From NCBI GenBank assembly GCA_015680905.1, contig CM027381.1, positions 67,383,501 to 67,447,500 on the forward strand: a DNA stretch of 64,000 bases, read 5' to 3'. This stretch comes from Coptis chinensis. Lineage: Eukaryota > Streptophyta > Magnoliopsida > Ranunculales > Ranunculaceae. The translations under genes were made by a program, and so were the position numbers. Positions 1 to 64,000 of this stretch are shown here, piece after piece. The notes beneath the pieces were generated by a model. The model was given only the letters and a program-made list of their open reading frames with translations. It was not told the origin of the DNA and did no database searches. Within the stretch, counting starts at the first letter, position 1. Every line of letters starts with the position of its first letter.

Positions 1-654
1 AGTTGTAAACGCCGTCCCTATCATAATTAATGCTTTCCTTGAAAGCATAAATGACAAGAATATCAGATGCATCTGGAATTTCAACAGCCGCTTTTCAAAA
101 TCTTCTCAACAAACTTTAACTTCGAAAGTTTTCTTTTGTTCTTTGATTTTTGTTGTTTATCACTCTTGGATTTTAGAGTTTGTCAATATTTTTTGACTTT
201 TTTCCGGTTGTTATTTGAAATCTACTGAACTTCGGCAAACTTATAAACAAGATCTTTTACTATAGAGTTGTAAAATTATGGATGGATCTTTTCAACGGCC
301 CGAAGCATGTTAAACCATCTTTTTCATCTACTTATAAACAAGATCCAAAATTATGGATGGATCTTTACGGACATGTTAAACCATCTCATCGACTATGAAT
401 AACTTGCAAAGAAGAGCATCGTCGAAAGTCCATAAGATCATATTGTTTCTGTAATTAACAAGATGCATCAAAGGATCTCCATCAATCTCATCAATACTTC
501 TCGAATTCTGGCTGCTTGAAGTCCTTGTGATGAACAGTTATTTGGATTCGGAGAGAGAAGGGAGAATCAATACCACTCTCTATAGCAAGATTTCGAATTT
601 TTTTTCTCGTGACTCCTTATCATTAACAACCTTCAATATCATCTCATGGAGACG
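1..654 (-). pseudogene. Decayed Ty3/gypsy gag core
   Basis: Read on the minus strand in broken frames, this stretch gives the signature of a plant Ty3/gypsy capsid (Retrotrans_gag). A DGDPLMHLVNYRNNMI-like segment lies near 440-485, followed by DDALLCKLF. Further on (about 35-95) comes VEIPDASDILVIYAFK, which matches the usual late-gag block before the 'AF..gL' motif. Gag would coat the element RNA in virus-like particles. Several stops and at least two frame changes interrupt it, so it is not functional. It continues the ORF at 655-1548 and runs off the left edge, where the rest of gag and pol would be expected. The family is an inference from motif order; the exact lineage cannot be told. 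Confidence 0.6.
239..386. repeat. Short direct duplication within gag remnant
   Basis: Two head-to-tail copies, about 239-320 and 330-386, share 'cttataaacaagatc', then 'aaaattatggatggatctt', then 'acatgttaaaccatct'. The second copy has lost about 20 bases. This is a local duplication inside the dead gag sequence and one of the reasons its frame is broken. Confidence 0.7.
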
Positions 655-1548
655 TCATTTAGAAAATAGAACATTCTCTCGACGATGGTCACGACCGAAC
701 TGTGGACGTTTCGGCCAAGATTTCTTCGAAGGAGGTGGAGTGAGTTCTCGTCGACGCGTCCATGCAAGTGAAGGTGACCGAGCCAGTAGTGGAGATCGGT
801 TCATTCGTCTCATATAGTGAACATCGAGAATACGCTGACGGCAATCTTGGACTATCCCACAACCATTTTCTTGACCTGTTGCAAGTGAGTCTCCATCTCC
901 ATGGCTACCATTGTCAACATACTTTGGCCGACAATGAGCTCTTGGATTGAGACTACAACTTGAGCGTTTAGGTTGTGAACTGGAACTGCTTGGTGAATAG
1001 TGCTGCTGTCGAGATCGGCGCATACTGTTATTGCGACGAGGACTTGCAGTGGCTTGCCTACCCCTCCTAGAGCTTGGGGTAGAAACTTTATTGGTTTTTC
1101 GTTGGTTAGGTAGTCTATCTTGCTGACCTATATGGATATTTTGCCGATATCCCTTAGTATGGTTCAAATCAGCTAAACCTGTTTTCTTCATGAGATCTTT
1201 TGTGAGTTGGCAATCCCTCACAGGGTGGTCAGCATCAAGGTCGGCAAAGGAGTTTGTGGATTCGCTTACGATTACACTGGAAAGTGTTGGCTTTCGGTGT
1301 TGCACAATTTGTTTACGCGAAGCCTTTTGTAAGCGACTCACACGGTTTCTCTTGGTGCGGGAGTTTGTGCTTGGAGTCTTTGACAGAGATGTTTCAGAGT
1401 TCAAATGTTCCCAAACACTTTTTGTCGTGGACCCTGAATCATCTTCGAGAAGTTGACGCGGCTGTTTCTTTAGATTGTTATTCTTGCTCTCCAATTGTTG
1501 GAGACGACGGTCGACCTGAGTTGATGAATCGGATACATGAATACCCAC
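655..1548 (-). CDS. Basic, Ser/Arg-rich ORF upstream of gag core (retrotransposon remnant)
   Basis: An open frame of 297 codons begins at the ATG at 1548. It is rich in Arg, Ser, Lys and Gln, with a short Ser run around residue 185 and a basic tail. No enzyme motif is visible. It lies directly upstream (minus strand) of the gag core signature at 1-490 and in the same direction, so I read it as the N-terminal, poorly conserved part of the same Ty3/gypsy gag polyprotein rather than a host gene. Against a host gene: low-complexity composition, no introns and degraded surroundings. It could also be a chance long frame in a decayed element. The ORF being open does not show that it is expressed. 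Confidence 0.4.
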   Translation of the reverse strand: MGIHVSDSSTQVDRRLQQLESKNNNLKKQPRQLLEDDSGSTTKSVWEHLNSETSLSKTPSTNSRTKRNRVSRLQKASRKQIVQHRKPTLSSVIVSESTNSFADLDADHPVRDCQLTKDLMKKTGLADLNHTKGYRQNIHIGQQDRLPNQRKTNKVSTPSSRRGRQATASPRRNNSMRRSRQQHYSPSSSSSQPKRSSCSLNPRAHCRPKYVDNGSHGDGDSLATGQENGCGIVQDCRQRILDVHYMRRMNRSPLLARSPSLAWTRRRELTPPPSKKSWPKRPQFGRDHRRENVLFSK

Positions 1549-1551
1549 TCT

Positions 1552-2071
1552 CTAAGTCGCAGATGGGCGAGAACTATCAGACTTGGAAAGTGAATTCCCA
1601 GCAGAAAGTGAGTGCTGAACTTGTGCGGCAATAGAGAAACTTTCACTGTTGTTTGTTTTTCGAGAAGTCATTGACGTAACTTTTGTTTTGTGGTTGAGGG
1701 TAGGAGCACAGACGGCACCAAATATGTTTTGGCAAGATTTGTCAAAACACAACGGTTGGGTTGGAAGTGATCTTTTCGGAAGAGATTGCAAAGGGGATGG
1801 TTGGTGAGAGTTGAGACTGAACTTCGATTTGAAGTTGCCTACGTACCCAAATATTGTATTGTCTTAGGATCAAGTCTCGATGCGTAGTTTTGGAGAATGA
1901 ACAATGTTGGATTTTATATGTCAGATTGGTGATAGTTACTTCCTCGTTCTCTAATATTCCAATCGTGGGATGAAATTGGAGAACTTGCTGGAGAACCGTC
2001 ACACGATCTAAAATTGATAGAAGTGAATCTTGAATTTGGACGAAGTTGTGAAAATTGATTGATTCGGTCAA
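1552..2071 (-). pseudogene. Remnant frames upstream of the gag-like ORF
   Basis: Two overlapping minus-strand open frames (1742-2071, 109 codons; 1552-1791, 79 codons) sit immediately upstream of the gag-like ORF. I recognise no domain in either. Their position fits the 5' part of the same retroelement reading frame broken by a frameshift. Function unknown. Confidence 0.25.
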
Positions 2072-2855
2072 ACAACTACCTCACAAATATTAAGACACGT
2101 ATTTAATTGAATAGACTTTGTGTCATGTCAGTAGACTATAAATTGAGTCTGAGCATGAACTTTATTGTAGATAAGTTCTGAGCATAAACTCTGAACGTAA
2201 GTTTTTGGGCTCTGAGCATGAACTTTATTATAGGTAAGTAAGTAGATTAGTTATGAGCGTAGCCTCTGTGTGAATTTGTATTGAATTGAGCTTTTATTAA
2301 AACACATTTGTAGGGGCCAGAACAGGCCCCACCCATTTTTTTTTTTTTTTTGCTTCATACTTTCCCAGTTTCTACACACTTTTTGCCTTTACTTTACAGT
2401 CTACAAAATATTTGCTTCAACCCATTAAATGAGTTGCAAAAGACCAAAATTCTGAAGATATTAAACTGATTCGCAACTCTCCATACTTCTAGATTTCGAC
2501 TATTGAATTTCCAACAGCTCCAGAGTGAAACTTTAAAGAAATTCAAAGATCCTGACACAAGACTGATCCAACAGAATTCCGACGCTTTATTGCAAGTCTG
2601 ATGTTGTCTTCGATTTTTTTTTTGAAAAAGCTAAAGAAATCCCAAGAGTTCTGACATTCCAAACAGAATTGCGGGCATTGGCAATTTCTACACAACTCGA
2701 TTCAGAATAAGAAAGGTGGTTAGGCAGTTCCTTTCGAAATTGGAGAAGTTTGGCTAGATGTCATATTGCAAGTTGAGGGACTTCATCTATCAAAAATTTT
2801 GCTTCCGGTGTTCAATGTTTATTGCAAGTCGAGGAACTATTACCATGGACCATGG
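2072..2855. other. Non-coding stretch, possible old LTR or leader
   Basis: No gene is visible. The motif 'tctgagcatgaactttatt' occurs twice (2148-2166 and 2211-2229), as is common in LTR or leader sequence, and a run of 16 T lies at 2336-2351. This could be the leader or LTR of the minus-strand gypsy remnant, but no clear LTR edge or primer site was found. Confidence 0.35.
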
Positions 2856-2859
2856 ACCA

Positions 2860-4552
2860 TGGCAGCAGAAGCAAGTAGGATGTACTGGTGGAGTAAGACC
2901 CTGGTTTGAGATGGCCAATCCACTAGTATGAGAACCTTAATATCCAAGACGAGCAAGGTCTGAACTTGGTGCCGTTGTGTCACAAAGGTCAAGAGGCCTT
3001 CATTAAATCAAATAAAATATTCAATATGGATATATAAGATAGTCCAAAGAAACTTCAATCAACATACAAAACAAGGACTTACATTAGAATTACTCATCTC
3101 AAGTTATTTGGGCAGACTTGGGAAAGAGCAACAATATGAGAATTGTGAACTGGTACAAGTTTAGTCCCCTCTTTATCACTCTTCAGAAGAAATAGAAGGG
3201 AACAAAACAAAACAAAAAAAAAAATAAGTAAATAGATAAATAAATAAACAAATCAAAATTAAGAACTAAATGAATATATATTTAATGGAACCATGGCTAG
3301 CATGTTAAGATGACGAATAAACATCCAACAACACATTAGGATGTCTAAACCATGTTGACTTGCCAAAGACATCGTACAGCTTTAGATCAGCATGACTCGA
3401 ATACCATGCATTGAGGAAAAACCAAAGAGATCACAAACATGCAAACAAGTGGTAGCACCTGAAGGATTTTACAAGAGAATCCATATTTGGCATCTACCAA
3501 GATGTAACTCTCATGCCAAACTAAAAATATAAGCTCCAATGCCTAATAACCTAAATTCAACTCAACTTAACAGCAATTGTAAAAATAGCGCAACGACACT
3601 GCCACCAAAGATAACCATGGGGTGGTGTGAAAAGAATTTTCCACAGGTTTCTAGCATTTAAAAGAAAAACCAAAATGTGACCTCAAAGTAGAGGCAAGGG
3701 GTATACACGCTAGTTAACATATGAATATATGATAGTACAGGATAAGAATCAATATTTATAAACAAACCTGAGTCCGGTAAGGATGTTGTTTCTGCACACT
3801 CAAAACGATCTTTTCAAAATGAAACTTCAGAGTATCCTCTTCCATTGGTCCTTGCAGATGTTGAAACAATTGTCTGGCACTGCCCTGATGAGTGGGGCAT
3901 AGTATCCAAAAAAAATAAGATTAGTGAAAATGACAAATGACAAATGACAAATGCCAATAAAAAATATGAAAACTACTACTCCAAATCCAAAACACAACTC
4001 AAATTTTGTAACAGTTCCAAACATTCATACCTTCGGAATGCCTGGCAAAGTAGACGGATAAGATTGAGATGACCCTGAATCTTCCGCACTATCAGCCCCA
4101 TCACCAGCGTTCCTGTCCATTAGAATTTTGTGGCGTTCTTTGCATTCTTTAGGGTTTCTATATATACACTATAAGAGTCAGACAGGAAAATCAAATTAGG
4201 ATTTTCTATTTTTCACGAAGAGAAGAAACTAGAAGAATTTTGGAAAGTTTAATAACAGTGTCTTCGAACAGATACAAGAATAGTGAGGTAAATATTAAGG
4301 ACTTGGGGTAAGAAATATAAAATCCAAATAAGGTATACCTTGAATTGCAGAGTGCTGCTGACGACATCACTAACAAGCTCCCAGTTTGGACCCATGTCAT
4401 GTACAAGGACAACAAGTGCCTGAAATAATAAATTTAGGACTTCCTTTCACAAAGCACGACAAACCAAAAAGGAAATTAAGTGAAAGAAACATAGTCACCT
4501 GATCTTCAAACAAAGACCACGGACCTCCAGACACCGACTTCCCAGCAGGCGT
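2860..4552 (-). pseudogene. EAF1: EAF1-like chromatin protein fragment, intron-containing
   Basis: Plant EAF1 is the large scaffold subunit of the NuA4 histone acetyltransferase complex in the nucleus. Six minus-strand segments match its SANT region in order. E1 4499-4552 ends PWSLFEDQ. E2 4339-4419 has LVVLVHDMGPNWELVSD. E3 4031-4168 has NPKECKERHKILMDRNAGD. E4 3768-3884 has GSARQLFQHLQGPMEEDTLK. E5 is about 3098-3180 with VPVHNSHIVALSQVCPNNL. E6, about 2860-3010, has DLCD and SHTSGLAISNQG. E1-E4 are in frame with GT-AG borders. E5 appears to have lost its donor (AT in place of GT), and E6 carries an in-frame TAA at 2937-2939 where the family usually has Gln. The protein is normally well over 1,000 residues; the HSA domain side and the long C-terminus are absent. 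Introns are retained, so this is a DNA-level copy, not a retrocopy. Confidence 0.85.
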
Positions 4553-4742
4553 CTGCCACAAATTTAAGCAGCCAAGTTATAATATATCAATAACAAGATG
4601 TCAAACTAATGATCAAATATGTAGGTCCAGGGAGCAACACGCTATTGAAGCGTAGACCTTCATATTTATTGGACTTGCTTGTGATAAATCTGGACATATT
4701 AGCCAAACTAGTAGGTAAAGCCAACAAAGACTGAAGAAGGAA

Positions 4743-5394
4743 CGGTAATTTCAGTTCTCGATCCTATTACAATCTTCTAGCCAGCAGCATTCCTTACCCA
4801 CCCCAACCTATAACTCCAAAGCTTTTATCGATGGCGTGGTGCAGTCGTGTACCTCCTAAAGTGCAGTTCTTCCTTTGGTGTTTACTACCTCAAGTTGATG
4901 AAACTGCAGACCACCTTATGTTACACTGCAGTTTCAGTAAAGGTGTGTGGCAAAAAATTCTACAACCGGTGGGCATTGATATCAACCAGGCTATCTGCCC
5001 TCATTCAGTAGTCTCTTGCCTTCATAGCTGGTTGTCGCCAAATACCACGGCCTATAGGAAATGCATTTGGCTTTTAGTTCCTTATGCCACATGGTGGTCT
5101 ATCTGGAAAACAAGGAACGATGCCATCTTTAACAACAAGCCAGCATCTATTGAAACCACAATTCGTAACATTAAAGCAAACTTGTGGCATTGCACATCCA
5201 TGCTTTCGGAGAGAAGGGGCTACGGTTTTGGGAACTTAATGTTAGAGTGAGGATCTGTTATTTCAGGTGTAACTTAGCTAGGATTTTTCACTTTTATGTT
5301 TCTTTTTTGTTCAACACCTCCTTTTATTGGTGAGTCTCTTACTCACTTTTTTCTTGCTTTCTTCTCAATAAGATGCCAATTTATTAAAAAAACA
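4743..5394 (+). mobile_element. 5'-truncated LINE insertion with 15-bp target duplication
   Basis: The 15-bp sequence 'agactgaagaaggaa' occurs at 4728-4742 and again at 5395-5409, exactly bracketing this insert. The insert ends in a short A-rich tail (attaaaaaaaca) and encodes the tail of a LINE ORF2. It lies upstream of the EAF1 exons on the opposite strand. Only the last 650 bp or so of a 5-7 kb element is present, the usual outcome of incomplete target-primed reverse transcription. Confidence 0.85.
4831..5250 (+). CDS. LINE ORF2 C-terminus, reverse-transcriptase zinc-binding domain (zf-RVT)
   Basis: This open frame of 139 codons begins PPKVQFFLW a few residues after its first Met. It continues with ETADHLMLHCSFSKGVW and a later WWSIWKTRNDAIFN. 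These are the diagnostic blocks of the zf-RVT domain at the C-terminus of plant L1-type ORF2. The usual Cys pair between the two blocks (the LCxxC part) is missing, so the domain is internally deleted. Reverse transcriptase and endonuclease domains are absent because of 5' truncation. The ATG at 4831 is incidental. No activity is possible. Confidence 0.85.
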   Translation: MAWCSRVPPKVQFFLWCLLPQVDETADHLMLHCSFSKGVWQKILQPVGIDINQAICPHSVVSCLHSWLSPNTTAYRKCIWLLVPYATWWSIWKTRNDAIFNNKPASIETTIRNIKANLWHCTSMLSERRGYGFGNLMLE

Positions 5395-5831
5395 AGACTG
5401 AAGAAGGAAAAAAATTTGCTCGTCCAAAACACTCCTCCACAAGTGACAGCATACAATAGGATATTATTATTAGGTCAAATAGTGACATTTCATGAGCACC
5501 TTCGGGCAGATAAGGGGCAAGCGCTATGTTCTACGTGTGAGTAGGTAAAGTCATGAAAAATCTGACAATTACTGGTGGGGATAGAAAAAAGACTGAATAC
5601 ATAAAACGAGTTTACAAAGCAAGTATACCAGACTGCACCTGAAAATTCAACTGTCAAAAGTAACTAAATAAAACCAGAACTAATTAACTGACACAGGTTT
5701 TCTTCTCACATTATTTAGAGATATCAACAGATGAACAAATCTTGGAAATAAAAAAAATATATCAACAGACCTCACCCACATTTCCAAACAGATTGTTTAA
5801 GGGAAACAAATAAATAAATAAAATAACTCAC

Positions 5832-5919
5832 TCGCATCATATTCATATGCAAAACCTCGCGGGTTCTCATCATCCGGTTTCCTGTCCGGTGGTATGCCTA
5901 CACCAACGGAGGAATCCAT
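5832..5919 (-). other. Possible orphan first exon
   Basis: An ATG at 5919 (minus) opens 29 codons (MDSSVGVGIPPDRKPDDEN, then PRGFAYEYDA) that end at a good donor, GA|GTGAGT. The composition looks protein-like, but I do not recognise the family and cannot join it confidently to the EAF1 exons downstream. It may be the start of a captured or chimeric gene, or chance. Confidence 0.2.
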
Positions 5920-6451
5920 AGTTCGAGATGAGACCATATTCAACATACAAGTCACTTAAATATTTGAAACCATAAAGTAAGTGTTTTTACATTTTGTTGA
6001 GCTTCCATGTAAATTTAGATGATGAAAATGGGATATGTCTTGGTTTGGGTTCAATTGTTCAGTTTTTGTGTGGCGTGGAGATGGAAAAAGTGAGATGTGA
6101 ATAAATGATAAGCTCGAAACAGTGACATGGAAATGCAAACCAAACAAAAGCTGGATCGGTCAAATAATAGATACCCAAATCTTAAAACAATAAATTTACC
6201 AGTCAAAGCGAAGAGACTGATTATTGGAGTTGTTAATGTGTTTCGAAATTACCCATTCACTATTTCAACATATTCTTCAAAACACTCTTTTTTATTTGGA
6301 AATATTTTGCCGAGCACGACAACTTTGATGCCTACGAAGTCGAATTGGAGAGAAACTGTTTGTTCACTTTAAAATACCGAGTGAATTAATGATGAAAAAA
6401 CACGTTAGTCCCACATTGTCTTTCCATAATGTTTTTAGGGTTTAGGGTTCG
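5920..6451. other. Intergenic, nothing recognised
   Basis: AT-rich sequence with only short open frames. I see no conserved motif, repeat or RNA gene. Confidence 0.4.
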
Positions 6452-6638
6452 TCTACCCCGGGGATGTCCTCATAGGGACGCGATCCGAGACCGTTGGATT
6501 CGAAATCCATCGGTCCGAAAATCAAAAACATATTCACATTCTCTCTCTTCCTTTTTGTTTTTGATTTTAAGACCGTTGGATTTCAGATCCAACGGTCTCG
6601 GAACCCGCATCCCTATAGGGATATTCTCGTGGTAGCCC
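6452..6638. mobile_element. Fold-back (hairpin) MITE-like element
   Basis: Two inverted arms of about 55-65 bp (about 6452-6509 and 6571-6638) flank a 60-bp T-rich loop. Both arms contain 'gaccgttgga' and a nested palindrome of the form gaccgttggatt-aatccaacggtc. The outer parts (tagggac/gtccctat types) also match with some mismatches. The transcript of either strand would form a long hairpin. Target duplication is not clear, so the superfamily is unknown. Confidence 0.6.
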
Positions 6639-6736
6639 AAATTACGTATATTTAATAAGTTTCCTGTTTCCCTCTCCCGGGCCCAGCTCCCCCTCCCCCT
6701 TTTATTTTTGGTGATTTAATCGCATTGGGCAATCCC

Positions 6737-6739
<3 letters not shown>

Positions 6740-6771
<32 letters not shown>
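6740..6771. repeat. (AT)n microsatellite
   Basis: About 15 AT units directly beside the left end of the TIR element at 6771. It probably represents the TA-rich target site. Confidence 0.9.
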
Positions 6772-6775
<4 letters not shown>

Positions 6776-8109
6776 TTGGCAAAATGGCTACCTTGATGAC
6801 TCTATTTGATGTTCTATTTTGATATACTTTATCTTGATGACTCACCACGCCCTCATTTTGTTAGATTACAATCCATCCAACGTCCAAATCTATTTCTCAT
6901 CTACTAAAGAAATCAGGGTGGGTATAACGGTCATTTGGCATTTTCTTTCACAAATTAGATTTTGGAAAGAAAACACACGCCCTCTCTATTCATCCTTTTT
7001 TTTTTTTTTTTCACATAAAGATCTTTCTCACATTGGTCAAAGATGGAAAAAAATTCTAATCGAGAAAAAAAACAAATGTGCTTGAGTTACCACATAAGCT
7101 CGTCTTTTCCCACATTATCAATTACAAATCATAACAAGACCGAGAAAGCAAGAAACAAACCACCCGATGCTTTAGAACTACCTAGTATTGTCGGGTTAAG
7201 ACTATACACCAAAGGTCTTTGCTTCCTCTCAAATAGGGAATGAGAAATAAATTGAAAGATTGGAGACACTACATGGAAACAAATTGGGAGGTCATCTTTT
7301 CTTTCACACCTCTTTGTGGCTCAATCATAATATGGAGCAACCCTTCTATGACTTTCTTTTTTTTCTTCTTTTTTGCTTGGGTGGTCGGAGCACCACCTTG
7401 ATGGCGATCAAAAACGGCCTTCACATTCTCACAGAGCTTTTGAGTCAAGACTCAATGTAAAGCGGGAGAGCTCCAATGAGTTTTTCAGTTCTTCTCCCTG
7501 AGCTGTAGTTATAGGTACCGCACTAGGGTGGTCATCAAAGAACTTCTTATCATCCCGAAGATCAAGCTTTGTTCCAACTAGAATTATTGGAACACCAGGT
7601 GCGTAATGCCTCAGTTCAGGAATCCACTTTTTAGCAACATTTTCATAACTAGCCTTGCTAATGAGAGAAAACGCCAGCAAGAAAACATCGGCTCCACGAT
7701 AACTCAGAGGTCTTAATCTATTGTAATCCTCCTGGCCAGCAGTATCCCACAGGCCCAAATTAACTGTGCTTCCATCAACAACCACATTCGCGCTGATGTT
7801 TGAATCTCTTTCGTCTTCAATGGGTTTTCAATGGGTTTGAAGTATATAACTTTGGCTCGATGTTTGAATCTCTTTCGTCTTCAATGGGTTTTCTTTTCCC
7901 GGTTCAATTGATGAGGAGAGAGAGAGAGGAGACGGAGAAAGAAAACATATTTCAATTGCTATTTCTTATTAAATTGTAAAATGACCAGTCTACCCTGCTC
8001 TATTCTTTTGTTAACGATAAACCAAAATGATCCGTCCATTGATTTTGTAAGATCCGGATGGTTAAGATGATATGTCAAGATAAGTCGTTGTCAAATGGAG
8101 TCAAAGGTA

Positions 8110-8113
<4 letters not shown>
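6771..8113. mobile_element. TIR element (Mutator-like?) holding a ROP retrocopy
   Basis: The left end reads atggctaccttgatgactc and the right end, reverse-complemented, reads atggctacctttgactcc. Similarity continues inwards, with gaps, for roughly 200 bp on each side (for example 'cagggt..ggtcatttt' at about 6915-6940 and its inverse near 7985). It is bounded on both sides by (AT)n tracts, so the target duplication cannot be read. Long TIRs and a captured non-transposon sequence resemble Pack-MULEs, but the termini do not prove the superfamily. No transposase is present, so it would have needed an autonomous partner. Confidence 0.55.
6996..7803 (-). pseudogene. Processed ROP/Rac small GTPase retropseudogene
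   Basis: Plant ROP GTPases are plasma-membrane switches for polar growth and signalling. The minus strand from about 7803 gives [20 protein letters not shown] (switch II, G3 box DTAGQ), then [20 protein letters not shown], and GTKLDLRDD (G4 box TKLD). A Lys/Arg-rich tail follows, ending CSIL, a prenylation box, with stop at 7325-7327. Exons that are normally separate are fused, a 3' UTR of about 310 bp follows, and a T16 run at 6996-7011 is the poly(A) tail: an mRNA-derived copy. It is 5'-truncated (no P-loop or switch I). One A is missing after GEEL near 7490, and further stops lie in the C-terminal part. A 63-bp tandem duplication (repeat 'tttgaatctctttcgtcttc' near 7800 and 7863) abuts the 5' break. 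Confidence 0.9.

Positions 8114-8161
<48 letters not shown>
8113..8161. repeat. (AT)n microsatellite
   Basis: About 24 AT units between the right end of the TIR element and the next MITE. Confidence 0.9.
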
Positions 8162-8162
<1 letters not shown>

Positions 8163-8190
8163 TTATGCTATATGTGAGTGTTCGTATTGT

Positions 8191-8458
8191 CTTATTTTAA
8201 AATTTGATCAAGTATAAAAGACATCCCATCAGATCCATCTTTTCAAAATAATTTATATATATATAATTCAATATAAATTCGATTGTGGACAATATATATA
8301 TACATACTTAGCATAATATTAATATATATATAATATATATATATATATTAATATATATAATTAATATATATTATATATATAAGGAGTAGGAGTCGTTGTG
8401 CATGCAAATCACGTGACTGATGGGATGTCTTTTACACTTGATCAAATTTTAAAATAAG
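8191..8458. mobile_element. MITE with 42-bp near-perfect terminal inverted repeats
   Basis: Positions 8191-8232 (cttattttaaaatttgatca, then agtataaaagacatcccatcag) are the inverse of 8417-8458 with one mismatch. The interior is AT-rich, with several ta-palindromes (8250-8385), and has no ORF. A clear target duplication is not visible. Confidence 0.8.
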
Positions 8459-10729
8459 CTAAAGTTTGGCTTGTTTATTAAGTGAAGAGCCCAAACGCCC
8501 AACATGATAGCCCAACTGGTCCATGAGGGAGTTGGTTGTGTTCAAGTCTTGTGAAGTTGGAATTATGCAGGATTTATTCCTGACGGGCTTGGGTGGTGGC
8601 CTTTAGGCTAGGATTGGTTCCAACTTCCAACCACCCACAAACACATCCCTCATCAGTACGCCAAGTCACCGCTTTGACAAAGAAACAAAAAACAACCAAC
8701 AACAACCAGCCCAAACGGTTATGATATTCCAAACGGAGTTGCAAACATTAGCAAATAACTATTGTAGTTTAGGGGTGTTTATGGGTCGGTTTCGGTTCGG
8801 TTCTTATAGATTTCGAGTTCGATTATATTTTTAACCATTCCGACGTTATTTCGGGTTTTTTCCTATATTTAGAAACCATACCTATTAATTAAGTCGGTTC
8901 CGGTTTCTTCTCGGGTTATATATTAGTATTGTTAAAATTACTTTTTAAATTATTTAACCGGTATACAAATTGGTTTTTAATTACACTTATCACTAATATT
9001 TTTGTCATCTCATAAAAAGTAATGGTCCTAATAAATTCAATAATCTTTAGAAGTTATCTAAAAACTTTAAATACATCTCATGGACAGTAAATATGTACAC
9101 ATATATTATACTATACGTACATGCCTCCTATATACCACACTATATTTTAATATGTAAAATAATAAGTATATGTACTACGATTGTTAGCATTGCACGTAGT
9201 CATTATCCTATACTAGCTAATATGCACGCATTCTGGGCGTCAAAATCTCAAAGTCTTGGGATGTGTTTGTTTAATGTTAACATGCAACTTATCTAAGATC
9301 CTTGTAATTGCCTAGTAACTGTACCATCTTCTTAGCACTTAGTATGGGAGAAAATTTTGAAACAACATAATTTATTTATCAGTTAAAACAAAATCATTTA
9401 TTTTGTCTACATATTCACCGTCTTTTTTTTATCGCTATAATTTTAAGTGATAATATGGATAAATGAACAATAAACTACTACAATATTCATATGCAAATGG
9501 ATATATAATATAATAAAAAAATTCATAGTATTCCAGTTTAATACACATTAGACTATATGCATGCGGGTCAAATAATCCCATCAACAGTGATCTTCTCTCT
9601 TCTATAGTCATCAACAAACTCCTCGGGTTCACATCCCTAACACTTCAAGAGTACATAATATTTTCGCAGTACACAAATTGTAGTATACTATGTGCATGTA
9701 GTGCACACAAATAAGAGTGAGACTCTGTGCATTTGTTCAACGTATAGTAACTGAAGAATCCAAAGTCTAAGCAAGGCAGAAGTGGTGGTGTTGAGTTTTA
9801 TGTTGCAACTCCATAACGTTTGGAAACCTGCAGTTCATATAAAAGTTGGATTTAGATAGTGACCTCCAACCTATCAACACATTAACACAAAGATTCTACT
9901 TGTGATGGACTCACCCTTTTATTTGTCCAAATAACTTTGATAAAAGCTCTTGACTCACTCTGTTAATGAAATTTCTTTTAAGGATCTTTAGTTCCGCAAT
10001 CTGCATAACTTAAAAAAAACTTAAAAAAAAAATTTCAAATAAATGTTGGATTTAATAAAACAAAAAAAATATCAGGATTTGCAGTCATGATTCATCTACA
10101 TCCAATTTACTATTAAGAGGGGAAAAAAAAAAATTAGTTAAATTCATGCATCATTCAATTGGAATAGGAGAAAAAACAATTAGTTACATATAAAATGATA
10201 CATAATTACCCCTATCGGAATGATGCTTTCTAGTTTCTACTTTCTACTCAGTACCACCATAAATTATCAATCTTCAAAAGGTTTCCATTTCAATTCCTAC
10301 AATCCTATTCCTAGCCAAGTGTTGGGCAACACCATTGTAATTGTTTACGAAAAATGGTTTACATAAATGCTGTGGAGAATATGACGTTGTGGAAGCCATT
10401 TGCCGTCCTTTATGTATGACCACCAATACTGTAGAACTTTAAAATTGCATCAATAAAAACATTCCCAACCAAAAGAAGTAGAGGAAGGAGAGGAATGAAA
10501 CACCACCAATTTGACAAATTTTAGAAAATCAAGTTGAAACCTCACAAAATGTTTAGTGCCTAATCCTAAATAATACAGTAACAATATTAGACCAACATAA
10601 AAACATCAAAAAGGGTAATTCTACCATAGTAATTAATCCAAGGAAACAGTGCATCCTCACCACAAATTAAGCTGGTACAAATTAAATGGCTAAAGGAAAC
10701 ATCAAGGTGATGGAAAAGGCCAAGCCCAA
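8459..10729. other. Intergenic, no gene recognised
   Basis: 2.3 kb without a convincing coding frame. A stretch at 8769-8900 resembles the GC-rich end of a hAT-like element (aggggtgtttatgggtcggt), but no matching right end with a target duplication was found. The rest is AT-rich unique-looking sequence with poly(A) tracts (10010-10130). Confidence 0.4.
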
Positions 10730-11808
10730 CTAAAAATCATCATCATCCTCCGCGGCAATGTGCTTTGCAAGTTCCTGTTCCTGTTGTTGTCTCTCTCTCT
10801 CTCCTCTTCTTAGCACTTTCCTTCTCCTTTTTTTGGTTGTTCGACGGGAACCTCAGGGCACGCACGGCCTCATTGTGCATGTTGAGGCAGAAGGAAATCC
10901 TCGAGTTGAATGCAAACTGAGGCTCATTTGTAGAGTATACATCTCCAGTTTCCTTTGATACCATCCACCCATTTGCATGATCTATTGTAGCATCAATTGC
11001 ACCGTCTCGAATTGCCTTAGCCACAATGCTCTCAAAGATCGGCAATAGGATTCTCATAATTCAACATCAATTTTTCAGCAACATCTTTTAGTGAGATACC
11101 CGAATAAGAGATGCTGATGTTACGTAACCCTGTCTTTATGACATTATATCGCAGCCTAACAATCAAGTTGTGGGTTCGATTTGAATTGAAAGTGCTTGCA
11201 AACTTGTCTGCAATATTTCTGAACAGCTCCAAGTCTCCCACACGAATAGCCTGAAAAATACATTCCACATTGGTTAGCTCCACAAGAATCACACTTATAA
11301 AGGTAAGGCATATAACTAATGACTCCTCAGCATACACACCAAACTTTTACAAACAATTGAAGGGTTCAGATCTAGGGTATAATATGTCAATATCCTAACT
11401 AAGACAGTACATGTCATCCATTTGCCAATATGGATATGTTCTTTTAAATTTTAGAAAAGTTGGAAAAATGAAAAGGCAAACACATCCCATCGACCAGAAG
11501 GAATCAATGCATGCTAGGACTTGAAGTTACTCTTTTGGAAGGGGGGAGTCCCCAGACCTCTCCAAACTCCAATATCACAAGGCAGAAAGTTTTTTAGAAT
11601 ACACAAAAAATTATTAAAATTAAGCAGGTTTGTGTTTAAGAGGAAAGAATATCTTAAATGACTCCCGACTTACATTTGTAAGCTCAAAGTATGGCCTCAA
11701 AGCCTTCTTCATTCCTTTCTGCATGAACACAATCCTCTCAGGAATTTCCCCTAGCAGTAGCCGAACTATCACAGCCCATTTGTTGCACTGGACTCGGAAG
11801 CCAAACAC
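10730..11808 (-). pseudogene. RPN3: 26S proteasome subunit RPN3 (PSMD3-like), 3' fragment
   Basis: RPN3 is a PCI-domain lid subunit of the 26S proteasome. The minus-strand exon at 11674-11808 gives FRVQCNKWAVIVRLLLGEIP and ALRPYFELTN with a GTAAGT donor. After a 423-bp intron (acceptor TTTCAG at 11251-11253) the last exon starts AIRVGDLELF. It continues through DKFASTF and TGLRNISISYSGISLKDVA into [20 protein letters not shown] and [20 protein letters not shown]. The acidic end, EDDDDF with a stop at 10730-10732, is reached only after two frameshifts: one extra base at about 11031-11036, and a GA-repeat expansion at about 10790-10803. Everything upstream of FRVQCNKW is missing, with an abrupt loss of homology near 11810. 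Introns are kept, so this is a genomic-DNA copy. It is not functional. Confidence 0.92.
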
Positions 11809-13621
11809 TAGGTGAAAACATGATTTTTTTTACTCCTGGCTCGGATAGGAATTGACTTGTACTAATAGTCAAGAATATATTTGATGGGATTTTTATTAAA
11901 TTGATGGTCCATAACCGTCAAACAAAAAATTGATGGTCCACGCTCGTAAAGAAAATTTCCCCGAAATCCCAGTTGAAGCGCAAATACCTTCCCCCCAAAA
12001 TTTTCGCTCTCATCCAATTTTCTCTCTTTCGGTTTCTATTTCGTTAAAATTGAAAACCAAAAGCTCGCCGTCATATACAATCTCCTTCCATACCTCGCAA
12101 GCAGCAGCTACTTCAGGACTCCATTTGCAAGCCTCGCAGATAAGTTTTCCGCCAAAGGTAACAGTTTCATCTCTACAGCAACTTCCGCCAAAGCTAACAA
12201 ATTCAGCAAGCTTCAATTTCACCGGTTTGTTTCTTTTATTTAGAAAATATTTTACTTTTTCTTTAATTAGTATATTGGGATGATGCATCTTTCTCATGAA
12301 GTCAGTTTTCAAGTTTGTGTTCTACCCTTTGACAGTCATAATCCGCCCATTCTCTAAAACTCACAGGACTCTTCTAATTTATATTTAACAATGGTAAAAT
12401 ATATAACTATAATATGAAATTCATATTCTGAACTGTTAGGTGTGACACAGTAAAGTTTTATTTTTGGATTCAAAGAATAGAAAACCATATATTTTTCCAT
12501 GTACTGTAACACCAACGATATGATTGTGAAATAACAATCTAAATACAGTACGAAATTGATGAACTTATAATGAGTCGAAAACCGGGGTAGATGTGTTTGG
12601 GGATGTATATAAAGAGTTTGAGTCTAAGGAGAAGTTAGCTGGGATTGGGAGTAGGAGATCAAATGTAGGTAATGTGGAGTCATGGAATACTGAATGAGAC
12701 GAAAGGAGATGTGTTTGGGGATATTGATAAGGAGAGTGGAGGTGGTGGGGGGGAGGAGGGAGAGTGCACAAGAGATGAAGGGTTGGAGTATTGGGGATGA
12801 TGATAAAGTAAATGATATTTTTAATATTGGTGGAGAGGAAGGTGGGATTGATGGGATTGAGGATTTGTCTAGTGAAGTCGAGGACAATAGGAATGCGAAA
12901 GAATGAGGTCCAAAGAGGAACTTCGAGATGGAGAAAAACAACTTTTACTTCAGTTGAAAAGTATATTTGCACGCAAAATCCTTGTTTTGTTTAGGGAACA
13001 ATTGATTTTAATGAAGATGTAGGAAGAGATTTAAGACCATAGTTTACATTTGTGTACACCCTTTTATCATGGAAACTGGTATTAGTAAGGGACCTTTTTG
13101 AGGAGATGTATGATATAGGGTTCTTTTATGTTTTACGTTTTCTATTTATGATTTGGTTATGTATATGATATAGGTATTGGCTGGAATGGCATTAACTTAA
13201 TTAGTTAATTGCCGGCGCAGTAGGATATTGAAAAACAATGTCACCGGTAGTTGGCGATGATTGCGCCAACACTGCTGTCAAAATAATGCAAAAATACACA
13301 GAAATAAATAAAACTAGGCATTATGAAGTTGAACCTAATACGTGCATGCACAATATCAAGAAACAAAGTAACACAAGTTAAGAAAGAAACATAATGAATA
13401 TACAAGAAACTTACTAGTGCCATTGCTATTGGTGGACGAATTATGAGGAATACCAAACATCATTGTGGCTTGTTAATTCAATAAGTGAGAGATTGATGGA
13501 GAAGATACGTTCTACTACTCTAGTTATCTAGTTATCTAGGAATCATAACCCTTGTTTTTTCCCATTCTTGTAATGGGTTGCGTCAAAATTCTAACTTTTT
13601 AAATTGATCGTTTTGCATATA
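11809..13621. other. Intergenic, no gene recognised
   Basis: Contains a short duplicated 'aaattgatggtcca' (about 11899-11941) and a pyrimidine-rich, C-rich stretch at 11960-12210 that resembles a plant 5' UTR. There is also an acidic, Gly/Asp-rich set of open frames at 12560-12910 that change frame and match nothing I know. Nothing here is firm enough to call a gene. Confidence 0.35.
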
Positions 13622-13640
13622 CACTACTACAGCTAGTTTT
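13622..13640 (+). other. Candidate 5' terminus of the CACTA element
   Basis: 'cactactacagctagtttt' begins with CACTA and lies 685 bp upstream of the CACTA transposase start, a normal distance. The inverse end was not found, so this is only a candidate. Confidence 0.3.
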
Positions 13641-14306
13641 GATCGAATTTTAGTTAGTTTGCATCTCCTAAAGGTTTGTGTTTTTTTTTCTTTGTTTAAA
13701 AAGACTTATTTGTTTTAAGAAATGAAACACATATCATTATCGTTGTTATTGATATACTATTGTTAATGCGAATTAATATTGTATAACGTTGTGACTTTTT
13801 ATTGCTTTATCAAAAAATTTGAGTATATTATTATTGTTAAAATTGTGAGTTTTCACCATTCGTTTTACTGAGTAATGAAAGTTTTCATCCTTTAATTGGA
13901 TGCACTTCTTGGTGAAGATGTTGGTTTGTCGTGTTGAGGGTGTTGTCTATCAATTCTAACAATTTTTTTTTATAAACTATGTTTTGTTCAACATGGTGAG
14001 GGTGTTGGTTTGTCGAAAATGTTATTAGTGTGGTGATTGTCTAATATAGGGGGGCAGAACTACTGAATTTAGAGTGAAAGTGAGGGGGTGCCATAAACAT
14101 AGTAAAAAAAATTAGTAGCATATCGACTCATGAAATTTTTGATTATATGGCTTTCACTACCACAATTTTAATTTAATTAGTATGTTCTTGGTGATGTAAT
14201 ATTACTCATTTGTGCGTGTGTGCTGCAAGTTGTATTAGTTAGTTAGTATGACACTTTATTTGATATGCAAGTGGCATTTGTATTGATTTATTTTTTGTTG
14301 TAAAAG

Positions 14307-16712
14307 ATGTCTACGAAAGTGCCAAGCAAGGCATGGATGAAGGCACCGACGTTATCTACGGAATACATTGAAGGTGTTCGTTCATTCATTAAATTTACCC
14401 AAAATAGTTTGGGGAAAAAAATTGACTGGTACTGCTGTCCTTGTGTTGACTGCGGTAACCAAGAGAAGAGATTAGCTGAAGATATTTTTTACCATTTGAT
14501 TCGTAAGGGTATAACAAGCTCTTACACATCATGGGTTCAACATGGAGAGCGTTCTTCCAGAAAAAATGTCAATGCTAGTACCTCAACTTATGTCGGTAAT
14601 GAAGAGATGCTTCCAAGAATGGTGGAGATGGTGAACGATACATTTGGGCATAGTCAACCTAATGACTTGGATGCATGTCTGGATGAGGTGGATGAGAATC
14701 AAGATGAAGATGATTCTCCGATGGTGATATTTAAGCTAGATGATATTCAAATCAATATACATGAGGATGTTCGGTACAAGAAATTGATGGAAGATGCATT
14801 ACAACCCTTGTATCCTTCATGTGAAGGTGAACATTCAAAGTTGTCAGCAACAATTGAGCTATTGGGGATGAAGTCTAGACATCGGTGGTCCAATAATAGT
14901 TTCACACAGTTACTGGGATTCTTAAAGAGGATTCTCGCGGATAAGAGTACATTGGCTTTAAAACGGATAGTGCTAAAAAGTATGATAAAGGCATTAAGTT
15001 ATGAAGTGTGAGGTTATCCATGCATGTCCAAATGATTGTATTTTATCTTGGGGAAGGAAAATGAAAATAGAGTTAGTTGTCCCACATGTGGTGCGAAAGC
15101 AGATGGAAGCCAGCTGATGAATCCAAGCCAAGGGCTAAACCTTTGCCAATGAAGAAGCTAAGATATTTTCCTTTAACAGAAAGGTTGCAGAAGATGTATA
15201 GTGTGCCGTGGCTTGCTGAAAATATGACATGGCATGCAAAATCAGTTCCAAACCAAAGTCATATCGGCACCCAAAGTGGATTCTTCTTGTTGGAAGTCCG
15301 TTAATTATCGGTGGAGCGATTTCTTTTGAGCCACGAATGTTCGATTAGGACTTGCAAATGGATGGATTTAATCCATTTGGTAACAACAATAGCATTCATA
15401 GTTGTTGGCCTATAATGATCGTCCCATACAATCTTCCTCCATCCTTGTGCATGCGCAAAGAGTTTGTAATGTTAACACTATTGATTCCAAGTAATCCAGG
15501 AGATGAAATTGATGTTTATTTGCAGCCGCTTATTGAAGAACTCAGAAACTTGTGGTCCAAGGGGGCTGAAACTTATGATTCTTGCAGTAAGAAGACTTTC
15601 AACATGAGAGCAATTTTATTGTGGACTATTCACGATCTTCCAGCATATGGTCATGTTTCAGGACGTAGAACAGCAGGAAGGTGCGCTTGCCCAGTTTGTA
15701 GTGAAGGGATAGAGTCGAAATGGTTAACAAATGGGAAGAAATTTTCTTACATGGGGTGTAGGAAATTTCTGAAAAACAAAACCATCCTCCTTCGAACCAA
15801 AATCCCAATTTAATAGGAAGGAAGAACATGGAGAGCATCCTCGTCGTTTGGTTGGTTCAGTAGTGAAGCAGAAAATGAGCAAAATTCTTTATGTATACGG
15901 TAAGGTGAATGGTAAAAAGAGGAAGAGGGGTTCAAACGAGATTAAGTTGACTGGTTGGTTGAAGGATTCCATCTTCTTTAAACTGGATTACTGGGAGGTA
16001 TTTATTACCCTTTCTTTTTAATGTTCTATGTAATAGAGCACTGTAATTTATTGTTGACCACATCCATAAACTTCTTCTTGTTGCCACCATATCCTTGAAC
16101 TTCTTCCTGTTTTTAGGCTTTTTCTTGTTGCCGGTACCATCCTTAGACTTCTTCCTGCCACTAAAAAAAGAAAATATCACCTTCCCTTTGGATTTTCTGG
16201 TAGTACCTCTATATCCATTTCCTTAGTGTTGGCCTCACCCATTGGCAGTTGATCAGACTTGTAGGTCTTTAGGGTAGCAATGCCAAGTCTCTGTCTTTAG
16301 GCCTCACCCTTTTTGTTTCTGTATTATGCTCTTTTGATATTAAAGTAAATGGTTACAGCAAGACTAGTTGACCAGTCTTTTATCTCAAGCATGTCCTGCT
16401 ACTAGTTACTAGTATTGTAATTATATTTTGCATATACTAATACTCTTCTCACATTTACTACAGTATCTTCCTATTCCACATAATGTAGATGTGATGCACG
16501 TTGAAAAAAATGTTGCAGAAAATCTCTTCTCTTTAATCATGAACACTAGTGAGTCGAAGGATGGTATGGCAGCACGTAAAGATCTGAAGGCTATGAAGAT
16601 CAAAAAGAAGTTGTGGCCTGTGAAAATTAATGGGAGGTTATCGTATGCTGAGGCAGGTGCTTTGCGAGCTGCTTGCAAAAGACTTTCTTTTGCATCTGTG
16701 TACTCTAACTGA
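14307..16712 (+). pseudogene. CACTA (En/Spm) TNP2-type transposase, decayed
   Basis: The start at 14307 opens 234 codons with a transposase-associated domain: YIEGVRSFIKF, then WYCCPCVDCGN and a WVQHGE block about residue 75. The TNP2 core follows in shifted frames: IHACPNDC and SCPTCGA (15012-15110), LRYFPLTERLQKMY (about 15150-15200), then GFNPFGN, IMIVPYNLPPSLCMRKEFVM, DIDVYLQPL-like, AILLWTIHDLPAYG and ACPVC (15352-15760). The last part is KRKRGSNEIKLTGWLKDSIF, then an intron at 15998-16463 (GTATTT..CTACAG), then LPIPHNVDVMHVEKNVAENL. The frame stops at 16710-16712, well short of the usual 800-1,000 residues. At least three frameshifts lie between 15000 and 15350. It encodes no active enzyme. 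Confidence 0.88.
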
Positions 16713-17311
16713 ATGGTGCTAATCTTCCCCGGATAAAACAGGTACTGGCAGAACTACAAAAGGAAAATTGGGTGGGGGGTATTAACACACTCCACATAAA
16801 AGAAACCAGTTATCGCAAGTCATATAAATGCTATAACACTACCAATTCAACAATAACGTTAATGAAAATAAGAACCATTACAAAAAATATCAATTCCAAT
16901 AAGAGATCACAAATACAATGATTGATTGATTAAAACCCACTAAATAGAAGCCCCATTTTTCCTTTACCACTAAACAATTTGAAAAAGATGAGGGAAATAT
17001 CACTTTCCTTGCTTTCTCATTCTTCAGTAGCAACAGTCCCTTCTCACTCACATAGATATCGTCTAGAAACTTCCTTATATCCTAGTTCTTGACATGACAT
17101 GTATGTTTCATAGAAACGCATAAATCCTATGCCTGGAAGAAAAATAGAAACCGTAAACTTGTAAATACATCGCTGGCATTTTCTCGCGTTCTCGATTTTC
17201 CACTCCAATCAATAATTACACAAAAATCTGCCTAATCTCATATATGTTTTGAGCGTAATAATTTAGTTAGGTTTAAAAAACACAAAATTCAATGTTCTTC
17301 ACCATACAAAC
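16713..17311. other. Non-coding, probably the body of the CACTA element
   Basis: No coding frame. The last 5 bases (17307-17311, caaac) are the left target duplication of repeat C1. Confidence 0.4.
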
Positions 17312-18339
17312 TGTCACACCCCGAATTTCGACAGAATTGAAAAAACATTATTTGTTCCCGACTCTTCGATCTCCGAGGTGTGACGCACTCTCAACTCCCA
17401 AAAACCCATAAACAGTTTAAATATGCGGATAATAAAAACCAATAAAAATTTTAACTTAAACAAAAGTCTTCTTCATGACAAAGATTCAAAAATAAAATTA
17501 GGTTACAACTCTCATTTCAATAACTCTTTAATAAAATTTACAAATGAAATACAAAAACATTTTCTAGACTGAAATTCTATATCACCCCAAGGGAAAACAA
17601 AACAAATCCTGAGATGCAACGCTAACGCAAACCACAAGCAAAGAACCACTCTTCTTCAACACTAAACCATCAAAACTTATCAACTATGTTCATTGAATGA
17701 ACATACCCGATAAACAAACATGCAAATCGGTTGAAGATTATAAAAATGCTGGTGTGAGTAGCTCTAAAACAACATATACTTATACAAATATATACATAAT
17801 CCATAATGCAGTTAGTTCCTCCACCGAGGCGCCTTAACTTTCAACGACTAATATAACATACTTAAGTACAATAATCTAGGCAGGTAGTTCCTCCACTGAG
17901 GCGCCTTAACTTCCAACAATTAATATAACATACCATACGCATAATAAAAAGGCATTTAGTTCCTCCACGAGGCGCCTTAGGTTCTAACTAAAATACTAAC
18001 CAGCCAAATCATATACAATCATCTATCTAAAAATATATCATTTACCAACATATTACCATAATTATATTAATTTAGACTTTCTTTATGTGTCCCTAAAATC
18101 ACGTCGTATCTATGTCTTACCTAGTTTCCCTGGCTACCACAATCGCTACCCAACGCCGAACATGTACATCCACATGCCTCCCCTTACATAATGAACCACT
18201 CCGTGCGTAACCACCCTGAGCGGGATGCCGCACACCAGGTAAATCCTCACACGGAAGCAATTATGTAAGTAATGCTACTATTCGGCATAAAATATTGCGC
18301 ATCTCGTTCTATTTTGCGAACGGAATAATCAAGCCACTA

Positions 18340-18580
18340 TTAAATTACGACGATTGCCCAACACATGGGTCAATCAACATCTCATATATATACAACATCT
18401 TATATATCAACATCTTATATATCAAGCCACTATTCGGCTACGATTGCCCAACACATGGGTCAATCAACATCTCATATATATACAACATCTTATATATTAA
18501 GCCACTATTCGGCTATGATTGCCCAACACATGGGTCAATCAACATCTCATATATATACAACATCTTATATATCAAATACG
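18340..18580. repeat. Tandem repeat in C1, three units of about 76-88 bp
   Basis: The block 'gattgcccaacacatgggtc' plus 'aatcaacatctcatatatat' recurs three times, separated by 'gccactattcggcta'. The open frames over it on the plus strand are products of the repetition, not genes. Confidence 0.85.
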
Positions 18581-18905
18581 CCGACACAGGGCAGATCACA
18601 TGAGTTGTGGTAGTCAGGTTCTAGGATTTTCGTTACGTAATTTATTCAGGTGTCATACATTTATGACTCATAAACGTTTCACTATATCACGTGCATGTCA
18701 AATACATTATTGCACTAAGCCACAATATTTAGAAATGTCTCGAATATATCTCATAACCATTTTCATTCTTTCACGTGCCAATATATTATTGCACTAAGCC
18801 ACAATCACGTAGGCAAATATTCACCAATCATATACTACCTCATAGTAGCATCTCACATATATAATAATGGAATGTTTATACATTTATTTCTCCTAAACAT
18901 ATTGC

Positions 18906-18908
<3 letters not shown>

Positions 18909-18988
<80 letters not shown>
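18909..18988. repeat. (AT)n microsatellite inside C1
   Basis: About 40 AT units. C2 has a much shorter run at the matching place (33781-33802). Confidence 0.95.
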
Positions 18989-18990
<2 letters not shown>

Positions 18991-20758
18991 ACATATTATA
19001 TAATGTCACAATATCAACGTCGGATCTTAATTAGATAATGACCACCAAATTTATACAAGCTTCCACAAAGATTTTAGCATTTGATTTGTCCATACAATTT
19101 ACAACATATAATACAAAGACAATTAAACCAATCCACGTCAGTCCACAATCATCAAAGCCCAATATATATAAGCTTTACACACTACTCACGTCAAATCTTA
19201 ATTCGATAATGACAAACAACGTTATATGATGTTCGACAATATTTTATTATTATATTTGTCCATATTCTTAAATATGTGAAAAACGGGAAAAAATCAACAT
19301 TCCAAAGTCAAAGGTCAACGGTCAAAGTCAACCTAGCATTTCCATGTTCGACAAGTTTAGAGTCATAGCCATGGTTCATGGCTAAGGTCAATGTGCATGG
19401 CTCATGGGCTCATGACTAAGGTAATGGTTCAGACCCAACTGGCCGAGCCCAACCCTTAGAACCCAAAAGTCTCAAACCAACTCATTTATTCTACCTGACC
19501 CAATTGGGGACATAAGGACTAGCCTACATAAATTAGAAACCGGCCCAAAGAAAACTAATTGAAAAAAAGTCCAAACAAAACAAATGAAACTGGCCCATAG
19601 AACTTAATCTAGAACCGGCCCAAACAAAACTTAATTACACTGGTCCAAAATACAAAACAAATAAAAAAGGGCCCAAACAAAACACTCTAAAACTAGCTAA
19701 GGCCCAACCACTTAAATTAGATTTCGCCCCAAAATGAAATAATAGAACCGCCCAAACAAAATCGCCCAAATAAACATTTAAACTTAGCTACGCCCATGAC
19801 CGTGCCCAAGCCCAAAATAGCCATCTTCCTCATCAGTTCTCTGCCCACCACAAGCACCAAAATCCGGCCACCACAAGTTCCAATCGCCTACCCATTCCAA
19901 CCAAGCGGTTGGACTCCTAAAGAAAAACCCACAACATTAACAAAATCGAAACCCTCAAATTCTTGAATCCAAACCCTTCATCCAATCTAGATCTCAAAAT
20001 TTACGCCATTAATGGTCTGGTTCAAGCTTCCAACACCCCCATTTGCATCCCTTACACACTACATTAGTCACCCAACATCCAACCACACTTCAACAAAACA
20101 AATCAACAAAACAATCAACGAAATAAAAACGATATCGGGGTTGCTTGTTAACGCAGGGTCGACGCTCGACAAAGACACCAAACTTTAAACTTTAACACCC
20201 CTTCACACGCATACACCATCAACCCACACTCCATTCAAACACACAAAACCAAACCCAACAACAAAGTTTGGATACAAGTGGGCGATTTATCGTCGACGCC
20301 ATTAACTTCTCTAAAAGCTCCAACAGTTCCCAATTATCCATCCCGACGTCCAACCCTTAATCAACCAAAAGATTTAATATCTAACGGTTTATAAACGATA
20401 CAAACCGTCCAAATCGTTATCTGAGGGCAACTATTTGTTTTGGCTCGCCATTAATTAACTTCTTCTCCGAGCTTCACTTTGCCCCACATTATCACAAACA
20501 AAAACAAACATAAAGGTTCAAATGGAAAAACTAGACGATTCCTTGCTGTTGGACTCACGACGCCGCCATTGACGACTTCCGAGTCCCAACAGTTCCGACA
20601 GTTCCATATCTAATCTTTTCGAGTTCAGTTTTAACAACGACACTAGGACGCCGAATAAAAACAATATATAATGAGCAGTATAAAAAAAGAAACATAAGAC
20701 AGTTTATACCGATATTCGAAAACTATAAATCCGGTGATATAGCAAAATAGCTACTCAC

Positions 20759-20844
20759 CTTAATCCCAAGCTCCACGAATTTCTCCGAGTCCGAGTCGTC
20801 GCGCTCCAACGCTCCAGCAAACCAGCTTCTCTCTCTGCCTCCAT
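20759..20844 (-). promoter_or_regulatory. Conserved short ORF and splice donor of C1
   Basis: On the minus strand an ATG at 20844 follows a TATA-like 'tatataaaca' by about 65 bp and opens MEAEREAGLLERWSATTRTR.., which runs into the donor AG|GTGAGTAGC at 20759/20758. The same arrangement is kept in C2, C3 and C5. It looks like a transcribed leader exon of the retroelement. Confidence 0.5.
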
Positions 20845-21041
20845 TTTCATTATTTTTATTATTTTTAAAAAACCCTATTCTCTAGAAAAATGTGTTTATA
20901 TACTTGGGTCCGAAACCCAAGCCCAAAACAGACCTGGGCCCAAAAATCAGGCCCACGTATCCAAATCCAATCCAGCCGATTTTTAAATAAATAAATAAAT
21001 AATTAATAAATATGTATTTTAAATACGGGAGTTACACAAAC

Positions 21042-24000
21042 GTAGAAAGTAAAGCCACCAATTTAATTTACCATCAACTCACTTTTAATTTTCATTATTC
21101 AACTTCATTATTGCCTAAGCTATTTAACGGATTATGTATACCATTTCAATTTCCAGTCCTTAATTGAACAGGGGACACAAATAAATTCATCAAGCCAAAA
21201 TAAGAAACTCACCTAAGCACCCATTGCTCCATTTCTTTGAGCCTAGAAATGGGTATGATTCAGTGTTCCCACGATCTCATCCCATTATAATTTGGGGAAA
21301 AAACCTTGCGCTTCCTACTCTGCTTTCAACATACATAATGCCATTCAGTCTTGGATCATGTATAGTTTTACAACATACAACATTAGAATTATCCAAGCTT
21401 CAGTGTCAAATATGCTTCAAAACATTCTAGAAATTTCAGACTTCAGAAATCCAAAAGTATACTAAAATGCTAATGATGAAAGAATACATTGAGGACATTA
21501 CGAAAACATTAAGATGTCCTAAAATCATACCATGATTGAGCCAGTTGACTCGCAATTGCCGAGTCCATGATTCATCTTCTTCAACTATCCTCTAAGAAAG
21601 CCAAAGTCCAATTATAGTAGGGGCAAAATTCAAAGCACCTGAAAGGATTGAGTAACTTCTTCCTCAGCAAATGTAGAACTTCAATTCTACTATACATCTC
21701 AACAAAAAAAAAATCAAAAAGAAAATAAAAACTTCTCAAGATTTATCAAACTCATTTCAGAATGTTCGGACAATCAGAACACTTCAATCAAATCAAGCTT
21801 CGTGTCATATTCTCGATTATCATTTTTTTTTTATAATACCCAATTTCCAACTTTAAAGTAGCAAGATCATCTTCATGATTGCGGAAATAGTAGAAAGAAG
21901 AAAAATCAAAAATAAAATTGACACTTACAATGTTTTCTATAATATAAAAAACGTGTAACGTGATGACGAACTTCATCAATCAAAGATTGATAAAATGTAA
22001 GGAAGAGAATATGCAACTTGACAAAGTAGAAAATAGTGCATTCCTTCCAATGCGCATGTGCTCTGCTGATTTAACTCAATGCTTCTAATCCATTCGATCA
22101 CCAGCGATAGATGGTTACTTTTTTTTTTCTTTGGTCTTATGGGGAGAAACCCAAAATTAAAAGAATGAGAGTAGTAGTTTCATTGTAATAAGAAAAAAAA
22201 TATATGAGAAACAGAAGAGATAGAGATGGGAGAGGAGGGAAAAGAATCGCTTAGTATTCTCTCGTTAGACCTTTCCTGTTCTTAACGTCTTATTAAATAA
22301 CCAAATTATTACTAATTAAATGACATTTATAGTCAGACGTACAATTCAAAATGCGTGGAATTGGTTTTTTAATATACCGCCACATGAAAAGACTGATTGC
22401 TCCTATTCAAAGGTGTTAAGCAATATTTTTATTTAAGGACAATATCGGTATTGAAAATTTATAAAGGCATAAAAAGACAAAGTAGTCCTCATTAATAAAT
22501 ATCTGGGCATCTGATTTTATTATTCATCCAAGGGTATTATGCGTAAGAAAAAAAATCCGGATGAATTTAAAAGGCCACGATCATTATAGGCTATACTAGT
22601 AGTAGAGATATACATGTGTAATATATGAAACACATGCACTATATATAAATATTATCGTGTATATGTGTATCAGTTAATATATATCTCATGTATTGTATTA
22701 GATAATTTATAGTATACGTGTAAACATTCACATTATTATTAACATTTATAAAACACATATTTACATAGTGTAACATATTATAAAATATACATTTAACAAC
22801 ACACATTCACTATATGTTACTAGCAAAATGCACGTAGATGACAAATAAATATTTTTTAAAAAGTACGCTAACATCCGTTTGTGTTTTAAGTTTTTTTTTC
22901 TAAATTCTTTTATAAAATTATGTTACAGTTGTCAATTACTCGATTATAAATAAATTTTGTTGAAGACCCTATCTTACATGGAAAACATATGAAGTGAAGA
23001 ACAACTATTTTGTCAAAATGTTAATAAGAAAAATACAATAATTACTCCATCGGTAGAGATGTGGAAATGAAAAGAGAAAGAAAAATACAAACACGCTTAT
23101 ATGAAATAAGCAAATCCCTTAAGAGTAACATTTGAGATCCTTGACTGAACTGCATTACTTTTAAGGCTCTGCAAAACATATAAAAGTTGGTTTAGAAACC
23201 ATGTTATTGAAATTTGAAAGCTCGTCAAAGTCTCATAATTGCTGATGCACTAAAGTCTAATATTTGCCGATGCACTGGAACATACAGAGTTTGTCAAAAA
23301 CCAAGATTGCACTGAAGCTTTTGTGCAAACCTTGCATTGGACAAACAACCAAAGTTCTACATAATGTTCACTACAGGCCGGGATAGCATAGCCATCACAT
23401 TCAAATTTGTATGTACTTTAAGTTTCTCCAAAGTTGCACATCATAATCAAAAGAAACATTTTCCTGGAAAACTTGTAATGTATCAAATCCAAATTGCTAT
23501 TTCATTGTTTAAACAAGGACAATGTCGAAATGAGAATTTGTGCTCCTAACTTTTGCCTAAAGTGAAAAGGCAATAAGCCAATAACAACGTACCTGTGGAA
23601 GTACTCAACGGGGAAAAAAACCAAGTAAGATGGTTCTCCTGTCCTCTATTGAAACACATGATAACATTACCAATATGCAGTGAAGTAATTTGAGGTACAC
23701 CCATCACTGAACCAATATCACATCATATCACCCACTGAAATTCAAATCAAGTTCTGATTACATAACAGATTAACCAAATGAAATAAAAGTCGAAAAATAA
23801 TTGAGGGGAAAAAGAGTATAACATATTTAAACATGGTTTACTCTCCAATAGAAAGCATAGTTTTCCAAATTATGGAAAATGAAAAGTAGAAAGCCTACCT
23901 TTCATCTCTTATACGCTCCCATATGTAACAAAAAAACGTGCTTAATACATTCACAACCATGTCCAAATGGTTCTAAACACATACTGATAATATAAACTTG

Positions 24001-24434
24001 GTCACTATAATCAAACACAATTTAACATCACATTAGGTTATTCAAGTCTCCAAATGCCAGTATATAATAAAAATAAAATGGAATAGAAGTGTCAACAAAC
24101 TCTGATTTCTAGACTTGCCAACGATCGAGCATGAATTAAATGTGTAGAAAGGGTCAACAAAGTCTATCAAGTGCATGCACATAAAAGGTAATAATTTTTC
24201 GAATGCTATTACCTGTACCCAACAAAAAGTGGATATTACTTATACACAAAAAGTGATTTTATTTTTTTTTTGTTAAAGAAGTCTTATGCATCACAAAACA
24301 CAAAAACAGATCTCTACTGCTATGACTTCGCTTTCATACAATAAGATAACACGTGCACCATATCACCAATGTTGGGAGGATGATCCCACGTTTTACACAA
24401 TAATTTGTTTAGACAATGGATGAGTTCTACAAAA
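21042..24434. other. Intergenic, nothing recognised
   Basis: 3.4 kb of AT-rich sequence with only short frames (at most 70 codons) that match no family I know. No TIR, LTR or RNA gene was seen. Confidence 0.4.
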
Positions 24435-24929
24435 TGGTTTGGATCCTAAGATAATAAATGAGTTCTCTCTTTTTTGCTTTTTGATTATATACCCCTACTT
24501 TTGCCTTTTACAAATTTGTCCTTCTCCATTACAAACTAGACACCCCACCCTTTCACTTTTGCTTTTGCTTTTACTTTTTGGTTTCTTCATGACTAAGGTA
24601 GGTTTAGGGAGAAAGTTTTCATAATTTGAGTTAAGGGTCTCCATATTTGGTATTCTGATTTGAGGACTTTGATCGTTGACTTTGACCATTGACTTTGACT
24701 AGTTGACTTTGACTTTTTCAACACTTTTCCACAACAGCTACTGGTCTTCATAATAAGCGTGATTAATACTCATTTTGGTGCTAAGAGGCAGCTTTTATAA
24801 TAAATGGTCTGAAATACTCCTTAACTTGAAAAATGCAGTAAAAGCTATGAGTTGTCTTTTTGTTAAGTGTAACAGGGACTGTAATGTAGTAATATACGGA
24901 TAATAAAATGCACATTTGGGAGTTGATCA
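24435..24929 (-). repeat. 3' LTR of the host retrotransposon (U3 part only)
   Basis: It matches 59629-60109 base for base with scattered differences and ends TG..CA (minus strand TGATCAACTCCCAAATGTGC to ..GGATCCAAACCA). The inner half of the right LTR (59279-59628) has no counterpart here, so this copy is truncated or that part was deleted. It contains a TTGAC cluster at 24674-24715. Confidence 0.75.
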
Positions 24930-24941
24930 CCACCCCCAAAT
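24930..24941 (-). other. Polypurine tract
   Basis: The minus strand reads ATTTGGGGGTGG directly before the LTR start TGATCAAC. This is the expected place for plus-strand priming. Confidence 0.65.
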
Positions 24942-26950
24942 AGAATCTTGTTTGTCCTCAAGCAAGGATGAGAGAAAAAACTAAGATCACAAATGAGTGA
25001 TTTATTAGCAGTTATACTAATCTCGTTTCGCAGTGTGCGATTGCATTGACCATATGCAACAAGGCCTTAAACCACTTGGAATTCCCTAGTGGATGAGCTT
25101 TAAGCCTCGTGAGAGTTTTTCAGTAAAGGTACTCACAAACTTCTTCTATTTAGTACAAAGGGTCTTGTTTCCTTATTTATTCTCAGAAGTTCATACATCA
25201 TATCTCATTAGCGGTGAATAAGGACAAGCTACTTTGAACTTAGAATAATATATATATATATATAGTAATTTAATCATCTAAAGTTAAATACACAAAACAT
25301 GAGCAATGAAATGCAAAAGCAGAGTCATTTCCGAGGCTTTTTGAGAGTTTCCTTAAAGTGGGTTATCACAAGGGTGTGTTGTAATCACAACTCTCTAATA
25401 GATTCACTCAAGGTTCGTTCTCTCAAGTGCAGTGGGCACTTATATTCCTTGCATACTCAAATGACGTCCAAATAAACCAGGGTCGATTGATCACGCTTGC
25501 CACTTACTATCATACCATGCTATTCCTAATCGAGCTAGAGGTATTTTCTTAAGAGTTACGAGGCAAGAGTGATGGTTTAGAAAGAAAAAGGATGGGAAAA
25601 ACAAAATCTGATAAGTCGAGAAACTGGGTCTTCAAGATACTTGTAACCAGAGAAGAACCTCATTTTGTTCTTTTGCTTTCGAATTGTGATACATTCTTTT
25701 AGCCTTTTGACTTTGTGACTCCATATGATTTTGAATTTTGGGAGTTCTAACTTTGCTTTTGATTCCTTTTGTTTTTGATATCGTCTCCTTTTGATTTTGA
25801 ACTTTTGGGAGATTCGATTGTTTTGACTCCATTGGATTTTTGGAGTTTTGGTTTTTGATAGGTCTTTCTTTTCTTTTCTTTATTTTCTTCTCTTTTTGAA
25901 GCAAATAAATGTTCTGTTTTTGTACAAGGTATTCTCTTATCTTTTATGATATCCATCAAGTTCTCAACTCATCAGCTGGGTAAGCTTTTTATTGTGTGTT
26001 GTAACGGGTTAGGAATTTTTGGTGAAGAATAAAAAGGCTTTTAGAAGGGGTGAAGACTTAAGAGGGGTAACTAGAGGAAAATTATCTTTTTGGGTTTTTA
26101 ACATTTATTTGACTATATCGATCCAAAAAGGGCCTAAATTCCCTCATAGGATATAGCGTGGTGATCAAGCAAGTGGACATGTGGTCTTTCTATCCGGACA
26201 TCCTTTGTGTCATCACTCAATAATCATTCAAATGAGGCTTTTGGCTAGATTCTCACATGATATGGGAACTTAATTATTCTAACCTTGGCTTCGGAAACTC
26301 ACTGCTATATACAAATAAATGCTTATGCATGCCATTCATGAAAAGATGCAGAAACTATTGTATGTGTATTAGTCTAAGTACGAAGAACAAGTCCTTACTC
26401 TATTATTATAATAAGACTTCTAAATTTTATATTTATCATAGAAAAAGGAAACAAGACTTTTTTAATACTAAATGGAAAAATATTTTTGGTCTTTTTCAAA
26501 AAAAATTGGAAAGGAAGAAATATACTATTATATCTACTATATAGAAAATGGCTAGTTTTTGCAAAATGTTACTATACCAACTCTATGATAGAACTATGCT
26601 TGTCTTCAATGTATGAAGAGATAAGGAAAAATGTTACTATAGAAACATGAGCAAAAGTGGCGATACACCTATATTATGTTCTTCATGATGAAAATCCGCC
26701 ACCCCCAAATAAGTTTAGGGCGTGGGTTGTTTGATATAGAACCATAATACATGGTTTATTATACTAGGGATATTTATTCTACTATAAAATCTTTTTGGGT
26801 TTTTGTATTTTTGAAAACATGAAATGCATGAATGGAAAATGGAAAATTTTGGCATGATGTATATGTTTTACCTTCTACTCATAAACCAAAATCCACAAGA
26901 AAACAACACAAAATAAAACAAACAGATAATATTAAGCATAAAATTAAACT
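24942..26950 (-). other. Non-coding 3' region of the host retrotransposon
   Basis: 2 kb between ORF2 and the polypurine tract. No coding frame was recognised. A Lys-rich minus-strand frame at 25632-25959 is low-complexity and not credible. A second 'ccgccacccccaaataagtt' near 26697 resembles the polypurine region and may be an older copy of it. Confidence 0.4.
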
Positions 26951-26954
26951 TATA

Positions 26955-27821
26955 CTACGTCATACATGTGAAAATTAAAGAAACATAAAAATAAATAGAT
27001 CCAACTATACGGACACTAGGAATCCTAGTCAGAATCCGTGCGTGACTTATCTCGACGTCTAGAAGATCTGTCTCCTTGCTGACGTCGAGGCCTGGCATGT
27101 CTATCACTACGCGGGAGCGCGTCTCTGATGCTTTGCAATGTTCTAGTGACACTGTGCTGAAAACGTCACTACTCCTGCTGGAATGTCCACTACTCCTCTC
27201 TAAGGGTATGTTGTTCGCTATGATATTCCGTAGTTCCGCTATGATGTTACCTTGAGTTTCCCTGAGCTGGTGGAGATATGAGTGTAGAATCCTCTAGCCT
27301 CCATAGAGGAAGTGAATTCCATCCATAGGCTGAGTGAACTGTTGAGTGACATCTTCGACGAAGTAATCCACTTTCTCAGTCGGGCGTGCTTGCTCAGCGG
27401 CTCTGGCTTCAGGTGGAAGCTATGACTTCTGGACGCAGTGGGCATATATGGGACCTGTGGTATCATCCTTGACCTCCACTAGGGCGTCTGTGGCTTGGAA
27501 CCCCAATGATGCATGATCTTGGTGACCAGCACTGGTAGAGGGGCAGTTGACTTCTTCGGTTTGCAGAGTTGCTCGAAGATAAAGGAGACGATGCAGAAAA
27601 TGTTCTTATACTCTTGAAGAATCCATAAAAGATTAAGCATCGCCTTACCTATATCTGGGCTTGGCTTGGCCGAGCCTAAGCTAGCAGGTTATATGATGTC
27701 CATTGAGATAATGCTAGTTGGTTCCTTCATAGCGAACTCTAGTAAGCGCAGTGAGACTTGGGGTTTTTAACCCCCTCAGAAGTGTCTTTACCATTATCAC
27801 GTCGATGGTCTTACCATCTGT
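26955..27821 (-). pseudogene. C-terminal part of host ORF2 (plant transposon protein-like)
   Basis: This continues the frame found at 47546-47843 once the two inserts between them are removed; codons on either side of both junctions fit in phase. From 27821 downward the minus strand gives DGKTIDVIMVKTL and TRVRYEGTN, and later a heptad-like stretch ending in LHQLRETQGNIIAELRNIIA (about 27210-27290). Several stops interrupt it. This layout (domain followed by a helical tail) is seen in plant retroelement proteins annotated as 'putative plant transposon protein'. Biochemical role unknown. Confidence 0.55.
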
Positions 27822-28380
27822 TAGGGTGCAAGTGGATATCCAAATATTCGAATCCGATTCGAATTCGTATTCGAAAAATTGGATATTATCCGAAAATTTC
27901 GGATATCGGATATCGGATTTGAATAATTTTTTATGTCGGAATTGGTTTTGGATACGGATTCGGTTACTGCCATATCCGCATCCGAAAATATCCGATCCGA
28001 TTTAAAAAATTAATAGTTATTATATAAAATTAATTAATTAATTAGTTATTGTATAAAATATTATATAAAATCATAAACTAATAATATAAAACTATAATAA
28101 CAAAATAATAATAATAAATGACAAATATATATATTTATAATAGTTTTTATAGTGGTAAAATGAATTATTCAAAGCAAATAAATTTTTAATTAATATTAAA
28201 TTTTGGATCGGATATTATCCGATATTCGATTCGGATATCCGAAATCGGATTCGGATAATTTTTTTAATATCCGTTGGATTCAGATTCGGATTCAGATATC
28301 GGTATAAATTTTCGATTCGATTCGGATTCGGATTTGGATATAGGCATATCCGAATCCGAACCTATTCGTTTGCACCCCTG
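27822..28380. mobile_element. Non-autonomous hAT-like element, 559 bp
   Basis: The right end, inverted, reads CAGGGGTGCAAACGAATAGG and the left end tagggtgcaagtggatatcc. The flanks ccatctgt (27814-27821) and ccatctag (28381-28388) are a decayed 8-bp target duplication. The interior is full of ggatatc/gaatccg motifs and carries no transposase. It interrupts ORF2 of the host element. Confidence 0.75.
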
Positions 28381-29534
28381 CCATCTAGGGACTATAACAA
28401 CCCCAATTTTTAAACAACATAAATTATATTATTTGAATTGAAAATAACTATTATATTATGAAGTATAGCTTGTTCTAGAATTTGTTTGGCTGTTGTTGAT
28501 TTTTCAAAATTGTTTTTACTTAAATTTGTTTGTTAGAACTTTTGTAGGTATTTTAGAATCATTTTTGGGCTTGAAAACATTGTTAAAATGTACCCATTCA
28601 TATAGGTATGGACCTTGGGTGTTTTTAGACCCATTTGAGGCCCATAGGTCAACTTAAACAGACTTAAAACCTTGAATAAACAATACCTGCGAATTTTCTC
28701 TGTAAAAATCTTATTATTCAAAAACAAAACTCTAGCCTCCATTAAAAAGAATATTTTTTATTGAAAGAAATAAAAAGAAGGGGGAGAATAAGAAAAGGGA
28801 TTGGAGAAAATGAAGCATTGATATTCTTTTGCAAATTCAATTTCAAGTGAGTAGTCTAAACCTTATTATTTTTAAATTTAATTGATTAGTTATCATATGA
28901 ATTATATTAGTGATGTATTGAATTTATTTATTGGAAATTTGAAGTGAAAAATTGTTATGTTGATCAAAGCCAAAAAAGAAAAGAAAATGGCATACTGTGT
29001 TAAGTTAGTGACGTTGAGATTTCTTTTGATATAAATGAGTTTATATGGTCGGTGGTGTCTGCATCACTTATTTGCTTTTGAAGTGGCTTATAGATATGAG
29101 AATAAACATTTGAAGTGTCTATGAATTAGAAATAGCTTATATATGTATGAGAACTAATTAGTTGAAGCGTCTATATGAATTATTTGCTACTGAAGTGTCT
29201 TATATGGTCGGTAATGATCTAAGGAATATTTGATTGTAACAACTTGTGCTAACCTTCATGATATTTAAAATATGAAATAAGTGGTGATGTTTACGTAGGA
29301 ATATGTGGACTTAAATTCTGTAAGTCCAAGCAGGAACTGTTTTGACTACCTACGAGGTACACCTTAACTTATTGCTCACCTAGTTATAATAAGGCTAAGC
29401 TAAACTAAGTCAAACATTAATGTACATGGGCCTTAACCTATATATTAGTTTTGAATCTCTTTAACTATTGGTTCTCTTACTACACCATAACAAGGAATTT
29501 CTAACAATTGCAATTTCTCATTTGTAACACATAT

Positions 29535-29625
29535 ACATTCGTTACTAAATTAATAACAGTTATAATTCCGTTACAAAATTACTTAACCGTTAGTAAATTA
29601 CCTGAATTATTTTGTAACGTTTATC
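29535..29625. repeat. Left sub-terminal repeats of the CACTA-type element
   Basis: Several short copies of tcgttactaaat, ccgttacaaaa, accgttagtaaat and ttgtaacgtt lie within 90 bp and mirror those at the right end. Confidence 0.7.
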
Positions 29626-30776
29626 GAGATATTAACTAATGGATGAGCAAGTGTGACCGATGTTAAATTATAAATAGAAAAATTGAGACCAATTAAAAAA
29701 AAACATAATGAAAATAGGGTGAAAATTATAGCGGGATTGTTTTCACCTCCCGCTCATTAGAATTAGGTCAAATGGTCTTTCTTCTTTCTTTTCTTCTCTT
29801 TATTTCTCAAATCTAATTCATGACTAATGAGAATTAGTTTTTTTTTTTTTGTTGATCTGCTAGGGTTGTTCAAGTTAGTTGGTTTGGTACCCAAAAGGAC
29901 CAACCTTAATACGTCAATGAAGGTCTTTAGCAACAAAACCCTTGCGACAACGGAAGTACTCAACAAATCAATTATCAGGTCTCTCTTTTCAACTAGCTAG
30001 GGTTTCAAGTAGTGATTTTGTTTCATCTCTCCCCAATTTCGGTTATCAGGTATTTGTTTTTTCTCTATCTCTCACCTGATTTCTAAAAGTTTGATTTTCT
30101 TCTCCAATTTAAATAAAGCCCAGAATTGTAGTGATTTTCGTTGGTGAGAATTTTGATAAAAAAAATTGTTTCTTGTTTTGTGTTAGTCCCGAACGAAGTG
30201 ATTTTCGTTCTATTTCAATTATGGTTCCAACATCTGAAATACATTTGCACGGTTTTGAATCTCTGTAGAAGTAGAGGAAAGGGCTCTATTTTTTGTGGGT
30301 TATAATTTTTTTTTTTTTTTTTTTTTGAAGAATTGGTGGTCAGTCTGCCAGAAAACAAAGTCTTCTGGTGGATTGACATTAGCAACAATATTTCCCTCCC
30401 TTTGTTTGATGTTGGTACTCTTTCTGATTTGGCAATTAGCATGGATGGTAGTAGTTAATGATAGTAGCCTCCTTTGATAGCAAAATTCTCGCATCTCGAA
30501 AGTTGCTCGAACCTAATATGTTCAAGATTCCACTTGTTTGTAGCAGTCTTGATCAATAAGAACTTGGTAGTTTGAATTGTTTGAAATTGAGTATTTAGGG
30601 TGCTCAACTTGAGTAGGGGAAAATGGTTATGGGGAAGCATTATGCTTGTAGTGACTTGTTGAACGTATTTTTTCTTTAACCTTTTCTTAATCTGAAATCA
30701 CTTATTGTTTAGTTTATGTAAGTTTGTTCATTGCTGGTTTTGTTTTATTAATGAGTTACTAGTTGTGGTGTTAATT

Positions 30777-31475
30777 AGTTTGTTCAAGGAATGTCCACAC
30801 CCAAATGACAAGTAACGTATGAAACACAGCCAAGAACTTGGACTTAAACCTAGTTAAGTTATGGTTCCAAAATCGACGAACTCAGATGAAGGTGGGTGTT
30901 CTTAGCTTTTATTTCTACTTTCTTTATTATGCACGTTTTCCAAACAATAATGGTATCCATGTGTAGTAAAAATAAATTTGTGGATGGATATGAATTAAGA
31001 AGAAGCTCATTAACTTGGCTCAACTGTTTGGTTGATACTCATTAATGACCAATTCTTGTTCTTCTTCCTGTTTAACCCTTACTTAATGCGATAACACAAA
31101 TGGTGCATCAACATATTAGAATTTTGGGTGTTATGTTGATGCACACTGGGAATACCGTACCCACGTAACTTAGGTCCTCTTTTACAAAATTTAGATCCTG
31201 TTATCTAATTTTATTAAAAAGATTATATAAGCTTCACTTCTATTTTAAAGTTCATAGCATTCTATCTTGTTATGTTGTATGTTTAGGCACAACAAGACAG
31301 AAGCAATTATGTGATACTCAAAGCCGAAAATGAGAACCTAAAAAATGAGGGTTTCAGGCTAGAAGCCACGTTGAGGAGCAAATCCTGTCCTAACTGTGGA
31401 GGTCCGGCAATTCTAGGAGAAATGTCATTCGATGAACAACATCTTCGGATTGAAAATGTCAAACTTAAAGAAGAG
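30777..31475 (+). pseudogene. Class IV HD-ZIP transcription factor fragment (HDG/PDF2-like), captured
   Basis: HD-ZIP IV proteins are nuclear regulators of epidermal cell fate. Exon one (30777-30891) encodes homeodomain helices 2-3: SLFKECPHPNDK, then a damaged stretch with two stops and a lost phase, then WFQNRRTQMK, with donor AAG|GTGGGT. Exon two (31287-31475, acceptor TTTAG, donor GAG|GTATT) is fully open: [20 protein letters not shown], then [15 protein letters not shown] and [17 protein letters not shown]. That is the truncated leucine zipper with the CPNCGG loop unique to this class. The N-terminal arm of the homeodomain and the START domain are missing. The wording resembles the HDG11/HDG12 side of the family. 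It lies inside the CACTA-type element, so it was picked up as genomic DNA. Confidence 0.9.
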
Positions 31476-32228
31476 GTATTATTTATTCCTTTACTCAATA
31501 TTTTTGCTGATATATATAATACTAGCTAGGCTATTCAAGTGACAATGAATGGTAAGTGCATGTTAGTCTTATACAATTCCTAAGTGTATGCAATTGCAAG
31601 ATTACTGCGGTTGTCTGAAAGTCTTAGTTAATTTGTTTGTGAAAATACCCTGTTATGTCTTGATTTTTCTGTTGAATGAACTGTTGGGTTTCTTTTAGAA
31701 CACCGTAGTCACATAGCACAGGGTTTCTAGGCTGAAAGTGTTGTCTATGAGTTTGTAGTGGTGCCCTAGGCTTAGGCCTTGTACCTTTGGGGTTTATTCT
31801 TTCTTAGGCTTTGAACAAGGACTTGACTTTGGTTCAGGAAAATCAGGTGCTTCTATACCACTTAGTACTTTTTCTTATTCTTTTGTTTCTGTTGCTACAC
31901 ATGGCTAGTATCTTATTTCATTGTTCCGTGTTTATATGATTATTCTATTGTAGAATGTTGTTTTATTGTCTTATTTCAGTGGACATCACCACCAAGCTGT
32001 TTTTATTAGTCTATCTCGATTCTAGAGTAGGAAGCTGCTGGTGCTATTATAGATGTAAGTAATTCTTTTCACTACACCATTTGGGCTATTGATCAAGGAC
32101 GGTATTGTATACTTTCGCTATTGATTTTGTTGGCTAGTTTGATTTTGAATACATACATATTAGCGGATTCTAAAATGTAATAAGCTAAAGCTGAGCTGTT
32201 GAAATGTGTTAAAATGATATAAGGTATA

Positions 32229-35200
32229 TGTCACACCCCGAATTTCGACAGAATTCGGAAAAAATATTATTTGTTCCCGACTCTTCGATCTCCGAGGTGT
32301 GACGCACTCTCCACTTCCAAAAACCCATAAACAGTTTAAATATGTGGATAATTAAAAACCAATAAAAATTTTAACTTAAACAAAAGTCCTCTTCATTATA
32401 AAAATTAACAAATGAAAATGCAAATAACCTTATCTCAACTGAAAATCTATATCACCTCAAAGGAAAACAAAGCCTATCTTGAAATGCGACGCTAACGCAA
32501 ACCACAAGCACCAACCAATCTTCTTCAACACTAAACCTGTCAAGACTTATCAACTATGTTCATTTAATGAACACACCCGATAAGCAAACATGCAAATCGG
32601 GTCAGCATTATAAAAATACTGGTGTGAGTAGCTTTAAAATACAACATATATTAATACATATACATACACAATCCATAAGGCAGTTAGTTCCTCCACCAAG
32701 GCGCCTTAACTCCCAACAACTAATACGACATTCTTAACTACAATAAGTAGGGCAGGTAGTTCCTCCACTGAGGCGCCTTAACTTCCAACAACTAATATGA
32801 CATTCTTAACTACACTAAGTAAGGCAGGTAGTTCCTCCACTGAGGCGCCTTAACTTTCCACTAACCACACAACAAACTATACGCATAATAAAAAGGCATT
32901 TAGTTCCTCCACGAGGCGCCTTAGGTTCTAACTAAACTAATAACCAGCCAAGCATATTCTATACTTACCGCATTTCATGCTCAATTACAGAGTGGGTCAT
33001 CTCTGCACAAGTAATTAGTTTGACCCACCCTTCTGCAAAACCATATACAATCATCTATCTAAAATCTATCTAAAGATACATTATTAACCAACACATTACC
33101 ATAATTATATTAATTAAGGCTTTCTTTGCGTGTCCCTAAAATCACGTCGTATCTATGTCTTACCTAGTTTCCTTGGCTACCACAATCGCTTTCCAACGCA
33201 GAACATGTACATCCACATGCCTCCCCTTACATAATGAACCACTCCGTGCGTAACTACCCTGAGCGGGATGCAGCACACCAGGTAACCCTCACACGAAAGC
33301 CATTATGTAAGTACTGCCACTATTCGGCATAAAATATCGCGCGTCTCATTCTAGTTTTGCGAACGGAATAATCAAGCCACCATTCGGCTACGATTGCCCA
33401 ACACATGGGTCAATTAACATCTTATATATACACCCTATACAGGGGCCAATCATATCACATACGCCCACACAGGAAAAATCACATGAGTTGTGGTAGCTAG
33501 TTTCTAGGATTTTCGTTACGTAATTTATTCAGGTGTCATACATTTATTACTTATAATAATTCCACTATATCACGTGCAGGTCAAATACCTTATTGCACTA
33601 TGCCACAATATTTATAAATATCTTAATTATATCTCATAACCATTTTCATTCTTTCACGTGCCAATATATTATTGCACTACGCCACACTCCCGTGGGAAAT
33701 ATCCACAAATACTCTACTAGCATCTCACAGATAAAATAATGGAGTGTCTATACCTTTATTTCTCCACAACTATTGCATTTAATATATATATATATATATA
33801 TCCCAATATATTATATAATGTCACAATATCAACGTCAAATCTTAATTAGATAATGACAACCAAATTTATACAAGCTTCCACAGCATTTTAGCATTTGAAT
33901 TGCCCATACAATTTACAACATAAAACGTAGCACAATTAAACAGTCCACAGTCCACAGTCCACAAATCAAATCCCCAAAAATCTAAAGTCCATGAATCTAA
34001 GTCCGTATATAATTGAATACTCATAAAAACATATATATCTAAGTCTTATAAAAATTCCCCGCTTGTTACGTGCCAACATATTATAAGCTTTACACACTAC
34101 TCACGTCAAATCTTAATTAGATAATGACAAACAAGGTTATACAATATCGACAATATTTTATTATTGCAATTGTCCATAAAATCAAATATGTGAAAAATCT
34201 AGAAAAAGTCAACATTCCACAGTCAACGGTCAACGGTCAAAGTCAATGGTCAACAGTCAACGGTCAAAGTCAAACTGTCATTTCCATGTTCAACAGGTTC
34301 ATGGTCATAGCCATGGTTCATGGCTAAGGGCAAAGGTGCATGGCTCATGGGCTCATGACTAAGGTAATGGTTCGGACCCAACTGGCCAAGCCCAAACCCT
34401 AAAACCCTGGCCCTAAAAGTCTAAACCAACTTATTATTCAACCTGACCCAATTGGGGTCATAAGGACCAACCCACATAAAATTAGAAACCGGCCCAAAGA
34501 AAAGTAATTAGTTTTGGCCCAAACAACTTAAACTAAACCGGCCCAAAAACTTTGAACTGAAACCGGCCCAAACAAAACAAAATAGAATTGGTCCAAACTT
34601 AACAAAATTGGTCTGGCCCAACAACTAGAACTAAAGCCCAACAATCTAAACCGGCCCAAGTAACTGATTGGTTCGGCCCAAGGCCCAACCGGTCATCTCC
34701 TTCCTCCAGCAGCCACCACCGATTCGGCCACCGCCAATACCGATCGCCACTCAAAAATAACCAACCGAAATTGGTTAGGGGGAAAAACCCCACAACATTA
34801 ACAAAATCGAAACCCTCAAATTCTTGAATCCAAACCCTTCATCCAATCTAGATCTCAAAATTCACACCGCCATTAACGCCATTTCCAAGATTTTCCCAAG
34901 CTTTAATAGCACCCATTAATAGCACCCATCCCAATCACAGTTTAATAGTGCAAAAGCATACATCAACACAAAATCATAACAGTTCAGATTTCTAATGGGG
35001 CTAGCGCCTCCATTACCGACTTCTTCGAGTCTTCCAACAGCCCCCAAACTCCAACACACCATCACCCCACTACCAATCAATTCAGTGTTGACCTACCTCA
35101 AAACCAAATCTTGGGATATGCACGAAAATCCAAACTCCTCACTCCTCACCAAACTGTCTCGACGCCATTAACGCCTACAAGCTTTGACAGAGCTTCGACA

Positions 35201-35762
35201 GCCCGACCTCAATAACTCGATACAAAGCCAAAACAAAAGGGTTCAAACAACCCAAAAGACAGGATGATGCCATTATCTCGGGCTCACGACGCCACCATTG
35301 ACGCTCTGTCGAGCTTCAACAGTCCAAACAGTTTCACTACTAACCCAAAAACAATATACTAATATTTAACATACCAATAATTTAACTAGTTTAAAGAAAA
35401 TAACGAGACAGGACGAAGAAGAATGAACAATAAAACGATTTCTGTATACCGGTGAAGTAGAAAACTAAATACTCACTTGTATTAACAGCTCCTACGAATT
35501 CCTCCTAATCCGAGTCGTCGCGCTCCAACCCCGCTCGAGCAAACAAGCCGCCTCCATTTTTATTATTTTTTTTATTCTCTAAAAACCCTATTCTCTAGAA
35601 CAATGTGATTATATACTTGGGTTTGAAACCCAAGCCCAATACAGACTCGGGCCCAGAAACCAGGCCCATATATCTCAAATCCAATCCAATCAAATATTAA
35701 ATAAATACTTAAATTAATTAATTAATAAATAAATATATATATATTTTAAATACTGGCGTTAA
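32229..35762 (-). mobile_element. C2: giant solo-LTR-like unit inside the CACTA-type element
   Basis: It begins TGTCACACCCCGAATTTCGA at 32229 and is co-linear with C1 to ..tactggcgtta near 35762. The left flank is gtata and the right flank atata after a one-base loss at the end, so the target duplication is decayed. It has four 'tagttcctccac.gaggcgcctta' blocks (32684-32925) and a TTGAC cluster at 34205-34275. The conserved ATG of the short ORF is at 35557-35555 on the minus strand (MEAACLLERGWSATTRIR..). Confidence 0.75.
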
Positions 35763-38109
35763 ATATATCTGTTATTTACATTGGATCACCCTGAAAAAGG
35801 AATGGAGTAAGTAAAGTAGTATGCTGTATAGTTGAAAATAATGACTAAATCCATCTATTGAATCCATGTTGTTACTAATTGTTTGGTAACTTAAGGCAAA
35901 ATGTTGAATATTATTGTTGTTTTGGAAATTTAGGGAAAAATGTTAATTATCACTAATTTTGTGGAAATTATTGTCAATGACAATAGTGATGCAATATCTA
36001 GAACAATTATGATATAAGAGCAATCATTTTTGTGTACTTGTGTATCAATTAGATTTCCTGAACAATTATTTTCGAGTAGTAATGCATAACTTGATATTTG
36101 AATTTGATAGATTAAAGTTCGTTAGTTTTGAATAGGTCACTAACTGAAACAATACATTGATGTTGTGCCCATTGTTGAATGAATTTGACATATATCAAGT
36201 GTGTGTCACTTTAAATGATTACAAATTGCAGACAGGTGTTATACTACTACCATAGGAAAAGTATGTTTTTTCAATATTATAATGGATGTTTATGGTAATG
36301 GAATGGTTATTCTGGTGTGCTAAGTTGGTATCACATTTTGTTCTAGCCAATAGTTTTCGCGACTTTATTTCTACGACACTTTTATAAAATGCAATATCAT
36401 TTGGTTGAATTCTTCTACCATATTTTTGGTACGGATTATTTATACTTCTTATAATCTCTATTCAACTATGAAGGGAAAGGAAGCAGAAAATGTTGCAATG
36501 ATATGGTTTCTTGTTTGTATTTGAGAAGATTCGCTGTAAGAAAATAGTAGGGAGAGAAAAAGAACAACATCAAAGAAGAAATCAGAGAGGAAAGTAAATA
36601 TTAGATGTAATTTTTCTTTAGGATGGAAAAACCAAGATGGGAATTTCTGACTCTAGAACTCTCTGGGTGGGGATGTAAAAATAATAATAGAAGAAAGTAA
36701 TGAAAAATAAAAGAAACCTATAGATATCCAGTCCTGAGGCCATAGTGCTGATTGCTGAGGCCTATGCCTCTGTCGTTTAAGGCGCTCTAACTCCTGAATG
36801 GGTGAATGACCTTGAGGAATATGCTAGTGTGGCAATCCTGAGTGATAAGCACTCTGCTAAACCTCTACTCAGTACCTAATTTGTTGTATAACACTCTCTA
36901 TTAGGGTGCAGACTGGTGTAATGATCTGACTAATGCTCGCTATCGTGGTTCTCACCTGAAATAAGGATCCTGTTAGTTCTTTAGTATTTGTCGACTAGGC
37001 CCCCCTCGAGATGCCACCTCAAAACCTTCTTGAACTTGCCTTGGTATTTTGCATGATCCACCATTCCACCAATTGGAAAATGTGTGAAAGAAGGCGATAT
37101 TAAACATACATATAGTCCTTCCCTAAAGTGAACAATAGCCATATCCATAGTTGGAGGATACTCGTTCTTTAGAAGAGATCAATGTCAGTTTTACTTTTGT
37201 GACTTTGGCAAATTTCAATTGTTGAAGTGATTGAGTTTATGTGCAGTCTTCTACTCGTTAAGCTCTTATTAGAGTTTTGTGTTTGATTTATTCCAACATT
37301 TAATATAAAATAAATGTCTCTCTTTGTGTTCTTTTTCCTTACTGATTTTTGCCCTTCTGACCTGCTGTGTCCTTGTATATTCTTTTCCTTAGCAAGTTGC
37401 TAGTTCCAGTTAGCCATCTTTTCTCCAATATCCAACTTGATTTAGTGACTTGATTTTCATATTCTTTTCTCCAATATCCAACTTGAAGGGTCTAAAATAA
37501 GGAGGAGATGTCATAGAGTTTTGGTTTTTGCAAAGACCTTAATGTTTTGGAGATTTGGAGATTGAAGACTTTGTCTCCCTCATGGGTAGGCTTGGCATTC
37601 TTCCCCAATTAGGAAGGCTCTAGATAGGCAAATGACAAGATAACAAGGATGGTACATTCAACATTCTTGACCCACTCTTTTTACTTTTCTATTTTTCTTG
37701 GATTCTATACAAATGAGTTTTGTCTATTCCCTACTTAATTCTCTTCCTTCTATTAATTATGGCAAAACAAAATTGAGGTGTTAAACTTCTTATAGACACC
37801 CTGTTACAAATCATTTATGTTTGATTTTCTTGAAGTGCTAGAGAACATAATAAAGCATTTAAAGATTAAAATACACACAAAACAAACAAACACACACACA
37901 CACGTGTCTGTCTTTGAATATTTTACTCCTTTTTTCTTGTTTAAGTTTGATTTCATCCATATACTGGAGCTCAAGATTTTAGGGTCAACTATATTATTAT
38001 CACATTAAATTTTAGTACTTTTTCTCGGTATATATTAACTACTGTTGCTGGCTTGCTGCTGCTGTTGGGACTATCACAAGCTTCTGATTGTAATTTTGTA
38101 ATGAAACAG
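35763..38109. other. Interior of the CACTA-type element, nothing recognised
   Basis: 2.3 kb of mostly unique-looking sequence. A stretch at 36720-37090 has a different, less AT-rich composition and may be an old insertion. No coding domain, and no candidate for the missing first exon of GOT1, was recognised. Runs of acac at 37870-37905. Confidence 0.35.
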
Positions 38110-39557
38110 AGATCGGACTAGGCTTGACTGGTTTTGGCATATTTTTCTCATTTCTGGGGGTAGTATTCCTATTTGACAAGGGGCTTCTTGCAATGGGAAA
38201 TGTAAGTCAATTGTTGCAGCTTCTGCTCTTTGTTTTGCTTCTGAGTTTATTTCTTTTATTCTATGCATATTATGTTTTGCTAATTTTTACCTAATGTTTA
38301 CTTAGCGATTAACTCACTTTTGTTTGATACTTAATCAGATCCTCTTCTTGTCAGGGGTGATGTTGACCATTGGACTTAAATCCACCATGCAGTTCTTCAT
38401 GAAACGTCAAAATTACAAGGTTTAGTACTCTTGGTTCCCTTTCATTTTTTTTTAGTTCTCATTTTTAATTAATTAAACAGGGTACCATATCCTTTGGAAT
38501 TGGCTTCTTCCTGGTCCTCATTGGATGGCCGATTATGGGAATGATCTTGGAAACATATGGTTTCATTGTGCTTTTCAGGTCTGAAGCTTCTATCTTCTAA
38601 GTATATTCCAAGTGTCAGTGATGAATTTTGATAGCTGACTTTGTTTTTCATTTGGCAGTGGCTTTTGGCCCACACTGGTAGTATTTCTGCAAAGGATGCC
38701 TATTGTTGGCTGGATCTTCCAACAGCCCTTTGTGACGTCGGTGAGAACCATTGAGGCTCAACTTTTTATTACTATCAAAGATTTAAAATAAAATGAAGTT
38801 GCATGTGTTGACACAGAACGCCAAATACTGTCATGTGTTGATCAATGGGCCAACATAACTACACAACGATTTTGGTGTGAAGTCATGGGCATTTGCATTA
38901 TGCAAAGTGTTTTTTTTGAGTTTTCTATCTCTTGCTATAAGCTTTACTACAAGTTCAGAGATGTGATGGGTGGGAATTGTTATCAGAGTTTTGGAAAAAC
39001 AACATTTTAACATAAATATGCCTTCATTATTGTAATTATGGAGTACTATTTAGCAAACAACAAAACCAATTTTAACATAAATATGCCTTCATTATCCAAT
39101 GGTTGTCATAATTATGGATGGCGGATCCAAGGGACTTTGTGTATTTTGTTAAGCAAGGCATCTATCCAAAAATCAACCAAAAGGCGTCACGTCCCAAACC
39201 AATTATTTGGGCTTATAGATATAGTTGGTCAGTTATTTCAATGAATATTTTACGCCTATAATGAACAATGAGTATGGCTCAGTAGTTCCTATATAAGTTT
39301 TATAAGTAAGTTTGCAGTCTCTGGTTACTATCTATCACCATAGTTCAAAAAGTTTCTTTAATTAAGTACTCTGCTACTATGTTCTCATTTTATTTTACCG
39401 CAAAGGAAACTTAAAATACTGCGATAGTTTCATCTCGGTTGCGAACTTGGAATTTTTCGATCTGTCATCTGGTATGATCTCATCTTCATTTTAATGATTG
39501 TTTGTTTTGTTTGTGCAGTTCTTGGATAGGTACAGAGGCAGAAGGGTTCCTGTGTGA
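38110..39557 (+). CDS. GOT1: GOT1 vesicle transport protein, exons 2-6, captured by the CACTA-type element
   Basis: GOT1 is a small four-helix membrane protein of the early secretory pathway (ER-Golgi vesicle traffic). Exons are 38110-38201 (IGLGLTGFGIFFSFLGVVFL), 38339-38419 (ILFLSGVMLTIGLKSTMQFF), 38481-38578 (GTISFGIGFFLVLIGWPIMG), 38659-38740 (GFWPTLVVFLQRMPIVGWIF) and 39519-39557 (FLDRYRGRRVPV and stop TGA). All ten intron borders are GT-AG (CAG|, |GTAAGT, |GTTTAG, |GTCTGA, |GTGAGA). The 130 or so codons read through without a stop or frameshift, giving the four hydrophobic segments and the basic RYRGRR tail. Exon 1, with the ATG and the first ten or so residues, was not found: exon 2 starts in phase two. 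It could be expressed as a chimera from an upstream promoter in the element, or be a young pseudogene. Confidence 0.9.
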
Positions 39558-39824
39558 TGAATTTGATTAGAACAGAAAGAAAATTAGCTGGACTACTCCT
39601 TGTATGATAAAAATTTCACGGAGGCCAAAATTTTGATTTGGTTCACATGGTGGTACCATATTTTTACATGAGAAGTGTCTAAATATTTAGATTTTTTGTC
39701 CAATTTAGATGATAACATTGTAATATTGTATGAAATTTTAAGTTTTGAATTGTTAGAGTTTTGTAACTGTAATTGTTGTATGAATGTGCACCAGTACAGG
39801 TGGCCCATATTTTTTTTATACAAT

Positions 39825-40235
39825 GAAAATTCGTTAGTAATGGATAGTGAACCGTTAGCAACAATTTTTTTTTTAAACAATGAAAATTTGTTAGTAACGG
39901 ATACTAAACCGTTAGCAACAGAAATTTGTTTTATACAATAAAAATTTTTAGTAACGGATAGGAAACCGTTAGCAACAGAAAACCAAAGTGACGTTTATAT
40001 CCGTTACTAATAGAGGATAAACAAATTGGGTAACCGTTACTAATCATTTCTAATTAACGGTTACTTATCCGTTACTGAAATTAATTTCAGTGACACTTTA
40101 TAACCGTTAATAAATTTTGTAACGGATAATAAACGTTACAAATATTTGTTACTAATATTTGTCACGCTTTTGTGTCAATGCAAGATAACCGTTACTAATA
40201 TTTTTTGTAACGGATGTATATCCGTTACAAATAGG
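39825..40235. repeat. Right sub-terminal repeats of the CACTA-type element
   Basis: More than a dozen copies of the core gttagtaacgga / ccgttactaa in direct and inverted orientation over about 400 bp, ending just before the terminus tgttatggtgtagtg. Confidence 0.85.
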
Positions 40236-40577
40236 CTGTTATGGTGTAGTGATATGCTTTTGTATAATGAACCTACAAGTCAGACTTATACAAGACTATA
40301 AGCCTAATCTTTACATCGGTTTTAAACTTATCTCTTAATTTTCTTTTAGTATAAAAGACCTACCTGAGCAATGAACCCTTCTATTAAATTAGATAAGTAT
40401 TTAAATGGGCGTACACTTAGTTCTAATATTGATGTTGTTTTGTTCCTGTTCTAGTTAGGAATTTTGTCTGATTTGGAGACAATTTTCAGTGTCTTTAGAA
40501 ATTGATATAAGTTTTGATTAAAACATGTTAAATAAGTTTTAGTTGTCCTATTTCAAACTCAAAAAGCCCCATAGCAT

Positions 40578-41250
40578 TTCGGTTTACGTTGAAGGAGTTA
40601 CACCCTTCGGAAGTTAACACGTCAGAATTTTCTGATTGTAGAAATTCAGTCTGTGTTTGGTTTGGAATCGTGTTTTCACATAGTTAGGGTCAGATTCAAA
40701 CTCTCGCCAAAACATGATAAAGTGAGTGTTCTGAGTCTTCTTTCCAACTCAATTAGCCTCGTCACATTCTGAGGTCTGTGGAGATAGATATAATGTCTGG
40801 AAGTTTGGTTGACATAAAACAGTGCGTCAAAAATCAGTTTCTATGCACTGTGTTCAAGTCCAGTTTTAAAATAGTTAGGGTGAGAGTTAGAATTTTTATA
40901 AAACATAAAAAAGTAACATCTGGAAGTCTACTTTATATTCCAATTGGCTTCATCGCATTCGAAGGCCTGTGGAATTAATTATGACATATGGAAGTTTGAC
41001 TGGCAGAAAACAGTGCGACAGAAATCAGTTTATGTGCACTGTGTTCTAACCTAGTTTTTGAACACTTAGAATGAGATTGAGTATTTTTGTAAAACATAAA
41101 AAAAATAAGTTTTGTGTGTTATCTTTTCAACACAAAAAGCCTCAATGTATTTGGATACCTGTGGAAAGAGTTGTGTCATTCGGAAGATAGTCCATCAGAA
41201 ATCCAATTTGCTGAAATTAGGATTTTTACCGTTTTCAATATAAGTTTTTT
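40578..41250. repeat. Imperfect tandem repeat, about 192-bp period, in the large LTR-like unit
   Basis: Four units are recognisable by 'cattcgaaggcctgtggaat'-type starts (about 40578, 40765, 40957, 41148) followed by 'aaacagtgcg.cagaaatcagtt' and 'atgcactgtgttc'. Blocks like this are common in long chromovirus LTRs. Confidence 0.65.
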
Positions 41251-41717
41251 TTTAGATGGACTAAGGTTGGGACTTCAAGTTCTACATGAAAACGTATGTC
41301 TACATAAGCTAGTTTCTAAATAATTAAGTTACATGTCATTTGAATGGATGTAGGAAAAACTATAGCATTGACAAGTTGGCTAGAAAACCTATTGTATTAT
41401 CCTTTGTGTTTGAACCTATTTTGGGCAATATGTCTAGTAATGAACTAAGAGTATCTTAAACTTTTCTTGGTTGTTTTATATAATGTTTGTAGTCTACTTT
41501 TAGACTGTGGTTGTAACGCCCGTATTTTTAAAATATGTTTTTATTTATTTATTTATTAATTAAATAATTTATTTTAAAAAAATTGGTTGGATTGGACTCG
41601 GGACATGTGGGCCTGGTTTTTGGGCCCGAGTCTGTTTTGGGCTTGGGTTTCGGACCCAAGTATATAAACACATTTTTCTAGAGAATAGGGTTTTAAAAAT
41701 AATAAAAAATAATGAAA

Positions 41718-41803
41718 ATGGAGGCAGAGCTTGAAGCTTGTTTGCTCGAGCGTTGGAGCGCGACGATTCGGACTAGGAGGATTCGTCGAGCTGTTACGTA
41801 AAG
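41718..41803 (+). promoter_or_regulatory. Conserved short ORF and splice donor of C3
   Basis: ATG at 41718 opens 27 codons ending with TAA at 41799-41801, two bases before the GT of AAAG|GTGAGTAGCT. The ATG, the ..LLERWSAT.RTR.. residues and the donor are shared with C1, C2 and C5, although the stop is not. In C4 the ATG is ATA. Confidence 0.5.
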
Positions 41804-43029
41804 GTGAGTAGCTATTTTGCTATTTCACCGGATTTATGGTTTTCGGGTATCGGTGTATACTGTCTAATGTTTATGTTTTGTATGTACTGCTCATTATCCT
41901 GTTGTATTGGACTTCGTGTCATTTGTATTATTTAACTTTGTTGAATTTCGTTTTTTGTAATTAAACTGTGGAAGCTCTGTTCAAGCTCTAAACAGCGAAT
42001 GGCGTCGCCTGTCACTTTGTTTTTTTTGTAAGTTGTCAGCTTGAATGGTTTGTAGTGATGGGGTCGTGTAGGGTGTGTGAGGGCGATAGATGGGAGCTGT
42101 CGAAGCTCCATTAATGGCGGCCAGAAATCGCCAGTTTAAATTAAACTTGTTGCTTGGGTTTTGGTTGGAACTGGTTGTTGGGGATGGATTGTTGGTTTGG
42201 AGGGGTTATTGTTGTTTTGTTTGGGTGATGGTAAGGTGCTGCCAAAGCTTGAGAAGGCTTTAATGGCGCCGAACGCCATTACTGTGATTCTAGGGTGGGG
42301 CGATTTTTGGTAGTTTGAACTGTTTTGGTTGTGTCTTTGAATGTTGGGTTGTTGTGGGTTGATTGTTTGATGAATGGGGGTAGTGAGGAGGCGTGAATGC
42401 TGTTGGAAGCTTGTCGCAGCCATTAATGGCGGCAATGAAGGTTCCAGATCCAGTTTTGGTTGAGGATTTTAAACTTAAGAATTGAGTTTTTGGCTTTTAG
42501 TAAAGTTGTAGGGTTGGTGTTGGGGAGTGATTTCGGTTGGTTGAAATGGGAGATGGTGGTGGCTGCTGGAGGAAGGAGATGACCGGCTGGGCTTGGGCCT
42601 GGGTCGGTTTCTCTTGGGCTTGGTTGGTTAGTTGGGCTGAAATGTTTTAAGTTCTTGGGCCCTAGCTTGTTTTTGTTTGGGGCGGACTAATTTGGCTTAG
42701 CCTTATGGGCGATTCGATTGATGTTGGGCCCATTTTGTTTTAAATTTGTGGACCCGGTTTCAATTTAAAGTTTTTGGGCCGAATCCAATTAGTTTTTGGG
42801 CCAGTTCAGTATAAGTTTTTGGGCCCGTTTCTAATATTGCTTAGGGCCAGTCCATAGGACTTAAAATAGATCTAATTGGGTCTTTAAATGTTTAGACTTT
42901 CGGGTTATAAGGTTTGGGCTTGGCCAGCTGGGTCCGAACCATTACCTCGTCATGAGCCTATGAGCCACGACTTTGACCTTAGCCACGAACCATTGCTATG
43001 ACCCTGAACTTGTCGAACATGGAAACGAC

Positions 43030-43490
43030 AGTTTGATTTTGACAATGACAGTTTGACTTCGACCATGACGTGTTGATTTTGACTTTGACCATGATGTGTT
43101 GACCTTGACCATGATGGGTTGACTTTGACCATGATATGTTGACTTTGACCATGATGGGTTGACTTTGACCATGATGTGTTGACTTCGACCATGACGTGTT
43201 GATTTTGACTTTGACCATGATGTGTTGACCTTGACCATGATGGGTTGACTTTGACTTTGACCATGATGGGTTGACTTTGACCATGATGTGTTGACTTCGA
43301 CCATGACGTGTTGATTTTGACTTTGACCATGATATGTTGACCTTGACCATGATGGGTTGACTTTGACTTTGACCATGAGGTATTGACTTTGACCATGGCA
43401 TGTTGATTGTGACTTTGACCTTTGACTTTGACGTTGACCATGACGTGTCGACTTTGACTTTGACCGTTGACCGTTGACTGTGGAATGTTG
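43030..43490. repeat. W-box (TTGAC) tandem array in C3
   Basis: About 20-21-bp units of the type 'ttgactttgaccatgatg.g' are repeated over 450 bp, with roughly 40 TTGAC cores by my count, most followed by C or T as in the WRKY binding site. The long open frames on the minus strand (HGQSQ/MVKVNxSWSK repeats) come only from this periodicity. C1, C2, C4 and C5 have short versions at the matching place. Confidence 0.9.
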
Positions 43491-44191
43491 ACTTTTCCAG
43501 TTTTTCACATATTTGTTTTTATGGATAAATGTAATAATAAAACGTTGTCGGATATTGTATAACTTGGTTGGTCATTATCTAATTTAGATTTGACGTGAGT
43601 AGTGTGTAAAGCACATATATATTGGGCTTTGATTGTGGACTGTGGACTGTCTAATTGTGCTACGTTTTATGTTGTATATTATATGGACACATGTAGTAAT
43701 AAAATGTTGTGGAAGCTTGTATAAATTTGGTTGTCAGTATCTAAGAAAGTTTGGACATTGATGTTGTGTATTTTTGACACGTGGCGATATTGAGATGTTA
43801 GGAGACGTTATATTCCTAATACGCTATACTAAAAATGTATGCGATACGTTGAAGTAAGTGTGACATGATATAATATGTTGAAGTATATATATTAATGCAA
43901 TATCTTTGAGAAATGTATATAAACGCCCATTATTATATATGTGAGATGCTCTATGAGGTAGTATAGTATTGATGAATATTTGCCCAGTGTGGGTGAAGTC
44001 TGATAATATATTGGCGTGAAATAATGAAAGTGGTTATGTGAAATAATTGAGATATGTCTAAATATGGTGGCTTAGTGCAATAAGGTAATTGACCTGCACG
44101 TGATATAGTGGAATTTTATTATGAGTCATTAATGTATGACACCTGAATAAATTACGTAACGAAAATCCTAGAACCTAGCTACCACAACTCA

Positions 44192-44360
44192 TGTGATTGG
44201 CCCTTCTGGCGTTTCAGTTAATCTGAATGGCCTTCGGGTGTAAGTAATGTGATTGGCCCTTCTGGCGTTTCAGTTAATCTGAATGGCCTCCGGGCGTAAG
44301 TAATGTGATTGGCCCTCCTGGCGTTTCAGTAAAGCTGAATGGCCCTCCTGGCGTAGCCGA
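44192..44360. repeat. Tandem 'ggcccttctggcgtttcagt' block in C3
   Basis: Three units of about 55-66 bp (gtgattggcccttctggcgt..ctgaatggcc). Similar blocks occur in C4 (52990-53100) and C5 (57455-57565). Confidence 0.8.
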
Positions 44361-45993
44361 ATAGTGGCTTGATTATTCCGTTCGCAATATAGAACGAGAT
44401 GCGCAATATTTTATGCGAATAGTGGCGATACTTTACATATATTTGGCTTCCGGTGTGAGGATTTACGGTGTCGCGGCATCCCGCCTCGGGTTGGTTACGC
44501 CGCGGAGTGGTTCATTATGTAAGGGAGGCATGTGGATGTACATGTTAAGCGTTGGGTAGCGATTGTGGTAGCAAGGGAAACTAGGTAAAGAAATAGATAC
44601 AACGTGATTTTAGGGTCACACAAAGAACGCCTGAAATAATCTAATTATGGTAATATGTTGGTTATTTGTTTAGTTGAACCTAAAACCTCGATGGAGGAAC
44701 TACATGCCTTATTTATTATCGCGTCATAGTTTGTTGTGTGGTTAGTGGGAAGTTAAAAAGCTCGGTAGAGGAACTACTTACCTTAATTATTGTACTTGAG
44801 TATGTTATATTAGTCGTTGAAAGTTAAAGCCTCGGTGGAGGAACTAAGCTGCCGTTATGGATTATATATATATTTGTATAAGTATATGTTGTTTTTTTAG
44901 AGCTACTCACACCATTTTTTATAATCTTGACCCGATTTGCATGTTTGCTTTATCGGGTGTGTTCATTCAATGAACATAGTTGATAAGTTTTGACAGGTTT
45001 AGTGTTGAAGAAGAGTGGTTCTTTGCTTGTGGTTTTGCGTTAAGCGTTGATCTCGAGATTTGTTTTGTTTTCCCTTGAGGTGATATAGAATTTCAGTCTA
45101 GACAATGTTTTTGTATTTTTCATTTGTAAATTTTATTAAAGAGTTATTGAAAGGAGAGTTGTAACCTAATCTTATTTGTGAATCTTTGTCATGAAGAAGA
45201 CTTTTGTTTAAGTTAAAATTTTTATTGGTTTTATTATCCGCATATTTAAACCTGTTTATGGGTTTTGGGAGTTGAGAGTGCGTCACACCTCGGAGATCGA
45301 AGAGTCGGGAACAAATAATGTTTTTCCGAATTCTGTCGAAATTCGGGGTGTGGCGGGTTTTATTTGGAACTGACATGGTTCATAAGATCGTTTTTTTAGA
45401 ATCAAAAGTAGAGAAATATCCATTTGGGAGTTTTTGGATTTAAAGATTCATAGTGTATCTCTAGGTATGAAACTTTACGTATATGATAGTGGGAATATTT
45501 GAAACTTATTGTATGTGATTCTATATAGTATAAATTGTTATTTTCCTTAAAGGTACATACAAGGATGTTGATATTTATTAGTTAAGAGTTACGTAAGGTT
45601 TGATTCTAACCTTGAAAGATTGGATACGTAGGCAGCCTTATGTACAGGTGCAGCCACTATATTATATATTATATATTAGTATTTGTGAACAATATGTGTA
45701 TAATGTTATCATTTAATTGTGTACGTGATTGTGGCTGTTTGAATTGTATTTGATTGATAACCATTCGTGTTGCGTTCCATGATATTTAAATACGTGATTG
45801 ATTTGCATTGATGCGTGAAAATAACTATGCATGTGTGATCAATTGTTGTGTATGATTAATGCTAGTACAATGATAAGTGAGCTGAGAATAATATTTTCAA
45901 CAAGTCGACCACACCTTTAGAACTTTCCACGCCTCAGGATTTGGTAATGATATATTATGATTTGAGATGTCATGTAATAGGAAGGTATTCATT

Positions 45994-46170
45994 GAATGTG
46001 CCATGAATGACCTGTTAGTGTTATGATGGGTATTCCATGAATGTGGCGGGAATGACCCAAGGTATTTATTGAATGTGTCATGAATGACCTGTTAGTGTAT
46101 GATGAGTATTCCTTAAATGTGGCAGGAATGACCCAAGATATTCATTGAATATACCATGAATGACCTGAGA
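45994..46170. repeat. 76-bp tandem repeat in the large LTR-like unit
   Basis: Two full units and a partial one of 'gaatgtg.catgaatgacctg' .. 'gtggc.ggaatgacccaa'. Confidence 0.75.
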
Positions 46171-47545
46171 TATTGAATGCCCATAAAAGGTTATGATTAT
46201 GCGAATGGAAAGCCCAGAGATGGCTATGACTCCTAAGTTACGAGTTTGCAAGATGTAAATATGTTCCTGGAGGCGATATCCCCGCTTGGGACATATGTCT
46301 TGTAGTGGTACTCGGTGTGAGAGAGGCACATGGGTATGCGTGATTTGGCAAATGTGTGAAGTGCAAATCGTGGAGTAGGAACTAAAGGTGAGGTCAGTAA
46401 ATAAGTGATTAATAAACAAGATACATTGTGGAATTGAATGAACAAAAAGTATATAAATTTATGTGATGTTATGGATGTGAAGTGTGACTGTGAATAATAT
46501 TAGTGAATGTTGGTGATCTTTTATGTGATTGCGAAATGACTATAACTTGATATGTTATTACGAAAATATTAATGACTTGTGATAGTCTGAGATCTATGGT
46601 TATGCACGCAGAAACTTTATGACGTAATGATATCATGTGAATGACTAACCTTGATATAGGTATTATGATAAGTGGTATTCCCTGAATATGCGGGACGAAC
46701 CAGGTTATATCAATTAGACTTAAATGTCTTAAATGAGGTTTGATTATGAATGAAAATTTGATTGGCTAAGATAAATCATTTTATTGTGATGTCTAACTCT
46801 GTTTTGCAGGAGGGTGGGATCTATTAATCTTTTATATAGGGACGTAAATATCCTACCCTAAGACGACGTGTTGGCTTAAAGGTAAGGTGTATCAAACTCA
46901 TATTTAATTAGGTTATTTTATGTGTATTTAATAAGTGGTATGTATGTTATGAGTTATTTTGGAAAGTGGGAATGATGAGTACTATTATATGAGATTCTTG
47001 GAATTTTATATTGGAAATCTTACATGGGAAGAAACTACATACCGTTTTGAGAAAACAAAACTAACTTGTCTTCCAAGTTGAAATGATTGTAATAGTATAT
47101 TCCTTTATTTGAAATATTGAACATATTGTTTTTATATTTTTAATCTTACTTGTGCCAGCAAATTCAATTTGCTGACCCATGTTTGCTTTGTTTTGCAATG
47201 TGGGTGTGTTCTTGGAAACATAGATGGTGGAGTGCAGTGGATGAGGACACGTAATTTTGATTTACTTTTGGAGTCTTCTGATTTAAGTTTTTATGAAGTG
47301 TACGGTTTTGTTTTGAGATAGATGTAATAAAGTTGGTTAGTTTCTTTGTAGTTTAGTAATGTGATTGAAGGATTGTTCCTTTTGGTTTTAAATTTGATCT
47401 CATATTTTAATATCGTAGTTGATAATATGTTATTAGGGTTTCGTTTCATCCTGGGTTTTCAGATGATTGAATAGGGTGACGATTGAGATAATTATATCTT
47501 GAATAATTCCCTATTTTAAATTTTCAGGAAATTTGGGGTGTGACA

Positions 47546-47843
47546 GGGATTGTTCCGTCTGAACATAAGCTTTCATAGGAATCCCCATAACTCCACTCAC
47601 CACCTCCTTGGTGAGCTCCAGAGAGCAGCCATCCTTAACAACCATAATGCAGTCATCCTCAACTCTAAGCATGCTAGTATAAAACGAAAGAGTAAGAGAG
47701 AGAAAATAAACCGTATCTTCCAACAAAACCAAGGGTTCCCATCCTCTTCTTCTAATCTCAGCCCTGAAGTGCACTTCAAACAGATCGGAATAGAAGAGGT
47801 CTTGAAAATTTTGCTCCGGCATGATTTTGAGAACTCGAGCCAT
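47546..47843 (-). pseudogene. N-terminal part of host ORF2 (plant transposon protein-like)
   Basis: The ATG at 47843 opens a frame with RRRGWEPLVLLEDTVYFLSL, then FYTSMLRVEDDC and a hydrophobic block VVSGVMGIPM. This resembles the 'putative plant transposon protein' domain: W.pL, a tyrosine-led helix, FY.nm, a beta-rich middle and a glIP-like end. It stops being homologous at 47546, exactly where the large LTR-like unit was inserted, and resumes at 28388 and 27821. Function in the retroelement is unknown. Confidence 0.6.
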
Positions 47844-49880
47844 TTAGAGTAGGGATTTTAAAAATTGGGGTTTTGAGTTGGAATGGGGGTTGAAAATGGG
47901 GAAGGTTGTGAAAACATGGTATAGTGGTGTGTTGGGGTCGTGACTGCGAGTAGAGTAGGGGCGGGCGCGAGTCAGCTTGTGGTGGCTAGGGTTTGGAAAT
48001 TTTTGGGGAGGAAGAAAGGAAGGTGGGAGATTGCGTGGTCTTAAGGGTTTGAAGAGGCACGTGCCTCTTTTAAGAGTTCGAAAATTGTGGCCCAAGCCCA
48101 AATGAATTAGGAAATTCCAATCTTGTCCTCAGTGCCTTGCCAACTTCAAGAGCCGATCCATGCTTTGTTACTCGTCTGATCTTGACCTGTGAGGTACCAA
48201 AACGATCAACATAAAAAATGTAACTTAACGGTATAGGATACACTCACATCTAACAATAGATCAGAAACAGATGATGGAAATAACTGTACAAGAACTGTAG
48301 GGAAAATATGTACATATAACATAAAGAAAATTTTAATTAATTTTTTTGGATTTTGAATAAGTTTGGTAGACATTTTAAAAAGGTGGGTCATTTAAAGTCA
48401 GATCCCCAAGACTTGGAAGTTTTTGAAAACTCGAGTCAATCCCAACCAGACGGTTGAATTACTCTCTTAGACCGAGCATAATGCACTGGGGGATAACATA
48501 TGTATGTAAATAGAATTATTATGAGGTTGAAGACCGGGCAAGTTGGTGTTTGACAATTCGAGCACCATCATTCTCTCTTAGCTCGTCTCTTACGTGCGTA
48601 TGAACTCTTACCTAAACCAGGAATGATTTTCGGTATATGTATCTATATCTTAAGTTGCAGTTCTCTAAGAAGTGCTTGCACACGATCATTGAAACTGATT
48701 CATCTAGTCTTGCTAGGTGGAGGGTTTTTGTTTGCTACATAAGACATTTTTGAAAAGTTTTTCAGAAACAAGAGAGATTTAGAAGGGGAAAAGATTTAAA
48801 CGAGAGGAGAAATTTTTTTAAGAAAGAAAATTTTTGAAATTTTAAAATTTTTTGAGTCTTTTAACGTCAAATTCTCGAGACAAAATAGAGAGGTGAAGGC
48901 AAAAAAATAGAATTAAATAGAGAATAGTATCATTTTGAGTTACTTTATTTGTTTAATTCTCGTTTGGAGATGCTTCATTTTTTTTTTAGTTAGTTTTCTC
49001 ATTCAAAATATATCTCTATCCATATAGAGGTTTTGCCAAGAAGATAAAATTACACGTTAATCCGGTATCATTTTGGTTACTTCAGCCGTATAACTTTCAT
49101 TTTTATATATTTTGGTTTTGAAAACTATGGAGAGATATTTTAAGAGACTCGTACTCAAAAGCTGTGATTTTAGATGTTACTTACTTTAAAACAAATCATA
49201 ACAGATAATCTTAGGCAACTTTCATGTAGGCTCTGTGGCGAACCCAATTTGGACAGACAAATCTTCAGCTATGCGAGTTGGGGGATTTACTGCGCAAGAC
49301 ATGGAATGCCCCTAGATTGTGTTGTTCTAGGGGTTGGTCTGTGTAAAATCCATTGACCATTTTTGAAAAATCACTTAACTATTGATGTATCGAGAATCTA
49401 TCATTAACAGTGTAAAGAAAACAAATATTTTTGAAAAAGACATGTAAAATAAAGAAAAAAAAATTTGTATACTCGCTCCACAGGTTCACACTTACTCCAA
49501 TGACGAGTAAAAAATATTTTACAAAGAATATTCGAGATATACTGTGGACTAAGGCTTCGGTACTTACAACCACACCCTCCAAGTGGAGAGGTCCGATTAC
49601 CTTATTGATGTATCTCCTTAAAGTAAAAGATGGAATGGAATGGGAAAGGAATATATCGAAACAAGAGGAGTCAATCCTTGTAGACGGGATGATTAAGAAA
49701 GAGTTTTTAGTGTTCTAGCTTCATTCACGTTACTTATTGTTTCAAAGGCTATGTTTGTTGGTTTAGGATTAGGAATAGCTTGACCTTGGAACACATCTTT
49801 CTAGGTTTTATCTTGGGCTAACAAGTTCAGAGATTGTTGCATGGATGTTAGGATTTGGATTTGCTATTGCATGACAGATA
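47844..49880 (-). other. Host retrotransposon interior, no domain recognised
   Basis: About 2 kb between gag and ORF2 on the minus strand, where protease and reverse transcriptase would be expected. I could not find DTG/DSG, YxDD or HHCC-type motifs. Fragments such as SFNDRVQALLREL near 48690 look protein-like but match nothing I know. Confidence 0.4.
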
Positions 49881-51040
49881 ATATTATTTCGATGGGCTTA
49901 TCTGTTTGGACACTAGTTGATGGTGTAATGGGAACTAGGTCTCTTAGGTTGTTGATATAGGTGGGTTTTGATAGTTATAGTTAAACTGGGATGGAACCAA
50001 TGCTCTGTTCTGATTGTTATAGGTACCTTGTCCTTGTCCTTGTCTGAAGGTATTTGTTGGTTTGTTGAAACCTGGTGGTGTTTGGTTTTGTGGAATGTTG
50101 GTCCAAGTGAAATTTGGATGTTGTCTCTATAGTGCATTTGGTACATTGAAAACACATATTTCTTCTGGCTGAAGTGATGATAAGTTTATGATCAATGGAT
50201 AGGTGGAATCTATATGATTTAAGCTTAGACAGAATTTGCATGGTAAGGTATTTACGTTCATGACAGAATGAGGGTTTGGTCTTTTTGTTTGGTTGTGAGG
50301 GCATCTATATTTCTTGTGAGGGTTTCTATTAGGGTTTTGATTTCTGGATCTGATTTCACCTCAAAAATACCACTAGCCTTAGATGTACTGGGTTAGGCTA
50401 TTCTAGAATTGTTTATGTCACCCTAATAGGTACTCTTTTCAGCTTGGTTTTCAAGAAAGGTTAAAGCTTCGGTTGCACCTCTATCCAAAAAAATTACCAT
50501 TACTCATGATATCAAGGGTTACTTTGTGTTCTGGGAGAAGGCCTTTGAAGAAACATTGGACAAGAGTGAATTTTTCTAGTTTATGGTGAGGATATGAATG
50601 GAATAGGTCAGAGAATCTATCCCATGCTTCGGAAAATGTCTTACTTGGATTCTGTCTGAAGAATTGTATCTTGCTTCTTATCTATTCTGTTTTCTTCGGC
50701 GGAAAGTACTTCTTCATGAAGGAGAACACAATCTTTTCCAATGTATGAAAGAGTTGGCCTTCTGTGAGAGAAGCCAAGCGTGACTCTTGCTAGCTAGAGT
50801 GAAAGAAAACACTCGTAGCTTAACCTGATCGTCGGTGACACCTGGATGATGAAAGGTATTACATACTTCATGTATCTGGCGTAGATGCTTGTATGGTTAT
50901 TCATGTTCTAACCCGTGGAAGATGGATAGAAGATTGAACACGTTCAGTGGAATCCTAAAATCACTCGTAAGCGGTGTGAGTTGTATACAAGATAGAGGCC
51001 CATCTTACAACTTAACGGTGTGTAAAAGTTGGAGAGAGGC
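49881..51040 (-). pseudogene. Athila/TAT-like gag, main part
   Basis: From 51000 downward the minus strand gives, in broken frames, a capsid signature: IPLNVFNLLSIFHGLEHE, then HHPGVTDDQVKLRVFSFTLA and SHAWLL (about 50760-50970). The block SFMKKYFPPKKT and FSEAWDRFSDLFHSYPHHKL (about 50560-50740) follows, and a Gln/Asn/Pro-rich region with HPNFTWTN (about 50010-50130). That order is characteristic of Athila-type gag. There are multiple stops. The zinc knuckle is not clear. It is separated from its own N-terminus (54098-54234) by C4. Confidence 0.75.
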
Positions 51041-54000
51041 TGTAACGCCCGTATTTAAAATACGTAATTATTTATTAATTAATTAATTTAATTATTTATT
51101 TAAAAATCGGCTGGATTGGATTTGGATATATGGGCCTGGTTTCTAGGCCCGAGTCTGTGTTGGGCTTGGGTTTCAGACCCAAGTATATAAACACATTGTT
51201 CTAGAGAATAGGGTTCTGGAAGGATAAAAAATATTAAAAATATAGGCAGAGCTAAAAACCCGTTTGCTGGAGCGTTGGACGACAACTTCGGACTAGGAGG
51301 ATTTTGTCTAGCTGTTCATTATTGTGAGTAGATATTTTACGGATTTTTATTTTATAAAATCCTTGTTACTGTCGATTTCTTTTCTGCCGAAATCTATCGT
51401 GTTGTTAAAACTTAAAACTCTAGAATTAGATATTGAACTGTCGGAACTGTTGGGACTTGGAAGTCGCCAATGGCGACGTCGCGAGTCCAACAGCAAGGAA
51501 TCGTCCAGTATTTTCATTTGAACACTTATGATTATATTTACTATAATACTGTGGGGGTGTCAATACTTTTTGTTGAACTGTTGCGGCTTGGGCTGTCGAA
51601 GCTCTGTTCAAGCTTTGAACAGGCGCTAATGGCGTCGCCAGAGAAGGAAACAAAAGGGGAACGAAATCCTTTAATTTGTTTAAACTATGGTTTTATTTTG
51701 TGATGTTAAACTGTTGTATTGTGGTTTGATGTTGGGGACGTCGGGATTGATATGTGGGTACTGTTGGAAGCTTGAAACGTCGACAGTCGGTAATGGAGGC
51801 GCCAACCCATTAGAAATATGAACTGTTTTGTTGTTGTGTGGTGTGTGCTTTTGAATTATCAAACCGTGATTGGGATGGGTGTCTTTGGTATTAATAGGTG
51901 CTAGTAAAGCTTAAGAAAAGATGTTTGGAAATGGTATTAATGGCGTAGAGGAATTTTGTCTCAGATCTAGTTTTGGTCAAGATGTTAAATTCAAGAATGG
52001 AGTTTTTGTTTTTATTAAAGTTGTAGGGTTGGTGGTTAGGAGTGATTTCGGTTGGTTGAAATGGGAGATGGTGGTGGTCGGTTTTGGGTGGGAGGAGGAA
52101 GAGGGGAATTTCATTAGGGGTGAAGGTTGGTCCTTATTTGGGCACGGGACTTTCTGGCTTGGCTTGGGCCAAAGCTAATAGGTTTCGGTTTTGGACCTTT
52201 GACCATTGATTTTGACCGTTGACCATTGACTTTGTTTGGGCCCCGTTGTCCGTTGACTATGATTTTACGTGATTGACTTTGACCATTGACCATTGATCGA
52301 GCCCTTGAATGTTGACTTTTACAATTTTTCTCATATTTAAGAATATGGACAAATATAGTAATAAAATATTGTCCGGAAATTATATAACGTTGTTTGTCAT
52401 TATCTAATTAAGATTTGACAATTTTTCTCATATTTAAGTGTAAAACATATATATATAACGCTTTTTGATTATCTAATTATTTTGGATGAGTAGTGGACCG
52501 CTTTAATTGTGCTACATTTTATGTTATAAATTGTATGGACAAATCCAATGCTAAAATGCTGTGGAAGCTTGTATAAATTTGGTGGTCATTATCTAATTAA
52601 GATTTGACGTTGATATTGTGACATTATATAATATCTTGGAATATATATATATATAATGCAATAGTTGTGGAGAAATAAATGTATAAACCCTCCATTAGTA
52701 TATGTGAGATGCTGCTACTATGAGGTAGTATAGTATGTGTAGATATTTTTCCACGCGATTGTGGCTTAGTGCAATAATATATTGGCACGTGAAAGAATGA
52801 AAATGGTTATAAGATATATTGAGATATTTCTAAATATTGTGGCTTAGTGCAATAATGTATTTGACATGCACATGATATAGTGGAATTATTATGAGTCATT
52901 AATGTATGACACCTGAATAAATTACGTAACGAAAATCCTAGAACCTGACTACCACAACTCATGTGATCTGCCCTGTGTGGGCGTGTGCTATTTGATTGGC
53001 CCTTCTGGTGTTTCAGTGAATCTGAATGGCCTTCGGGCATAAGTAATGTGATTGGCCCTTCTGGCGTTTCAGTAAAGCTGAATGGCCCTTCTGGCGTAGC
53101 CAAATAGTGGCTTGATTATTCCGTTCGCAAAATAAAACGAGACGCGCGATATTTTATGCCGAATAGTGGCAGTACTTGCATAATGGCTTCCGTGTGAGGA
53201 TTTACCTGGTGTGTGGCATCCCGCTCAGGGTGGTTACGCACGGAGTGGTTCATTATGTAAGGGGAGGCATGTGGATGTACATGTTCGGCGTTGGGTAGCG
53301 ATTGTGGTAGCCAGGAAAACTAGGTAAGACATAGATACGACGTGATTTTAGGGACACACAAAGAAAGCTTTAATTAATATAATTATGGTAATATGTTGGT
53401 AAATGATATATCTTTAGATAGATGATTGTATATGATTTGGCTGGTTAGTATTTTAGTTAGAACCTAAGGCGCCTCGTGGAGGAACTAAATGCCTTTTTAT
53501 TATGCGTATGGTATGCTTTGTATTAGTTGTTGGAAGTTAAGGCGCCTCAGTAGAGGAACTACCTGCCTAGATTATTGTACTTAAGGATGTTGTATTAGTA
53601 CGTCGTTGAAAGTTAAGGCGCCTCGGGGAAGGAACTAACTGCCTTATGGATTGTGTATATATATGTATAAATATATGTTGTATTTTAGAGCTACTTACAC
53701 CAGCATTTTTATAATGCTGACCCGATTTGCATGTTTGCTTATCGGGTGTGTTCATTAAATGAACACAGTTGATAAGTCTTGATTGGTTTAGTGTTGAAGA
53801 AGGTTGGTTGCTGCTCGTGATTTGCGTTAGCGTCGCATTTCAAGATAGGCCTTATTTTCCTTTGAGGTGATATAAATTTTCAGTTGAGATAAGGTTATTT
53901 GTATTTTCATTTGTTAACTTTTGTAATGAAGATGACTTTTGTTTAAGTTAAAAATTTTATTGGTTTTTAATTATCCAAATATTTAAATTGTTTATGGGTT

Positions 54001-54092
54001 TTTGGAAGTGGAGAGTGCGTCACACCTCGGAAATCAAAGAGTCGGGAACAAATAATGTTTTTCCGAATTCTGTCGAAATTCGGGGTGTGACA
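51041..54092 (+). mobile_element. C4: solo-LTR-like unit, 3.05 kb, TSD GAGGC
   Basis: It starts TGTAACGCCCGTATTTAAAA, ends ..AATTCGGGGTGTGACA, and has perfect 5-bp duplications GAGGC at 51036-51040 and 54093-54097. It lies within gag of the host element. It is the shortest copy. The TATA box is present (near 51184), the short-ORF ATG is ATA, and the donor region is changed (attGTGAGTAG). A TTGAC cluster is at 52197-52315 and the gaggcgcctta-type blocks at 53465-53645. Confidence 0.85.
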
Positions 54093-54097
54093 GAGGC

Positions 54098-54234
54098 TCT
54101 TCAACTTGCACTACTTCGTCAACCATCTTAGGAGATGGAGGACTAGAAACAAGAGATTGTCTAGGGCGACGAACTCTCCTACGTGAGTAAGTTTTATTTT
54201 TGCTAATACTAGAAATGCCTGAACGCAGTATCAT
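54098..54234 (-). pseudogene. N-terminal segment of host gag
   Basis: The ATG at 54234 opens MILRSGISSISKNKTYSRRR, then RPRQSL and an acidic turn before the GAGGC target duplication of C4. A Met plus basic 'LRSG' start is typical of gag in this group. Removal of C4 places it directly before the capsid remnant at 51040. Confidence 0.6.
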
Positions 54235-54890
54235 ATACTTTTAGCAAGACCCCAAAACTATCCTAACATGCGCAAATGGTGCAATGTATGCTCAAGAAAT
54301 CGAAATTCATTTTTGCAAGTATGGAGTTTTGAAAACTTTGCTTTGGTATATATTTTACTATGCCCTGTTCAGAGGAATAGTTGGGCGCGAGACTAGGATG
54401 GCTCTACTACACGTCTCAGAAGAGTAGGTAGTCACTTCACCAAGTGGTGTACTACCAAGAATCTCACTCACGATGGATCTAGGAGAGGGGAGTGAGGAAG
54501 ATAGTTGTTCCACCGGAATCTGGTAACTAATTACTTTAAATCCTCGTGGCTATATTTTTGTCATTTTCTGGAGAAGCGTGACTACTTTGGGCTCTAGTTG
54601 ATTGATTTTAATTAATTTTTTTTGGTCTAGGGCTTTCAAGAATTAAGCAACGTCTAATTTACCTACATTGGGTAATGACTTCCCAATGGTTGTTATGGCT
54701 CGGGTTCAGCCTTATGCACGAATGTAAATTATAGTGCGAAAAGTAAATTTCAAACAATCACGTAAGCATGCTTGAACACACTAGTATTCTCTTACTTGGA
54801 CTTCGAGGAGGTTTAGAATTTACCTCTTAAGCCGTGCTTACATGTTGTTTAAGGAAACCCCGCTTTTAAGTTACAAATAAAAGCACACGG

Positions 54891-55208
54891 GACCAAAATA
54901 TCGCCGATATATCCGATATATCACCGATATATATCGGTATTTTGGTACACCGACATCGATATTTCGACTATATCCACCAATATAGAAACCTTGAAACTTT
55001 ATATCGATATAATCGATATTTCGATATAATCGATATATATCGGTTGACTTTTTGACCATTTTAAAATATAAATCCGATATTTCCAATATATTTCTAATAT
55101 ATATCCGATATTTTTAAGTTTGAACCGTTACCAAAAAAAATGGATATATCAAATAATATCGGTTTTTGGGTACACCGATATATTCATCGATATTGATATT
55201 TTGGGCCT
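54891..55208. mobile_element. AT-rich MITE with cgatat motifs
   Basis: The left end gaccaaaatatcgccgatat and the inverted right end gcccaaaatatcaatatcga are similar. The interior is crowded with atatcgatat-type palindromes. It is about 318 bp and non-coding. A target duplication is not clear, so the class is unsure (possibly hAT). Confidence 0.55.
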
Positions 55209-55324
55209 TGCTTAAAAAGCCCACAAGTTGGGTTTTTGACAATTTATACAACTTTGCCTTCAAGAGCTTAAACTTAAAACTAAACTAAGATTATACTAAT
55301 CTAATTAACTAGTTTTAGATTAAT

Positions 55325-58300
55325 TGTAACGCCCATATTTAAAATACGTATTTATTTATTTATTTATTTAATTAATTATATATATAAAATCTGTTGGATT
55401 GGATTTGAGATATGTGGGCTGGGTTTTAAGGCGAAGTCGTGTTGGGCTTCGGTTTCAAACCCAAGTATATAATCACATTGTTATAGATAATAGGATTTTT
55501 AGAGAATAAAAAAATAATAATAATGGAGGCAGAGATAGAAGCTGGATTGCTAGAGCGTGGGAGCGCGACGGTTCGGACGATGAGGGATTCGTCGGGTTTT
55601 AATACAGGTGAATAATTACTTTTTCTAGTTCGCGTGAATAAGGAAAAAAAATAAGCTTTACTGTTCAATATTTTTCAGCTCAGTATTTGTCTAGTTTATT
55701 CTGCGTCCTGGGTCGAATAGTTACAATGGTTCCCTGGTGCCGTATGGAGTGATGGAGGATTGAAACTCCAAATTTTAGAACTGTTGGCTCTCTAAAGTGA
55801 CTGTTATGACAGTGCGAACCATCATAACAACAACAAAAAAATCGCTAGGTTTATTGCTTTAGGTGCAGGTGATTTGATTTGTTTTGGTTGGTGGAGTGTT
55901 GTGTTTGTTGTTGTGGGTTGTATTGGTTTTGGTTGATTGAGGGTTTGTTGTAGTGAGTGTGTTGGAGTAGCTGAGAGTGCTGTGAAGGAGGGAGCTTCAA
56001 CAGGCGTTAATGGCGCCGGTGGAGAGTTTTGAGAAAAACTCGGTTGGCCCGTTTTTGGGTTTAATTGGAGTGTGGGGTTTTTATCTAGACTAGTTTATAG
56101 TTTATTGTAGTGTGTGGGGCTGTCGAATGAGGGCTGTCAAAGCTCGGAGAGGAGCGTCAATGGCGGTCGGGTTGAGTTTTTGCAGTATTAGGGAATCGGG
56201 TTTTGTGGGTATGGGAAGATGGGGTTTTTCTAGGGGATCAAAACCGTGGGGTTGAAAGGGGAGCACGAGTGTTGGCTGGCGGTGGAGAGGAGCTGCTGGT
56301 TAGTTGATGAAGAAGGAAAAGGACGACTTGTTCCTCTTAGTTGGGCCTTGGGCCTGGATTGGTTTCTTTGGGCCGGCTATTTTGGTTTAGTTTGGGCCCA
56401 GTTTAGGTAAGTTGTTTGGGCTAAAAACTAATTGGTTTTCTTTGGGCTGAACCAAGTTAAGTTTTGGGCCAGTTCTCTTTGTTTTGTTTTGGCGAAAATC
56501 TAGTAGTGTATTGGGCCCGCATTAAGTTGTGGACCAGTTTTGGTTTAGTTTGGGCCCAATTTAAGTTAAGTTGTTTGGGCTAAAACTAATTGCTTTTCTT
56601 TGGACCAGTTTCAAGTTAGTTTTGGGGCCGGTCCATATAACTTAATAGAGATCCAAATGGGTCTTTCAACATTTAGATTTTTGGGTTCTATGGTTTGGGG
56701 TTTGGGCTCGGCTAGTTGGGTCCGAACCATTACCTTAGTCATGAGCCCATGAACCATGCACCTATGCCTTTAGCCATGAACCATGGCTATGACCCTGAAC
56801 CTGTTGAATATGGAAATGACAGTTTGACTTTGACAATGACGTGTTGACTTTGACTTTGACCGTTGACTGAGGAATGTTCACTTTTTCCAGTTTTTCACAT
56901 ATTTAAGAATATGGACAAATGTAGTAATAAAATATTGTCGAAGCTTGTATAAATTTGGTTGTTATTATCTAAATAAGATTTGACGTTGATATTGTAACAT
57001 TATATAATATGTTGGGATATATATATTAAAGGCAATAGTTTTGGAGAAATAAATGTATATACACTCTATTATTTTATCTGTAAGATGCTAGTAGAGTATT
57101 TGTGGATATTTCTCACGGGATTGTGGCGTAGTGCAATAATATATTGGCACGTGAAAGAATAAAAGTTGTTATGAGATGTATTGAGATAATTCTAAATATA
57201 TTTGGCGTAGTGCAATATATGATTGACACGTGAAATAATAAGTTTCGAGATTTGATATAGAGATACTTGGATATCGTGCAATAAATAGTATTGGCACGTG
57301 ATAATGTGAATTGTATTATAACGAGAAACGTTGAGCTTCAGTACAATTAAGTATACTCGCATGAGATAGAATAAGAATTATTCTGAGATATATATGTATG
57401 ACACTTAAATAAATTACGTAATAAAAATCCTAGAACCTAGCTACCACAACTCATGTGATTTGGCCCTTCTGGCGTTTCAGTGAATCTGAATGGCTCTTTG
57501 GGTGAAAGTAATTGGATTGGCCCTTCTGGCATTTCAGTAAATCTGAATGGCCCTTCTGGCGTAGCCGAATAGTAGATTGATTATTCCGTTCACAAAATTA
57601 GAACGAGACGCGCGATATTTTATGCCGAATAATGGCAGTACTTACATAATGGCTTTTGTATGAGGGTTATCTGGTGTGCGGCATGGAGTGGTTCATTATG
57701 CAAGGGGAGGCATGTGGATGTACATATTCGGCGTTGGGAAACGATTGTGGTAGCCAGGGAAACTAGGTAAGACATAGATACGACGTGATTTTAGGGACAC
57801 GCAATGAAAGCCTTAAATTAATATAATTATGGTAATGTGTTGGTTAATGATGTATCTTTAGATAGATGATTGTATATAGTTTTGCAGAAGTGTGGGTCAA
57901 ACTAATTACTTGTGCAGAGACGACCCATTCTGTAATTGAGCATGAAATGCGGTAAGTATAAAATATGCTTGGTTGGTTATTAGTTTAGTTAGAACATAAG
58001 GCGCCTCGTGGAGGAACTAAATGCCTTTTATTATGTGTTTGGTTTGTTGTGTGGTTAGTGGGAAGTTAAGGCACCTCAATGGATGAACTACCTGCCTTAC
58101 TTATTGTAGTTAAAGAATGTCGTATTAGTTGTTGGGAGTTAAGGCGTCTCGGTGGAAGAACTAACTGCCTTATGGATTGTGTATGTATATATATAAATAT
58201 ATGTTGTATTTTAGAGCTACTCACACCAGCATTTTTATAATGCTGACCCGATTTACATGTTTGCTTATCGGATGTGTTCATTAAATGAACATAGTTGATA

Positions 58301-58660
58301 AGTCTTGATAGGTTTAGTGTTGAAGAAGGTTGGCTGCTGCTTGTGGTTTGCGTTAACGTCGCATTTCAAGATAGGGTTTGTTTTCCCATGAGATGATATA
58401 GATTTTCAGTCTAGACAATGTTTTTGTATTTTCATTTGTAGTTTTAATTAAAGAGTTATTGAAAGGAGAGTTGTAACCTAATCTTATTTGTGAAGTTTTG
58501 TAATGAAGAGGACTTTTGTTTAAATTTAAAAATTTTATTGGTTTTTTTATTATCCGCATATTTAAACTGTTTATGGGTTTTTGAGAGTTGAGAGTGTGTC
58601 ACACCTCGAAGATCGAAGAGTCGGGAACAAATGTTATTTTTCCGAATTCTGGGTGTGACA
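55325..58660 (+). mobile_element. C5: solo-LTR-like unit, 3.3 kb, TSD TTAAT
   Basis: It starts TGTAACGCCCATATTTAAAA, ends ..CCGAATTCTGGGTGTGACA, and has perfect 5-bp duplications TTAAT at 55320-55324 and 58661-58665. The last part has lost about 15 bp relative to the others (no 'gtcgaaattcg'). The TATA-like 'agtatataatca' and the short ORF MEAEIEAGLLERGSATVRT.. (ATG at 55522) are present. It is inserted in the leader region of the host retrotransposon. Confidence 0.85.
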
Positions 58661-58665
58661 TTAAT

Positions 58666-59258
58666 CACCTAGATTAACTATAGTCAATTGGACTTAGAGT
58701 GTTGATTACCAAGTTGATTCAAAGTGTACATGTGAGCTATGATCCATAAATTGCCTCACACACTTGAACTTCCCAAGGCAATTAAAACTCTAATCTCTTG
58801 GTAAGTATTAAACTTAAACCAAGTTTAACTCATGTTCATCATAATAAATCAATCAAAATCCAATTTTTCTTTTTCTTTTTTTCATTTTTCTTTTTATCAC
58901 TAACTATTAAAAACAAGTTCTACTATTTTCTCCTACTCTATTACAAAATCTGGGCTCGGAGTACAACTGTGTATCACAAATGAACTGAACTATCAAAAAA
59001 TTGGACACAATTCTGTGGAGGTGCCCGAGCGGTTGCCCTCACCATGCCCGCCGGCGCCAGTGGACGACTGTCGTCTTTTGCTTGTTTGATCAGCTCCTCT
59101 CCAAGTTGTTTGTTCCACAACCTGATTTGCAAGAAAGTGGATCAGTATTGTAAAACAATAAAATAAAATGACAAAAAATTGAAAAAAAAACTAGAAATGG
59201 ATAGATGAGAATGATGCTCCCTTCTTAGATTCTCAACCAATCACTCTCACTCCTTCAA
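58666..59258 (-). other. Leader of the host retrotransposon
   Basis: Non-coding region between the primer site and gag. It includes a GC-rich patch at 59010-59080 and T-rich stretches. Confidence 0.45.
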
Positions 59259-59276
59259 TCCCCGGCAGCGATGCCA
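59259..59276 (-). other. Primer-binding site, tRNA-Asp type
   Basis: The minus strand reads TGGCATCGCTGCCGGGGA. This is close to the TGGCGCCGTTGCCGGGGA used by Athila, TAT and Ogre elements, and lies two bases from the LTR edge at 59279. It fixes both the orientation and the broad lineage of the host element. Confidence 0.8.
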
Positions 59277-59278
59277 TT

Positions 59279-60109
59279 TGAAGTTTTAGCAATGGTGGAA
59301 GTATACTTCAAAAGAGTTTTGTTTTAGAAGTTGAGGTTCATTCTAAATTGTTTAGAGTTTGAGTGAGGGAGATATGAAGAAGAAAGGTAGACTCTTGTAG
59401 GATTTGAATGGTTCTAAGCTAAGGAAACTTGAAAGCTTTGATTGTTGTATTGAAATGACATTGAAAACATAAAGGGGAAGATTGATTAAAACATTGAAAT
59501 GAAAGCAAACAACAAGATTGAAGATTGAAATAAAGCAAAGTAAATAACAAGTTGATTGAAACAAAGAAAAAGGAAAGAAAAAAAAAATCATAAATTGAAA
59601 AACAATATAAGAAATTAAACAAACCAAATTGTTTGGATCCTAAGACAATAGATGAGTTATCTCTTATTTGCTTTTTGATTATATACCACTATTTTTGTCA
59701 TTTACAGATTTGCCTTTCTCCATTACAAACTAGACACCTCACCCTTTCACTTTTGTTTTGCTTTTACTTTTTGGTTTCTTCATGACCAAGGTATGTTTAG
59801 GGAGAAAGTCTTCATAATTTGAGATAAGGTCCTCCATCTTTGGTCTTCTAATTTGAGGACTTTGATTGTTGACTTTGACCAATTGACTTTGACTTTTTTA
59901 GCACTTTTCCACAGTAGCTACTGGTCTTCATAATAAGCGTGATTAATGTTCCTTTTGGTGCTAAGAGACAGCATTTATGATAAATTGTCTGAAATACTCC
60001 TTAATCTGAAAAAGACAGTAAAAGCTATGAGTTGTTTTTTCGTTAAGCGTAAAAAGGATTGTAATGCAGCAATATACGGGTAATAAAACGCACATTTGGG
60101 AACTGATAA
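59279..60109 (-). repeat. 5' LTR of the host retrotransposon
   Basis: 831 bp, with TG at 59279 on the plus strand (CA on the minus) and a mutated outer end (..actgataa). The outer 481 bp match the left LTR; the inner 350 bp have no counterpart there. A TTGAC cluster is at 59868-59898. Confidence 0.65.
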
Positions 60110-60116
60110 AGAGGTG

Positions 60117-60139
60117 TGGGGGGGGTGGGGGGGTGGGGT
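60117..60139 (+). other. G-rich tract
   Basis: Three runs of 4-8 G separated by single T directly outside the LTR. It could form a G-quadruplex. Confidence 0.6.
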
Positions 60140-60583
60140 AATACTCGTTAAACCTATTGTTTTCAGTTATTAGCAATGTCTCTTTTGTCTATGTTTGTTA
60201 AGTGTGTTGCATTCCCTATTGTTGGAGTACATTTCAGATTGTGATTTCTTGAGATGAAGCTTTTTCCCTCCAACAAAAAATCTAAAAGATACCGGCTACA
60301 TGGCCGGGTAAAAAACCTTGTATTAATATTAAAGCTCCCACAAGGGATATTTTTCTAGCTCTTTTAAAATTCCATATCATCAACTCCTATTAAAACGAGA
60401 ATTTCTCTCCTATTGAAAAGATAAATTTTAGCACTTCTAATTAAAACAAGAATCTTTCTCCTATTATAATATGAATTCATCCCCTATTGAGAAAGAAAAA
60501 TCTAACACTTCTAATTAAAACGAGAATCTTTCTCCTATTAAAAACAGGAATCACAATTTTAAAAACGGGGTTTCAACTAAACG

Positions 60584-61758
60584 TAGGGGTGGCAGTTTTA
60601 TACACGATCTGCTAACCCAACACGAAATTAGTAGGTTTGGGTTGGGAAAAAAAGCTTTTGGGTCATTTAAGGGTTGACCCGCCAAATCCGTCAAATAAAT
60701 GGGTGGGGTAAAGGTCACATATGTTAACCCGAGTAACCCGTTAGTAGACCCGATTAGTTCTCGGGTCTTAATGGGTTGGGTCATCAACACGTGACCTGTA
60801 TAACCTGTTTTAAGATAAGTTTCATTATCCCAACAACCTATAATAAACGACTAAAAGGGAAAAAAGTAGCCGTCATATTGATTCATTCGATAAATATATA
60901 TTTTGTTATTCAATTTTCATTGATACGTAATTGAATTATGAATGGTTTTTGAGAATTAATACACATATTTTTTTTAAATATGCTTTTTTGATAAATAAAA
61001 TCGTGAAATACTAAATATTTTGCATACAGGTTGTCTGTGAATCCGATCCAAAACTAATATAAAATCTCATCTATCATCCCAACTATCTAAAATAAACGAC
61101 TCAAAGGAGAAGGATTAGTTGTTATATTGATTGATTCATTCGATAAAGATATGTTTCATTATTCAATTTTCATTAATATGTAATTAAATTATGGATGATT
61201 TTTTAGAATCAATACATATATATAAATAAAAAAAGGGTGAACTAGTGTTTCCCCTAGATGGGAAATTAGGGTCTCCCTTCTAAACACGCGGTCAACTTGG
61301 TTTGACTGTTAACTTTCAAGTCAAACAACTGAAAATAACATAAATGCCCCCACCTAATTAAAATTGAATATTTTATTTTTGAAAACAATAAGGACATTTG
61401 TGTAATTTTCAATTGTTTGACTTAAAAGTTAACGGTCAAACCAAGTTGACCGTGTGTTTAGGGGGAAGACCCTAATTTCATCTATCTAGGGGATCCTAAT
61501 TGGCTCATCGGGTAATATTAGTTAACCCTAAATAAAATCGTGAAATACTAAATATTTTGCATACAAGTTGTCGGCGAATCTGATCCGAAATTGATCCGCT
61601 GGCTTAGCGGGTCACCCATTATATAGGCGGGTTGGGTTTGGGTTTGACAAACTCGACACGATTAGTAATTGGGTCGGATTTGGGTTTGTTCTCCTAACAC
61701 GTGACCCGAATATGACACGACACAAACCCGACCCAAACATGACCCATTGCCACCCCTA
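60584..61758. mobile_element. Non-autonomous hAT-like element, 1.2 kb
   Basis: The left end is TAGGGGTGGCAGTTTTATAC and the inverted right end TAGGGGTGGCAATGGGTCAT. The flanks (..actaaacg / actaaaac..) look like a decayed 8-bp duplication. The inside holds a tandem duplication of about 230 bp (about 60826-61050 and 61075-61590), the second copy interrupted by a MITE. Confidence 0.65.
61234..61529. mobile_element. Mutator-like MITE, 296 bp, about 9-bp TSD
   Basis: Terminal inverted repeats of about 90 bp or more: agggtgaactagtgtttccc against agggttaactaatattaccc, and inside them gtcaacttggtttgac on both arms. The flanks are aaataaaaa (61224-61232) and aaataaaat (61530-61538). The undisturbed site ataaataaaatcg survives at 60991 in the neighbouring duplicate. 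Confidence 0.75.
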
Positions 61759-63089
61759 CTAAAACAGGATCCTCTTTTTCGATCCCAATTCAAATGATTG
61801 TCATGAAATTTGTATATATTATTGAGTAAGTTTCAAAAGAGCCAGTGCGTATGCACGGGCCTATATGTTAGTTAATATTAAAGCTCTCAGAAAGAGTACT
61901 TTTCTAACTCTTTTAAAATTCTACGTCATCAACTCCTATTAAAACATAAATTTCTCTCATATTATAATGGGAATTCCTCTTTATTGAAAAAAAGAATTAA
62001 AAAATCTAGCATTTCTAATTAAAATGGGAATCCTTCTCCTATTATAATGAGAATTCTTCCGTATTGAAAAATAAAAATTTAGCATTTGTAATTAAAACGA
62101 GAATCCTTCTCATATTAAAAACAGGAATCATACTTTTAAATTAAAATGGGATCCCCCAATTAAAAAACTGGTTTTTAAAACTTAATTAAAATAATTGAGA
62201 AATTAAAATGGGTTTTTAAGACTTGATTAAAATAATTTGTTAGAAAATTAAAACGGGTTAGCAACGAAAACAGTAATCAGGATTTGTTAGAAAATTTCTA
62301 TATGTATAGTTATGATTGTTGAGCAAGTTTTTAAAATAGCTGGGTGCGTATGCACAATTTGTTGGGAAATTAAAACCAATTTTTAAAACTTAATTAAAAT
62401 AATTTATTAGAAAATTAAAACGGGTTAGCAACGAAAACATGAATCACGATGAAAATTTATATATGTATACTTATGATTGTTGAATACATGAATCACGGTT
62501 TACTTTTTAGTCTGAATATTAAAGCTCCCACAAAAGTATTTTTCAAGCTTCCTTAAAATTCCACATCACCAACCTAAATCTGGATTTAAGAAACCAACTT
62601 AAAACGGGAATCTAACTCGTATTAAAATGGGAATTCATTATTTCTATTTGGAAAGAAAATTCTATAACTTCTAATTAAAATAAGAATATTTTATCTATTA
62701 AAATGGAAATCACACTTTTAAATTAAGTCAACTTTTATAACATAATCTCTTTTCCAATTAAAACAAGTTTTTTAAAGAACAATTAAAACGATTTGTTAGG
62801 AAATTCAACTAAGACATACGATTATTTTAAAATTTCACATCATCTCCTATTAAAACGGGAATTCATTTCTCTATTGAAAGAGGAAATTCTAGCAATTCCA
62901 AACTAAAACGGAAATCCTTCCTACTAAAATTAAAGTCACAATTCTAAATTAGGTCAACTATTACAACGAGATCTCTCCCCAATTAAAGACGGGTTTTTAA
63001 AAGACAATTAAAATTATTTTATTAAGAAATTGTATATATTATTGAACAAGCTAAAATTTCAAAAGAGCCAGTGCATATACACATGCCTA

Positions 63090-63455
63090 TCTCTACACTA
63101 TATGATAGCCGGATCTTTAGGAGAAAAATTTCTCAACTGAACTGTGTATTTGTAATCTCTCTATTTTATGATTTTAGAACCACCTCCCTTAATTATTCTA
63201 ATAAGCTCCCTCTTTTTTAAATAATTTACCAAAAACTCTCTCACTTTATTGAAATTAGAATTAGCTTCATATTATTTAAAATAATTTAGAAAACCTCATT
63301 CACGTCACTCAAATTATATTCAACCCCTCTTAATGTTTTATATTATTTTTTAGATTATAACTAGAATTCAAAAAATCATATTATCATAGAGATGTTAGAG
63401 CGACAGATTTAAAAATTTGAAAAAACACCGATGCGTAGCACGGTTCAATATCTAA
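63090..63455 (+). mobile_element. Short Helitron-like element
   Basis: It begins TCTCTACACTATATGATAGC, a standard plant Helitron start, and ends with the hairpin ccgatgcgtagcacgg (63428-63443), then ..CTAA at 63452-63455. About 366 bp, non-coding, with no target duplication, as expected. Confidence 0.6.
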
Positions 63456-64000
63456 ATGTCACAACTACAATACTTACAATTTTCTTGCCTTCAAAGATTC
63501 AGCTTAGGCCCAAATACATGAATTCATAACTGTGACCCACGCGCAATAGTTGGTTAAACCCACCCCAAAGCCCAAACCACACACACACCTGAGGGGAAAA
63601 AAAATCATCCTCGATAAAAGCGCTACCCACAACTGAATGCCACGTGTACAGTAGACCCCACCGGGCTTATTTTGTACTTTTGCATTCACTTTATAGTTTT
63701 TAAACCTGTCTCTTTTGAGCTCTCAGTAAAAAGGGCGAAGTAGTTTTTTTTTCTTCTGCAAAACTGCAATGAAGGTTCGATTTCCAATCCAATCCTCTTT
63801 TTTAATTACAGATTGTTTTATTGATTGTTCTACTGATATCTGCAATCAATCGATATATTAGTAAAATTTTCGTTAAAATTGGGTTGAGGACTCTTGTTCA
63901 ACTTATAGATAGGTGTTTAGCATCATATTAGATGAATATTTGGGTTTTTTTCAAGTTCAAATGTTATAGTAAACAGTAAAGTAAAGTTTTTTCTAGAGTA
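63456..64000 (+). other. Possible promoter and start of a gene leaving the window
   Basis: The composition rises in GC. A TATA-like 'ctttatagttttta' lies near 63690, a pyrimidine-rich leader follows at 63745-63760, and an ATG at 63770 gives MKVRFPIQSSFLITD before T-rich intron-like sequence. ATGAAG|GT could also be a short first exon. No family can be named. Confidence 0.25.

Follow-up and report, generated by a model that had tools for sequence, protein, structure and literature searches.

A mosaic CACTA element in Coptis chinensis with pieces of several host genes and a possible chimeric GOT1 start exon

The DNA analyzed here, referred to as the window, is a stretch of 64,000 nucleotides from Coptis chinensis (GCA_015680905.1, CM027381.1:67,383,501-67,447,500), and relatives of its parts were searched for in a genome of 935.6 Mb. 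The window contains a 10.8-kb unit with CACTA ends, in which sequences related to at least four host genes, of the HD-ZIP IV, PEX1-type AAA ATPase, RAD51, and GOT1 types, are present (Table 1). The locus is very probably a non-autonomous multi-gene CACTA element of the Pack-CACTA type, composed as a mosaic of blocks. An initial annotation had recognized a CACTA element at 29480-40251; the element stands, and its limits were corrected to 29479-40256 by comparison with empty sites.

Table 1. Features of the CACTA element and its borders (positions in the window)
Feature	Position	Strand	Basis
Left target site duplication copy, CTT	29476-29478		Alignment with 4/4 empty sites
Whole CACTA element as inserted	29479-40256	+	Matches to the fused flanks; empty sites
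Left CACTA terminal region without its terminal C, ACTACACCATAACAAGG	29479-29967	+	Relatives on C5 and C2
HD-ZIP IV-like block	29973-31575	+	Genome relatives
Homeobox exon, start approximate	30783-30891	+	Alignment with 14 other copies
Zipper-loop-zipper exon, presumably HD-ZIP IV type, open frame	31287-31475	+	Motif and homeobox neighbor
Multicopy unit	31595-32069	+	Also in L010, which carries the same left end
Internal CACTA end relic, 22 bp, CACTACACCATTTGGGCTATTG	32070-32091	+	Genome-wide 22-mer sites
PEX1-type AAA ATPase intron piece, part 1	32092-32229	+	92% to C9:83296620 (L074)
Later insertion, high-copy dispersed repeat, 4-5 bp duplication (TATAT)	32230-35763		L074 contiguity
PEX1-type AAA ATPase intron piece, part 2	35765-35839	+	98.7% to L074
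CACTA backbone unit	35832-36221	+	Common to C4:50672602, C9:22325534, C9:55676164
Candidate new first exon across joins	36215-36260	+	MITNCRQVLYYYHRKK...
RAD51 remnant, 44 bp: exon tail (36219-36235) and intron start	36219-36262	+	Match to L049/L050
GOT1 fragment, exon 1 tail to 3' UTR	36255-39655	+	90-93% (main pieces) to intact C6:92411367-92415179
GOT1 exon 2	38110-38201	+	Exon comparison with C6 gene
GOT1 exon 3	38339-38419	+	Exon comparison with C6 gene
GOT1 exon 4	38481-38578	+	Exon comparison with C6 gene
GOT1 exon 5	38659-38740	+	Exon comparison with C6 gene
GOT1 exon 6 with stop codon	39519-39557	+	Exon comparison with C6 gene
Filler (7 bp), GOT1 3' UTR to CACTA right end	39656-39662		Comparison with C6a, C6b, L047
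Right CACTA subterminal region and terminal inverted repeat	39663-40251	+	Common to L044-L047
Extra bases ATATG (n = 5), terminal repeat to duplication	40252-40256		Empty-site alignment
Right target site duplication copy, CTT	40257-40259		Empty-site alignment

The two ends match, as the initial annotation had stated. The 15-mer CACTACACCATAACA is exact at 40237-40251 on the minus strand and agrees in 14 of 15 letters at 29478-29492; shuffled sequence contained it 0.17 times on average (100 shuffles), and a single shuffle reached two. A genome search for the same ends, which had been proposed as a check, returned 1384 exact sites (704 + 680), whereas the reversed control had 0 + 1. The dense subterminal repeats are equally real: with up to one mismatch, CCGTTACTAA occurs 17 times in the window, where 3.29 are expected, and 14 of the 17 sites fall within the two ends of the element, which are also paired by inverted arms. 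Terminal inverted repeats, a 3-bp duplication, and short direct and inverted subterminal repeats, by which a CACTA element is recognized, are all present. The left terminal region is collinear, apart from ~90 bp extra, with C5:30531862-30532412 and C2:61355672-61356237, and its outer 250-300 bp recur at many further loci.

One stop-to-stop frame of at least 100 amino acids overlaps the element, and it has no Pfam match. In line with the reported absence of transposase, a Pfam scan (E 0.01) of 20 of the 40 frames of at least 58 amino acids, the zipper exon frame included, gave no match. Together with the host gene sequence that is present, this is what characterizes a Pack-TYPE element. A Transposase_21 remnant is situated at 15349-15813 of the same window, outside the element. 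No Rfam family matched at gathering scores.

The HD-ZIP IV-like block recurs at least 23 times elsewhere in the genome. It is collinear with C9:64765480 (L019) except for a 127-bp insertion at 31100-31226, and the portion 30373-31575 also occurs in CACTA elements of 8.1 kb whose ends belong to another family. Fourteen other copies, aligned with the homeobox exon, show that here it is disrupted by an in-frame TAA and the loss of 5 bp; in a related copy where the frame is open, the exon matches Pfam Homeodomain at 3.3e-15. The zipper exon, which we take to be of the HD-ZIP IV type from its motif and the adjoining homeobox exon, matched no Pfam model by itself, and its comparison with solved structures gave nothing meaningful. 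The HD-ZIP IV exons reported earlier are thus present, but the homeobox exon is not intact, and because of its stop codon and 5-bp deletion an HD-ZIP/GOT1 chimeric protein is unsupported.

The multicopy unit that follows has a TGCAAGA microhomology at its junction. All 11 relatives of this unit that were compared read on unbroken at the point where the internal CACTA end relic begins here, so that the relic starts exactly where the unit stops matching them. When up to two mismatches are allowed, CACTACACCATTTGGGCTATTG has 61 other sites in the genome, counted by sequence match alone, and the reversed control has one. The PEX1-type intron piece is in two parts because of the later insertion of a 3.5-kb repeat, whose flanks are contiguous in L074 with a 4-bp overlap; many copies of this repeat have their edges close to query 29/30 and 3562.

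The RAD51 remnant is identified by L049/L050, the cargo of which matches Pfam Rad51 at 4.4e-13 and 2.4e-11, and it also matches two further RAD51-type loci (L085/L086). A weak Pfam score of 0.021 for one RAD51 piece was set aside in favor of the better piece. For 36219-36262, a separate exon preceded by a splice acceptor had been considered; L049 shows a RAD51 exon tail and intron instead, and this reading was dropped. Two matches that appeared to cross the RAD51/GOT1 join run 9 bases past it and then continue as RAD51, not GOT1, and they were rejected as GOT1 joins.

The initial annotation, which described a double capture, had not recognized the pieces of PEX1-type and RAD51 genes, the nested repeat, or the internal CACTA end. 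Two unrelated genes are indeed captured on one strand, with the HD-ZIP IV-like exons and GOT1 (38110-39557) all in the plus orientation. Nevertheless, a double capture is too simple a description, because the HD-ZIP block is multicopy and occurs in other CACTA elements, and the PEX1-type and RAD51 pieces have to be added. The suggested alignment to parental loci led for GOT1 to a relative on C6 and for HD-ZIP to this multicopy block.

The block edges are sharp, and different blocks are common to different relatives. Growth of Pack-TYPE elements by fusion of neighboring insertions has been stated (PMC8903248, section 9), and the relic at 32070-32091 fits this model, as it has the character of a decayed inner end of a neighboring element. 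Adjacent CACTA insertions would have fused when transposase used the outer ends, and the inner ends would then have decayed, with the 22-bp relic left over. A rather unlikely alternative is that template switching, or errors of replication or repair synthesis, produced the mosaic within one CACTA element, possibly in a single step and without fusion of neighbors. Several joins carry microhomology and filler, as such a process would leave, but fusion directly predicts an internal end from another CACTA family, such as the one at 32070. Along with the fusion of neighbors, GOT1 may have entered by end joining, with microhomology on its left and filler on its right.

The left join of the GOT1 fragment consists of a GGAAA microhomology. 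An ATG made by the joins opens the candidate first exon, which has 13 new residues in all and then runs into R-K-K, the tail of GOT1 exon 1, and its GT donor. This ATG is in frame with GOT1, and 145 codons are intact with GT-AG introns. A chimeric GOT1 start exon is possible, and the GOT1 piece encodes an apparently complete membrane protein, whose new first exon would have been formed at the join. No locus was recognized as the donor of GOT1. A genome search with the Got1 family gave five matches, all of them other Got1/Sft2-family loci, and missed the split-exon GOT1 genes, which were recovered by a protein search. The intact C6 GOT1 showed no match to the terminal regions of the element in the 17.5 kb examined; one CACTACA heptamer lies ~5 kb downstream of that gene (L070).

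Compared with the C6 gene, the GOT1 exons differ at 6 of 392 sites and the noncoding parts at 221 of 2850 (Fisher 2.4e-7). The six exon differences, read from the alignment, are two nonsynonymous and four synonymous. Indels are absent from the exons, where 4.7 would be expected, and number 34 in the noncoding columns. Changes found only in the window, a count that includes the C6-lineage stem, amount to 4/309 in exons versus 152/1864 in noncoding sequence (Fisher 6.6e-7). The latter proportion exceeds that of three transposon parts compared with their closest relatives (57/1942; Fisher 1.2e-12) and with the most distant pairs (103/1954; 4.4e-4). Because window-only changes are more frequent in GOT1 noncoding sequence than in the transposon parts, the GOT1 lineage apparently branched off at a time when the element had not yet parted from its transposon relatives. 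The donor would have been a functional GOT1 relative already diverged from the C6 gene, and capture from such a relative can explain most of the excess of intron over exon change.

It is nonetheless conceivable, though improbable, that the captured GOT1 now works, being transcribed inside the element from the new first exon, with its exons kept by selection since capture. The CACTA element would then bear a working secretory-pathway gene, cut in its first coding exon, given an in-frame replacement start exon from transposon DNA and a RAD51 scrap, and able to spread to new promoters; we hold this to be a long shot. The intact frame and introns speak for it, as do the scarcity of exon differences and the lack of exon indels. 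With the most distant transposon pairs the expectation is 16.3 exon changes, compared with 4 observed (P 3e-4). However, the closest transposon relatives are the proper bound on the time since capture. They predict 7.8, 9.5, or 11.6 exon changes depending on the part (P 0.11, 0.04, and 0.01), and pooled, with the closest pair for each part, 9.1 against the 4 seen (P 0.05; Fisher 0.13). An earlier reading of strong selection after capture was downgraded because the counts include the C6-lineage stem and the transposon parts have fewer window-only changes; much of the GOT1 divergence arose earlier than capture, in a donor that was presumably still functional. More probably, the cargo is mostly inert, with GOT1 a passenger whose frame is still open.

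The insertion site of the element is a dispersed repeat. In a genome search with both flanks fused, the joined flanks are unbroken in 28 of the 47 matches listed, and all four empty sites examined give a 3-bp target site duplication, CTT. Both ends are from a single insertion event, because the joined flanks are unbroken in these matches and CTT is present at the empty sites. Ten matches cover the right flank only, and four of them begin at the joint, so the target repeat has relatives that differ leftward. The possibility that the ends belong to different CACTA elements lying close by, with ordinary host sequence between, had been named at the outset as a test of the annotation and was first suggested here by the mismatched flanking triplets TCT and ATA, but it is overturned by the joined flanks and by CTT, which borders the unit once five extra bases are allowed, and it would survive only in the very improbable case that an identical segment was lost from every one of those repeat copies.

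The fused unit would then have been moved by transposase supplied in trans. A left end without its terminal C and a right end with five added bases are imprecise for a transposase product, which counts against this explanation. The mosaic as a whole did not recur among the best-scoring genome candidates, and the case for its mobility once assembled therefore consists of this one insertion. None of the matches listed crosses the join of the HD-ZIP block with the multicopy unit or that of GOT1 with the right end. Clustering in packFinder requires more than one copy of an element, according to the accessible part of PMC8903248; the present element falls outside this rule, which belongs to the pipeline and is not a biological one.

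In the accessible text of PMC1947982, Tgm-Express1 of the soybean wp allele is a single CACTA element with exonic and intronic fragments from five unrelated genes, which are spliced into chimeric transcripts. The Coptis element likewise unites pieces of several unrelated genes in a single CACTA element. As described there, Tgm-Express1 is 5.7 kb and lies in an F3H intron, whereas the 10.8-kb Coptis element contains a nested repeat and lies inside a dispersed repeat; the former has chimeric transcripts, and the latter one nearly complete gene. CACTA ends, a duplication, and host pieces from several loci are shared with Pack-CACTA and Pack-TYPE elements as the available portions of PMC8903248 and PMC13317346 present them, and growth by neighbor fusion has been proposed for these as well (PMC8903248). 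Unlike the elements in those portions, the Coptis mosaic was seen once, several CACTA end families contribute to it, and an internal end relic is readable. Chenopodium CACTA-like elements also contain captured gene fragments, for example 80 bp of AP2 upstream of a transposase-associated domain (PMC8978399, in the part available); no transposase frame was found in the scanned frames of the Coptis element. Our literature search found no report that pairs CACTA with GOT1 and, among the papers listed and judged by title, none on HD-ZIP capture by CACTA.

Gene shuffling by CACTA elements is already known, and the general picture of gene capture is unchanged. At this locus the assembly of a multi-gene CACTA element can be read base by base, from the sources of its blocks and the joins with filler or microhomology to an internal end of the kind the fusion model predicts. 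It also provides a simple test case for the survival of a captured, nearly complete gene whose start exon may have been made at the capture join.

The CACTA element at 29479-40256 of the window, a mosaic of gene pieces, is a single insertion; it entered as one unit with a CACTA-typical 3-bp duplication, as shown by comparison with four empty sites and by the CTT present on both sides in the window. The triplets directly beside the two element ends differ, and therefore the genome (935.6 Mb, 116 contigs; the window coordinate is the C5 coordinate minus 67383500) was searched with both flanks joined (28877-29477 plus 40252-40671). The best 40 of 375 candidates were scored, giving 47 listed matches. 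The joint is crossed uninterrupted in 28 of these, the best at 94% over query positions 1-1020. Among the other matches listed, two are the window, seven cover the left flank only, and 10 cover the right flank only, four of them beginning at the joint. All four empty sites compared, from ten picked, read GTT(C/A)T-CTT-TTGTATAATG. In the window, ACTACACC directly follows the left CTT, the left end is without the terminal C, and five extra bases (ATATG) precede the right CTT.

The matching ends and dense subterminal repeats noted in the initial annotation were both borne out, and the two ends belong to one element. With up to two mismatches allowed, CACTACACCATAACA has two sites in the window, and its exact copies in the genome number 704 + 680, versus 0 + 1 for the reversed control. 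Words resembling CCGTTACTAA occur 17 times in the window versus 3.29 expected, and 14 of the 17 lie inside the two ends.

Features of the window and of the 8.1-kb family
Feature	Position or locus	Strand	Observation
Small GTPase piece	7429-7827	minus	Pfam Ras 7.9e-27
Remains of a CACTA-type transposase gene	14304-15813		outside the element; Pfam Transpos_assoc 3.3e-21, Transposase_21 7.3e-57
CACTACACCATAACA, left end	29478-29492		one mismatch
CACTACACCATAACA, right end	40237-40251	minus	exact match
Two 191-bp tandem units	40672-41053		71% alike; a short way right of the element
Long frames of a short tandem repeat	42950-43571	minus	similar in style to the part of the nested repeat at 34205-34267
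8.1-kb family	L021 with L075/L076; L022 with L077/L078		HD-ZIP-type homeobox and zipper exon

Two other loci are collinear with the left terminal region (29479-29967) and carry ~90 bp extra; the outer part of this region occurs at many further loci. The adjacent stretch, 29973-31575, is collinear with C9:64765480 (L019) except for a 127-bp insertion in the HD-ZIP block (31100-31226), which carries the inverted pair GTGCATCAACATA / TATGTTGATGCAC and is missing in the other copies compared. The portion 30373-31575 is common to many loci. Two of these were read over 13.4 kb and share an 8.1-kb stretch, 97% alike, that begins exactly at CACTACACCAAAACAGG. A GTG duplication is present at one locus, and none is evident at the second. 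The 8.1-kb loci are read as CACTA elements of a different end family with the same HD-ZIP block. One 8.1-kb copy apparently lies within a copia-type element, and several copies of the family keep an open homeobox exon.

A genome search with the zipper exon peptide gave 31 matches including the window. Of the others, 24 fall at 23 loci of the HD-ZIP-block repeat type (64-91% amino acid identity), and six, at 41-54%, may be genuine HD-ZIP IV genes. The homeobox label rests on Pfam, and the zipper motif is one that we take to be of HD-ZIP IV type. HD-ZIP IV-like exons are present as proposed, but the homeobox exon is broken: an alignment with 14 other copies shows that it has an in-frame stop and has lost 5 bp.

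A second multicopy unit (31595-32069), found in L010 alongside the left end of the window element, is left by the window at 32069, where the window reads CACTACACCATTTGGGCTATTG; the 11 relatives compared (of ~15 loci) run on as TCTTACTTG or nearly so. The 22-mer of the window has 62 genome sites including the window with up to two mismatches, versus one for the reversed control, and looks like an end from a further CACTA family, remaining inside the element. Beyond it, 32092-32229 (92%) and 35765-35839 (98.7%) are contiguous in another locus, L074, where the match adjoins AAA ATPase exons (Pfam AAA 1.1e-13, 1.8e-8). For two joined exon pieces of L074, the match to PEX1 is at 1.1e-42; CDC48-type proteins score above PEX1 when both their AAA domains are counted. 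We call the gene PEX1-type on a motif that is presumably decisive. The two intron pieces are separated by a later insertion, a 3.5-kb high-copy dispersed repeat (32230-35763) that has 7986 first-look candidates in the genome and one end beginning TGTCACACCCCG.

The segment 35832-36221 is common to three other loci. At two of them (L079/L049 and L080/L050), its counterpart sits 1.7 kb upstream of a match to 36219-36262, which there is a RAD51 exon end and intron start (Pfam Rad51 4.4e-13; phmmer 2.9e-12). The window is without the intervening sequence, and the join is at TTA. Two further loci matching 36219-36271 continue as RAD51. L049 and L050 are CACTA-like elements that carry a captured piece of RAD51.

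The closest full GOT1 gene, at C6:92411367-92415179, has six intact exons, and both its protein and that of the window match Pfam Got1. The window copy starts in the exon 1 tail, joined at GGAAA common to both sides, and stops at 39655 within the 3' UTR, where 7 bp of filler separate it from the CACTA right end. The frame that opens with the ATG at 36215 and closes in exon 6 has 145 codons and a stop, with GT-AG at five introns; the first 13 residues are new, followed by R-K-K as in the C6 protein. Other copies are partial at C6:95794 kb and on C14, with a distant paralogue on C19. The partial C6 copy (L071/L072 joined, 7744-10802) has a ~1.9 kb break in the last intron and is 98% and 96% like the intact gene. 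The element had been described as carrying two captured genes; GOT1 and HD-ZIP pieces are indeed present on the same strand, but PEX1-type intron and RAD51 pieces are there too. All four gene-derived pieces of known sense are on the plus strand, which may be chance because there are only four.

Between the window and the C6 gene, 6 of 392 exon sites differ versus 221 of 2850 noncoding columns (Fisher 2.4e-7). Changes private to the window (versus C6b or C14, further GOT1 copies) affect 4/309 exon sites and 152/1864 noncoding columns. As a yardstick, three transposon-derived parts of the element were each compared with their closest pair of relatives, giving 12/390, 18/480, and 27/1072 (pooled 57/1942). 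With other pairs, the right end had 18/493 and 26/490, and the HD-ZIP block ranged from 29/1072 to 65/1074. The GOT1 noncoding change exceeds that of these parts with the closest pairs (Fisher 1.2e-12) and also with the most distant (103/1954; Fisher 4.4e-4). Because of this excess, the GOT1 lineage seems to have diverged from the C6 genes earlier than the element from its transposon relatives, so most of the constraint on its exons may date from before capture. The closest-pair rates predict 7.8 to 11.6 exon changes versus 4 seen (P 0.11, 0.04, 0.01; pooled P 0.05, Fisher 0.13), and those of the most distant pairs predict 16.3 (P 3e-4, Fisher 8e-4).

In the Pack-TYPE model (PMC8903248; PMC13317346), a pair of neighboring insertions transposes as a single unit, together with the intervening DNA, once deletion or mutation has removed the inner ends. 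An inner end such as the 22 bp at 32070 is expected under this fusion model. At another locus, L008 (1501-1538; C1:12975039-12975076), two CACTACACCATAACA ends lie 23 bp apart in the same orientation, a tandem arrangement of the sort required by the model. For the rest of the assembly, the joins that have microhomology or filler suggest end joining. Published accounts describe soybean Tgm-Express1, which holds five unrelated gene pieces and makes chimeric transcripts (PMC1947982), and Chenopodium CACTA elements with captured fragments (PMC8978399). The Coptis chinensis element is a well resolved further case of CACTA gene capture as already described.
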